From the IMG/VR virus record IMGVR_UViG_3300035633_000399, positions 1-50,196 of that record: a stretch of DNA of 50,196 nt. One strand, written 5' to 3'. The stretch is from a virus. The translations under genes and the position numbers were made by a program. The first letter of the stretch is position 1. Each line of letters begins with the position of its first letter. The notes under the pieces were generated by a model. The model saw only the letters and a program-made list of their open reading frames with translations. It searched no databases and was not told where the DNA came from. Positions 1-50,196 of the stretch are shown piece by piece.

Positions 1-1119
1 ACAATTGGTGTGCAACCTATGTCAGGTCCAGTAGGTTTGGCTTTTGCATTGCGCTATCGCTATGAAGGTCAAAGTTTGGATTGGCAAGATCCTACACGTC
101 GTACATATGATGCGACAAACTTTGGACAAAAATATCGTGGCGGTTCTCAAGCTGCTGCAGATGGTCAAGAACTTGGTTACAACCAATTGTACACAGATTA
201 TTCTGGTACATCTTCAGCATCTTTGTCTGGTTTGGGTGGACAAAGTTCTGATTTCTATATTCCACCAGAAGATCGTGGTGTAGCAGAATGGTTGGCTAAC
301 TATGAATTAACAGGCCAAATTCCACAAGTAACAATTGAGTTCGAGAAGACAGCTGTTGAAGCTGGTACTCGTAGATTGGCATCTCGTTGGAGCGTTGAGC
401 TTGAACAAGATTTGAAAAACATGCAAGGTATTGATATTGATAATGAAATGACAAATTCATTATCATATGAAATCCAAGCTGAAATTGACCGTGAAATGGT
501 TATCAGAATGCTTCAAGTTTCATTGAATGCTGGTTATGGTAGAGGTTGGTCAACATGGACACCTGTATCAGCAGATGGTCGTTGGTTGGGTGAAAGAAAT
601 CGTGATTTCTACCAACATGTATTGATTGAAGCAAATCGCATTGCTGTTCGCAATCGTCGTGGTTCTGCTAACTTCATTATCACTACTCCTACAGTTTGCA
701 CAATCTTCGAAGCTCTTCCTGAATTCCAATTCATGCCTATTAATTCTACTGTTGCTACACAGCAAACAGGCATTGCAAAAGTAGGTGTTCTTGCAGGGCG
801 TTATACAGTATACCGTGATACAAGAACAGAAGCACAGCAACCTTGGGTTCGCCCAGGCGTTCGCGATACACGCTTGGAATATTGCTTGCTTGGTTACAAA
901 GGAGCAGAATATTACGATACAGGTATCGTATATTGTCCATACATTCCTGTTATGGTTCAGCGTACAATTGGTCCTAATGATTTCTCACCTCGTGTTGGTT
1001 TGCTAACACGTTACGGTGTTGTAGATCATTTGTTTGGTGCTGATTTGTATTATCACGTAATCATCGTGAAGGATCTTGGACAAGGTTTCGTACCAGGTTC
1101 AGCACATAAATACTTGTAA
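1..1119 (+). CDS. 23: Major capsid protein, gp23-like (5' end outside window)
   Basis: This is the C-terminal 372 residues of a T4 gp23-type major capsid protein, which forms the hexamers of the head. The reading frame is open from base 1, so the true start lies upstream; the GTG at base 10 is not the start. The segment VQPMSGPVGLAFALRYRY closely matches the gp23 landmark 'QPMSGPTGQIFALRA'. Further matches are the 'RRLASRWSVELEQDLKNMQG' helix (gp23 'RQLKAAYSIELAQDLRAVHG'), the 'RRGSANFIITT' strand and the 'PRVGLLTRYGV' region near the end (gp23 'PVMGFKTRYGI'). The visible part fits a full length near 500 residues. Codon use is richer in GGT and CGT than in later genes, as expected for a very abundant protein. 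In T4 the genes upstream of 23 encode the portal, protease and scaffold; they would lie left of this window. Confidence 0.93.
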   Translation, partial: TIGVQPMSGPVGLAFALRYRYEGQSLDWQDPTRRTYDATNFGQKYRGGSQAAADGQELGYNQLYTDYSGTSSASLSGLGGQSSDFYIPPEDRGVAEWLANYELTGQIPQVTIEFEKTAVEAGTRRLASRWSVELEQDLKNMQGIDIDNEMTNSLSYEIQAEIDREMVIRMLQVSLNAGYGRGWSTWTPVSADGRWLGERNRDFYQHVLIEANRIAVRNRRGSANFIITTPTVCTIFEALPEFQFMPINSTVATQQTGIAKVGVLAGRYTVYRDTRTEAQQPWVRPGVRDTRLEYCLLGYKGAEYYDTGIVYCPYIPVMVQRTIGPNDFSPRVGLLTRYGVVDHLFGADLYYHVIIVKDLGQGFVPGSAHKYL

Positions 1120-1130
1120 TTTAGTTATTT

Positions 1131-1152
1131 AGGGAGGATTAAATTCCTCCCT
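1131..1152 (+). terminator. Hairpin after capsid gene (8-bp stem, weak terminator or mRNA stabiliser)
   Basis: AGGGAGGA (1131-1138) pairs perfectly with TCCTCCCT (1145-1152) around a 6-nt loop. The sequence after it is AATAAAATC rather than a T run, so intrinsic termination is doubtful. It may protect the 3' end of capsid mRNA or cause partial termination. The same 8-bp stem recurs in the strong terminator at 46631-46650. Confidence 0.5.
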
Positions 1153-1174
1153 AATAAAATCATAAGGAGAAAAG

Positions 1175-1441
1175 ATGAGTTACGATGGTAAAAACTTAGG
1201 TCAAGTTGGTGAACTTTGGACATGGTCAGTTACACCTACTGCGATTCCAGTTGGAAATTTCCAACTTTATGATAATGGACGTCTTTATCTTAAAACAGTA
1301 AGAGATTGGGATACAGGCGCAATCAATGCAGCAAGTTCAATGTGGGTTGGTCTTTCAGCTAACGCATCTGATGGTTTAGCATTAGCAGTTAATTTTGGTA
1401 ATGGCACAGTAAGTGCTCTTGCTATTAATTACGCACCATAA
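1175..1441 (+). CDS. Small hypothetical protein downstream of capsid (88 aa)
   Basis: I do not recognise this 88-residue protein. It has a strong ribosome binding site (AAGGAG, about 7 nt before the ATG) and codon use like the capsid gene, which suggests high expression. It has no signal peptide or membrane segment. The composition is beta-rich, with many Trp, Gly, Asn and Ala residues (for example the WTWSVTPTAIPVGNF stretch), compatible with a small virion protein such as a head decoration or tail component. It lies between the hairpin after the capsid gene and the strong terminator at 1462-1501, so it is the last gene of that transcript. A structural role is inferred from position and codon use only. 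Confidence 0.8.
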   Translation: MSYDGKNLGQVGELWTWSVTPTAIPVGNFQLYDNGRLYLKTVRDWDTGAINAASSMWVGLSANASDGLALAVNFGNGTVSALAINYAP

Positions 1442-1461
1442 TCTATATTAAATAGATTTAT

Positions 1462-1501
1462 AAAATCCCGGATAGTTTTCTTGCTATTCGGGATTTTTTT
1501 T
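1462..1501 (+). terminator. Rho-independent terminator
   Basis: ATCCCGGATAG (1465-1475) pairs with CTATTCGGGAT (1484-1494), 11 bp with one G-T wobble, around an 8-nt loop. Three flanking A-T pairs extend the stem, and an 8-base T run follows (1494-1501). It ends the capsid transcript. Confidence 0.92.
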
Positions 1502-1538
1502 CATAAGTATTTAAAAATAGTTTTTAGGAGGAATTAAA

Positions 1539-2045
1539 ATGTTTGAAATAACTTATGGTGGATCAAATAGCATAGATGGATCAACAATCGCACCTAATAC
1601 TTGCGCAGAAGATACATCAGTAGCAATTCAAGTTAAGAATACAGCAGCTGCAGCAAATGTATCAGCTTTTATTACTGATTGGTCTATTGTGACACGCCCA
1701 CTCCCGATTCCAGTACAAAACATTTTTGCTGTTGAAAAATCAGAAGATTTTCCTGTAATGGTTAGTCGCGAAAGTGGCAATGTAGAAGATGTATTTACAG
1801 TAGCAATGAGTGCTATAATTGGTGAGTGCCAAGAAGGTGCACGTTATGGTATTTTATCTTTAACATTAAGTTCTTCATATCTATCTGGCGATGGAGCAGG
1901 AACAGTTGACAATGTTGCAGTAACAGATAGTTATTCTACTGGTGTTTGTGAATTGACAACTACAATTACAGCGGTGAATGAGCCTTTTGGCGGGCATGTA
2001 TGTTTGTCTGAACATGCACGTTTGTATGATTATGGAGAATACTAA
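1539..2045 (+). CDS. Hypothetical protein, probable virion component (168 aa)
   Basis: Unrecognised 168-residue protein. It starts at an ATG preceded by a strong AGGAGG site about 8 nt upstream. The sequence is rich in Ser, Thr, Ala and Val with repeated short strands, suggesting an all-beta fold, and has four cysteines (near residues 22, 95, 135 and 153). There is no signal peptide or transmembrane helix. Codon use (GGT, CGT, GCA) resembles the capsid gene, so it is probably made in quantity. Its place right after the capsid transcript suggests a head or tail structural part, but no family match is claimed. It starts a new unit after the terminator and ends 6 bases before the glutaredoxin-like gene. 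Confidence 0.8.
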   Translation: MFEITYGGSNSIDGSTIAPNTCAEDTSVAIQVKNTAAAANVSAFITDWSIVTRPLPIPVQNIFAVEKSEDFPVMVSRESGNVEDVFTVAMSAIIGECQEGARYGILSLTLSSSYLSGDGAGTVDNVAVTDSYSTGVCELTTTITAVNEPFGGHVCLSEHARLYDYGEY

Positions 2046-2051
2046 TCTTCG

Positions 2052-2396
2052 ATGATCATAATAGGTAAGGAAGGTTGTCCTGATTGCAAGGAGATACGTA
2101 AAATCTTTCCTTATATTTCTTATTACGAGTTGCCGGACAAAGCAGAAAGTATAGGTGACTGCTTTGCCCGGCTTTTTAAATTATTGGGTATTTATCCTTG
2201 TGTAGCTTGTGTACATCGCCAATATTTATTAAATGAATGGTGGTCTAAATTATTTAATAATGCGTTTTTTAAAAGTGATTATCAAGTTGATAAATACCAG
2301 AAAAAAGTACGAATAGCATTAGCCAAACATAAGATAAGAAAATTTCCTGTAATATTATCAGATGATTTAGAACAAGTAATAGAAAAAGATTTATAA
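2052..2396 (+). CDS. Glutaredoxin/thioredoxin-fold protein with CPDC motif
   Basis: A 114-residue protein of the thioredoxin superfamily. The N-terminal strand MIIIGKEG runs straight into a CPDC redox motif (residues 9-12), and KFPVIL near residue 97 supplies the expected cis-proline (Pro99) strand. Phage glutaredoxins typically feed reducing power to ribonucleotide reductase; that is family knowledge, and no reductase gene is in this window. The protein is longer than a minimal phage glutaredoxin (about 85 residues). An insertion between the two landmarks is rich in Trp and Phe and contains a second pair, CVAC (50-53), plus Cys37. It follows the 168-aa gene by 6 bases and ends exactly where the convergent minus-strand gene ends. 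A GGAG lies about 13 nt before the ATG. Confidence 0.8.
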   Translation: MIIIGKEGCPDCKEIRKIFPYISYYELPDKAESIGDCFARLFKLLGIYPCVACVHRQYLLNEWWSKLFNNAFFKSDYQVDKYQKKVRIALAKHKIRKFPVILSDDLEQVIEKDL

Positions 2397-2870
2397 TTAT
2401 TCTTTTTCTTCTACTTCGGCCTCAATAGCATCATTTTTTTCTGCTTTATCTTTTTCATCACCAAATAACATTTTCATAACATCTTCTCTAGTACCTGTTA
2501 CTAAAATATTATTTGTTTGATTTGTAGGACCACTAGGACCACTTTGTTTAAGTTCTTTAGCAGTATCATTTTTCTCTTTAGCTATATTAAATTTATTTAA
2601 TACATCTAAGGCAGTAGTAACAGAGGTGAATAGTTTTGCATAAGATTCTATTTCTTCGGGGGTGCCTCCTCTGAATACTGTATTTTTTATTTCTTCTAAT
2701 GCATTGACACCTTGTGTAATAACAAGAGATGTTTTTTTGATTACAAAATCAGAAACATTTTCACGATCAACTTCAGGTTGTTGAGTGGCTTCAATTTCTG
2801 CATTGACAAAAGACTTTAGTTCTTTTGTTTTTTCTAATTCTTCTGTTAAAGCGTTGACATCAATTTTCAT
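2397..2870 (-). CDS. Possible small terminase subunit, gp16-like
   Basis: A 157-residue acidic, helical minus-strand protein. The central part has two predicted helices around 'GTPEEIESYAKLFTSVTTAL', a Gly/Pro/Ser/Asn/Gln linker, and then the pattern NNILVTGTREDVMKML. This resembles T4-type gp16 proteins, in which a central helical hairpin is followed by a '(F/L)VGST..(L/V).KM(L/I)' segment near the C terminus. Length also fits (T4 gp16 is 164 residues). gp16 recognises DNA for packaging and stimulates the gp17 ATPase. No gp17 gene is next to it, unlike T4, so the call stays tentative. No Shine-Dalgarno sequence precedes the ATG. A perfect TATAAATA late box ends about 10 bases upstream, so the mRNA may be almost leaderless. 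Confidence 0.55.
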   Translation of the reverse strand: MKIDVNALTEELEKTKELKSFVNAEIEATQQPEVDRENVSDFVIKKTSLVITQGVNALEEIKNTVFRGGTPEEIESYAKLFTSVTTALDVLNKFNIAKEKNDTAKELKQSGPSGPTNQTNNILVTGTREDVMKMLFGDEKDKAEKNDAIEAEVEEKE

Positions 2871-2880
2871 TTTCTATAAT

Positions 2881-2888
2881 TATTTATA
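2881..2888 (-). promoter_or_regulatory. T4-type late promoter box TATAAATA (minus strand)
   Basis: Read on the minus strand, TATAAATA is followed by ATTATAGAAA and the ATG of the gp16-like gene at 2870. T4 late promoters use this octamer, read by gp55 with the gp45 clamp, with initiation a few bases downstream. That would give a 5' leader of only a few bases here. Confidence 0.55.
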
Positions 2889-2925
2889 TCAAATAGTATA
2901 TTTTTCAACAAAATCGGAGAAAATT

Positions 2926-3174
2926 ATGTTTGTACTCAGCGAAGAAAAGGTTGAAAAATTCTATACGTATGGATTAGAATTCAATCCGGAAGAAGTAGAA
3001 TTATTAAAGAAAATCGGTTTAGAACGAATAAAAAATGATGCAGATACATTAGTTGAATATGCAGTTAGGAAACTTATAGAAGATTTTACAATGCAAGTTC
3101 TTAATGAAGTAGATACTAGTGCGGTCGAAGCCGAGATGGCAAGAATGGAGGAAGAAGATGGAACAGATGATTAA
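2926..3174 (+). CDS. Hypothetical small acidic protein (82 aa)
   Basis: Unrecognised protein of 82 residues, starting MFVLSEEKVEKFYTYG. I chose the ATG at 2926 because CGGAG lies about 7 nt upstream. An in-frame extension to 2785 would run antisense through the minus-strand gene and has no ribosome site. The protein is helical and acidic, ending in a run of Glu and Asp (MARMEEEDGTDD). The next gene overlaps its end by 17 bases, suggesting translational coupling. It has no signal peptide or membrane segment. Confidence 0.7.
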   Translation: MFVLSEEKVEKFYTYGLEFNPEEVELLKKIGLERIKNDADTLVEYAVRKLIEDFTMQVLNEVDTSAVEAEMARMEEEDGTDD

Positions 3175-3331
3175 TTTTAATGGGAAGACTTATATTATCC
3201 CAGCAAATAAAGTAGGCAACCTTGTTATATGGCTTGAATCAAATGCAATTCAACCTAATACAGCACCGCAGCCTAGAATGGAGAATCGTAGACCGAGTGA
3301 TCCAAGACAATTGTTATGTGAAAATGCTTGA
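3158..3331 (+). CDS. Hypothetical small protein (57 aa)
   Basis: A 57-residue protein starting MEQMINFNGKTYIIPANKVG. The ATG at 3158 follows a GGAGG site about 8 nt upstream, inside the end of the previous gene, so translation is probably coupled. A start at 3119 is open but lacks a ribosome site. It has a beta-hairpin-like N-terminus and a Pro/Arg/Gln-rich tail, and no recognised domain. The stop codon lies within the -35 box of the dut promoter. Confidence 0.65.
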   Translation: MEQMINFNGKTYIIPANKVGNLVIWLESNAIQPNTAPQPRMENRRPSDPRQLLCENA

Positions 3332-3356
3332 CATTTATTTTAAGATATAGTAATAT
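3328..3356 (+). promoter_or_regulatory. Sigma70-type promoter upstream of dut
   Basis: TTGACA (3328-3333), a 17-bp spacer and TAATAT (3351-3356): a perfect -35 and a near-consensus -10 at ideal spacing. Initiation is expected near 3363, about 30 bases before the dut ATG. This suggests early expression by the host polymerase. Confidence 0.85.
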
Positions 3357-3392
3357 TCTTTAAATAATTAGAACTATTTGGAGAATATTACT

Positions 3393-3839
3393 ATGTCAGA
3401 TAATAAAGAAATCCCTATTATACGATTCAAAAAGACCCACCAAGACGCTAAACTCCCCACCAGAAAACATGTTAGTGATTCTGGGGCAGATATTTATGCA
3501 GTCGAAGATGTGCTCATACAAGCTCAAAAATCTGTCATTGTCGAAACAGGTATTCAAGTTGCATATATAACACCCGGATATTGGTTCAAAGTAGAATCGC
3601 GAAGTGGCTTGAGTTTCAATCACGGCGTATTGGCACACCCAGGTATTATAGATCAAAATTACCGTGGTGGCTTGGGTATTTTATTATATAATCATGGGCA
3701 TTTAAATTATCAAGTTAATAAAGGCGATCGTATTGCACAAATAGTATTGTATAAATTACAAGAATGTAATGTAGAGTGGGCAAAAGAAGTGGATGAAACA
3801 GATAGGGGCTCAAATGGATTCGGCTCCTCAGGTAAGTAA
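3393..3839 (+). CDS. dut: dUTPase (dUTP diphosphatase), trimeric type
   Basis: A 148-residue dUTPase that hydrolyses dUTP to dUMP and pyrophosphate, keeping uracil out of DNA and supplying dUMP for thymidylate synthesis. All five motifs of the trimeric family are present in order: DSGADIYA (29-36), ESRSGLSF (68-75), GIIDQNYRGGL with the catalytic Asp87 and Tyr90 (84-94), GDRIAQ (111-116) and the Gly-rich C-terminal arm RGSNGFGSSG (138-147). The ATG at 3393 is chosen because GGAG sits 9 nt upstream; the TTG at 3378 lies before that site. It has its own sigma70-like promoter, consistent with early nucleotide metabolism. Confidence 0.96.
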   Translation: MSDNKEIPIIRFKKTHQDAKLPTRKHVSDSGADIYAVEDVLIQAQKSVIVETGIQVAYITPGYWFKVESRSGLSFNHGVLAHPGIIDQNYRGGLGILLYNHGHLNYQVNKGDRIAQIVLYKLQECNVEWAKEVDETDRGSNGFGSSGK

Positions 3840-3978
3840 TAATCATTGCGATTATGTACCAAATGATCCTGTATTAACTATTTACAGTAAACATATATAT
3901 ACGGATGTATGGCAAGATTTAAGTGTATATGGTATTAGTATAAATAAAATATTAATATTTTTACTTAATAATAAATAG
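3814..3978 (+). CDS. Possible small hypothetical protein overlapping dut (54 aa)
   Basis: An open frame overlaps the end of dut by 26 bases and fills the gap before the clamp-loader gene. The ATG at 3814 (MDSAPQVSNN) follows a GGGG about 5 nt upstream; an earlier in-frame ATG lies at 3793. The 54-residue product has several aromatic residues and a C-terminal stretch of Ile, Leu and Phe, with no known motif. Overlapping small genes are common in such phages, but there is no other support. Confidence 0.4.
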   Translation: MDSAPQVSNNHCDYVPNDPVLTIYSKHIYTDVWQDLSVYGISINKILIFLLNNK

Positions 3979-3987
3979 ATTGGATGT

Positions 3988-4929
3988 ATGATGTTTGAAA
4001 ACTTTTTAATTGAAAAGTATCGACCAAAGACATTAGACGAAATAGTCTTAACAGAAGATATAAAAGAGCAAATTAGGAAATTCCAGAGTAATGGTGAAAT
4101 ACCTAATTTGCTCTTTTGTTCTCGTGCAGGTTCTGGTAAAACATCTTTAGCTAAAATCATTGTAAATGAAATTTTACAATCGTCTTATTTATACATTAAT
4201 GCATCAGATGAAAATGGAATTGATACAGTTAGATCAAAAGTCAAAGCATTTGCGCAAACAAAGTCTTTAAATGGCAATATTAAAGTCATCATATTAGATG
4301 AAGCAGACGGATTAACAAGTCAAGGACAGCGAGCATTAAGAGGTGCAATGGAAGAATATGCTGACAATGTCCGATTTATTCTTACTGCTAATTTTAAAAA
4401 CAATATTATTGAAGCAATTTTATCACGAACACAGTTATTTGAAATAATCCCTCCATATGAAGCATATGTAGCAAGAGCAGTGCATGTATTAAAGAGTGAA
4501 AAAGTAAAAGTAACAGCGGAAGAAAAGAAAAAATTATTAGCATTAATAGATAATTGTTATCCAGATCTTAGATCTTTAATCAATAATTTAGATAAATTTA
4601 TAAAAGAAGTTGATGATTCTAAACAATTATTGATTAATTCTGATATAATAGAAAATAGTATTGCAGAAGAATTATTTCAAAAATTATTAAACAAAGAAAA
4701 TGTATTTGAAATGAGGTCTTTCATAATAGAGAATGAAGTAAATTTTGGAAATGATTATCATTCTTTATTAAGGGATCTGTTTGAGGCTGTTTTTAATAGT
4801 CAAATAGACTATGATAAAAAGAGAAGCGCCCTCATTATAATTGAGGACGCTAAAATGAAACATAACTTAGTAATGGATAAAGAAATTAATGCATACGCAT
4901 GTGTTCTGAATCTTAGTAAGTTATTTTAG
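3988..4929 (+). CDS. 44: Sliding-clamp loader AAA+ ATPase, gp44-like
   Basis: A 313-residue AAA+ ATPase matching T4 gp44 and bacterial/archaeal small RFC subunits (T4 gp44 is 319 residues). It opens the sliding clamp and places it on primed DNA. It shows the RFC-type start EKYRPKTLDEIV (9-20), Walker A AGSGKT (47-52), Walker B IILDEAD (101-107), sensor 1 in ILTANF (131-136) and an arginine-finger motif SRT (146-148) in place of the usual SRC. The remainder forms the helical lid and collar domain. In T4 its partners are gp62 and gp45; neither is in this window. In T4 the clamp also activates late transcription. Two in-frame ATGs (3988, 3991) follow a weak GG site; the first is used here. Confidence 0.93.
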   Translation: MMFENFLIEKYRPKTLDEIVLTEDIKEQIRKFQSNGEIPNLLFCSRAGSGKTSLAKIIVNEILQSSYLYINASDENGIDTVRSKVKAFAQTKSLNGNIKVIILDEADGLTSQGQRALRGAMEEYADNVRFILTANFKNNIIEAILSRTQLFEIIPPYEAYVARAVHVLKSEKVKVTAEEKKKLLALIDNCYPDLRSLINNLDKFIKEVDDSKQLLINSDIIENSIAEELFQKLLNKENVFEMRSFIIENEVNFGNDYHSLLRDLFEAVFNSQIDYDKKRSALIIIEDAKMKHNLVMDKEINAYACVLNLSKLF

Positions 4930-5441
4930 TAACTATGATGCAAACGTTCTAGTTCTGCAGCATATTTTCTAACTTCTGGATGATCGCATTGTTTCATGCG
5001 ACCAATGATTTCCATTTCTTTGTCTTCTTCTTGCCCACTTGTTGCACGAGCCATAGCAGACATATTGTGCGAAGTATCAGTTGATTCACCATATGATGCT
5101 TTAGGTGTCACGCCCATGCCCATTTGTTTTAACATTGAATTAGTTAAATATTTTTGAAGACTAAGTAAGTCTTGTTGTTGTGCAATATGATAAAGCATTT
5201 TTCTTTTACTCATATCTCTGATCTTACTATTTTTAATAGTTTCTATTGCTAAATGTCTTGCTGATTCTAAATCAGGTGCTTCGTAAATTCGGTCAATAAT
5301 ACTTTGCAAGATGCTACTTACTTGTTTACCTTCTTCGATTGTCAATTCTTCGTATGGATTAACTTCATCGATTATATCTGTATTTTCAGTAAGAATTTTC
5401 TTTTCCCATATTTCTGCTAATATTTGTTTATCATCAGCCAT
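4926..5441 (-). CDS. Nested in-frame product of the 361-aa gene (171 aa)
   Basis: Within the gene above, ATG at 5441 (minus strand) begins MADDKQILAEIWEKKILTEN and is preceded by AAAGGAG with a 6-nt spacer, better than the site of the full gene. The 171-residue product would be the helical C-terminal part only, ending RKYAAELERLHHSY. It contains helices suited to coiled-coil contacts (EAPDLESARHLAIETIKNSK). This resembles nested pairs such as lambda C/Nu3, where the short form is the scaffold. Alternatively, two once-separate genes fused after a stop codon was lost and the old ribosome site remains. Confidence 0.45.
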   Translation of the reverse strand: MADDKQILAEIWEKKILTENTDIIDEVNPYEELTIEEGKQVSSILQSIIDRIYEAPDLESARHLAIETIKNSKIRDMSKRKMLYHIAQQQDLLSLQKYLTNSMLKQMGMGVTPKASYGESTDTSHNMSAMARATSGQEEDKEMEIIGRMKQCDHPEVRKYAAELERLHHSY

Positions 5442-6011
5442 TTTTATCTCCTTTGATGCATTTATTTTTGTTTGATTTCTACCATCTTGTGGAAGTGGTG
5501 AATTTTGAAGTGTGTGATTTTTTGTTGTAAGATTGTGTGTATCAACATATTGTTGATGTGCAGCACTTGACAAATCATCATTTTTTATAGGGCCTGCCTC
5601 TAGGTTTTCCTTCCTTTTAATGCTGTCTGGATATTGTGCATAACCAGAAGCATCAGAAATATCTATTTTTTCCAGAATATCCATTGGGAGAGTCATTGGA
5701 TTACTCCACATACCAGGAGCATGTTCAGTGTAAACATCTGCCCAATAGCATTCTGGCCCTTCCGCCCCGCCTACAGTACCATTTGCTTGACCAGGATATT
5801 GCGATTTAACACAGCTGATGCGCAAATAATTGTCTTGTTCTTGCAAAGTACGAACCATTGCTTTCATTTGTTCAGAAGATGATTTAAAGAAATCATGATT
5901 TAAAGCATTTGGTTTAAGTTTTACATAGTCTCCATTCAAGAAACCATGTTGTTGAAAACGGTGCAATGTGCGTTCAACTACTAAATCAAATTTTCTTTTG
6001 AAATTGTCCAT
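4926..6011 (-). CDS. Hypothetical protein, two-part, with internal start (361 aa)
   Basis: Unrecognised 361-residue minus-strand protein, convergent with the clamp loader (4-base overlap of ends). AGGAG lies 7-8 nt before the ATG at 6011, and a perfect TATAAATA late box sits further upstream, so late expression is likely. Residues 1-125 look like a compact domain (MDNFKRKFDLVVERTLHRFQ, later ECYWADVYTEHAPGMWSNPM). Residues 126-190 are a low-complexity Asn/Gln/Thr/His linker. Residues 191-361 are helical and charged. A second strong ribosome site and ATG at residue 191 suggest the C-terminal part is also made alone (separate entry). It is flanked by baseplate genes and expressed late, so a virion or assembly role is possible but not shown. 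Confidence 0.8.
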   Translation of the reverse strand: MDNFKRKFDLVVERTLHRFQQHGFLNGDYVKLKPNALNHDFFKSSSEQMKAMVRTLQEQDNYLRISCVKSQYPGQANGTVGGAEGPECYWADVYTEHAPGMWSNPMTLPMDILEKIDISDASGYAQYPDSIKRKENLEAGPIKNDDLSSAAHQQYVDTHNLTTKNHTLQNSPLPQDGRNQTKINASKEIKMADDKQILAEIWEKKILTENTDIIDEVNPYEELTIEEGKQVSSILQSIIDRIYEAPDLESARHLAIETIKNSKIRDMSKRKMLYHIAQQQDLLSLQKYLTNSMLKQMGMGVTPKASYGESTDTSHNMSAMARATSGQEEDKEMEIIGRMKQCDHPEVRKYAAELERLHHSY

Positions 6012-6037
6012 TTTAAAACTCCTGTAAATTATGAGTA

Positions 6038-6045
6038 TATTTATA
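6038..6045 (-). promoter_or_regulatory. T4-type late promoter box TATAAATA (minus strand)
   Basis: The minus strand reads TATAAATATACTC, with a leader of about 20 bases containing AGGAG before the ATG at 6011. This is an exact match to the T4 late octamer at a normal distance. The surrounding divergent gap (6012-6072) also contains the recurring ATAATTATTTAT element. Confidence 0.6.
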
Positions 6046-6072
6046 ATTATTTATTAGATTAAGGATATAAAA

Positions 6073-6549
6073 ATGGCATCAATAAGTTTTAATAATTTAG
6101 AAAACAACAATTTAATATCTGATAGTTTTACATATGTTGATTTTCATCTTGACTTGGAAGAAGATAAAATCAATGTGTATAATAGTAGAAATCAGAAAAG
6201 AGGGAGAGATGTTAAAGTAGCATATGATGTGAATGCTATTCGCAATTCTCTTACAAATATATTTAACACTATTCCAGGTCAAAGGCGTTTATTACCGACA
6301 TTTGGGTTAGATTTGCGTAGGTATTTATTTGATCCTGTTTCTAAAGACAGAGCAGATACCATATCAAGAGATATATATTCTAACATAATTCAATGGGAAC
6401 CGAGAGTTCGCATTGTAAATATATATGTAATCGGTGTGATTAGTGTTCAAGAATATAACATAACATTAGAATTAGCAATTCCGTTTGCAAAAGAAAAGTT
6501 TAGTTTTCAAGGTATATTAAATAAAGAAGGATTTTTCTTTGCGACATAA
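6073..6549 (+). CDS. 25: Baseplate wedge subunit, gp25-like
   Basis: A 158-residue protein of the GPW/gp25 family, which forms part of the inner baseplate and primes sheath assembly. The family core is clear: DVNAIRNSLTNIFNTIPGQR, then LLPTFGLDLRRYLFDPVSKD, followed by the helix and the two C-terminal strands (RVRIVNIYVIG, NITLELAIPF). It is somewhat longer than T4 gp25 (132 residues), the extra length being an N-terminal segment of about 45 residues. AAGGAT precedes the ATG. It heads the plus-strand baseplate block and is followed after 9 bases by the gp6 gene, as in many T4-like genomes. Confidence 0.93.
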   Translation: MASISFNNLENNNLISDSFTYVDFHLDLEEDKINVYNSRNQKRGRDVKVAYDVNAIRNSLTNIFNTIPGQRRLLPTFGLDLRRYLFDPVSKDRADTISRDIYSNIIQWEPRVRIVNIYVIGVISVQEYNITLELAIPFAKEKFSFQGILNKEGFFFAT

Positions 6550-6558
6550 GGAGTAGAA

Positions 6559-8412
6559 ATGCCAGAACAAACAAATTTTACAATCCCAAGAGACGGTTAT
6601 TTATCATTTGATGCTTTAAATTTTAAACAATTTATTATTGATAGATTAAATGAAACAGGTGTATTTACGGATCAAAATTTTGAAGGTCCATATATTAATA
6701 CTATTATTGAAATTCTTGGATACTTTTCACATACATTGTTATATTATTTAAATCAAACATCCACAGAATCTATGTTTTCTGAATCTCAAATTTATGAAAA
6801 TATAAATCGAATAGTTAAATTAATTGATTATAAACCAATAGGGCGCCAAGCATCTATTTTAAATTTTGTAATGACAGCAAATGCAGGTGCATTATCAAGA
6901 GGAATGTATACTATTCCTCGTTATGCATATATCGATTATGATACTAAATCATTTTCTTTCAACGAAGATATTGTATTTGTAAAAACTGTGGGTTATAATA
7001 CATCACAAACATTAACCAATATATCACAACAAAAGTTAATGTATCAAGGCATATATACAGAGTATCCAAAATATACTGCTGCTGGTAATGACAATGAAAT
7101 TATTTTCTTCGCCCCAGGTGATAATGTTATTATTGATCATTTTAATATAGATGTGTATGTTAAAAAGCAAAGTGTGGGGCATTGGAAGAAATGGAATAGG
7201 TCTATATCATTATATCTTGAAAATGCATTTGCAGAGTCTTATGAAGTCCGATTCAATGAAAATAAAAGATATGAAATCAAATTTGGCAATGGCATTAACG
7301 GCAAGAAATTAGAAAAAGGCGATGAAGTATCTATATTTTATTTAGAATCGAATGGTACGAATGGAGAAGTAGGGCCCGGATTTTTCGGTTTACCAGGTAG
7401 CAATGGTACAGAATTAAAGAGATTCTCTACAGCAACTTACGAAGATATATTAACAGATATTCAACAGAATGTAGTAGATGAAATCGAATATTTAAATGAG
7501 ACTCAAATTAAATCATTAACTATTACAAATGAAAGAGCGTCTACATTTTACAGCAAAGAAGAGAGTGTAGATTCTATTCGTAATTTTGCTCCAAGTACAT
7601 TTAGATCCCAATATAGATTAAGCATTGATCAAGATTACGAAACATATGTTTTGACTAATTTTGCTAACCTCATTCAGGATGTTAAAGCAGTCAATAATAG
7701 TAAATATATGACTGAACAAATGAAATATTATTATGATTTAGGCATAAAGGATCCTAATAATGTTTCAAATCTTTTATATAACCAGTTATACTTTGCTGAC
7801 GCATGTAATTTTAATAATGTATATTTGACTGCAGTACCTAAGAGTGTATCGAATACACGTAATCAAACAGATTCACTAACAGCAGCACAAAAAGAATTAA
7901 TAATTTCTACGATGAGAAATATTAAAACAATGACTAGTGAAGTGATTATTTTAGATCCAGTTTACATGGCGGTTGATTTTGTATTACCTGAATCTGGCAT
8001 TGATCCTACTATTGATGACATTGATTCATCTGAATTAGTTGTCGTAAAGGATCCCGATTCAAGGAGAGATGAAGAATCTATTAAACAAGATGTATATAAC
8101 GTGTTTTTAAGTTATTTTAGTAGGGACAATTCGACATTAGGCCAAGAGATTGATGTTAATTATTTAGCATCTCAAGTTTTAAATGTAGAAGGTGTGCAAA
8201 CATTCTATACATCAAGAACAGACGTAGATGTTACTTACAATGGGTTAGCATTTTTAGTTTGGGATCCTGTATATCCTATTGGCGGTGATTATGTAGTTAA
8301 GAATTTCCAATTATCTTATTTTCAATATCCTTATTTGAATGATAGAGATAATTTTGTAAATAAAATTAGAATTGAATCTACAATTACTATTTTTGAAAAC
8401 GTTGAATTCTAA
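6559..8412 (+). CDS. 6: Baseplate wedge subunit, gp6-like (baseplate J family)
   Basis: A 617-residue gp6-type wedge protein (T4 gp6 is 660). gp6 dimers form the continuous ring that holds the baseplate wedges together. The start 'FKQFIIDRLNETGVFTDQNF' with 'INTIIEILGYFSHTLLYYLN' matches the gp6 N-terminal helical region. 'NENKRYEIKFGNGINGKKL' with 'GDEVSIFYLESNGTNGEVG' is the characteristic beta segment, and the middle carries 'APSTFRSQYRLSIDQDYETY'. AAGGAG sits 7 nt before the ATG. It lies between gp25 and the first giant wedge-like protein. Confidence 0.93.
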   Translation: MPEQTNFTIPRDGYLSFDALNFKQFIIDRLNETGVFTDQNFEGPYINTIIEILGYFSHTLLYYLNQTSTESMFSESQIYENINRIVKLIDYKPIGRQASILNFVMTANAGALSRGMYTIPRYAYIDYDTKSFSFNEDIVFVKTVGYNTSQTLTNISQQKLMYQGIYTEYPKYTAAGNDNEIIFFAPGDNVIIDHFNIDVYVKKQSVGHWKKWNRSISLYLENAFAESYEVRFNENKRYEIKFGNGINGKKLEKGDEVSIFYLESNGTNGEVGPGFFGLPGSNGTELKRFSTATYEDILTDIQQNVVDEIEYLNETQIKSLTITNERASTFYSKEESVDSIRNFAPSTFRSQYRLSIDQDYETYVLTNFANLIQDVKAVNNSKYMTEQMKYYYDLGIKDPNNVSNLLYNQLYFADACNFNNVYLTAVPKSVSNTRNQTDSLTAAQKELIISTMRNIKTMTSEVIILDPVYMAVDFVLPESGIDPTIDDIDSSELVVVKDPDSRRDEESIKQDVYNVFLSYFSRDNSTLGQEIDVNYLASQVLNVEGVQTFYTSRTDVDVTYNGLAFLVWDPVYPIGGDYVVKNFQLSYFQYPYLNDRDNFVNKIRIESTITIFENVEF

Positions 8413-8421
8413 GGATTAATA

Positions 8422-11400
8422 ATGATTGATTACGCAATATATTTTGCAAATGCACCATCTCCAGCAGAACCAGGACAATTAGTTTCATTGCGTGTATATC
8501 TTTCTGCTGGAGATACTGATACACATGATCTTATTTTGTATTCACAAAATTCACGTTCATTTCCTTCATTGGGAGATTTTAAATGGTCTCATTTAAGACC
8601 TGAGTGGAATTTTTTAGATTCAGGGTTTAATTTAATATCAAGCATATCAGCTACTGACACAATTCTTTATGATAGCAGCGGCAATACAATTGGAACAACA
8701 GGCTATGCAGATTTCTACTATGTAGATGATATGCCGACTAAAGTGACGAGTCCAATTAAATTATGGGCTACTTTGGATACACATGGTAAAACATTTACCA
8801 ATTTAGATTATTCACGTTGTATTAACAGTCAATTAGCTATACCAGGATACGCAAATAGTTTAATTTCAACATATACTAATGCAGTAATCAAACAACAGTT
8901 CCCAACACATTTAAAAATAACAAAAAATGGTATAGATCCAATAGATCCATTACAATGGGCTGGTAATTCAATTTATAATGTTATTACAATTAATAGTAGT
9001 GGAGCTAGAACATTTACAAATTATTGTTCGTCTTATTTATTGAGTGGAGAATCTTATCAGACAGATGGAGTAATTTTTGATTATCCACAAGAATTTACAG
9101 TATCGCAACAAGCAGCTGCACAAAACCCATTACACAGAGGAGTATATGATCCAGTATCTGCATATCCTACAAAAATAGTAGACGGAAAGGATATATGGAT
9201 TCAGCGATGGGAATTAGTAGACCCTAATGCAGCAGAAGAAAAACAACAAGATAATTCAAGAGATGCATGGAGGGCTGCTAAGAATGATGATTCTGTTACT
9301 ACAGTTCCATGGAATCCAATACCTGCATATTTTAGAAGATATCAAGAAGCTAATAGTGAAAGTTTATATAATGGTGGTTACATAAGAAATAGAGCTATTA
9401 TTGCAGATAGAGATGAAGCAGAAACTACTACTGCATATATAACAGCTGAAGTGGAAGGTGTATGGAAATATTCAAGTGAATTTTCAGATGATTCGCCTGT
9501 AGTAACATGGGTATCAAATCCAGGCACAAATAAAATCTACAGAGGATTCTTTTCATCAGAAATAACAGGATCAGACATATTTTATGGTCCGGCTGCCCCA
9601 TCTGCGTATTCAGATGCTTTTAGTGTTCCTTATTTAGGGACAGCAGATCCAGGAGGCGCTGCAGGTTATAGTGGCATATTTGGCATTGCAATGAATCCAT
9701 GTGGTGATGTATGGATGGCAGAGCCCGCATTAAGTAAGATATATAGAGTAAATTCATCTGGATCAATAGCACAAACAATTGATTTAGTAGATGGATCATC
9801 ACCTGCAGGCATTAGTTTAGATGGTAATGGCAATATTTTCGTAACATTATTTGATTCAGTATCTGTATTAAAATATGATAACAATGGAACACATGTAGAT
9901 ACATTTACACCAATATGGAAGACTGGTTATCAATATCCAGATTTTCCTAATCCAGGTGCAAGTGCTATTGATAATTTATTCAAACCGACTGCGGCAGAAC
10001 CAGATAGAAATAATCATGTATGGGTTACATATACAAATACAGTATGTTGTTTTCTCGTTAAATATGACAACTATGGAAATAGATTATTAGATGTTGATCT
10101 TCCAGTTGCTTCAAATCCAACAGATATTGTAGTTGATTATGATAATAATATATATGTTACTTTAACATATCATGCGTCAGCTGGTGAAGGTGAAGTTAGA
10201 AAATATAGAGAAAATGGATCTCTTATAAATTCATGGTCTTTTGAGCATCCAATGTTTATTACACCAGACCGTGACAATGGTGTATGGTTTACTTATAGTA
10301 ATATGAGTATTGCTAATATTAATGAAGCAGGTACTGTAGCATATGATTTATGTGGAATTGCTAGTGATCCTTCAGTTATAACACCTTCATTAAGTGATAA
10401 TTATTATGATGGTATTGCATGTGATTCATTTAATAGAATATGGGTTATTAATGGATATGAAAAAAGAGCATATATTATAAACCAGAATGATGGAACGAGA
10501 ATTGGGTACATAGAACTGGGGCCTTTATCTGTACAAGAATGGTATAATGATCTTGGGTATACATATTATCAAAGCAGTATATACAATAAAGGACCGCAAG
10601 CATTTGGTGATTGGACAGGCCAAAGATGGATGCAAAAGTATTATGCACCTATTCAACCTGACGGAACAATTACATTTAAAATATCAGGTATAAGCGATCC
10701 TTTCGAAATTAAACGATTCAAAAATTATGATATAAGAAAATACAATGAAAGTTGGGATGCTGTAGAAAGATTAAAAGCATATAACCCAGCTTTCCACATA
10801 TCACATAATAATCCAGTATTGTTTGATCAAGTATTTGGTGCTGTTTATAATGGAACTTCTAATGAAGATATAGAGAACCCATCTTTTGGTAGATCCATAT
10901 ATGAAAAAATTGCTAACTTCGTACAAAATCATAGGGATGTTGATGCATGTAATATTGATCAATTATATTCTTTAGCAGAAGAATTAGATGTACCTATTGA
11001 TAATTATAATTTGAATTTTCCATTTGAATTAAATAGAATAATGGATTTAATATCTGTTAATCAACAAACATTATGGGGTGGAAATTGTCCATGCAATAGA
11101 AATATATGGACGCAATTTAAATCATATATAGATGAAGATAATACAGTATCTTATTTATCTGGTTATTGCAGACGGTGTGGTCATGATCATGTAGGCAATA
11201 GAGGCGAACTATTTAATCCATTAACATATATGTGTACCGCATATATACCATTTGTATTGTTTGACAGAACAGAAGAAACATATTCGTACATTGTACCTCC
11301 GCGCATAACAGAAACAACAATATTAACAACATACCCATTATCTGATTATTGGGATACTGTATTACCAAAAGTATATTCACAAACAGATTTTGTTGCATCA

Positions 11401-11598
11401 GTAACGCCATATTGTTTTTATGCCCATGTTGATTTAAGTTGTGGGTATCAAATAGCAGGTGTTGTTAATTGGAGTGACGAATATACAACATTAAATAAAC
11501 AATTATCTACTGCAGATGATTGGTATGGAGATGGTGGCATAATTGATCAATATTTAAATTATATTTTAAGAAAAAATCTTGACTTGGAAGAATATTAA
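8422..11598 (+). CDS. Large baseplate/tail structural protein with beta-propeller and Cys4 motif (1058 aa)
   Basis: A 1058-residue protein directly after gp6, in the place of T4 gp7 (1032 residues), though no sequence match to gp7 can be claimed. Residues 1-400 are mainly beta-rich. Residues about 410-690 hold NHL-type propeller blades such as IFGIAMNPCGDVWMAE and GISLDGNGNIFVTLF. Residues about 820-870 form a module (YEKIANFVQNHRDVDACNID ... YSLAEELDVPIDNYNLN) that I recall from large virion proteins of T4-like marine phages. It is followed by CPC (about 888-890) and CRRCGH (about 915-920), a likely zinc-binding cluster. The ribosome site is AAGGATT. The stop shares one base with the next ATG (TAATG). 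A host-facing baseplate role is inferred. Confidence 0.82.
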   Translation: MIDYAIYFANAPSPAEPGQLVSLRVYLSAGDTDTHDLILYSQNSRSFPSLGDFKWSHLRPEWNFLDSGFNLISSISATDTILYDSSGNTIGTTGYADFYYVDDMPTKVTSPIKLWATLDTHGKTFTNLDYSRCINSQLAIPGYANSLISTYTNAVIKQQFPTHLKITKNGIDPIDPLQWAGNSIYNVITINSSGARTFTNYCSSYLLSGESYQTDGVIFDYPQEFTVSQQAAAQNPLHRGVYDPVSAYPTKIVDGKDIWIQRWELVDPNAAEEKQQDNSRDAWRAAKNDDSVTTVPWNPIPAYFRRYQEANSESLYNGGYIRNRAIIADRDEAETTTAYITAEVEGVWKYSSEFSDDSPVVTWVSNPGTNKIYRGFFSSEITGSDIFYGPAAPSAYSDAFSVPYLGTADPGGAAGYSGIFGIAMNPCGDVWMAEPALSKIYRVNSSGSIAQTIDLVDGSSPAGISLDGNGNIFVTLFDSVSVLKYDNNGTHVDTFTPIWKTGYQYPDFPNPGASAIDNLFKPTAAEPDRNNHVWVTYTNTVCCFLVKYDNYGNRLLDVDLPVASNPTDIVVDYDNNIYVTLTYHASAGEGEVRKYRENGSLINSWSFEHPMFITPDRDNGVWFTYSNMSIANINEAGTVAYDLCGIASDPSVITPSLSDNYYDGIACDSFNRIWVINGYEKRAYIINQNDGTRIGYIELGPLSVQEWYNDLGYTYYQSSIYNKGPQAFGDWTGQRWMQKYYAPIQPDGTITFKISGISDPFEIKRFKNYDIRKYNESWDAVERLKAYNPAFHISHNNPVLFDQVFGAVYNGTSNEDIENPSFGRSIYEKIANFVQNHRDVDACNIDQLYSLAEELDVPIDNYNLNFPFELNRIMDLISVNQQTLWGGNCPCNRNIWTQFKSYIDEDNTVSYLSGYCRRCGHDHVGNRGELFNPLTYMCTAYIPFVLFDRTEETYSYIVPPRITETTILTTYPLSDYWDTVLPKVYSQTDFVASVTPYCFYAHVDLSCGYQIAGVVNWSDEYTTLNKQLSTADDWYGDGGIIDQYLNYILRKNLDLEEY

Positions 11599-14500
11599 TG
11601 AAACCTTTAATCACACATTCTAATACTAGAACTTTAACAGATACAAGAAGCGATGAAAACGCGCCGTATTCATTTGCTGAGTGGTATGGCAGAAACACAG
11701 GTCTTATTCCAGGTGAAGAAAGAAAACAATACGAAAGATATTTAAGAGATTGGTATAAAAGCAAAGATGACGATGAAGAAATAGAACTATATCGTTTAAA
11801 AAATGATTATATATCATTATTACAGCAATTAACATTAGCTTTTAGAAATGAAGAAGATGAAAAATGGTTACAAGATATTGATTGGGATGATGATTTTGAC
11901 ATTGAACAAGCTATTCCATATTATGTTAAAAAATTAAAACAGATTGCATTATATCTTGTTAATAAAAGAGAAGCACTTAAAAAAGCTAAATTAAAATATA
12001 ATATGGTGGGTTCTAATAATGCATCTATTAGATTATTCTATGAGTATATATTAAAAGCGTTTACAAAAAGAACTGTATCAACAAGTGATATTGGTAATGA
12101 ATATTCTAGTAATATTACAGATCCAGATGTCTGGGCTACTTTACCACATCTTTCAGCTGCTCGTTTAGATTTTAGTATTGAAATAGAAGATTTATATGAC
12201 GATACAAAATATTTTGATAGAGATCCCATTGTACCAGTTTCATCGTATTTCAATTTAAGTGCTTCTGATGTATTTTCATTTTTTGTTAATCAAGGATGGT
12301 CTGTTAATTTAGTTCCTTGGCTATATAGCACAGGAGTAATGAATGTATGTGCAGATAACCCTCTCATATGGTCTGTATTAGACGTACTTGCACAATATGA
12401 AGATTCTGGTGTAGTACCATTGTCTGCAGTTGAGTCCGTTGATAATCCAATATTAAACGATTATAATAGAATCTCATTAACTCAAAAATATTTAGGCAGT
12501 GAACAGAATATTATATCTAGCGGTTACTATAATTTATGGGCTGATCAACTTAATATTTCAATGTTAGTTGGAAATAATTGGTTTTGGTGGCCTTCAGGTG
12601 AAATATTTGATGATTATGACTTTGCATTTCAATTAGATCCGATAGCATTAACCAATACATCTCTTATAAGTTCGGGTGCACATGGTGCAGCAACATATAG
12701 AGAAGCTGATCGCATATTCGTTAAGGATAATGATAGTATTAAAGGAGCATGGTTATATTATGACAATGAAAAAACTACAACTAAAAATATAAGTTGTGGC
12801 ATGTTCCGTAATAGGACACCTATGTATTTTCCATATCCAGGGTATGGAGTAAGTGGTGAGTATTTAGATTGGACAGGCAAGGGATTTTCAAATTTGGATC
12901 CTACGTTTTATTATTTAGACAATAGTGTACAAAAGAATATTTTGACATTATATTGGAATACTACAACTAATACTGCAACAGGAATAAAACCATTATCAAT
13001 TCATGATACCACATTAATTGAAGATGGGGCGACTCCGGGGACTATATTTTCTAATGCAGATCAAATAATTTATAGACCGAATGGACCATATGACATAACA
13101 AAAAATGAAGTATATAATGGCAATGATATTGAGTATGCTTGGTTATATAAAATGTTGAATACTGACATCCCCGTTGCAGCGGGAACTAATACTATTTTAT
13201 GGCCTTTTGAAAGATATGGATCAACTATCAATTTTGTAATTCCAACGACTGCACAATGTGCGCCAATTGATATTAATGATATTGATTTATCTCAACATAT
13301 GTTAGGTGTAGTGGCTGGGTATTCTTTAGAGACAGGTGATTTAATAACAAAAATACAAACACCAGGATCTTTATCAGATGATAATATTATAGAAGTGGCT
13401 TGGTTATCAGGTGCTACATTGAATTACAATAATCTAGTAGAAGGTGTATCACAACCAGGATTGACTTTCGAATGTGCTGACGGTGATTATGCAACATTTA
13501 TTTGGGAAGGACCAGATAATACTGTTGCTGATACTGTATTTAAACATCACCAGCATCAAACAGATTGTAATTATTTACTTGGAGATCAGTTTTCATTATA
13601 CAGAGAAAGACCAGTGCATGATAAAGATCATATTGATTATAATAAATGGAAAGATTGCACATGTAAAGCATTATTCTATTCACCATTAGGACATCCAGGA
13701 GATAGTTTTAATGACTATGAAAGAATGTGTGATTATATTATTGCTGATACTGGTAATGCATCTGAATTAAATTTAAAGAATTGGCGCGATGATGATAATA
13801 ATGGTATTGAAACAAGTTCAGACTTTGCATGGTTTAACATATCAGCGCGATATGTAGAACCAGATGTTGGTTGGGGTCCTGGTAGATGGAAGACAGCTGC
13901 AGGCAAACAATTTAAATTAAGAAATGGTAAACGCTATCATTATTATCGTTCTAATTTAAATAGAGATGACGATTTGGATGGAGATTCACAAGCACCATAT
14001 GTTATTTATAAATATCCATATAGTAATAGTAACATTTATAAATGGATAGGCGCGGAATATAGTATCGATGATGAAACTTGGATATCAACTGATGCCGCAT
14101 CGAGAATGACAATAAATCCTGGCGATTACATTGTTATAGAACATAGGGAAACAATCAGGCATAGAACATCTGCGTCAGAAGTAAATCAAGTTTCTTATGT
14201 ACAAACAGAAGTAACATCACAAATTGACTATAGTGAAGAAGACGCTCAAATCATTACTACTGTTACTCAGTCTCCTAAAACTAGGGTTGAAACTACTATA
14301 ACTGAAAATGAAACACAGACAAAATATATAAGCGGCATTGCAAGTAGTGTTAACTTTATGATTAATATTCCATTATCAGGGTGGAATTATGAAACAAATG
14401 CATATGATGCAACATCATTAGGTGGAAGACCGTATTGGGCGGAAGCAACAGATATTGAAGATGATAACACTAAACAAAAAGGTATTGATATTTGGGGCGG

Positions 14501-16226
14501 CAATAAATATGCCGTAGACAATTATAATTTTTTTACTCAACCAATTATTTCTAATTTAAATTTTGAATTGGATTCATATTTTGAATATATAAAGAAGGGC
14601 GATAATTTTACATGGATACAACCTATTGATTTTCAAATAGATAATCAAATCAAAGTATGGAATAAACTCGAAATAAACGAATCTGGTGTATCTACGTTAG
14701 AAGATGTTATTTTTAATATTGATTCTGAATTGGTTGTAAGTGCTACTTTTGAAGAATCTGATATTGAATTAAATGTAGATTTATATAATCCGTTGCAAAT
14801 CAATTATTATGCAGTAAGCAGTTTTGAATGGAGCCAACGTGTAACCAATTCTAATTTAGGCATTCCGCCTTCTGGTGGAGTATGGAATCCAATATTAAGT
14901 GCTGCATTAGTAAACCCTGCATTACCATATACAAATTTAACTAATAGACATTTCCCTACAGTAGCCACATTCCCTTATATGGGTGATTTATATGCAACAA
15001 GAGATGTAGGTGGATATTTTATACCTCAAATGATTGGCGCATATACATATGTAGGCAAATATTATACAAATCAATTGAATACAGACTATATAAATACGCT
15101 TGATGATCGTGATGACAATTTAATTTTCAGAGAAATAGATGTATTTCGTTCTGACGCTGGGTATTCATTGAAAACACAAATACAACCAGTATCTACTATT
15201 TCAATAGACATGTATTGGATGAAAGGGGCTATTACAGAAGGTTATAAAGCGGGCGTACCAGTTGATATCAGAGACCATCAAGAATTTATACCATACCAAA
15301 CTAGATATGAAATAGTTAAGAAAAATGATAGCGGTATAGTAAGACAAGGTGATGGGTTTGATCCATGGACTGGTCCTCTTGATAATACATGGGAAAATCC
15401 TACTGATTGGCCTTTGAACTTTAAGAAAGAACAAAATATTGAAGGATGGTATAATCAGTTTATAGAAATAAATAATAAGAATATACATCAATGGAAAACT
15501 GATATCTTTGGTAATCAATATTTCTTGATAAAGGATTATGGCTCGGAACAATCTATATACAATAGGAATAGAATGCCAGGAACAATGTGGGTTAGAGATA
15601 GTAGAAATGTAATAAAGCGCATTCCAGCTGATTTAATTAATAATTTCGTGTATTTTGGAAATACATATCCAGAGCAGGTTTCTATATCAGCTGAACTAAG
15701 TTCTAGTGTACGAGATATTGACATATGGTTTGATGCCTTTGCTGTAAGAACAGAAAGCCACTTTTTCATTGCTCGCATTCATTTTGATTATGATGATGGC
15801 ATTATATTTTCTATAGCAGATTTTATGCATTACATCCCAATTGATGAAACTCAAGGACAATATTTTGGTGGCGTCTGGTTCTTTGATGAAGAAAAAACTG
15901 TAACCATTTGTAGATTAGTATCTTCTAATTATATAGCACCTGAACTTTATAAGTTAGATTTAAATACATTTAATCTTACTATAATGTATAATGAGACAGC
16001 AACTGTGTTTAATAATTTAACTGCTTTAGGATTGACATCTATTGAAGATCCCGTATTTACATACAATAAAGACCTGCAGAAATATAATATAGCATTTGAA
16101 GGCTATTCACCTAAGTATATATCAGTAACAGATCCAGGAATGATATTAACTGTAGGGACAATTGATGTTGAAGGTGATGAATTAGGATTAGAAAGTGTTA
16201 CTACAATTTTACCAATAACGGGATAA
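11598..16226 (+). CDS. Giant tail/baseplate structural protein (1542 aa)
   Basis: A 1542-residue virion-type protein. The N-terminal 170 residues are helical: YSFAEWYGRNTGLIPGEERK, 'YERYLRDWYKS', 'DYISLLQQLTLAFRNEEDEK', then 'SIRLFYEYILKAFTKR'. From memory, this N-terminal pattern (two WY motifs about 35 residues apart, then a leucine-rich helix) recurs in large structural proteins of T4-like cyanophages. The rest is beta-rich with repeated 'LIxxGAxPGTIFxxADxI' segments, as if built from related modules. A Cys/His-rich stretch near residues 650-710 (FKHHQHQTDCNYL ... CTCKALFYSPLGHPGD) may bind a metal. Translation is coupled to the previous gene through TAATG. Confidence 0.82.
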   Translation: MKPLITHSNTRTLTDTRSDENAPYSFAEWYGRNTGLIPGEERKQYERYLRDWYKSKDDDEEIELYRLKNDYISLLQQLTLAFRNEEDEKWLQDIDWDDDFDIEQAIPYYVKKLKQIALYLVNKREALKKAKLKYNMVGSNNASIRLFYEYILKAFTKRTVSTSDIGNEYSSNITDPDVWATLPHLSAARLDFSIEIEDLYDDTKYFDRDPIVPVSSYFNLSASDVFSFFVNQGWSVNLVPWLYSTGVMNVCADNPLIWSVLDVLAQYEDSGVVPLSAVESVDNPILNDYNRISLTQKYLGSEQNIISSGYYNLWADQLNISMLVGNNWFWWPSGEIFDDYDFAFQLDPIALTNTSLISSGAHGAATYREADRIFVKDNDSIKGAWLYYDNEKTTTKNISCGMFRNRTPMYFPYPGYGVSGEYLDWTGKGFSNLDPTFYYLDNSVQKNILTLYWNTTTNTATGIKPLSIHDTTLIEDGATPGTIFSNADQIIYRPNGPYDITKNEVYNGNDIEYAWLYKMLNTDIPVAAGTNTILWPFERYGSTINFVIPTTAQCAPIDINDIDLSQHMLGVVAGYSLETGDLITKIQTPGSLSDDNIIEVAWLSGATLNYNNLVEGVSQPGLTFECADGDYATFIWEGPDNTVADTVFKHHQHQTDCNYLLGDQFSLYRERPVHDKDHIDYNKWKDCTCKALFYSPLGHPGDSFNDYERMCDYIIADTGNASELNLKNWRDDDNNGIETSSDFAWFNISARYVEPDVGWGPGRWKTAAGKQFKLRNGKRYHYYRSNLNRDDDLDGDSQAPYVIYKYPYSNSNIYKWIGAEYSIDDETWISTDAASRMTINPGDYIVIEHRETIRHRTSASEVNQVSYVQTEVTSQIDYSEEDAQIITTVTQSPKTRVETTITENETQTKYISGIASSVNFMINIPLSGWNYETNAYDATSLGGRPYWAEATDIEDDNTKQKGIDIWGGNKYAVDNYNFFTQPIISNLNFELDSYFEYIKKGDNFTWIQPIDFQIDNQIKVWNKLEINESGVSTLEDVIFNIDSELVVSATFEESDIELNVDLYNPLQINYYAVSSFEWSQRVTNSNLGIPPSGGVWNPILSAALVNPALPYTNLTNRHFPTVATFPYMGDLYATRDVGGYFIPQMIGAYTYVGKYYTNQLNTDYINTLDDRDDNLIFREIDVFRSDAGYSLKTQIQPVSTISIDMYWMKGAITEGYKAGVPVDIRDHQEFIPYQTRYEIVKKNDSGIVRQGDGFDPWTGPLDNTWENPTDWPLNFKKEQNIEGWYNQFIEINNKNIHQWKTDIFGNQYFLIKDYGSEQSIYNRNRMPGTMWVRDSRNVIKRIPADLINNFVYFGNTYPEQVSISAELSSSVRDIDIWFDAFAVRTESHFFIARIHFDYDDGIIFSIADFMHYIPIDETQGQYFGGVWFFDEEKTVTICRLVSSNYIAPELYKLDLNTFNLTIMYNETATVFNNLTALGLTSIEDPVFTYNKDLQKYNIAFEGYSPKYISVTDPGMILTVGTIDVEGDELGLESVTTILPITG

Positions 16227-16235
16227 GGATTTAAA

Positions 16236-19200
16236 ATGGCTGATTATTATGCATATGCAAGGATAACAAATATAACACCATTAAGTGCAGCACATCCAAT
16301 AGAAGGTTCTACTCCTCATAGATTCACCATTGATTGGGAATATACAGATCCTAATAGAGTTTATACAAAAGTAGAAATATATAGATATATTGGGCCTGGT
16401 TTAACATGTGTTACATCAAGTAATGTGGACGATCGAAAAGAGAACTTTGTTCTTATAAATACAATTGATATAGATAATAATTCAAGTAAACCTACATCAT
16501 ATACAGATAATTTAGTTGGATTTTATTCTGATAAAACATCTAATTTAATTCAAACTCATTCTTTAACAGATGCTTTTAATGATAAAGAAGTTTTAGACAC
16601 TATTTATTATACTCAGAGAACAATATGGTATAGAATTTTAACATATGTAGATGGCGGATTTTTTGATACTGTGCCATATATTATGACAAGTCATGCTGAT
16701 ACGAAATCTGTTGCATTGCATTCTACAAAAACACAAGTAAAGCATAACATTTTACGATATGAAGGTGATGTAGTATGGATTGCTGGCATGCACATTTACT
16801 ATGGTGCGAATCAATCATATATGTCAAGAACTTCTGTAGATGTAAATAGATTATATGATCCAATTGACGGCATAAGACATAGAGGAACATATGGATATGG
16901 TGGCTGGGGTTGGGTGACTGATAGAAGAAATAGTCAAACATATAAGTTTAGTTTAAGAGATGGTCGAATGTTAGGGGCATATAACACAGCAGGCCAGCAA
17001 ACTCCTAAACTAATACATGGGCACGGGGTATGTGCGGATAAAGATACTGGTGATGCAATAGCAATTCCATTTTCAAGTACTGCAGATCCTGCAAGCAGAA
17101 TGTATAGATGTAATAAAAATACAGAAACATCTTTGGTTGCTTTAGATAATTCTGATTTAACAGAAGATGTTTCCAGATGTTATGGTCTGACAGTGCAGGC
17201 GGGTGTTCCTAAAACATATTATTATGTAAGATGGTTCTCCAGCACCCCGGATCCATATACAGTAGATAAAGATTGGACTCCATATGGAGATAATGGAACT
17301 GGAGGCATATGGAAAGTTACTGTATATGGCGATAAAATTACAAGCAATGAAGTTATAAAATATTATGCGTATGATGATAATGTAGATTCTGATGGGTTTT
17401 CACCTGATAATTTGTATGGCGGCTCTCTAGATATTTCTAGTGCTTTTGGACGACCTGCGGGTACTATATTTAATAACATAACATTCCCATACGGCATATG
17501 TAGTGGGCCAGATGGCACAATTTTCTGGTCTCGATGGCTTCATAGAGGTTTGTATTATTATGATATAAATGGTAATTATAAAGTAGCTTCTGGTTGGGGC
17601 ACATCTACAACTTTTCTAGAACAACCGCCTGGATCAGGTACGTGGCAAGGATATGCAGTTAGGACAGGCGAACCATGGAAGCCTGTATTGGGAGCAGGAA
17701 ATAGAGGTGTTACTACAGATAATACAGGTGTTTATCCTAATACAAATAATTCGTATTGGGTGTTTATGATCTCAACTGCATGGTCTGGTATAGATGGCGC
17801 ACCGTATAGTGTAAGTAATAAAACTATAGGTTCGCCTGCATTTTCTATAGAATTTAAAGACTATTTTTCATGGATGGATTTTGCTACATTGGGTGGATCT
17901 ACTGTATATGGATGCGCCGCTGATTCAGAAAATAATATATATGCAGCTGGTGTATCTTTAGTAAAAATATATAGATTGGAAGATGGAACTGAATTTCCAT
18001 ACCAAGCGAGATGTAGATGGCCTTCAGTTCCATTATCTGCATGGGGTGAAGACTCATTTACAAATGACCCTGTAATTGAATGGTTTTTATTAAGAGATGA
18101 CGCAGAAATGGATAACGCCGTTTCAAAATCTATTCAATTATATGACGGTGATGGCAATTTACAAACATACAACATGACTGCTAGTGCAGCATGGATTGCA
18201 TTAACAGATCATAGGCGTTATGCGGGTGAAGTAAATCTTGATAATGACGGTACATGTTGGAGAAGAAATTATTCTCTCGGGTTTGTAAATTCATTTGTAT
18301 TTGGTATAGCTGTAAGTGGAATGTTTGAGGATTTATTGCAGTTCAGTACTGGAGAGCCAGAAGATATTGTCGACGATATGTATACAAAAAGAAAAGAAGA
18401 CATACGTCGATGGGCGGATACTTATGGCACTGATAATGCTAACATAAGTGGCAGAAGAATATATCCTAAATGGGATACAGATTTAGGTGAATATCAAGGC
18501 ATGCCAGTAACAGACACTCCATATAGAATGACTTTATTGCGTGACTTTGATATAGCAGGCTTATCAATCCAAGGTCCATATGCGCATGTGGCGGGTGATT
18601 CTAGAGGTTCTAGATATTATTTCTTTTATAGTGTTGATGGTTCGTCTTTAAGAAGCATGGGTTATACATATATGTACTCTGACTTCACCGGAAATGTTCT
18701 TATCAATGCATTAGATGAGTTGCCTACTAGAAATTCGTTTGGTTATCCTCCTCCTTCTATACCGGACCCTATTTTAAGTGTGACAGATTATACACAATTT
18801 TCTCCTTTAGATGAAAGTAGATGGGGTACTTATGAAGAAGGTACATATAATTCTGCTGTGACTGCTATTACTGGATATGATGATACTGTTTTAAAATATA
18901 GAGGTGATGTTACAAATAGTACTTTTGTAGTAACTGGATGGGAATTTAAAACAGATGATTATGGATATGATTTTGGAAGTACAACACCAAATACTAATAC
19001 TATAAATTATAATATAAATAATACATATAGAACAAATTTAGATTATGTAGAAATATTAACATCAGAAGAGTATACATATAATGATCCATCTAAATATGGT
19101 TTGAGCGCCAGACCTCCATGGTGGTGGGATAGACCTACACCAAATCATCCAGCATACGGTCAATTTTTGCCTTATTTAATAGCAAAAAGTAATAATAATT

Positions 19201-21059
19201 TATATACATGCGAAGTAGTAGCAGCGACAAGCAACTTTGCTCAAGTATGTGTTTTAGAGAGACATCCAACACCGCAGTTTTTGATAAATCCTACAGAGAA
19301 TAAACAATTAAGGAAAGACTGGTTTGGGTGCCCTTTATCATGGAAGCCAGATGAAAGATTTGATAAACTAGATCAATTGGGTGCATTTGGTGATCCCGAT
19401 AGTAAAAATTATTTAGCATATGGTGTAGATCCAATTTCTTCATGTATATTAGAAAAATCTATATCAAGAACATTCCCAATCTCTGCATGGGAATTGACTA
19501 TTGAAAATTTTGATCCTTGGTATAATCGCAATGAATCAATTGATTTAGATGTAGATGATTATAATGGACCTGATAGGGCAGATTTTGTAGGAACAGGCGC
19601 TTATCCGTTAACATGTGACATATTTAGATATGGATTGCATAAATTAACTTTGAATGTAAAAGCAAGCAATACTGATACAATGAATCCGTCGACAGGTGAT
19701 ATAGGTGATGAAACATTTGTACAATATTTATGTGTTAAAGAGTTTGAACCATTTTCTAATTTTTGGATTATAAGTGGGCAAACAGTTCCATCCAACTACA
19801 GTGATGAAAACAGTACACCAGTAGTTCCAACCGTTGATGTATTTCCATACGACGTGCCATTTCATTTTATATCAGGCTATGCGCCTCATTTAACTGTTAT
19901 GTTCGAAGATACGTCTGAAGCACATACATTTCCTATTAGTTCTTATAATTGGAATTTCGGTGATTATTATGCGGGTTGTGATAATTTTGAAATAGTAGAG
20001 GCTGGCAATTCTGTTGGTGGATTAGGTGTAGTAGATATTCAAAACACTCCTTGTTGGGATACATCTGCTGTTAATCATAGAGTTGAGCATACGTACGTAA
20101 TGCCTGGATTTTATGACGTCACATTAACCGTAGAAGCTTCTAATACATCCACACCAGATTTATGTGCGAGATATGTTGAGCTTGAAAAGTTTGCAGTATA
20201 TGTACAAGAGATACCTCCACAATGTGACATTAAAGCGGCTTCTGCATATCCAGACATATTTACTAATTCAATTCAATTCTCATCTGTTGCACAGCCATTA
20301 ACATTATGGTTTAGCGCATCAGATACTATTCCAGGATCATTTCCTATTTGCCGTGTTGATTGGGATTTCGATGATGGATCTTCAATAATTAGTATTACAA
20401 GAAAACCTGAGTCATTAACATATGTAGATGGAACAGAAACATTATATGTTAGTGATTATGAAATGAATACATTGGACATATTTGATCCAACTAATATTGC
20501 AATTCGACATACATATGAAACTACTGTATATGACGAACAATTTACATTCAGTCCTTCTGTTACAGTATATGCATGCAATACAAATACAGCAGGGAAGGGT
20601 TGTGAATTAACAGTTGGCCCAATATCACCACCAGCATTGTCGGCTACTAATAAGCCAGATAATAGACATTTAATCAAGAGTCGCTACTTAAATAATGATG
20701 ATGATTTACTATTAGTATTTGAAGGTGATACTGGTACAACAAATACATTATATAATATTGCATTGTCTGCTGGTGTATCTGGGTTATATTTAGAACCCGG
20801 TAGAAGTTTACCAAAAGCAGCTGCGCCAACTATATATCCTGCATTAACAGATCAATCAGCAACAGGAGATTTCTGGGTTGTCATAACTAATACAGTACCA
20901 GGCACACAAGTATATTGTATTATTACCGGTGTATATGCTGGATATTATACGGAACCAATTTACGTAAATACAACGCCTGCAGCTTATGTATATGCGTTAA
21001 CTATAGGTGATAATTATATATCATCTGATATAGCTGAGAAGATTTACACAACAGTTTAA
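16236..21059 (+). CDS. Giant tail structural protein with propeller and PKD domains (1607 aa)
   Basis: A 1607-residue protein. Residues 1-145 form a fibronectin-like domain ending FNDKEVLDTIYYTQRTIWY, which is shared with the 930-residue protein at 22338. Residues about 170-600 contain propeller-type blades (for example YGICSGPDGTIFWSRWLHRG, 'CAADSENNIYAAGVS'). Two PKD-type Ig-like domains follow, near 1210-1310 ('SSYNWNFGD' ... 'VEHTYVMPGFYDVTLTVEAS') and 1340-1450 ('CRVDWDFDDGSS' ... 'RHTYETTV'). PKD domains commonly mediate surface or sugar contacts. The C-terminus is an additional beta domain. No signal peptide is present, unlike the fibre genes further right. AAGGATT precedes the ATG. 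Confidence 0.8.
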   Translation: MADYYAYARITNITPLSAAHPIEGSTPHRFTIDWEYTDPNRVYTKVEIYRYIGPGLTCVTSSNVDDRKENFVLINTIDIDNNSSKPTSYTDNLVGFYSDKTSNLIQTHSLTDAFNDKEVLDTIYYTQRTIWYRILTYVDGGFFDTVPYIMTSHADTKSVALHSTKTQVKHNILRYEGDVVWIAGMHIYYGANQSYMSRTSVDVNRLYDPIDGIRHRGTYGYGGWGWVTDRRNSQTYKFSLRDGRMLGAYNTAGQQTPKLIHGHGVCADKDTGDAIAIPFSSTADPASRMYRCNKNTETSLVALDNSDLTEDVSRCYGLTVQAGVPKTYYYVRWFSSTPDPYTVDKDWTPYGDNGTGGIWKVTVYGDKITSNEVIKYYAYDDNVDSDGFSPDNLYGGSLDISSAFGRPAGTIFNNITFPYGICSGPDGTIFWSRWLHRGLYYYDINGNYKVASGWGTSTTFLEQPPGSGTWQGYAVRTGEPWKPVLGAGNRGVTTDNTGVYPNTNNSYWVFMISTAWSGIDGAPYSVSNKTIGSPAFSIEFKDYFSWMDFATLGGSTVYGCAADSENNIYAAGVSLVKIYRLEDGTEFPYQARCRWPSVPLSAWGEDSFTNDPVIEWFLLRDDAEMDNAVSKSIQLYDGDGNLQTYNMTASAAWIALTDHRRYAGEVNLDNDGTCWRRNYSLGFVNSFVFGIAVSGMFEDLLQFSTGEPEDIVDDMYTKRKEDIRRWADTYGTDNANISGRRIYPKWDTDLGEYQGMPVTDTPYRMTLLRDFDIAGLSIQGPYAHVAGDSRGSRYYFFYSVDGSSLRSMGYTYMYSDFTGNVLINALDELPTRNSFGYPPPSIPDPILSVTDYTQFSPLDESRWGTYEEGTYNSAVTAITGYDDTVLKYRGDVTNSTFVVTGWEFKTDDYGYDFGSTTPNTNTINYNINNTYRTNLDYVEILTSEEYTYNDPSKYGLSARPPWWWDRPTPNHPAYGQFLPYLIAKSNNNLYTCEVVAATSNFAQVCVLERHPTPQFLINPTENKQLRKDWFGCPLSWKPDERFDKLDQLGAFGDPDSKNYLAYGVDPISSCILEKSISRTFPISAWELTIENFDPWYNRNESIDLDVDDYNGPDRADFVGTGAYPLTCDIFRYGLHKLTLNVKASNTDTMNPSTGDIGDETFVQYLCVKEFEPFSNFWIISGQTVPSNYSDENSTPVVPTVDVFPYDVPFHFISGYAPHLTVMFEDTSEAHTFPISSYNWNFGDYYAGCDNFEIVEAGNSVGGLGVVDIQNTPCWDTSAVNHRVEHTYVMPGFYDVTLTVEASNTSTPDLCARYVELEKFAVYVQEIPPQCDIKAASAYPDIFTNSIQFSSVAQPLTLWFSASDTIPGSFPICRVDWDFDDGSSIISITRKPESLTYVDGTETLYVSDYEMNTLDIFDPTNIAIRHTYETTVYDEQFTFSPSVTVYACNTNTAGKGCELTVGPISPPALSATNKPDNRHLIKSRYLNNDDDLLLVFEGDTGTTNTLYNIALSAGVSGLYLEPGRSLPKAAAPTIYPALTDQSATGDFWVVITNTVPGTQVYCIITGVYAGYYTEPIYVNTTPAAYVYALTIGDNYISSDIAEKIYTTV

Positions 21060-21067
21060 GGATTACC

Positions 21068-22324
21068 ATGTATAAACAAGATATAGTATTAAGGGCTAAC
21101 TGGGCACCATTGTCAGCAGTATATCCTTATGATAATAATATTACATTATCACCCGTATTAACTACTTGGTATGATGGGTATAAAACTTTTCATCATCCAT
21201 TATATGAATATGCAAGAGATGTCACAGTTAATAAAGACCAAGAATTGGCTCTCACAAATGAAAAAAGTTTATTTGAATTTATCAGAACATTAAATGGACA
21301 AACATATGTATTAGGTTCATATATTGTATTATCAATTGGTGGACGTTTTATTAAGACTATTAATAATAAACTTCAGTTAGATTATTTGTTCGATAGAATA
21401 TTCACAAGAGAACATTTATTCCGGATGATTATTAACAGTGATGGCTCAATATCATTTACACAAGGCAATGGATTATATGTATCTGTACAACAAGAATTGC
21501 CATTCGATTTAACATTAGATGAACAATATTCAGAAGAAGATTCGGATAAACAAAGATTTTATTTTGTATCATCTGAAAATAATCTTCAAATGTATATTAC
21601 AACAAGGATTAGAAATCCCATATATTCATCGTACCCAGATTCACCTGAATATTTTGAAAGGTTTTGGAGTTTTGACGAACCTTGCGATAATAGTGATAGT
21701 CCAAGTCAAGTAAGAGCAGTTGGTATGATCGAAGACGATGATTATACCTATGAAAATAAATATCTTTTTAATGTTAATGGTTTAGATGTTTATTATGATG
21801 CTGATGGATTTAATAAAGATTATGTTTGGACAATGTATTGGAATGAATTGCGTGATAAAGAACATAATATAGATGTTATTCATAATGAAACTAAAAGTAT
21901 AACAGGAATTAAATTAAACAATTTAATTGATTTACCATATAAATCAAAGATTGTATTAAATGATGTATATACAGGTTCTATGGAAGTGAACATTGCTAAT
22001 TTGAAAAATGTATTAACACCTGAATATGAAGTAGACTATTCAGAAGAAGTTTATACATACAAACAATGGGCACAGTTATATGAATTGGACACATTAGTAG
22101 ATCCGATTTCATATTTACCTGCAGGTGATCCATTTGTAGTACTATCGAATGCATCTGCGCCAGTAGGAGAAGTGTATGCGGAATACAGATGTTCTGTTAC
22201 AGTTTACTCACCTTTACAATATATATTAGCTACAGCGACACCATCTGCATGGACGTTTGAAGATGCAATTTCAGCATCAGATACATTTGTAGATACTTGT
22301 ACTAGTTATTTAGCAGGGCCATGA
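21068..22324 (+). CDS. Tail-associated protein with possible beta-trefoil (418 aa)
   Basis: A 418-residue protein within the tail block. The N-terminal half includes GSYIVLSIGGRFIKTINN, 'FRMIINSDGSISFTQGNGLY' and 'QRFYFVSSENNLQMYI', a spacing suggestive of a beta-trefoil (fascin or ricin-B-like) with repeated hydrophobic-Gly/Asn-aromatic strands. The C-terminal half is beta-rich without a recognised fold. It follows the 1607-residue gene by 8 bases, with AAGGATT before the ATG, and has no signal peptide. A carbohydrate- or protein-binding role in the tail would fit the fold guess but is inference only. Confidence 0.75.
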   Translation: MYKQDIVLRANWAPLSAVYPYDNNITLSPVLTTWYDGYKTFHHPLYEYARDVTVNKDQELALTNEKSLFEFIRTLNGQTYVLGSYIVLSIGGRFIKTINNKLQLDYLFDRIFTREHLFRMIINSDGSISFTQGNGLYVSVQQELPFDLTLDEQYSEEDSDKQRFYFVSSENNLQMYITTRIRNPIYSSYPDSPEYFERFWSFDEPCDNSDSPSQVRAVGMIEDDDYTYENKYLFNVNGLDVYYDADGFNKDYVWTMYWNELRDKEHNIDVIHNETKSITGIKLNNLIDLPYKSKIVLNDVYTGSMEVNIANLKNVLTPEYEVDYSEEVYTYKQWAQLYELDTLVDPISYLPAGDPFVVLSNASAPVGEVYAEYRCSVTVYSPLQYILATATPSAWTFEDAISASDTFVDTCTSYLAGP

Positions 22325-22337
22325 AATAAGTAGTTCT

Positions 22338-25130
22338 ATGAGTGAATATGCAATATTTAGAGATATAACGCCATGGCAAGATGTAATTTCAACAGGTTTA
22401 ACACCTCATGTAATTATTACAACATGGAATAGGCCTGCAACATCTGATCAAAGTACTGATTCTTATAATATATATAGAGCTATTACAGACATAGATTCAT
22501 ATGTAGTCCCTTCTACGTTTTATCAAATCGGCACTAATATCAACATTCAAAAAGGTAGATACGTAGATAATTTAACAGATTATTATGATACAAATTCTGG
22601 TGAATTGACAGCACAAATACCTGTTGAAAATGTTTTCAATGATAAAGATTTATTAGATCAAGTATATGCAACCAGAAGAACTATTTGGTATGCATTAGAA
22701 ACAATTAATAGTTTATCGCCACCAGGGTCTTCTTTTATAACATTATTATCTGGATTACAAGAATCTGAGAATATATCATTTCCTGTTCGCACAGTTAATT
22801 TGCGTAATTACCAAAGAATTTTTACAGGCACTAATCAAGAATATGGTTATGAAAAACCATTTTTAAGTTTTACTGGTTCGACAACAGAATTAACATTTGA
22901 AAAAGATAAGTCAACATATTTTCATTATCCCAGAGAATCTGCATTAATTTCTGTGTCTGCATCTAAGCTTATTGAAAATGGTGCTATTCCTGGTACTGCA
23001 CCATATAGAGCAGATAGAATTTGGAAAAAGCAAGCTGATTATGAAAACAATATTTGGTGGGGCAATTCAACACCAGCGGAAAATGAAAATGGAACATGGC
23101 TATGCGCATGGTTATCAGGGAATCCAAATAATCCAAATCAAAAACCTGTTTGGATGGATCGTTATTATCTTCCCGGGTATTTAAATGATGCTTTTGTTTA
23201 TGTTTCAAACACACCGGAAGTATGGGATACACCTTCTTCATTAACATTTGAATCTGGTGTTTGGTATAGGTATGATCATATAGGTGAAGATACTAACACA
23301 GCAATTGTTAATTATCTAACTACTGATGGTGGAATGAAATTGCATCTAGATAATTGGGATGAAATTACGCCAGATGAATCAGGTAATAGTAATGTAGCTT
23401 TTATTGAAAACTATAATGCTGCTATGATTCAACCATATAGTGTAAGCTTAGAAAGACCTCAAGATACTTCTTTGAAATTAAACGGAAATTATCAAAGTAG
23501 TTTTGTTCGATATTCTACAGGCATTGCATTGCTAAGTAGCATGTCCTTTTCATTTTGGGCAAGAGCTAATGATTGGAACAATGTTCAAGGTAACCACTTT
23601 ATTAGTAAGAATTTGCGAGGTGGTTGGTGTGTAAAATATAACAATGGGTTTTTTACCCCAACCATGCATGTGTATGATTTAAGTGGTCAAGTACATACTT
23701 ATAGCACAGATGGTGGATTAGTATTAGTAAAAGAATATCCAGGCAATAGTCAAATCCAGTCGATTGCTATAGATTCTGAGTTTTACACTTGGGTTTTAGA
23801 CAATGGTATTTATGATAGTTATAAACATGCATATAAAGTTGATTACAATGGAGATGTAATTGCACAAATTGAATTTCCTACAAGCATTAATTTAAGCGGT
23901 ATGTATGTAGATATAAGTGATAATGTATATGTATATTCATCATTAGGTACGCTTTCTGCGTATAATACATTTGGTACATCGTTAAGTTCATATTCTAATA
24001 TATCTAAACAAGCAAATGCTCTTATGGGATTAGATGGCACTGTTTGTATAGATAATAATGGATTTTTATGGGAAATCAGGGATGGTAATATATATCGTGA
24101 CGAATATACATTAATTACGAGTATACCAGATGCTTTAAAGATTGATTGTGATTCAAATAATAATATTTGGATTTTGCATGGTGAACGTAGCTATTCCAAA
24201 TACAATAGAAGTGGTGAATTAATTATAACAGGCGAAATTGGAAGTGCTATTACATATGGTGAAAGAGCTATTCATTTTACGAATGAATATTATAACGGCA
24301 GCAATAAAGATTTTGTATGGTTTTATCAAGAAGTAGACCGTGCTATTTACAAACATGATACAGATGGTAATTTTGTATTTAGATTAGATACAACACAATT
24401 TGACATGGCGCCGAGGGGTGTAGGTGATTGTACTGGGTTCAAATGGCATCGTTTAAACAATTTCGATATTAATAGAGAGACGCCGCAAATTGAAGCAGAA
24501 TTATATGTATATGATGGAACGCAAGAGAAATTAAGAGAAACTAATCCACCATTAAAATATACATTTTCAACCGATTCATCTGCATTAGCAAATCAAGATT
24601 GGCATATGTTTAGTTTTACATTTGAATATGCCCCTACAAGTGATACAGGAGAAATGAAATTTTATTTAGATTCTACATTGAGAGAAACTATATCAAATAT
24701 ACCATCTGGACATATAATATATTATGAATATGAAAATCCATTATATATAGGAGCTAATGTAGGTAAGATCAAAAGCTTAGGTGAGGAAATTAAAAGTTCA
24801 CAATTATTTTTTAATGGTAGTATTGATGATGTTAGAATATATGATTGTGTATTAGACATATCTGATTTAAGACATATCTATTTCGAACGTTATGGTTTTA
24901 GAGATATGAAGTGGAATATGTTTACACCAGAACATGATTATATAGAAGAAATAGTAAGGTTCTTTAAACATAAAATGCCTGGCATAAAATCGCAATTTTA
25001 TAATATACGATTGACTGGATCTAAAATTACTGATCCAAATACACGCACAATCATTGAAGATATTATACGAGATGTAATAAGTAAAACAGCGCCTATGCAT
25101 ACAGATTTGTTTAATATAATATGGGATTAA
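22338..25130 (+). CDS. Tail structural protein: LamG-like domain split by a propeller (930 aa)
   Basis: A 930-residue protein. Residues 1-130 repeat the fibronectin-like domain of the 1607-residue protein (FNDKDLLDQVYATRRTIWY). Residues about 380-450 are the first half of a LamG/concanavalin-like fold (SFSFWARANDW, 'HFISKNLRGGWCVKYNNG'). Residues about 455-690 are NHL-type propeller blades ('SIAIDSEFYTWVLDNG', 'LKIDCDSNNNIWILHG'). Residues about 720-850 complete the LamG fold ('WHMFSFTF', 'GEMKFYLDSTLRET', FFNGSIDDVRIYDCVLDISD). The last 80 residues are helical (EEIVRFFKHKMPGIKSQFYN). The start is weakly marked: no clear ribosome site precedes the ATG, 13 bases after the previous stop. Confidence 0.8.
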   Translation: MSEYAIFRDITPWQDVISTGLTPHVIITTWNRPATSDQSTDSYNIYRAITDIDSYVVPSTFYQIGTNINIQKGRYVDNLTDYYDTNSGELTAQIPVENVFNDKDLLDQVYATRRTIWYALETINSLSPPGSSFITLLSGLQESENISFPVRTVNLRNYQRIFTGTNQEYGYEKPFLSFTGSTTELTFEKDKSTYFHYPRESALISVSASKLIENGAIPGTAPYRADRIWKKQADYENNIWWGNSTPAENENGTWLCAWLSGNPNNPNQKPVWMDRYYLPGYLNDAFVYVSNTPEVWDTPSSLTFESGVWYRYDHIGEDTNTAIVNYLTTDGGMKLHLDNWDEITPDESGNSNVAFIENYNAAMIQPYSVSLERPQDTSLKLNGNYQSSFVRYSTGIALLSSMSFSFWARANDWNNVQGNHFISKNLRGGWCVKYNNGFFTPTMHVYDLSGQVHTYSTDGGLVLVKEYPGNSQIQSIAIDSEFYTWVLDNGIYDSYKHAYKVDYNGDVIAQIEFPTSINLSGMYVDISDNVYVYSSLGTLSAYNTFGTSLSSYSNISKQANALMGLDGTVCIDNNGFLWEIRDGNIYRDEYTLITSIPDALKIDCDSNNNIWILHGERSYSKYNRSGELIITGEIGSAITYGERAIHFTNEYYNGSNKDFVWFYQEVDRAIYKHDTDGNFVFRLDTTQFDMAPRGVGDCTGFKWHRLNNFDINRETPQIEAELYVYDGTQEKLRETNPPLKYTFSTDSSALANQDWHMFSFTFEYAPTSDTGEMKFYLDSTLRETISNIPSGHIIYYEYENPLYIGANVGKIKSLGEEIKSSQLFFNGSIDDVRIYDCVLDISDLRHIYFERYGFRDMKWNMFTPEHDYIEEIVRFFKHKMPGIKSQFYNIRLTGSKITDPNTRTIIEDIIRDVISKTAPMHTDLFNIIWD

Positions 25131-25133
25131 AAA

Positions 25134-28100
25134 ATGTCATACGACTCAATAAGATTAATTGAAAGTACAAGATCGGATTTATCTACTGACTTTTATGTTG
25201 TTAGTTATTTAAGCGCATCTCCTAATATATATGGACTATTAGGCGGTATTGACGGTTATTGGTATACTTCAGATGGGCCGCCTATATTTTCTGGAACTAC
25301 TTATACAGAAACGAGTTCTGTAAGGGCCAATAAAGCATTTAATACTAATGATCAATTTAATGCAAATCCTTATACTATAAGCGTAACATTTCTAAACACC
25401 AATGAATTTTCTATTCCTACTTTATATTTCATAACTACAGGAACACCTAGTTTATCTGCAAGTGATGTATTGCAGCCATGGAGATATAGATTGGAACCAT
25501 TTGACATTAATTCAAATGGTATATCAGCCGAGTTTCTTTTATTTGACGATGATGATCAAATACAAAGCATTGTATCATATTATAGTGCTTTTGACCCAAC
25601 AGACGGCGCTGATGGGAATCCTGCAATTTATTTTAATTATGCCCCATCTGGAGTAACATGGCCTAATTATTATTTTGATTTAGTATCTAATGATGATCAG
25701 CAAACATTAATGTGGGATAATACTACTTTATATCAAGAATTGAGTGTAGATGGTGTAGCCGTTGAATTTAATAGTTTTTATAGTAGCACCCCACCTCTTA
25801 ATTTTATTTTAGAAAGTTACATAGACGATGGATTGCAAATAGTTAGAACACAACCGTTCATATCTTTCACATGGCCGTACGATTATAATATATATAATGC
25901 AAGTATCTTATCTAGTAGTTCTAAAAGATATTGGATAACATTTCAAACAGGTGGTGAATTCCCTCCTTCTACTACATTGAAATGTAAGTGGAGAGTAACA
26001 CCTACTGATGGTGTTACCATTGATGGTATAGGAAGAGGACGATTATATAACCAACGATTCGGATATACATTTGATGAGGATGGCTGGACCGATGCAGATA
26101 CGTTGGACAAGCTTGGTATGATGGAATTAGAAGCTGTTGATTTTTCAGAAACTTATTCTGTTGTGTTAAGCACAAATTTCAGTTTACAAGAGTATAATAA
26201 TGTTGTAGGTCAATATTACGATGACACATTAGATTTCAGGCCATATCAAAATTTACAAGATGGGGATAATTTATATGTAAAAGTTACTCCATTAGTATTT
26301 GCATCTACACCTCGAATATATAGAATTGAGACATTAGGGAGAAGAAGTGGTTTAGCAAGTACTTCTTATTATACAACAGCATGTGTTCCTCCTATCAATA
26401 AAGAAAATCAAGAAGAGATTGAAGATGAAATTTTTAATTTAAATCCAAATCAATTATTATTAATACGTGCTGCATGGCCTGAAGATAACACTTTAACTAT
26501 AACCAATGCTGTAGGTTCTCCTTACACCTTTTCAGATATTGCTGAAGCTGCAGGGTCGGCATCAAGGCTAGATTTCAATATAATCACAGATGAAGTAGAA
26601 GTAAACCCATCTTTAAATAGTTATTCCGTTACCGCATATGCAGTAAGTTCTGGGGAAGTGCCTAATTGCAGTGTTATTGCAAGGGGCATTGCAGATTTCA
26701 GTGTTATGGATTGGGTATCAGATTCAGTTTATTCTCCAGAGTTTGCTATTAATTATGAAGATACAGACACTACAGATATATATAGATTAACTAGCAATAA
26801 TGTTTTTTATAATATATCATGTTTTGACAGGACACGATATCCTGCAGAATCACAAGGATCTGTATATTTTAATGTGGTAGGACAAGATATTGCATATACA
26901 GTATCTTTAGGTGGGAACGCAACATTGACAGTGCCCGCAAGCATTGCAGATACTCATACGATAACTATGTCAGCATTATTGACAAACCCTTCTTGGCCTG
27001 CATCTCAAGCAAAAACAGCGGTTGATAAAAGAGTTCATTTGGTTTCATACTTTCCACCAGCATCATTTGCAGTCTTTCCTGAATATTACTGGGACTCTTC
27101 ATCAAAGTCATTTGTAGTAAATACAGATACTAATCCAGTTGTTAGTTCTTTTGCTAATTGTCATACAGAAAATTTTGTATTATGCTCTTACACACCTGCA
27201 CCAACTACTGTGTGGATTATGGGCGATGTGTATAATTTAGATGATAAAATTATAGTAACTGATTCAGATAGTAATTTTACATTTAATGAAAATTCTGATT
27301 ACATTAAGAAACAAATTCAAACGCGACCAGAAACAACATTTCATAATGTGACTGTTGGTTTATTTAATAGTGAACTGCCAATAGATATGAATTTGTATTA
27401 TTATGATGATCAAACAGGTGCACAGACAATTTATGAGAATTTTAGTGTAACAAATTCAAGTTTAAGTTCCTCACCAGATCCTTTACAGTTTTATAATTTA
27501 GGATCACAAGGCATAACATTAATTAGTGCAAATAAAGTATCCATAGCAGCACCAAAGGAATCTATAACGTTTAATGGAAGTGGTGTATTTTTTGATACGG
27601 TGCCTGTTATATGGGATAATGATTCGTTTAACTCATTTAATTGGAATATTAGTACTAGAAATTGGACGAAGCAGTCCTCTGTGTTTTCAACTGAATTTAT
27701 ATATAAACCAAAAGTTGATAATTTAGTTGCTATTGATTATGTTCCCAATTTCTATCCATTCAAGATAGATTTTATATTAACAACAGTTGCAACACCAAGC
27801 GCATCAGATTTTTATGAAGGTTGGTGTGTTAATAATATATTGTTACAAGATTCAGTAGCATATCAAGTTACGTCATATCCAATAGTTCCTTCCATATATA
27901 CACCTAATTTCTTTGCGTTGACAGGCGAAGATGTTGCTTATGAAAATGTATTACCTGAATATGAAGGTTTATCTGCTGTATGGACTGATAATAGTGTATC
28001 TGTAGAATATGGTGAATCCATGAGTCCATATATTACAAATTACAATAGTGCAGGCATTCAGGATGTAACATTAACAACGATTTATGATGATAGTACATAT

Positions 28101-29963
28101 TCTATTGAATGCACAAGTGTTGAAATATTAAACAGATTTACTGCGCATGATAGAAATTATGAAAGAGTGTATGGAAGTACACCATTAATACTTCCTTATA
28201 ATAGACAACTGTCACTTATGCCACCAAATGAATGGTCAACATATAAAACATTCAATGGAATGATTGATCGTTTAGAAGAGAATTTAACATATCTTGATAA
28301 TATGTCTAAAATCTATGATGCCCCACCAACAAGATATGTTGGCTGGTTGGGTACTACATTAGATGTAAATTCACAATATACTTATTGGCATGTTAATTTG
28401 CCTGGTGTTGATTATGTTTATGACAGTCCACTATATGCTACTAACGGAAGATTTACAAATATAACAGATATTTATGTAGCAGGAAATAATGAATACTTTC
28501 CGTCAAATACAATGGTTATTGCAGAATCAACTAAAATGCATTTAATTTCAAGTGATTATCTAGCAACGCCAATTAGTGAAAGAAACTATAGAACTATTGG
28601 AGATAATTTTGCAAATTTAGTTTCAATAGATGTAGATTCAAACGGTAGAATTTATACATTAGATAAAGTAAAAAATAGAATAGTTGTATTTAGATATAGT
28701 TTCGCTATTGATCGTTGGATTGTTCTTTATGATTGGGGCGGTTTAGGCGGTGTAAAAGCTACGAATAAATTTAATAGGCCAAACAAATTAGCATTAGATA
28801 GATTTAATAATGTATGGGTTGCAGATACTGGTAATAAATGTATTAAGAAATACTCATCAGAAGGCGGGTGGAGATTAACCATTACGCATTCATTAATGAA
28901 TAAAAGTGAACCAATAAGTGTTGCTATTGATTCTACTGGTGTAATACATGTATTAACACAAGACAAGGTTATTAAATTTAATTCAGAAACTGGTGAATAT
29001 ATTGATTCATATACATTCTTTAATCCAAACAATGACCCTGCACGTGATATAATTGCAAGTCAAGATGATGGATTTATGTATGTTCTATTAAGTACACGCG
29101 TTGTGAAAATTTTAGAAGACGGTACATTTGCGGGCGATTTTGCAGATACATTGGATTTAGATTATAATTATAATAGTATAATGCATGATAAGCATCGCAA
29201 TTTATATATTACAAATGTAAATCACATTTTAAAATATGTAGATAGATTAATTATACGAGATTTAAAATTAAATGTAGATTATCATGCATGGCCGGTTTCA
29301 GCTATATATGTTAATAAAGAAGAATATAATCAAAGTTGGATACTTAATAAGAGTTTCCAAAGAATGTGGGATAATCTTGAAGTATTTAGAAGAAGCATTA
29401 TAGCCAAGCCGAGTGCCGTATTAGATGATGATGGCAATACCAGATTAATTGTATCTAATCATTCACCAGATGAATATCATGAATTTGAATACGATAAATC
29501 ACAAGTATACATTGCGGTAAATGAATTAGTAACTTCAAATGTTGTTAATAGATGCGCTGGCCAATTATTTGATGCGATTAATTATTTAAGAGAATTATTA
29601 TCTGAAGGCAGAGTACAAATTGATACTGAATTTAGTATAAGGCCGTCTAAAAAAATAATTTGTGAGGATATTGATGTCGTGTTGACACTAGGACAGTCAT
29701 ATGATTTTTATATAGATGATTTAGATTGTCATCCAGATTACACTGTAGATGTAAATGACATATTTAATACTAAACCAAATCTTGGAGTAGTATCATTAAA
29801 TACTAACAGCAATGGCGATTATTATATTCGATATAGTCCGACACCATTAGAAGGTGGAGGATATAAAAGTGGTTCAGACAGTTTCAGAATCAATTACAAG
29901 CGCAATAATGCAAGTATAGTTTTATATCGAGCTATAAATTTGATTTTATTACCAATAGTTTAA
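25134..29963 (+). CDS. Giant tail structural protein with NHL propeller (1609 aa)
   Basis: A 1609-residue protein starting 3 bases after the previous stop. The first 1000 residues are a chain of beta-rich domains. Near residue 1012 a helical segment appears, 'PPNEWSTYKTFNGMIDRLEE' then YDAPPTRYVGWLG, followed at about 1115-1370 by clear NHL repeats ('VSIDVDSNGRIYTLDKVKNR', 'LALDRFNNVWVADTGNKCIK', 'SVAIDSTGVIHVLTQDKVIK'). Helices resume at 'NQSWILNKSFQRMWDNLEVF' (about 1395). I recall the same order (MPPxEW, WLG, then NHL) in large structural proteins of T4-like cyanophages. The layout suggests a propeller displayed from a helical anchor in the tail. A GGGA site precedes the ATG. Confidence 0.82.
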   Translation: MSYDSIRLIESTRSDLSTDFYVVSYLSASPNIYGLLGGIDGYWYTSDGPPIFSGTTYTETSSVRANKAFNTNDQFNANPYTISVTFLNTNEFSIPTLYFITTGTPSLSASDVLQPWRYRLEPFDINSNGISAEFLLFDDDDQIQSIVSYYSAFDPTDGADGNPAIYFNYAPSGVTWPNYYFDLVSNDDQQTLMWDNTTLYQELSVDGVAVEFNSFYSSTPPLNFILESYIDDGLQIVRTQPFISFTWPYDYNIYNASILSSSSKRYWITFQTGGEFPPSTTLKCKWRVTPTDGVTIDGIGRGRLYNQRFGYTFDEDGWTDADTLDKLGMMELEAVDFSETYSVVLSTNFSLQEYNNVVGQYYDDTLDFRPYQNLQDGDNLYVKVTPLVFASTPRIYRIETLGRRSGLASTSYYTTACVPPINKENQEEIEDEIFNLNPNQLLLIRAAWPEDNTLTITNAVGSPYTFSDIAEAAGSASRLDFNIITDEVEVNPSLNSYSVTAYAVSSGEVPNCSVIARGIADFSVMDWVSDSVYSPEFAINYEDTDTTDIYRLTSNNVFYNISCFDRTRYPAESQGSVYFNVVGQDIAYTVSLGGNATLTVPASIADTHTITMSALLTNPSWPASQAKTAVDKRVHLVSYFPPASFAVFPEYYWDSSSKSFVVNTDTNPVVSSFANCHTENFVLCSYTPAPTTVWIMGDVYNLDDKIIVTDSDSNFTFNENSDYIKKQIQTRPETTFHNVTVGLFNSELPIDMNLYYYDDQTGAQTIYENFSVTNSSLSSSPDPLQFYNLGSQGITLISANKVSIAAPKESITFNGSGVFFDTVPVIWDNDSFNSFNWNISTRNWTKQSSVFSTEFIYKPKVDNLVAIDYVPNFYPFKIDFILTTVATPSASDFYEGWCVNNILLQDSVAYQVTSYPIVPSIYTPNFFALTGEDVAYENVLPEYEGLSAVWTDNSVSVEYGESMSPYITNYNSAGIQDVTLTTIYDDSTYSIECTSVEILNRFTAHDRNYERVYGSTPLILPYNRQLSLMPPNEWSTYKTFNGMIDRLEENLTYLDNMSKIYDAPPTRYVGWLGTTLDVNSQYTYWHVNLPGVDYVYDSPLYATNGRFTNITDIYVAGNNEYFPSNTMVIAESTKMHLISSDYLATPISERNYRTIGDNFANLVSIDVDSNGRIYTLDKVKNRIVVFRYSFAIDRWIVLYDWGGLGGVKATNKFNRPNKLALDRFNNVWVADTGNKCIKKYSSEGGWRLTITHSLMNKSEPISVAIDSTGVIHVLTQDKVIKFNSETGEYIDSYTFFNPNNDPARDIIASQDDGFMYVLLSTRVVKILEDGTFAGDFADTLDLDYNYNSIMHDKHRNLYITNVNHILKYVDRLIIRDLKLNVDYHAWPVSAIYVNKEEYNQSWILNKSFQRMWDNLEVFRRSIIAKPSAVLDDDGNTRLIVSNHSPDEYHEFEYDKSQVYIAVNELVTSNVVNRCAGQLFDAINYLRELLSEGRVQIDTEFSIRPSKKIICEDIDVVLTLGQSYDFYIDDLDCHPDYTVDVNDIFNTKPNLGVVSLNTNSNGDYYIRYSPTPLEGGGYKSGSDSFRINYKRNNASIVLYRAINLILLPIV

Positions 29964-29975
29964 AGAGAGGAAAAA

Positions 29976-30293
29976 ATGAGTAGATTCCATAATAAATGGC
30001 ATAGACACAATCATCACACAGATAATACGGGTCATACGAGTGAGCCAGATGCTATGCATGATCCTATAGCAAGTGAAAGCGATCCTTTTATTGGAGATTT
30101 TCATATTGAAGGTGATATAGTAGCAGATGGTGGATCCGGCGGACTTTTTACTAGCTTATCGGGAGCAGATTTATCAGCAACAACTATGACGTTTGAAGAT
30201 GCTGCGGTGACTTTTTCATCATTAGCATCTACTGGTGCGTTCTTATCTATTGTTGTAAACGGTAGTGCAGTATATGTTCCTTTATACCAGTAA
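29976..30293 (+). CDS. Small His-rich virion-type protein (105 aa)
   Basis: A 105-residue protein with a His-rich N-terminus (MSRFHNKWHRHNHHTDNTGH). The acidic middle (SESDPFIGDFHIEGDIVADG) is followed by a Ser/Ala/Thr-rich beta tail. The last part resembles the start of fibre-type modules ('DFHIEGDIV' and similar). It follows the giant tail genes and ends the baseplate block. The His cluster could bind a metal, as do His-rich motifs in some phage fibres and spikes, but no HxH repeat of the known spike type is present. The ribosome site is AGAGG. No other function can be assigned. Confidence 0.75.
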   Translation: MSRFHNKWHRHNHHTDNTGHTSEPDAMHDPIASESDPFIGDFHIEGDIVADGGSGGLFTSLSGADLSATTMTFEDAAVTFSSLASTGAFLSIVVNGSAVYVPLYQ

Positions 30294-30335
30294 AAACATA
30301 TGAAAAATAATAAATAATTATAGAATTAACCTTTA

Positions 30336-30403
30336 ACCTGCTTGTTCGCGATGTTCAAGCCTGTATAAAGAGTATACCTGCTGATTCCGTAAGGATGAAG
30401 CCT
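30336..30403 (+). ncRNA. Structured 5' leader: three consecutive hairpins
   Basis: In the 132-bp gap before the repeat-protein gene, three hairpins follow each other. GCTTG/CAAGC (30340-30344/30356-30360) has an 11-nt loop. GTATA/TATAC (30363-30367/30373-30377) has loop AAGAG. The third, GCT-GAT-TCC / GGA-TGA-AGC (30380-30388/30393-30401), has a GTAA (GNRA) tetraloop and an internal loop able to form tandem G-A pairs. The outer two lie in an imperfect direct repeat, ACCTGCT...AAGCCT. AGC at 30358-30360 could instead pair with GCT at 30380-30382, so alternative folds are possible. No match to a known riboswitch is claimed. Confidence 0.5.
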
Positions 30404-30425
30404 AATTTGTTAAAGGAGAAAGAAA

Positions 30426-31589
30426 ATGGCATTAAATCCAAATATAACAGCATTAATTTCTGCTGATTATCCACCTGCAGAAGCCGAACGTGGTAAATTT
30501 ACACGTTTGGATATGAGTTCTATTAGCAGCTACCCAACAGGCAGCGGGAGTCTAATAGCACGAGGACGCTACGCTCAATTTGTATATGTAGTTAATCCTC
30601 CAAACTTATCAGCACAAAACATTACAATTCCTGGTACTGTTACTATTGATGAAATCCAAGATCCGGTTACAATTGATACTGTTCAAACCACCGTAGATGT
30701 CGAAGTAACGAATGCAGCTGAATTAACAACAGTTAGAATTGATAATGTCAGTGATCTTACAACAGTTGATGCAAATGTAACGAATGTTTGGGAGTTTACC
30801 TCTGTAGATGCAAATATTACGAATGCTGATGTGTTAACATCTGTCTTCGTTACTAATGCAATTGATTTCACAACAGTTGATGCCACTATAACGAATGCTA
30901 ACGATCTTACTTCAGTTGATGCAAATGTAACTAATGCAGCTGACTTGACATCAGTATTTGTTACTAATGCGGATGACTTTACAACGGTAGATGCAAATGT
31001 AACAAATGCTAATGAGTTAACATCAGTATATGTTGAAAATGCTTCTGATTTTACAACAGTTGATGCAAATGTAACAAATGCTGCTGATTTAACATCTGTA
31101 TTTGTTACTAATGCGGCAGATTTTACTGATGTTAATGCAACAATTACTAATGCTGCAGAATTGACAAATGTTAATGTTACAAATGTTTGGGAATTTACTT
31201 CGGTAGATGCGAATGTAACAAATGCATGGGAATTGACAGATGTTAGGGTTACAAATCCAGAAGAATTTACAGATGTAACTATTACTAATGTAATAAGCAC
31301 TATACAAATACTTAACAATTCATTATGGATAGGAACAAGTAATTATAAAACCGAAGCAACAGTCTATAGCTTTGATCCAGTGATAAGACATCTTGAAGTT
31401 TTTAATGACTCAAATGACACAGCTTATCTCATGTTAAGTACTACAGATTTTGATAACTTAACTGCATTGGGATTTAAAATGATGCCATTTTCTTTTTATA
31501 ATATAGGACGTGAAGTTGCAGAATTAACAATAGGCACAGATAATGCTGCTGGATCACTTTTAAGAGTATTTGGCCATTATATAGGATAA
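30426..31589 (+). CDS. Repeat protein with ~17 alternating 11/13-residue repeats (387 aa)
   Basis: A 387-residue protein with a strong ribosome site (AAAGGAG). Residues about 87-290 consist of roughly 17 units that alternate between 11 and 13 residues, of the type 'LTSVFVTNAAD' and 'FTTVDANVTNAAD'. The regular V-x-V-T-N pattern suggests a beta-solenoid or extended beta fibre in which Asn and Val stack. The N-terminal 85 residues and the C-terminal 95 residues ('YSFDPVIRHLEVFNDSNDTA') are non-repetitive and may be attachment and cap domains. No signal peptide is present. A fibre or whisker role fits its position between tail and fibre genes. Repeat number probably varies between relatives. Confidence 0.82.
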   Translation: MALNPNITALISADYPPAEAERGKFTRLDMSSISSYPTGSGSLIARGRYAQFVYVVNPPNLSAQNITIPGTVTIDEIQDPVTIDTVQTTVDVEVTNAAELTTVRIDNVSDLTTVDANVTNVWEFTSVDANITNADVLTSVFVTNAIDFTTVDATITNANDLTSVDANVTNAADLTSVFVTNADDFTTVDANVTNANELTSVYVENASDFTTVDANVTNAADLTSVFVTNAADFTDVNATITNAAELTNVNVTNVWEFTSVDANVTNAWELTDVRVTNPEEFTDVTITNVISTIQILNNSLWIGTSNYKTEATVYSFDPVIRHLEVFNDSNDTAYLMLSTTDFDNLTALGFKMMPFSFYNIGREVAELTIGTDNAAGSLLRVFGHYIG

Positions 31590-31599
31590 GGAGCAATAA

Positions 31600-34410
31600 A
31601 TGAAAAAATTGTTTTTAACATTTTCAATTCTGTTAATGTTTTGTGTGACCATACTTGGTCAACACAGTCATTACACTTTGCCCCAATCTCCTTGGATTAT
31701 GAATATAGATGGCAATAATAAAACTCTTACTAATGCTACTGCTATTTATATTATAGATTGGCCTGTTGGATCAAATCAAGTTGTTCATAAAGCATATGTA
31801 GATTTGGCCGACAGTAATTTATATGATTCAATTGTAGGGGTTTTAGGAACAGGGTACGTAACACGGACAGGATCATTAGGCGCAAACATTCAAACAACTC
31901 CAGATGTATTAGGAACATTTGGTACTAACATTTTATTTTTTGTTAATACTAATAATGTATCTTTTGGTTATAATATATTAGAAGGAGGTAAGGCTGTTGC
32001 ATTAGGTTATAATATTAATGCATTAACAAACGGTGTAGGTATTGGTAAAGTAGTTACTGCTTATGACTTTGGTGTGGGTATTGGTATTGGTGCTCAAGGA
32101 CAAGTTAAAGGTGTTGGTATAGGTTACAATGCTACTGGCCAAGATAATGGTGTAGCAATTGGTAATGCGGCTGCTGGTAATAATCAAGGCGTAGGTATAG
32201 GTGAATTTGCAGACGGTACAGGGCAAGGATGTGTATCTATTGGTTGGGATGCAGTAATTGATAGTGGAGGTGGCAATTTTACTAATACTATTCAACTTGG
32301 TCCAGGTGACAATGTCAATGAAGGATCCGTTAAATGTTTTGATTGGGAATTAATACAGCCAAATGGCATTATACATCCAGATCGTTTGGCGGGATATGGT
32401 TTAGGTGATGTATATTTAGCAGCAGACAATGCTTTTACGGGATCCAATAGTTTTCCTAGTTTAACTTTAAATGGCGAATATATTACATCTTGGAATGATT
32501 TAACTAATTTTACTGGTGATAATCTTGGTGATCACACTGCTGAAATGAATTTGGATATGGCTGGTTATAATATAACTAATATTAGTTCTATCATATTTGA
32601 AGATGGAAGCATTATTACAACAGGCGCAAGTATTCACATTATCTCAGATGTAGAAATTCAAGGAAGTTTACTTGTAACAGAAACAATTGATGTTAAACAA
32701 ATTAATGTAACTAATTTGAATGTTGAAAATGTCGTATCTAATTTTTATATAAATGGCTGGATGGACATGCAATGGAATCCAATCTCTAATGCATTTATTT
32801 TTGGTGATGGTAGTGGTTTGACTAATTTAGATATAGCAGATGAACTTGCTAATTATACGCCATTAAATGATTTTACTAATTATCAAATTGCTGCTAGTAA
32901 TGACATTGCAGATCTTCAAACTGATGTTGCAGGAAAATTGGATAGTAATCATTGGGCCGATGCAGATTCTACGACAAATTATTTTCCAAGAACTGGAGGA
33001 AATATATCAGGACAAGTTATTATAGATAGTTCATTAATTGTAACAAATTCTATATTAACATATGGAGATATTGATATACAAGGAAATAACATTCTTGAAA
33101 TAAGACAGTTGAGAGCAGCTACTGCAGATGAAGACGGATTAAGAATCATTTTTACAAAAGGTAGTGAAGGTATTGGTTTTTATGAAAGCGGTATTATGGA
33201 GTTCACTACAAATAATGCTGGAGAAAACGAGATTCAAATATTGGCAGATTTAACAGATTTTCAAAGTACAACAGTTACAGGTGTTGGAAATTTATATGTA
33301 AGTGGTTCTGTGAACTTTGATGATGGAAGCAATCTAAGTGAAGACAGTGATGGTAATTTAGAGATAGACTCTGTTAGTGATTACACAGAGTTCAGTGGAG
33401 ATAGTTTAACGAATATTGCTTATATATATGTTAATGATGATGTAGTAATATCAGACACAAAATCACTAAACCAGTTGTATGATGCTTTTGTTGCTTCTTC
33501 TAACGAATTTTTGAAAACAGCCGCTTTAGAAGATCTTTCTAATAGTGTAATTCAAGCTGGGTTAGAGTTTACTAACTTTACCACTCATGTAACCAATACA
33601 TTTTATAAAAATACAGGTGGTGAATTATACGGTGATATCGAATTGCAAACAAACAACATAACGCAAGTAAGATCAATAACTTACATTCCTACTAATATGA
33701 CAGGTATTGGTTCAGAAGGAACTACTTGGTGGGATGAAACAGAACGCACATTATCGATACAAACTGAAGAGAGCAGTGTAGCATTACATGCAGGACAAGG
33801 AACTTGGGTTAGAGTTAGAAATGAGTCAGGATCAACAATTACTAAGGGTGAGGTTGTTTATGCTGCAGGGGTTACTTCAGGTACTACAAACCTTTTCTTA
33901 ATAGATGTTGCATCAGTAGATGACACAAATACATTTAGTATACTTGGACTTGTATCAGAAGAAATAGATGATGATAAAAACGGATATGTTACATCTTTAG
34001 GCTTTCTTAGAAACAGCGGCATAACATCAAGCTATAATGATGGTGATGTACTTTATTTAAGCACAGATGGCAGTCTTAGTGACAGTCCAGGAGATTATGA
34101 AGTAGAAATTTGTACAGTTATAAATGCTACAGATGGTATTGTTTATGTTAATCCAAAAGATGCTATAATACCACAACCAAGTGCAGGTATAGGTGGACTT
34201 GTTACTAATGGTGCTAATAATGAAATTGTATTTGGGGTATCAAATGCTAATGCAATTGTTGTTTTAACATTTGCAGAAGATGTTGGACAATTAATGATTC
34301 CAATGATTACAAATCAAACATCTACAAATGCACATTTTGTAGTTAGAGATTCATGGGGTGTAAATACAAATAGTTTGGAAATCAATTGGATATTGGGAAT
34401 TCAACAATGA
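31600..34410 (+). CDS. Tail-fibre-like adhesin with signal peptide and YadA-type head repeats (936 aa)
   Basis: A 936-residue protein beginning with a typical Sec signal sequence (MKKLFLTFSILLMFCVTILG, then Q). Residues about 118-230 are YadA/trimeric-autotransporter head repeats ('GVGIGYNATGQDNGVAIGNA'). A long segment with short beta repeats follows ('LNGEYITSWNDL', 'FGDGSGLTNLDIADELANYT'). Residues about 735-855 match a domain common in phage tail fibres ('WVRVRNESGSTITKGEVVYA', then 'GDVLYLSTDGSLSDSPGDYE'). A fibre domain together with a signal peptide is unusual. The strong AAGGAG site confirms the ATG just before the signal. The stop overlaps the next start (ATGA). It is the first gene of the fibre operon. 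Confidence 0.85.
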   Translation: MKKLFLTFSILLMFCVTILGQHSHYTLPQSPWIMNIDGNNKTLTNATAIYIIDWPVGSNQVVHKAYVDLADSNLYDSIVGVLGTGYVTRTGSLGANIQTTPDVLGTFGTNILFFVNTNNVSFGYNILEGGKAVALGYNINALTNGVGIGKVVTAYDFGVGIGIGAQGQVKGVGIGYNATGQDNGVAIGNAAAGNNQGVGIGEFADGTGQGCVSIGWDAVIDSGGGNFTNTIQLGPGDNVNEGSVKCFDWELIQPNGIIHPDRLAGYGLGDVYLAADNAFTGSNSFPSLTLNGEYITSWNDLTNFTGDNLGDHTAEMNLDMAGYNITNISSIIFEDGSIITTGASIHIISDVEIQGSLLVTETIDVKQINVTNLNVENVVSNFYINGWMDMQWNPISNAFIFGDGSGLTNLDIADELANYTPLNDFTNYQIAASNDIADLQTDVAGKLDSNHWADADSTTNYFPRTGGNISGQVIIDSSLIVTNSILTYGDIDIQGNNILEIRQLRAATADEDGLRIIFTKGSEGIGFYESGIMEFTTNNAGENEIQILADLTDFQSTTVTGVGNLYVSGSVNFDDGSNLSEDSDGNLEIDSVSDYTEFSGDSLTNIAYIYVNDDVVISDTKSLNQLYDAFVASSNEFLKTAALEDLSNSVIQAGLEFTNFTTHVTNTFYKNTGGELYGDIELQTNNITQVRSITYIPTNMTGIGSEGTTWWDETERTLSIQTEESSVALHAGQGTWVRVRNESGSTITKGEVVYAAGVTSGTTNLFLIDVASVDDTNTFSILGLVSEEIDDDKNGYVTSLGFLRNSGITSSYNDGDVLYLSTDGSLSDSPGDYEVEICTVINATDGIVYVNPKDAIIPQPSAGIGGLVTNGANNEIVFGVSNANAIVVLTFAEDVGQLMIPMITNQTSTNAHFVVRDSWGVNTNSLEINWILGIQQ

Positions 34411-37400
34411 TAAGAAAGTTTTTGTTTATAATATTAATTTCATTTATTGCTAGTAGTATTTTAGCAGAAATACCTATTTATCTTAGAAGAAATAGTACTT
34501 CCTGGAATGCTATTACTAATGGTACTTGGGATGGACGTGCATCTATAAGTAGTGTTGAAACAAGAGAAAATGACACTATGGTAGTATTAATAACATCAAT
34601 GCTTGAAAGAGATTTATTTTCTGGCGATATTGGTGTGGTTTATGATACTGACAAACATCTTGAATTATTGGACGAGATTGAATTAGGTCAAACTAATGGA
34701 TACGCTGCAGTATTTTACAGACAAATATATAATAATTATACCGGATCAGCTAGTTTAAGAGTAACTAACGCCACACATACATTTGGCGGTATTATGACAC
34801 TTTTTATTCTATCTGATATTGACAATAACAAATCAATAATACCAATTCAAACCAACACAAATGCCTCTGATAGAATAACATTAACAGGAACTGCTCCTGA
34901 ATCTTTTGTATTAGCAGGCGCAGCTTTTCTAGAAGAAATAACTAATTCGTTCACTCAAACTGATTTCCAAATTCAAACTATAGTAGTTCCAACAAATGAA
35001 GCAGCAATAAACACCACAACTAATCAAAATGCGGTTTGTTATAATAATGATAATTCTGGTGGTGATATAACTATTGGTTGGGAAGATGGTGGTGTTGATG
35101 ATAAAAAATGCATTATCGGCGCTGAATTTGCAATAGTAGAAAAGGTTTTATATTTTGATCCAAATGGCACAAACAATCCTGGATTTTTTGATTCAGATAT
35201 GAATATATGGATAACCACTAATTTAGCATGGAATTTAGATCCCAGTGGTGGCGGTGCAGCAGGACCGTTATTGCCATGGACTAATGGATTGAATGATGTT
35301 GCTGTTATAAGCAATGATTATGGATCTAGTGTTGGAATAGTTGTAGTAGATGATTTTATATTTAATAATGGATTGGAATTTAGAGGTAATGATGAAAATA
35401 TCAGTTTTGTTGATAACAATACAAATAAAATAACAATCAAAGGTTTGTTATATCTTGATGATGCCGAAGTTACGTTTGAAAACATAATTACAGGTAATGT
35501 AGAAGTTACTATGAGTTCTAGTCCCGGTCTATATCTAAATCTTGAACCAATAACAGGTACATGGCAATTTAACAATGGAGATGTTTTTATAAATGGAAGT
35601 TTACAAGATTTTATTCATTTAATTCTTGAAGGTGGTGTAAATTTTCAATTAGATAGTAATAGCAATATCATATCATCTCTTTCAGGTACTTCTTCAAGCG
35701 CAGAAATTGATTGCAATGTCATAGACGATACATATAGTTTAATAGTTAATCAAGAAAAAGATACCACATATGAGGGTATTATTGATGACAATCCTAGTTC
35801 TTTTATACCAATTATAAAACACGGAAAGGGTTCATTAACATTAAATGGTCAAATTACTGCAAGTAGTGATGCACCAGCAAATGAAGTACACCAAGGCATG
35901 TTAGTAATGAATAGTGACATTAATAGTGTTAATGTAGAGGTGGATGTATTTGGCGGAACATTAGCAGGGGCAGGACGTGTAGACAATATTACCGTATATA
36001 AAGGTGGAACATTAAATCCAGGTAATCCAGATGAAGTTTATGCTGAGGATTTTCTTCAGTTTGATTTCACTGATTTTAATGCTACCAATGGAGTGCCATT
36101 AACAAATACTTCCGTATTAGCAAATGGTGTTGATTTAGTACAAGGCTTAGATTTAGCATCTGATTGGATTGGAACTCTTACTAGAGTAGATGAAGATGAT
36201 GTTTTTACGTGGTATGGAAATTTTAGTGCAGTAGAAACAACTAAACTGTATCAAGCAATTAATAATAATTATTATATGAATTTTGTTATTAAGCCGGAAT
36301 ATGATCATATATTAGATCTTAGTGGATCTCAATTAAAAATGACGTATAATAAAAATTTTCACGCACCAAGACATTATTCATTATTTACAAGTGTTGATGG
36401 GTTTAAAACGCCATTTAAAGCAGTTGATAATATTTTAACTTCGAGAAATAAAGTTACAAACTCCCCTACAATAGAATTTAATCTTACAGATAGTAGATTT
36501 AGTTCTATTATTGAACCAATAGAATTTCGCATTTATTTTTATGGTTGCCTATATAATAACCACCCTTTTACTGTTACTGATATGTCATTACTTGATGGGC
36601 GTGTTCATCCTCCAACAGAAATACCAGGAATATTTGATATTCAAAATAATTGTACAATTAAAGGTACATATAAATGTGATTTTTGTGGTGTATCAAACAT
36701 AGCTGATAAATTAATTGTTGGTGATGATTTAACACTAGAAAGCGATTCTCGTTTTGTGGGAATACAAAAATATTGTCAAGTAAATAAAGTACCTAATGGA
36801 ACTTTTACAAATGATTTTCGGAGAAATTCTGGTACTACACAATCAGATGATATAGATAACGGTTGGACAGAACCTGGATCTGCTAGATGGTCATGGAATT
36901 CTTTAGATAATACAGGCGCAGTATTAGGGGATGATGGCGCAATTATTATGTGTAATTGGTTTACTGATAACTACGCTATTAAAGGCAATGCAATTTTAAA
37001 GTTTAGAGCAAGAAATATAAATGGATCATATTTACCAAATACACTTAGAGCAGAAGTACAAGGAGTGCGCCATGCTCCATCGGGACCAGGATTTTCTAAT
37101 TGGAATTGGTCACAATATAATGACAGTTGGACAAATTACCTCCCTCTTCCAGTTCCAGAATTGTTAATAAATAAAACATTTACATTCACTGAAGATTTTG
37201 AGTGGAAAGTATTTAACATAAGCATTGGAAATGTGGGAAATGGTTATCCATACTACTTAATACGTATTGGTGTAGTAGTAGGCACTGATGTAAGACCAAC
37301 GCAAGGTGATGAACTTGAAATAGATGATGTTGAATTATTAAGTTCAAACAATAAAGATTATACACTTCAAGAGGTTGCTGTTGCAGCATCTAATACAGTT

Positions 37401-39377
37401 AATGGAACATTTTTCTTGCCTACATATTTCTTAACATATTCATTGACTAATATTTTAGCCCAATATGATGATAAAGGCGGATTAGGGCCTGATTTTAGGA
37501 CTGTTGGCGAAAGTTTAATATTTAGTAATAGAAATTTAAATGTTGCGCATATAGAAACATTATCAGGAACACATTGGCAATATCAATTACCTAATGTTGT
37601 TGGAGAAACAAATGTTACTAGAGGTGGATTTACAACAAATGAATGGTATCCAACTTTATCGGTGGTGGTCCAAGATATAAATGAAAGTGTAGAGTGGGAT
37701 AAAATATCTGGTAATGCGTCATTTGATGAAACAAACAAATTTACAATAATTGTAACAAATGAAAATTCATATTCAGAAATGGTATATAGTAATTTATTTG
37801 AAGGACCAACAAATGCGTTTGAAGGAGAATACAGCTATATTAATAGATATAGATATGAATGGATAGACAGAAGTACAAATACAATAACAGTAGTATCTAA
37901 TTTAGCAGTTGTTAACTTTTATTTATATGAATGGGGTGGTGATCCTATTTTAATTTCATCAGGTGCTGTGGATAATTTAACATCTATAGGCTCACCTGTA
38001 TTGGGTAGTATTTCAGGTACATTCAGCGTAACAAATGATTTTTATTATGGTGTGCGTTATTATCATGGTCAGCACGATGTAGAAGCTGCTGCTGGTGGTG
38101 GAGGAGGATCTACTACTACAGGTGTAAGTTTTGTTGATGGCAGCGAAGGCGGTGCAACATTTACGTCTCCTAATAAGTTTATATTTACTATTAGTGATTT
38201 TGTCGGTCAAGATTATGATAATATGATTTGGAGCAATCAATTACCAGCAGGTACATATTATTACACAAACATATATTCGTACAGCCATTTTGGAGGTGAC
38301 GATGGTTTTGGTGTGCCTGATATTGACTCTGTATCTGGAGATGATTATATTGTATATGAGTGGGATATAAGTTATGCAAATGCATCAAACGTAGGCTCAT
38401 CAGCAAGTGAAAGTTTAACAAATGGCGTAACAAAAATACTTACAAATTCAGGATCATTTCTTGCAACAAATAGTTTTTATTTCGGTACGCGTTTTGCGTC
38501 TGGTACTGTTGATAGTGGCAATGCTAATTCTATTGTAACTAATTTATATGTAACACTAACGTCTGGAAGCACTGGAGGAGGTACACAAGAAATAGCAACT
38601 ATTGAAGCACAAGCAAGAACAATTGATTTTGATGCTGAAAATTATGCATTTTTTGGTGAGTTTTTAGATAACGGCAGTGTGAAGTTAGGAGAAAATTTGC
38701 AAGAGGGAGCTATTATTTATACAAATAGAGTAGATGTAACAAAACCATTTGTAATTCAATATTTTGTTAGTATTGAAGAGTCTGGTGGCGCATATGGAGT
38801 TGGTTTTCAAAATAGTGCAACTGCAAATGCAGATAGTGGTGGCGACCCGTCGGATGCCAATTCTATTTTTGTAAGAAATAGAGATGCTGCAAATGAAATC
38901 ATTATTTATGAAGGTTCTAGTCAAGCGACTAGTTTTGATGTAGATGGTGGTTATCTTCGTAATGGCTTGTTTTATATAACACATGCTTTTGATGGTGAAA
39001 GACAATTTAGAGGATCATGGCATAAATATAATGATACAAACGAAATAATAATTAAACATGTGTTTGATGAACCTCTTGAAGATATTATTGGAACAAACAC
39101 AGCACATATATATGTATCAGGCAATAATAATGATGGTATTTATTATTATGGATTAAATGTCTCTACAGGTAAATATTTAATAACAGAGGATTTGGATGTT
39201 GAAAATATGTTTGGTCGATTCCACTTTAATACAATTGAAAATAACATCTATTTAGGCGAGCGTGCAGGCGAGAGCACAACAAGTACAACTAACAGCACTA
39301 TTGTTGGAAAACGTGCAGGCTTTAATGGTGATAATAGCCAAAGTGTAATATTTGGTGCAGGAGCAGGAGAACAATAA
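34407..39377 (+). CDS. Very large secreted/fibre adhesin with autotransporter-type repeats (1656 aa)
   Basis: A 1656-residue protein. I start it at ATG 34407, which overlaps the previous stop and gives a clean signal peptide (MIRKFLFIILISFIASSILA, then E); an upstream TTG would add seven residues before it. Residues about 470-540 match autotransporter-associated (PATR-type) repeats: 'HGKGSLTLNGQITASSD', 'GGTLAGAGRVDNITVYKGGT', 'LNPG'. Two related beta domains lie near 1090-1230 and 1240-1370. Residues about 1400-1590 look like a lectin-type jelly roll. The last 45 residues are YadA-like ('NIYLGERAGES', 'IVGKRAGFNGDNSQS', 'VIFGAGAGEQ'). No C-terminal autotransporter barrel is seen. It probably acts in receptor binding or surface display; the function is inferred. 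Confidence 0.82.
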   Translation: MIRKFLFIILISFIASSILAEIPIYLRRNSTSWNAITNGTWDGRASISSVETRENDTMVVLITSMLERDLFSGDIGVVYDTDKHLELLDEIELGQTNGYAAVFYRQIYNNYTGSASLRVTNATHTFGGIMTLFILSDIDNNKSIIPIQTNTNASDRITLTGTAPESFVLAGAAFLEEITNSFTQTDFQIQTIVVPTNEAAINTTTNQNAVCYNNDNSGGDITIGWEDGGVDDKKCIIGAEFAIVEKVLYFDPNGTNNPGFFDSDMNIWITTNLAWNLDPSGGGAAGPLLPWTNGLNDVAVISNDYGSSVGIVVVDDFIFNNGLEFRGNDENISFVDNNTNKITIKGLLYLDDAEVTFENIITGNVEVTMSSSPGLYLNLEPITGTWQFNNGDVFINGSLQDFIHLILEGGVNFQLDSNSNIISSLSGTSSSAEIDCNVIDDTYSLIVNQEKDTTYEGIIDDNPSSFIPIIKHGKGSLTLNGQITASSDAPANEVHQGMLVMNSDINSVNVEVDVFGGTLAGAGRVDNITVYKGGTLNPGNPDEVYAEDFLQFDFTDFNATNGVPLTNTSVLANGVDLVQGLDLASDWIGTLTRVDEDDVFTWYGNFSAVETTKLYQAINNNYYMNFVIKPEYDHILDLSGSQLKMTYNKNFHAPRHYSLFTSVDGFKTPFKAVDNILTSRNKVTNSPTIEFNLTDSRFSSIIEPIEFRIYFYGCLYNNHPFTVTDMSLLDGRVHPPTEIPGIFDIQNNCTIKGTYKCDFCGVSNIADKLIVGDDLTLESDSRFVGIQKYCQVNKVPNGTFTNDFRRNSGTTQSDDIDNGWTEPGSARWSWNSLDNTGAVLGDDGAIIMCNWFTDNYAIKGNAILKFRARNINGSYLPNTLRAEVQGVRHAPSGPGFSNWNWSQYNDSWTNYLPLPVPELLINKTFTFTEDFEWKVFNISIGNVGNGYPYYLIRIGVVVGTDVRPTQGDELEIDDVELLSSNNKDYTLQEVAVAASNTVNGTFFLPTYFLTYSLTNILAQYDDKGGLGPDFRTVGESLIFSNRNLNVAHIETLSGTHWQYQLPNVVGETNVTRGGFTTNEWYPTLSVVVQDINESVEWDKISGNASFDETNKFTIIVTNENSYSEMVYSNLFEGPTNAFEGEYSYINRYRYEWIDRSTNTITVVSNLAVVNFYLYEWGGDPILISSGAVDNLTSIGSPVLGSISGTFSVTNDFYYGVRYYHGQHDVEAAAGGGGGSTTTGVSFVDGSEGGATFTSPNKFIFTISDFVGQDYDNMIWSNQLPAGTYYYTNIYSYSHFGGDDGFGVPDIDSVSGDDYIVYEWDISYANASNVGSSASESLTNGVTKILTNSGSFLATNSFYFGTRFASGTVDSGNANSIVTNLYVTLTSGSTGGGTQEIATIEAQARTIDFDAENYAFFGEFLDNGSVKLGENLQEGAIIYTNRVDVTKPFVIQYFVSIEESGGAYGVGFQNSATANADSGGDPSDANSIFVRNRDAANEIIIYEGSSQATSFDVDGGYLRNGLFYITHAFDGERQFRGSWHKYNDTNEIIIKHVFDEPLEDIIGTNTAHIYVSGNNNDGIYYYGLNVSTGKYLITEDLDVENMFGRFHFNTIENNIYLGERAGESTTSTTNSTIVGKRAGFNGDNSQSVIFGAGAGEQ

Positions 39378-40915
39378 TGAAAAGAATTTTAATATTTTTA
39401 TTGATCATCTCAAGTGTATTTGCTTTTGGTGAAGGCGGGTTAAATACACGAATTAAAAACACAGATAATACATTCGTTTTTATAACAAATAAATTAAGTG
39501 TTGTTGGTGGGGTTGAAACAAGATCAATTGATATTACAGATGTTGAAGTATATGACAGTTTAACCTTTACTGATAATAGAACATTTGTATTAGAAGATGG
39601 CTCTACTATTATTGGTCAATATGCAGGAATAATTACACCTGGAACTAATGTTACTATAATGGGTTATCGCGCTGGTATGACGAATGCCGTAGATTATTTA
39701 GTTGCATATGGTCATGCTGCAGCAAGAGGTAATATTGGACCATTTGTGACAGCTATAGGTTATGAATCAGCAGCAGATAATCAAGGCGAAAATGTAATAA
39801 CGATAGGCTATCAAGCAGGAAGAATAAACACAGGAGATGATTCGGTTTTTATTGGGAAGAGTGCAGGTGAAGAAAACGATGGCGGTGGTGTTGTAGGTAT
39901 TGGTGTGAATGCAATAAAAAGTAATACAGAAGATGATGTAATTGCTATTGGTAATTATGCGCTTGAAAATAATACAGGAATAGAAAGCATTGGTATAGGG
40001 CGTGCTGCATTACAAGAAAACACAGGTGATGGTGCAATAGCAATTGGTTATCAAGCTGGACAAAATAATAATTCTGATTTTGTTTGTTTTATGGGTAATG
40101 AAGCAGCAGAGAATTTAACAGATTCTGAATATGCAGTTGTAATTGGATATCAAGCTGGACAAAATGGCAATACATTTTCTAATAGTGTTATAATTGGATC
40201 ACATGCTGGTCAGAATGCTACTAATTTAATAGATTGTGTTACTATGGGATATAATGCATTAAAAGATGCTCAAGATGTTTCTCATGTAAATGCAATTGGG
40301 TATTTAGCAGGACAAGATATTAAAAACATTGATAATATAACATTATTTTCAGGTGGTAGTAATGCCCATTATTTTATTGCTGGTTCCATTAATAATGAGG
40401 TAGGATCTGGCTATTACGGCATAATGACCACAAATGCTGGTTCGGTTACAAATTCTGAATATTTATATTTTGCTGATTTAAATGGTGATGGTAGAGAAGA
40501 ACGTTATTTTGGCAAGTATAATGAAAAGCCGGATGCATCAAGAATTTATAGCAATGGAATTGCTCTACTTAATATGAAAGGTAATTTTGTTGTTGAAGAT
40601 ACAGGAACTACTACTTTACATTTCAGAGTAGAATATTCATTGGATCGAACATTTGCGACAACAAATTACTCGGTTGAATCTGATTCAGATCAAAGCGCGT
40701 TTAAGTATATTGACTTAGACACTTATACCTATTCTAATTTTCCAAGTACAGGATTGCCTTTAAAAGATCAAAACGCTGCAGAGAGTTTCGTGGTTTGCAC
40801 ATGGTCAGAAGCAATTATAGGTTATAAGTATTATGTAAGAGCGGCAGTTGAAACAAATTCACCAAGTTGGACAAGTCCCGAATGGAAATTTAATCGTGTA
40901 ATGGTAGCTGAATAA
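39377..40915 (+). CDS. YadA-like adhesin/fibre protein with signal peptide (512 aa)
   Basis: A 512-residue protein starting with a signal sequence (MKRILIFLLIISSVFA, then F). Residues about 70-310 are a long run of YadA-type head repeats, the units centred on 'AIGYQAGQNNN', 'VVIGYQAGQNGNTFSNS' and 'VIIGSHAGQN'. This motif forms a trimeric left-handed beta-roll in YadA and also occurs in phage fibres. The C-terminal 125 residues ('NFVVEDTGTTTLHFRVEYSL' ... 'SPSWTSPEWKFNRV') form a domain repeated in the next protein. There is no membrane-anchor barrel. The ATG shares one base with the previous stop (TAATG), and the next gene does the same, so the three are translationally coupled. Confidence 0.85.
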   Translation: MKRILIFLLIISSVFAFGEGGLNTRIKNTDNTFVFITNKLSVVGGVETRSIDITDVEVYDSLTFTDNRTFVLEDGSTIIGQYAGIITPGTNVTIMGYRAGMTNAVDYLVAYGHAAARGNIGPFVTAIGYESAADNQGENVITIGYQAGRINTGDDSVFIGKSAGEENDGGGVVGIGVNAIKSNTEDDVIAIGNYALENNTGIESIGIGRAALQENTGDGAIAIGYQAGQNNNSDFVCFMGNEAAENLTDSEYAVVIGYQAGQNGNTFSNSVIIGSHAGQNATNLIDCVTMGYNALKDAQDVSHVNAIGYLAGQDIKNIDNITLFSGGSNAHYFIAGSINNEVGSGYYGIMTTNAGSVTNSEYLYFADLNGDGREERYFGKYNEKPDASRIYSNGIALLNMKGNFVVEDTGTTTLHFRVEYSLDRTFATTNYSVESDSDQSAFKYIDLDTYTYSNFPSTGLPLKDQNAAESFVVCTWSEAIIGYKYYVRAAVETNSPSWTSPEWKFNRVMVAE

Positions 40916-43290
40916 TGAGAAATATTTTAATAATAATCTTAATTTTAATTACATCAGGTCTTTATGGTGCTGATGATATCATTTTTGGTTATGAAGCAGG
41001 TAAAGGTACGCCAAGTGATAATTACAACATCACAATTGGGTATCAATCTGGCACTGATAGTGCTTATGATGAAAACAATATCAACATTGGTAATAATTTA
41101 AATGATTCATTGATTGATCTTACAAATGGAATTGCAATTGGATATAATAATATAAGAGAACCACAAGAATTTGACAATCCTATTAGTATTGGTTACAGTA
41201 ATCAGTTTAATATAACATCTTACAGAACTATTACTATAGGTAATAGATGGTTTAATTATGGACAAATAAATAAATATGCTAATTCTGAACCAGAAAGAAA
41301 TCGTATTACTAATCAAAATTTTGCTTGTAGTAATGCAATAGCAATTGGATTTGATAATAGATTAAATTTTAACAATCGTGCTTATGTTCGTATGGCCGGA
41401 AATAAAAATGGAATTTATTTTGGTCATGAATCTGGAATGAATGAAATGGTAGATCATTACCCAATGAATAATGCAATTGGTGCAGGTATATTTTCAGATT
41501 TTACAGATCAAAATGAAAACCCCCCACAAGCAAAACCTAATTATTTTACATTTATGATAGGCGGCGAAGCTGCTAAATATCAAGTAAATGGACCAACTAA
41601 TTTATGTTATGCTATTGGTTTAGGAAGAGGTGCTTTTTATAGATCTAGATTGAACACAGATTATAGTAGTCCAAATAGAGAATGCAGTCAAATTGGAATT
41701 GGTTCGTGGTCAGGATTTAGAGGAGCATTTAAAACATCAGTTACATTAACAGGTGATAAATTTTCTGATTATTTTGTAGCAGGGTTAAATACTAATCATA
41801 GTTATATTGGACACGGACATAAAAAATATTATGATTTTAATGCGTATAGAGATGATGATGGTAGTAGTTATACAAAAACATTTTCTTTTACAGAATATTT
41901 AACCAATCAAGTAAATGATGTTCATTATTTTATAGATAATGATCCAAACACAAATTATTTTTGGCCTCCTGGATTTACAAATAATTATTGGACATCATTT
42001 ACATCAGGGTATACAGATGCAGAAGATCCAAGTTATCAAAATACAAATATTAATGGGGAACTAATATTCTTTTATTATGGTAATGGTAGCAGTAATGGGT
42101 GGTATGTATATCAAGGATATCCAACCAATTTAATTGCATATCACCCTTTAAACAATAAAAGGTCATTAGATTCGAAACTTGATGATGAATGGGAAAGTTT
42201 TGATTTAGTATATACAAATCTTAGTCGTGTTGATTTTATAAGACCAGTTAGAGGTTGGATTCCTTTTAAAACAAATGAATTCATTCATCCTACATCTCCT
42301 GTTAAATTTTATGGTGGGTTATATTTATCTAATTATGAAGGAAGAGTTACAAGTGGAAATATAAATTTAATTCCAGCAGATGAAAATTATCCAAGAGGTG
42401 TAGCTTATTTAGCGTATAGCGGTGCTGGTTCACAAAACGCAGACTTTCAGGAATGGTGGATAATTCATTATATAACAACTAATGAATTTTTAAATCAACC
42501 AGATGCATTTAATAGATTTACTAAATTTGTTTTAAGAGGGGATTTAGGAGGCGGGGCTGTTGATAAAAGATGGCATTTGATTCGTGATTCTGGTCAATAT
42601 TGGGTTTCAGAAGAAAAAGTTATATCCGACTTTAGTGAAATAACAGATTTTAATAATAATCCAGACGAACAATGGGCGCCTTTTACAATTACTACAAATA
42701 ATTGGAGAGTTTACACATCAGCATTAACATACCAAACTAAATCTTTTACTAATATTCAAGGTATTGGTTTTATATCACAAAAAACAGAAGGTAATGCTTT
42801 AAATTTTGATATTTCTGACATTATATATGAAGATTCACCGCAATATTATGGAAATAGAGGAACAAGTGGAAGAATTAATCAGTTAGAAGAGGATGAGTTT
42901 TTAATCAGTCCACAAAATAATTTTGTAGAAGATGATATTATTATAACGCATTTAGATGGAAACTTTATTGTTGATGGTACCACAAACGTTCATTTTTGGG
43001 TACAGACAAGCACTGATGAGCAATTTAGTGTTACCAATGGATCTATTAGATCGAATATAGAAACACAGAATTTTGAGTATATAGATTTAACAGATTATTC
43101 ATTTGCAGATTTTACAACAAATGGTTTATCTGTAGATGATCAAGATGCAGAAGTTGGATTAGTTATTTGTACATGGGATAGAGGGTTGCGTGAAACTAAA
43201 TATTTTATAAGAGCAGCAATGGAAACAAACAATCCACCAACTTGGTCAAACCCTATATGGAAGTTTAATGAAGTGGAGATGACAAAATGA
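40915..43290 (+). CDS. YadA-like adhesin/fibre protein with signal peptide, paralogue (791 aa)
   Basis: A 791-residue protein. It has a signal sequence (MRNILIIILILITSGLYG, then A), short YadA-like head repeats ('IIFGYEAGKGTPSDN', 'NITIGYQSGTDS', 'NINIGNNLNDS', 'GIAIGYNN'), a long unique central part with many Tyr, Asn and Phe residues, and a C-terminal domain of about 120 residues. That domain is clearly paralogous to that of the preceding 512-residue protein: 'NFIVDGTTNVHFWVQTSTDE', then 'LVICTWDRGLRETKYFIRAA', and 'WSNPIWKFNEV'. The two genes therefore probably arose by duplication with replacement of the middle. A receptor-binding role is inferred. It begins with TAATG coupling. Confidence 0.83.
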   Translation: MRNILIIILILITSGLYGADDIIFGYEAGKGTPSDNYNITIGYQSGTDSAYDENNINIGNNLNDSLIDLTNGIAIGYNNIREPQEFDNPISIGYSNQFNITSYRTITIGNRWFNYGQINKYANSEPERNRITNQNFACSNAIAIGFDNRLNFNNRAYVRMAGNKNGIYFGHESGMNEMVDHYPMNNAIGAGIFSDFTDQNENPPQAKPNYFTFMIGGEAAKYQVNGPTNLCYAIGLGRGAFYRSRLNTDYSSPNRECSQIGIGSWSGFRGAFKTSVTLTGDKFSDYFVAGLNTNHSYIGHGHKKYYDFNAYRDDDGSSYTKTFSFTEYLTNQVNDVHYFIDNDPNTNYFWPPGFTNNYWTSFTSGYTDAEDPSYQNTNINGELIFFYYGNGSSNGWYVYQGYPTNLIAYHPLNNKRSLDSKLDDEWESFDLVYTNLSRVDFIRPVRGWIPFKTNEFIHPTSPVKFYGGLYLSNYEGRVTSGNINLIPADENYPRGVAYLAYSGAGSQNADFQEWWIIHYITTNEFLNQPDAFNRFTKFVLRGDLGGGAVDKRWHLIRDSGQYWVSEEKVISDFSEITDFNNNPDEQWAPFTITTNNWRVYTSALTYQTKSFTNIQGIGFISQKTEGNALNFDISDIIYEDSPQYYGNRGTSGRINQLEEDEFLISPQNNFVEDDIIITHLDGNFIVDGTTNVHFWVQTSTDEQFSVTNGSIRSNIETQNFEYIDLTDYSFADFTTNGLSVDDQDAEVGLVICTWDRGLRETKYFIRAAMETNNPPTWSNPIWKFNEVEMTK

Positions 43291-43296
43291 TATAGT

Positions 43297-43353
43297 ATGT
43301 CTGTTGCGGAGATACAGGCACTTATAGACGCTATTAAATCGGAAAGCAAATGA
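43297..43353 (+). CDS. Possible 18-aa small ORF coupled to the next gene
   Basis: ATG at 43297 encodes MSVAEIQALIDAIKSESK and its stop overlaps the next gene's start (ATGA), the same coupling used elsewhere in this operon. The sequence is an amphipathic helix and could be a relic of a longer tail-type protein or a coupling peptide. No good ribosome site lies at normal distance (GGAG is about 20 nt upstream). Confidence 0.4.
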   Translation: MSVAEIQALIDAIKSESK

Positions 43354-44024
43354 AAACATATAGATTTGATAAGTTAATAAAAGAAGCGATTGATGGTTTA
43401 GATTCTTTCGGGTCTAAATTTGATAAGTTAATAAAAGAAGCGATTGATGGTTTAGATTTACCTAGTAATTTTGAATGTTCTTTCGGGTCTTGTATGCTTG
43501 CAGCAAAAATTTTGGTTAGAAAACTTCTTAGATTGGGCAGAAATGATTTTAAGGTTATTGAAGGATATATAACATTTCCAAATGTGGAATGGAATGAACA
43601 GCATACTTGGATTGAGATGGATGATGGTGAAATTATTGATCCAACTAAAATGCAATGGGGAATTAAAAAAGAAATTGTTTATTTATCATTGCGAAGAAAA
43701 GAATATACACCTTATGAGTACCTTGAGCTTGCTGCAAAGTATCCAGATGAAGATAATCCAAAAAAATATTTGGGAAATTACCAGTATATAGGTAAGTGTG
43801 GTTCAACAGTTGATGATTCATGTATTTGGGATGCAACAGAGATGGCACAGTTAATAGATGATTCTAGTCCATTAGATATAGAGGGAATTTATCCATTTAT
43901 TTCTAATAAATTAAAACAAAAGGTGGATGACAATTATTTTAACTTTAAATGCAGGATTAATGGTAATATTGCATTTGTTTATGATATAAATAATAATATT
44001 TATTATTTTTATAAGAAATCATGA
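43350..44024 (+). CDS. Transglutaminase-like cysteine enzyme candidate (224 aa)
   Basis: A 224-residue protein without a signal peptide inside the fibre operon. It shows a possible Cys-His-Asp triad in the order and context of the transglutaminase-like fold: 'ECSFGSCMLAAKILVRKLLR' (Cys48 at the start of a helix, with Cys43 nearby), NEQHTWIEMDDGEIIDPT (His85 and Asp97 on adjacent strands). Such proteins act as proteases, peptide cross-linkers or acyl transferases; which applies is unknown. The N-terminus contains a recent 18-residue tandem duplication ('FDKLIKEAIDGLD' twice), encoded by a perfect 40-bp DNA repeat. Its start overlaps the preceding small ORF, which suggests coupled translation. 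It might modify fibre proteins or the cell surface. Confidence 0.65.
   Translation: MKTYRFDKLIKEAIDGLDSFGSKFDKLIKEAIDGLDLPSNFECSFGSCMLAAKILVRKLLRLGRNDFKVIEGYITFPNVEWNEQHTWIEMDDGEIIDPTKMQWGIKKEIVYLSLRRKEYTPYEYLELAAKYPDEDNPKKYLGNYQYIGKCGSTVDDSCIWDATEMAQLIDDSSPLDIEGIYPFISNKLKQKVDDNYFNFKCRINGNIAFVYDINNNIYYFYKKS
43365..43458 (+). repeat. Perfect 40-bp tandem repeat, 54-bp period, in-frame
   Basis: A 40-base sequence beginning TTTGATAAGTTAATAAAAGA occurs at 43365-43404 and again at 43419-43458 without a mismatch. A 13-base piece, TTCTTTCGGGTCT, also occurs twice (43403-43415 and 43478-43490). This suggests a recent slippage or duplication that added 18 codons. Confidence 0.9.
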
Positions 44025-44036
44025 TAAGGAATAAAA

Positions 44037-45035
44037 ATGAATACTAAAAATAAACTATTCACACTCTACTGGATATATGTAATAATTTTATTTACATTTA
44101 TATTCGGAACGAATCTTGGACATGGACAGGCTAAGAAATTTTTTATACAAAATAATGGTGATGTTTATGTTACTAATTCTATTATATTAAATAATGGTAT
44201 ACTTACATACAATAATGGAAACTTATTAGTAGATGGAGGCACAATAGAAGGAGGTACTGGTATATGGAATCATGTTGCTACCACTAACATTGATATGGCA
44301 GATAATGATATTACTAATGCTGGTAATATTTATTGTGATGATATATTTGCTGCTTCTAATTCCATTTATCTCGGCGAAGGCAAATTATCATATGAAGGTG
44401 GAACTTTAAAAGTTGATGATAGTCCAGTTGGAGGTGGAGATGGTGGTGTTACTTCTACATGGGAAACAGTTTGGATATCTTCTGGCGCAATGTATCCTGG
44501 GTATTATAATCCTCCACAAGCGGTAAAAGCCACATTTGCAGGTAGAGATCCTACATATGATTTTTGGGCTTTTGATTGGCAGTATACAAATGAAAATGCT
44601 ATATTTACGCATGTATTTCCTGATGGCTGGAATAAAGAAGAACCGCTTAATGTCAAATTGTATTGGACGCCATCAGTATTTACAGGGGATAGTGAAGGAG
44701 CACCCAATGACAGGTATATTGGATTTTGGGTTAGTGCTGTATCGTTTATTGATGGGGGTGATGCAGATGATAGTAATATTGTTACTCCGGGTACAGGTGA
44801 TGTATTTGTTATTGATAGCACCTTTGACAACGGAGCAGAAGGAATGTATATTTCTACATCAATAGTTGTAGGAGTACATAATCAACATACAAATACACCA
44901 GGAAACATGGTTTATTTTCAACTGACACGCGATCATGATTTTGATGGCGGCGGCACTAAGATGAGTGCAGATTGTGGTGTTCATGGGTTATTAATTAGAT
45001 ATAAGAAAAATATGGTAGTAACAGATGATTGGTAA
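44037..45035 (+). CDS. Secreted/fibre protein with signal peptide (332 aa)
   Basis: A 332-residue protein with an N-terminal signal-like segment ('KLFTLYWIYVIILFTFIFG', residues 6-24; a plausible cleavage follows GHGQA). Residues about 35-130 have short beta repeats of a fibre type ('NNGDVYVTNSIILNNGILTY', 'DMADNDITNAGNIY', 'GEGKLSYEGGTLKVDD'). Then comes a Gly-rich hinge (GGGDGGV) and a C-terminal domain that looks like a jelly roll ('KVDDSP', 'EPLNVKLYWTPSVF', 'GMYISTSIVVGVHN', 'GLLIRYKKN'). That layout suits a shaft plus receptor-binding head. It has an AAGGA site and overlaps the next gene by 11 bases. Confidence 0.8.
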   Translation: MNTKNKLFTLYWIYVIILFTFIFGTNLGHGQAKKFFIQNNGDVYVTNSIILNNGILTYNNGNLLVDGGTIEGGTGIWNHVATTNIDMADNDITNAGNIYCDDIFAASNSIYLGEGKLSYEGGTLKVDDSPVGGGDGGVTSTWETVWISSGAMYPGYYNPPQAVKATFAGRDPTYDFWAFDWQYTNENAIFTHVFPDGWNKEEPLNVKLYWTPSVFTGDSEGAPNDRYIGFWVSAVSFIDGGDADDSNIVTPGTGDVFVIDSTFDNGAEGMYISTSIVVGVHNQHTNTPGNMVYFQLTRDHDFDGGGTKMSADCGVHGLLIRYKKNMVVTDDW

Positions 45036-46191
45036 AAATTATTGGTTTATATTGTTTTTAATTCCTACGTTAGTGTTTGGACAACATCATCGACGTAAGT
45101 GGGCATGGGATAAAACAGCTGGTATTGGAAATTCTGGCACAGGCTATGTATTCTTTGTTTGCAGTGATGGTAACCGGGCATTACGTTGCTGGGAATGGCT
45201 ACATGCTACGCGTGAATTTGGTGAAAGAGTATATATTGATTATCCTAGAGATGGAAAAATAGGTAATTGGACAACAAGTGCCGGTAGAGGGGTTTCTATT
45301 TCACCAGTTAATAACAACGAGGTATTGTTGGCATTTGCTGGCAATGAAAGATTTTATATTCATAATTATGATGAGAATATGGATAATGTTATATATGGTA
45401 GAGATTATTATCTTGCAGGCAATGATAGTGTTCCAAGTGCGCATACTTGGGCGAAAAACGGCGAAGCCATTGCTTGCGGGACTGGAAATTCACCTCATTT
45501 ACATATATGGAAAGTGCATCCAAATGTAGGATTTGGACCAAGAGTTAATTTTACAAATGTTATAGTAAGTGATATAGATGCAGTTGCTTGGTCGCCTAGT
45601 AATGACTGGATAGCCATAACAGATTTAGGACAAAGTATTAAGCCTGTTGTTTTTGCATGGGAACCTGAAACAGCAAATGGTTTGGGTGTTAGGCATGCTC
45701 CTACTGAGGGAAGCACAGCATCTCGTGTCAGATCTTTGGATTGGTCTGATAATCAGAATTATCTTTTTGTAGGAGCAGACAACAGGCTAGAAGCATATGA
45801 ATGGACAAATGGATTTGGGGCATATACTTATTTATCACATTCACTTATTCATGATGTTGAATATTTTAAACAAGGTACTAATGAATATGTTGCAGTAGTT
45901 GGGATAAATCAAACTACACCCCCTGGAAATGGAAGATTGTCTGTATATCAATGGACAAATGGTTTTGGTACGCGTTACACTACTAATACATATGCTTCTA
46001 TTAGTGGCAGTCAAGGTATAGATGTAGCAGTTGTGTCTAATCGTTTTATTTTTATGTCAATAATTTATCCTGATAGAGTAATGGCGTTTGAGTTTACGAA
46101 TAATACCTTTTATTTCTTATCTGCTATTACAAACAATGAGTGGGATACAATTAGCAATATTGCTATTAGTTTCGATGATAAACAAAAATAA
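45025..46191 (+). CDS. Beta-propeller protein with signal peptide (388 aa)
   Basis: A 388-residue protein with signal sequence 'NYWFILFLIPTLVFG' (residues 5-19), then Q. The rest consists of WD40-like blades with repeated 'W(S)PSNDWIAI' and 'xYEWTNGFG' units: 'DIDAVAWSPSNDWIAITDLG', 'RVRSLDWSDNQNYLFVGADN', 'LEAYEWTNGFGAYTYLSHSL', 'LSVYQWTNGFGTRYTTNTYA'. Length fits a single seven-bladed propeller. It ends the fibre operon and overlaps the previous gene by 11 bases. Secreted propellers often bind proteins or sugars. The propellers in the tail block lack signal peptides, so this one differs in targeting. Confidence 0.8.
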   Translation: MIGKNYWFILFLIPTLVFGQHHRRKWAWDKTAGIGNSGTGYVFFVCSDGNRALRCWEWLHATREFGERVYIDYPRDGKIGNWTTSAGRGVSISPVNNNEVLLAFAGNERFYIHNYDENMDNVIYGRDYYLAGNDSVPSAHTWAKNGEAIACGTGNSPHLHIWKVHPNVGFGPRVNFTNVIVSDIDAVAWSPSNDWIAITDLGQSIKPVVFAWEPETANGLGVRHAPTEGSTASRVRSLDWSDNQNYLFVGADNRLEAYEWTNGFGAYTYLSHSLIHDVEYFKQGTNEYVAVVGINQTTPPGNGRLSVYQWTNGFGTRYTTNTYASISGSQGIDVAVVSNRFIFMSIIYPDRVMAFEFTNNTFYFLSAITNNEWDTISNIAISFDDKQK

Positions 46192-46219
46192 TAAATAAAT
46201 AATTGAAAGGAGATATAAC

Positions 46220-46600
46220 ATGGCAGAATTCCATGAATTAAATTTAGAAGATATTAAACCGGATGGAGTTAATCCTCTTCCAGCACAAGCTTTAAATGGT
46301 GTATATGAAAGTGTACAATATAAAGCTGACTTAGATGATGCATACGATCCAAAGAATTGGAAAATTGAAGTAAATGCAAATTTGGCTATTGATAATAATT
46401 TTCCAAATCCTAATGGTGATGTACAATTAATGCCTTATATGCGTTTTAAAATGCGTACTAAAGTGGTAAAAGAAGAAATTGAAGCAGTTGCAGGAAAAGA
46501 TATTGGCAATTGTACAACCAATGAAAGAAAAGAGATTGTAAAGCAGATAGCTGTTCAAAAAATCCTTATTGCATTGGGAATTATACCAGTCCCAGAATAA
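46220..46600 (+). CDS. Hypothetical protein (126 aa)
   Basis: An unrecognised 126-residue acidic protein with a very strong ribosome site (AAAGGAG, 8 nt). The N-terminus (MAEFHELNLEDIKPDGVNPL) has no signal. A middle strand-rich part ('KNWKIEVNANLAIDNNF') and a C-terminal helix pair ('ERKEIVKQIAVQKILIALGI') are visible. It stands alone between the fibre operon and the terminator at 46627-46657. A late-box-like AATAAATAATT element lies just upstream. Function unknown. Confidence 0.75.
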   Translation: MAEFHELNLEDIKPDGVNPLPAQALNGVYESVQYKADLDDAYDPKNWKIEVNANLAIDNNFPNPNGDVQLMPYMRFKMRTKVVKEEIEAVAGKDIGNCTTNERKEIVKQIAVQKILIALGIIPVPE

Positions 46601-46626
46601 ATAAAAAAGATATTATGTTTCCAATA

Positions 46627-46657
46627 GAAAAGGGAGGAATAATCCTCCCTTTTTTTT
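46627..46657 (+). terminator. Rho-independent terminator
   Basis: AGGGAGGA (46631-46638) pairs with TCCTCCCT (46643-46650) around loop ATAA, flanked by AAAA on the left and a T run (46650-46657) on the right. The stem is identical to the hairpin after the capsid gene. Confidence 0.93.
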
Positions 46658-46686
46658 ATAATTATTTATGAAAGGATTTTTAAAAC

Positions 46687-47283
46687 ATGGATATAACACA
46701 ACAATTAGAACGAGCTAATAAAATTTTATGTGTCACAGCAAAATTGGCTAATGAAGTGGTGTCTTCTAATGGTATGTCTATAAAAGATTTTTTAAGTATC
46801 ATTGGAGAGGGGTTAAATCTTCAATTAGTAGCTGTAGTAAAAAAAGATATAATGCATGTAGAAAATAATTGTGTATGTGACTTCTGGGTAAAAGAAGAAA
46901 AATCATTTAAATTCGAGAATGTCCTTTGCAATAATTGTTATCGCAAGGGTTTATCTGTATGCAAATGTATTCAAATGGACAAGCCGTTTAGTGGCAAAAT
47001 AAAGGATTTACAATTTAGTGATTGTAAAGTCAAAAACGTATTTGCATCTAATTTAAATGAAGAATTCAACATATCAATTATACCATTGCATAAGAAAAAT
47101 GAAGTTTGGGGAACTATATGCTTTTGCAGGGAGAATAACGGGTTATGGACGAATAAAGAAATGGAAGCTCTTAATACTATTGGACAATTATTAATAGTAT
47201 TAATAGATAAAGAACTCGAAGATCAAAATATGATCTTCACAATTAGAAAGAAATTTGAAAATTTAAAAGTAATTGCCTCATAA
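46687..47283 (+). CDS. GAF-like domain protein with cysteine clusters (198 aa)
   Basis: A 198-residue cytoplasmic protein. The C-terminal half has the GAF-domain signature 'NISIIPLHKKNEVWGTICFC' followed by 'LWTNKEMEALNTIGQLL', where a strand pair leads into the final helix. The N-terminal helix 'LERANKILCVTAKLANEVVS' also fits GAF. GAF domains bind small ligands (cyclic nucleotides, tetrapyrroles, oxo-acids) or sense redox state. An insertion carries CVC, CNNC and CKC within about 40 residues, possibly a metal or iron-sulfur site. It is unusual in a phage. AAAGGA precedes the ATG, and it is followed 12 bases later by the coiled-coil membrane protein, so the two may act together. Confidence 0.65.
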   Translation: MDITQQLERANKILCVTAKLANEVVSSNGMSIKDFLSIIGEGLNLQLVAVVKKDIMHVENNCVCDFWVKEEKSFKFENVLCNNCYRKGLSVCKCIQMDKPFSGKIKDLQFSDCKVKNVFASNLNEEFNISIIPLHKKNEVWGTICFCRENNGLWTNKEMEALNTIGQLLIVLIDKELEDQNMIFTIRKKFENLKVIAS

Positions 47284-47295
47284 AGCGGAGTTAAA

Positions 47296-47910
47296 ATGGC
47301 TGAGAATACTATCATAGCCCAATTAGTAGATTCCCTTACTACCTCATTAGGTTCTATATTAGGGAAATTAGAATCTAATAAGGAAACACTATCTAGAATT
47401 GAACATTTAATCAACAATAATATCAGCCCAAAAGTAAATGATATTGAGGATGTTACTAAAGATTTAGACAACATTAATCGTTCTTTAATTGAAATATCAA
47501 AATATGGTCAACAAATTCAATATTTTGTTGAGCAATTAAAAGGAATTAAAGATTCCGTTGAACCTGTAGAAAAAATAAAAGATAATATTAAGGATCTTTT
47601 GGACAATGCTTCTATTATTGGTGATATAAATAATTTATTAAAAAATATTAATGAAAAGCTGGAACAAGACGAAAATGAAATTCAAGAAATTCATAAAAAA
47701 GTTACACCAGTTTCTGATTTTGTTAATTTAATAAGCAAGCCAACGAATGCAATTATTGTTACATTTACTGTGTTGGGTGTATTAGCAAGTGTACAATGGG
47801 GTATATTTAAAATTATTAAATATTTTGAGCCACCTCCAAAAAAGCCGGCTATACAACAAGTTGTAGTAACAAATACTGTGTATAAAACTACACAGAAAAA
47901 AAATCCATAA
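47296..47910 (+). CDS. Coiled-coil protein with C-terminal transmembrane helix (204 aa)
   Basis: A 204-residue protein. Residues 1-145 are heptad-like coiled coil ('LGKLESNKETLSRIEHLINN', 'IDVTKDL'-type repeats, 'NLLKNINEKLEQDENEIQEI'). One hydrophobic helix (NAIIVTFTVLGVLASVQWGIF, about 152-172) is followed by a short basic and proline-rich tail ('EPPPKKP'). It lacks an N-terminal signal. The topology suggests a membrane-tethered coiled coil. It could be an envelope or lysis-related protein, but no spanin or holin signature is present. It is preceded by GCGGAG and sits just upstream of the small-RNA candidate. Confidence 0.75.
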   Translation: MAENTIIAQLVDSLTTSLGSILGKLESNKETLSRIEHLINNNISPKVNDIEDVTKDLDNINRSLIEISKYGQQIQYFVEQLKGIKDSVEPVEKIKDNIKDLLDNASIIGDINNLLKNINEKLEQDENEIQEIHKKVTPVSDFVNLISKPTNAIIVTFTVLGVLASVQWGIFKIIKYFEPPPKKPAIQQVVVTNTVYKTTQKKNP

Positions 47911-47917
47911 AAAACAT

Positions 47918-47946
47918 TTGAAAAATGATTTATTATATAGTAAATA
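47918..47946 (+). promoter_or_regulatory. Candidate promoter of the 47.9-48.1 kb small RNA
   Basis: TTGAAA (47918-47923), 17 bp, then TAAATA (47941-47946). The region shares the tract ATATAGTAA with the dut promoter at identical spacing. The -10 is poor, but the recurrent TAAATAATTATA element overlaps it. Initiation would fall near 47953. Confidence 0.45.
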
Positions 47947-47952
47947 ATTATA

Positions 47953-48071
47953 CAATGAAAAGTTTAAAATCAAAATCGTTATTGCTCAAATCCCTTTTAG
48001 GAGATTGGGTCTGATTCTGTTTTAATCTTAATTGTTATTTAGACCCGATCAAATTAGATCGGGTTTTTTTT
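47953..48071 (+). ncRNA. Candidate small RNA or attenuator (about 118 nt) with internal sORF
   Basis: Between two genes, this segment runs from a candidate promoter to a strong terminator. It contains a 19-codon ORF (47955-48014, MKSLKSKSLLLKSLLGDWV) and two mutually exclusive helices: GATTGGGTCT (48003-48012) with AGACCCGATC (48041-48050), or that right arm with GATCGGGT (48057-48064) in the terminator. The next gene has its own promoter after the terminator, so the unit may be an independent RNA. The ORF has no ribosome site and starts 1-3 bases after the presumed +1. No known RNA family is recognised. Confidence 0.45.
48043..48071 (+). terminator. Rho-independent terminator
   Basis: ACCCGATC (48043-48050) pairs perfectly with GATCGGGT (48057-48064) around loop AAATTA, followed by a run of eight T (48064-48071). 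Confidence 0.93.
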
Positions 48072-48082
48072 GTATTTTTTTA

Positions 48083-48111
48083 TTGCATTTACTGAAAAAA
48101 TTTTATATAAT
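48083..48111 (+). promoter_or_regulatory. Sigma70-type promoter of the denV-like gene
   Basis: TTGCAT (48083-48088), 17-bp spacer, TATAAT (48106-48111, a perfect -10). Initiation near 48118, about 28 bases before the ATG at 48146. The promoter directly follows the terminator, so the gene begins a new, probably early, unit. Confidence 0.85.
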
Positions 48112-48145
48112 AAGAAAAAGTAGTAAAAAAAGAGGTGTTTAAAGT

Positions 48146-48592
48146 ATGAGATGTAATGTTGGTGTTAATCCAGAATATTTAGCAGATCAGCATTTAATAG
48201 CAGAATATCGTGAATTGCCTATGATTTTAGGTTCATTGAGATGTAATAAGTGGGTTATAAAATCTGCAATACCTAAAAAGTTTAAATTAAATAAAGGGCA
48301 TATGAATTTTTTGAAAGAAAAATTGCTATATATTCAAAGAAGGCATGAAGCAGTTAAAAAAGAAATGACTTATCGTAAATTTAAATGTGATGCATTAAGT
48401 ATTGATTTAGAACATGTGCCGATAGAATTTTGTAATGATTGGAATCCTAATATAAATGATTCTCTTATTATAAGAGAACGTATTATATTTAAATTAGAAA
48501 ATAAACCAGATTATTGGAGATTCCGAAGTAAGAAAATAGATATAGAATATTTAATAACATGGGTAAAGTATGGAAAATTATTCTATGTATAA
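48146..48592 (+). CDS. denV: Pyrimidine-dimer DNA glycosylase family protein (DenV-like)
   Basis: A 148-residue protein of the T4 endonuclease V (DenV) family; T4 DenV has 138 residues. The match is unmistakable at LADQHLIAEYRELPMILGSL (12-31; T4 [20 protein letters not shown]), and 'GHMNFLKEKLLYIQRRHEAV' corresponds to T4 '[20 protein letters not shown]'. The catalytic Glu23, Arg22 and His16 of T4 align without gaps. T4 DenV cuts DNA at UV-induced pyrimidine dimers using the amino group of Thr2 after Met removal. Here residue 2 is Arg (MRCNVG), so this nucleophile is missing and Met would probably be kept. The enzyme may use another residue or have a different activity. AGAGG precedes the ATG, behind a strong promoter. 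Confidence 0.88.
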   Translation: MRCNVGVNPEYLADQHLIAEYRELPMILGSLRCNKWVIKSAIPKKFKLNKGHMNFLKEKLLYIQRRHEAVKKEMTYRKFKCDALSIDLEHVPIEFCNDWNPNINDSLIIRERIIFKLENKPDYWRFRSKKIDIEYLITWVKYGKLFYV

Positions 48593-49241
48593 TTTGAATA
48601 ATAAAGTAGTAAAATGGACAATAAAAAAAAGTGATGTCCCTTTAGAATGGCGAACTATAGTGTTTACTTATGTAAAACCATATTCATCATGGGATGTCGC
48701 ATCAATAAATAAAGATAAATTACAAGTTCATCGTATAAATGCTAAAATATTAACAAGAACAAATAATGAACGATTAATAAGCCAAGGAGGAATGTTTGAT
48801 CCAGAATATGAGGGTACTGAAATATTAGAAGTAATGAGTAAAGAAGAATTTTTTACTAAATATACTAAAGTATCACTTAATTTTATGAAGCACAAAGATC
48901 TTTATGATAAAATAATTGAATGGGTGCCAATAAAACCGGCCCATATACCAAGAACGAATAAATGTTTAAGTCATAAGTTAGCATTAAATTTATCTATTAT
49001 AAAAAGTTTTATAATTTTAATAAAGAAATATTCAACATGGAAAATATTTTGTTACAATGGACCGGAGCAGCGATGGGAAAAAGATGAGAATTCAGATATG
49101 TTATTGGGCATATCTGGAACAGGCAGGGTTGGGGATGGCTATGTTAGCGAATTGATAGAAACTGGGTATATAGTTAATGTTTGGACTAAAGAAGAATTTA
49201 ATGAAAAAATATTTCCAGACATAATGCTGGATATAATGTAA
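48570..49241 (+). CDS. Hypothetical protein overlapping the denV-like gene (223 aa)
   Basis: A 223-residue protein, no recognised domain. It overlaps the DenV-like gene by 23 bases, with the ATG at 48570 preceded only by a GGG tract; a later in-frame Met (residue 6) would shorten the overlap to 8 bases. The N-terminus ('VVKWTIKKSDVPLEWRTIVF') is strand-rich. The middle is helical ('KLALNLSIIKSFIILIKKY') with enough hydrophobic residues to resemble a buried or membrane-touching helix. The C-terminus has a 'GTGRVGDGYVSELIETG' stretch. It shares the early promoter of the DenV-like gene. The TAA stop lies 5 bases before the tRNA-Ser gene. Confidence 0.7.
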   Translation: MENYSMYNLNNKVVKWTIKKSDVPLEWRTIVFTYVKPYSSWDVASINKDKLQVHRINAKILTRTNNERLISQGGMFDPEYEGTEILEVMSKEEFFTKYTKVSLNFMKHKDLYDKIIEWVPIKPAHIPRTNKCLSHKLALNLSIIKSFIILIKKYSTWKIFCYNGPEQRWEKDENSDMLLGISGTGRVGDGYVSELIETGYIVNVWTKEEFNEKIFPDIMLDIM

Positions 49242-49246
49242 AAAAA

Positions 49247-49335
49247 GGGAGATTGGCAGAACGGCAAATGCACCTGTCTTGAAAACAGGCTTCGGGTAAA
49301 ACCGGACGGGGGGTCGGAACCCTCATCTCCCGCCA
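49247..49335 (+). tRNA. trnS(UGA): tRNA-Ser (anticodon UGA)
   Basis: Class II tRNA with a perfect 7-bp acceptor stem (GGGAGAT/ATCTCCC), discriminator G and encoded CCA (49333-49335). The anticodon stem is CCTGT/ACAGG with loop CTTGAAA, giving UGA, which reads UCA codons. The long variable arm (CGGGTAAAACCG) is as expected for serine. The T loop reads GTCGGAA rather than the usual TTCGAAN. It probably supports translation of AT-rich phage genes. Confidence 0.95.
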
Positions 49336-49359
49336 AAATTTAATAAGAGTAGGAGTAAT

Positions 49360-49569
49360 ATGATATTGCTTACATTTCTTGTAGGTATTTTTGTAGGTAT
49401 TTTAATTTCAACTATAGTGGTTGCAGTAATATGTTTTAAAGCATTTAAAATTAAAAACGGTAAAAAGAAAAAGAATTTAAAATTTCACTTGAAAAATAAG
49501 AGTGTAAAGGTTAAAATTAAAAGAGATTCAGTGAAAATTGAAAGAAATAAACAAAGTACAATTTCATAA
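49360..49569 (+). CDS. Small single-span membrane protein with basic tail (69 aa)
   Basis: A 69-residue protein located between two tRNA genes. Residues 2-28 form one transmembrane helix (LLTFLVGIFVGILISTIVVA), followed by a strongly basic tail rich in Lys ('KIKNGKKKKNLKFHLKNKSV'). AGGAG lies 6 nt before the ATG. Topology is likely N-out with the basic tail in the cytoplasm. Such short proteins can be inner-membrane regulators or holin-like, but no family is recognised. Confidence 0.65.
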   Translation: MILLTFLVGIFVGILISTIVVAVICFKAFKIKNGKKKKNLKFHLKNKSVKVKIKRDSVKIERNKQSTIS

Positions 49570-49570
49570 T

Positions 49571-49648
49571 GGGCTCGTGACGGAATTAGGCATACGTGCT
49601 AGTCTTAGAAACTAGATTTTGGGGGTTCGAATCCCCCCGAGCCTACCA
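49571..49648 (+). tRNA. trnL(UAG): tRNA-Leu (anticodon UAG), short variable loop
   Basis: The acceptor stem GGGCTCG/CGAGCCT has a G-U first pair, discriminator A and encoded CCA (49646-49648). The anticodon stem is CTAGT/ACTAG with loop CTTAGAA, so the anticodon is UAG, which reads CUA (Leu). The T arm GGGGGTTCGAATCCCCC is canonical. The variable loop is only five bases (ATTTT), whereas bacterial tRNA-Leu normally has a long variable arm. Confidence 0.9.
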
Positions 49649-49671
49649 ATTTGAGAATCTGGAGTAAAATA

Positions 49672-50196
49672 ATGTATGTTAAAATGATGGAAGTATACCG
49701 GGAGTACGGCTATGATATAAAAGCTGGATTACCCTCGCATTTATTTTGGGGGTTTTCTGGTACTGGTGGTGCTGCATTATATAAAAATGGTAAACGATTA
49801 AAGACTGGTGGTGGAGTAAGTAGAGATGAGGTGTATCTCATCAATGATATTTGCAAAACTATAAAGCTTAAAAATGTATTTATCATTGGAAATGCATTCG
49901 GATGGAGTACACTAGCATTTGCTTTTGCCGGTGCTGAAAGAGTCATTGCACTTGACGCTTGTTGTGAAGGAGCCGATAATAAAGAAGGAATTAAGCTTAC
50001 TCGTGATATTATTGAAAATGAGGATCTTAATGCTAAAGTCATTATTGGCAAATCACCTGAGTATATTCCTTCAGTTGCCGATATTATTATGCCTGAAGTT
50101 GATTTAGTGTTTATTGATGGATATCATAGCAACTCTCAATTGATTCAAGATTTTGAGGCTTGCAAGAAACATTGGCCTAATGCAATATATCACGAG
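49672..50196 (+). CDS. Class I SAM-dependent methyltransferase (3' end outside window)
   Basis: An open frame from ATG 49672 to the window end (175 codons, no stop). GGAG lies 7 nt upstream. Residues 68-90 carry motif I of a class I SAM methyltransferase (NVFIIGNAFGWSTLAFAF), followed by the acidic loop 'ALDACCEGADN' (Asp95) and the motif 'VDLVFIDGYHSN' (144-155), which together resemble the Methyltransf_24/TylF-type family that alters sugars or small molecules. The substrate is unknown. It follows the tRNA-Leu gene by 23 bases. Phage versions may modify the host surface, virion glycans or nucleotides, but which is not shown here. Confidence 0.85.
   Translation, partial: MYVKMMEVYREYGYDIKAGLPSHLFWGFSGTGGAALYKNGKRLKTGGGVSRDEVYLINDICKTIKLKNVFIIGNAFGWSTLAFAFAGAERVIALDACCEGADNKEGIKLTRDIIENEDLNAKVIIGKSPEYIPSVADIIMPEVDLVFIDGYHSNSQLIQDFEACKKHWPNAIYHE

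Follow-up and report, generated by a model that had tools for sequence, protein, structure and literature searches.

The sequence analysed here (the window) is a 50,196-base IMG/VR virus record representing a fragment of a T4-superfamily phage. It carries gp23 (PHROG major head protein, 6.6e-66), a dUTPase-like gene, a sliding-clamp loader and the gp25 and gp6 baseplate genes, followed by a run of giant genes and a block of fibre-type genes at 31600-46191. Its nearest relatives are uncultured T4-superfamily phages, with gp23 identity of up to 79%, while annotated phages reach only about 33%. The block contains seven genes, six of which start with a predicted Sec signal peptide (SP), and it is preceded by two SP-less genes that have orthologues in related phages. 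Coordinates are collected in the table below, and genes are referred to by their first position.

Coordinates, predicted leaders and characteristics of the genes in and next to the fibre block (the predicted cleavage site is marked ^)
Position	Strand	Size (aa)	Predicted leader and cleavage site	Characteristics
1..1119				gp23, major head protein
29976..30293	+	105	none	anchor gene; N- and C-terminal ends of a conserved 'RFHNKxHRxxHHT..DPIAS' tail-fibre family, with the middle missing
30426..31589	+	387	none	structural-type protein directly upstream of the SP block; orthologues flank the SP fibres in loci L133/L297 and L298
31600..34410	+	936	31600-31659, VTILG^QHSHY	SP-bearing fibre 1
34407..39377	+	1656	34407-34466, SSILA^EIPIY	SP-bearing giant fibre/adhesin 2; C-terminal residues share the repeat type of gene 39377
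39377..40915	+	512	39377-39424, SSVFA^FGEGG	SP-bearing fibre 3; YadA-head-like repeats
40915..43290	+	791	40915-40968, SGLYG^ADDII (or ITSG^LYGAD)	SP-bearing fibre 4; shares its 120-aa C-terminal domain with gene 39377
43350..44024	+	224	none	duplicated 18-aa N-terminus (98% identical 44-nt repeat); Cys/His/Asp pattern reminiscent, by eye only, of transglutaminase-like enzymes
44037..45035	+	332	44037-44126, LGHG^QAKKF (or GQA^KK)	SP-bearing fibre 5
45025..46191	+	388	45025-45081, LVFG^QHHRR	SP-bearing propeller-like protein 6

The six SP-bearing ORFs have plausible ribosome sites or start-stop overlaps. All six show a net n-region charge of +1 to +2, an 11-residue core with a mean Kyte-Doolittle hydropathy of 2.8-3.35, and a small-x-small exit. 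To evaluate these features we used a rule-based SP scorer, which flagged exactly these six among the 33 ORFs of the window, corresponding to 6 of the 25 ORFs of 150 aa or more, while shuffled N-termini were flagged in 1.1% of cases. Calibration on a 45-kb stretch of E. coli K-12 recovered 10/10 exported proteins and 1/1 lipoprotein, and flagged 1/6 inner-membrane and 1/21 cytosolic proteins. The scorer is not fully sensitive, as it missed the protein L133 17264, which has Asn in the core. The probability that six random hits would fall on six of the seven ORFs of 150 aa or more in the block is about 4e-5. None of the baseplate or giant genes was flagged. The earlier note, which had reported apparent Sec signals on these six genes and none on the baseplate and giant tail genes to the left, was thus correct in its observation, although it did not mention the seventh, SP-less gene inside the block.

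Domain assignments given in the earlier note were only partly supported. The product of gene 39377 matches a PHROG tail-spike family (2.3e-9), but the YadA-head model only at E=0.22. Gene 40915 also hits PHROG tail or virion families, and residues 675-824 of the 31600 product are shared with a Nitrincola phage tail protein (9e-8). The proposed propeller in 45025 is a sub-threshold WD40 hit, and autotransporter-type repeats claimed for 34407 were not detected with Pfam or NCBIfam. The fibre-type assignment of 34407, 44037 and 45025 rests on position and repeats only. In a single-sequence AlphaFold model of 44037 (pLDDT 34) the SP helix is the only confident part, and the model of 45025 had a pLDDT of 40. 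Single-protein scans of IMG/VR with 39377, 31600 and 45025 found no relatives, and tblastn of 34407, 44037 and 45025 against annotated phages found none. No annotated phage relative of the window's own fibres was found to carry an SP. Homologues of the 39377 repeats in annotated phages have no leader, and in two Tenacibaculum jumbo phages with related repeats no SP was observed on fibres in the stretches read.

To examine the distribution of leaders at this locus, we collected eighty loci through the His-rich anchor fibre that precedes the block and two more through the giant gene. Among the 369 ORFs of 300 aa or more in these 82 loci, the scorer flagged only two, which are the same gene of the relative G001 seen twice. 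G001 (57% gp6 identity) has an SP fibre of 604 aa directly after its anchor gene. The relative G020, whose locus is L133, has SP-bearing proteins of 507 aa (LamG-like, TVFA^QNYK; seen by eye and missed by the scorer), 287 aa (Pfam Collar and Gp10_C, TLG^QIQT) and 1479 aa, together with an equivocal one of 103 aa. The 287-aa protein couples an SP to an unmistakable phage tail domain. G026, a 248-kb contig, has SP fibres of 373 and 1259 aa, while the relative G027 has the same operon but no SP fibre. Trees of gp6 and of the 22338 gene place the window, G001, G026, G020 and G027 in one clade at 100/98 or better, with G020, which has no gp6, placed by the second tree only. Leaders on fibre-type genes were therefore observed in four of the five phages of this clade. 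In the distant relatives G003, G005, G008, G010, G012 and G017 no SP was found on baseplate or fibre genes.

Comparison within the clade revealed that the SP-less genes 29976 and 30426 have orthologues across it, while the SP-bearing bodies are almost all unrelated between phages. Fibre bodies turn over almost completely while the SP persists. The exception is the pair L297 10967 (1479 aa) and L298 6772 (1259 aa), which are 47-61% identical in their two aligned segments and both keep a leader. Identity is 45% in the SP and about 40-68% elsewhere, but the basic-hydrophobic-small architecture is retained in both, with the core still uncharged apart from one Lys. An IMG/VR scan with this conserved SP fibre returned only known contigs. 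Two fibre domains occur with and without a leader. The collar fibre has an SP in L133 and none in L298 (12613; 39% identity), and residues 703-823 of the SP-bearing 31600 product match the SP-less fibre G027_45512. These features indicate that the SP is a selected and portable module and not a sequence accident.

No Cys is present at any of the six predicted cleavage sites, so none of the six has a lipobox, although separate lipoproteins occur downstream in L297 and L298. Pfam and NCBIfam scans of the six found no autotransporter or YadA anchor or barrel, T9SS domain or PEP-CTERM signal, while PEP-CTERM was found on proteins of the more distant relatives G007 and G018. The default destination of a Sec/signal peptidase I substrate in a diderm is the periplasm, and this is the predicted compartment, with release at lysis. 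G001 encodes another envelope-targeted product, an LpxR lipid A deacylase (1.5e-71), which would alter LPS and implies an LPS-bearing diderm host. Indications of the host phylum are contradictory. Gln is found at +1 in 3 of the six leaders and in 5 of 13 in the clade, against 3% Gln overall, resembling the Bacteroidetes Q-rule, in which Gln occupies +1 in about 71% of signal peptidase I substrates on average (PMC5837995). However, the LpxR of G001 is closer to Verrucomicrobiota (best 175 bits, 49/241 genomes) than to Bacteroidota (71 bits, 21/247), with phyla read from the record titles of the centre genomes.

We have also addressed other possible reasons for export. Export for glycosylation at predicted periplasmic D(S/T)x motifs was rejected as support, because the motif count is below the shuffle mean (20 against 30.8 +- 5.3). 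Disulfide-driven export was not supported either, as Cys is rarer than in baseplate proteins. The T4-type late promoter TATAAATA is not enriched in the window (15 against 17.2 expected), so timing could not be read from it.

Taken together, leader anatomy, its confinement to fibre-type genes, recurrence in the clade, and conservation and portability independent of the fibre body are established by the sequence comparisons, while actual export, cleavage, compartment, periplasmic folding, release at lysis and the masking role are inferred. We consider it likely that the leaders work in export, while the complete mechanism is proposed only tentatively. In this view, the six proteins are tail-fibre-type adhesins that are threaded unfolded through the inner membrane, trimmed by signal peptidase I, and fold in the periplasm instead of joining cytoplasmic virion assembly. 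Since no outer-membrane anchor or sorting signal was found, they would most likely accumulate in the periplasm and spill out at lysis as soluble, multivalent receptor-binding proteins. Their most likely role would be to occupy the phage's own receptors on the envelope of the infected cell, on debris and on neighbours, thus limiting superinfection and the waste of progeny on dead fragments. Because SP-less orthologues of 29976 and 30426 sit in the same operons, the cell would sort two classes of fibre from one operon. The masking role rests on analogy, six different bodies per phage are more than one receptor would need, and fibre trimers of 300-1650 aa have not been shown to fold in the periplasm.

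Two precedents are followed in this proposal. Phage T5 exports the lipoprotein Llp to block its receptor and avoid adsorption to cell fragments, and its purified receptor-binding protein pb5 blocks infection when added to cells (PMC9586334). As with Llp and Cor-type superinfection-exclusion lipoproteins, a phage protein would be sent through Sec to the envelope to deny the receptor to later or sister phages, but Llp is small and has a lipobox, while the proteins described here are fibre bodies of 332-1656 aa with signal peptidase I-type leaders. PblB, a phage tail adhesin, has a predicted SP in pneumococcus, and S. mitis PblB is released in the lytic cycle and binds viable bystander bacteria (PMC4508584). 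PblA/PblB are one or two tail-fibre-type proteins of Gram-positive temperate phages that act as adhesins outside the cell, in contrast to a whole block conserved at a locus in a T4-superfamily phage of a putative diderm host. Phages of Porphyromonas gingivalis carry genes adapted to host Sec/signal peptidase I, some with Gln at +1 (PMC10367356), but those are genes of unknown function, while here they are fibre genes in the structural operon and only 3 of 6 have Gln at +1. Cellular exported tail-collar or fibre-domain proteins of Flavobacteriia and Omnitrophota also join a Sec leader to a Collar-type domain; they are chromosomal, outside any virion gene cluster, and sequence similarity is limited to the collar domain. 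The long and short tail fibres of the T4 superfamily (gp34-37, gp12) share the position after baseplate genes, repeat-rich bodies and, in a relative, the Collar domain, but canonical ones have no SP.

The earlier note offered surface display, decoys or superinfection exclusion, and host adhesins captured with unprocessed signals, and this interpretation is partly supported. Comparative data argue against vestigial signals, but do not separate display from decoy. The main alternative, although we regard it as unlikely, is that exported fibres are true virion parts, picked up outside the cell after lysis by virions that leave the cytoplasm with short anchors such as the 29976 product. The window's anchor fibre has lost its whole middle, so the virion may lack a conventional fibre body, a Collar/Gp10_C domain sits on a predicted exported protein, and the genes lie in the structural operon. 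However, the mature N-termini of the six share no common attachment domain, only 39377 and 40915 being clearly homologous and at their C-terminal ends, attachment after dilution would be inefficient, and G020 and G026 keep long SP-less anchor fibres as well. Somewhat less likely, exported fibres could stick infected cells to surfaces or to each other, to the benefit of the phage through aggregation or biofilm, as proposed for PblA/PblB-type proteins. Adhesin-like repeats, the PblB precedent, and separate exported modules with PEP-CTERM, PATR, pseudopilin-like and secreted amylase genes in G007 and G018 are consistent with this possibility, but the lack of detected anchor, type V barrel or sorting signals on the six makes anchored display less likely than periplasmic accumulation and release.

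Capture of host adhesin genes with leaders that are now irrelevant or uncleaved, their products working as ordinary virion fibres, is also improbable. Bacteria do encode exported collar-domain proteins with Sec leaders (Psychroserpens, Algicola, Flavobacteriaceae, Omnitrophota and others), and capture from or exchange with hosts remains possible for some bodies, but a useless leader would not persist across a clade and in a pair of 47% identity. In addition, no homologues of the conserved SP fibre were found in 296 sampled genomes of the phylum of Psychroserpens L233 or in 289 of the phylum of Verrucomicrobiaceae L295. Least likely is that the hydrophobic N-terminus is a structural helix for trimerisation or membrane contact of the virion tip. 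Some phage tip proteins have hydrophobic N-termini, but all six carry a basic n-region, an uncharged core of 9-11 residues and a small-x-small exit, the frequency of Gln at +1 is as in a real cleavage-site preference, and a conventional Collar fibre of the same family does without the leader.

Individual exported phage adhesins and exclusion proteins are known, while a multi-gene, clade-conserved set of exported fibre-type proteins in a T4-superfamily structural operon was not found in the literature searched. A broader and doubtful possibility, compatible with the data, is that this clade runs a two-compartment tail programme, in which SP-less anchors are built into virions in the cytoplasm while a swappable set of full-size fibres is exported, matured in the periplasm, and either added to virions after lysis or released as receptor-masking adhesins. 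That would be an export-dependent fibre system not described in the literature searched.

Tail fibres are assumed to be assembled in the cytoplasm. If a phage clade systematically exports fibre-type proteins, host-range proteins would also act outside the virion, as decoys, receptor blockers or late-added parts. This would change how fibre genes in metagenomes should be read and would offer natural secreted receptor-binding proteins, with signal peptides behaving as portable modules that would toggle the destination of a fibre.

The closest long relative, G001, encodes an LpxR lipid A deacylase (E=1.5e-71), which is closer to Verrucomicrobiota than to Bacteroidota homologues. In the same relative, a subtilase gene with an intein and LAGLIDADG endonuclease is located close downstream of the fibre gene with the signal peptide (SP). 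The fibre operon of the 248-kb relative (locus L298) includes a caspase-like Peptidase_C14 gene, positioned next to a lipoprotein gene that has a counterpart in the related locus L297. The slot between the giant baseplate gene and the anchor fibre is occupied by unrelated membrane proteins, described as VTT/DedA-like, DUF401/CitMHS-like, and a small TM protein.

In the window, the anchor fibre is reduced to its conserved N- and C-terminal ends, while about 360 residues of the middle, present in L133 (locus of relative G020), are missing. In addition, a near-perfect tandem duplication of 44 nt was observed at the start of the SP-less gene 43350. Coordinates of these features are listed below.

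Positions of additional features in the window and in loci of related phages
Sequence	Position	Strand	Feature
L117 (IMG/VR contig G018 203051-210510)	3051-10510		module of predicted exported proteins
L097 (G007 178188-184582)	13188-19582		module of predicted exported proteins
L087 (G001)	9625-10587		LpxR lipid A deacylase
L298 (248-kb relative)	11800-12588		caspase-like Peptidase_C14
L088 (G001)	543-3926	minus	subtilase with intein and LAGLIDADG endonuclease
L133; L088; L300	13384-13962; 7743-8747; 4582-4938		membrane proteins between giant baseplate gene and anchor fibre
Window	29976-30293		reduced anchor fibre
Window	43361-43458		44-nt tandem duplication

In Omnitrophota, Saccharibacteria, and Bacilli genomes (L221, L222, L224, L228, and L235), collar-domain proteins carry type IV pilin-like leaders instead of Sec leaders. 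Two more distant relatives, G018 and G007, carry a separate module of predicted exported proteins, comprised of PEP-CTERM proteins, a PATR/PEP-CTERM repeat protein, a GspG-like pseudopilin, and, in G018, an alpha-amylase with a signal peptide. PEP-CTERM sorting signals on phage genes look unusual.
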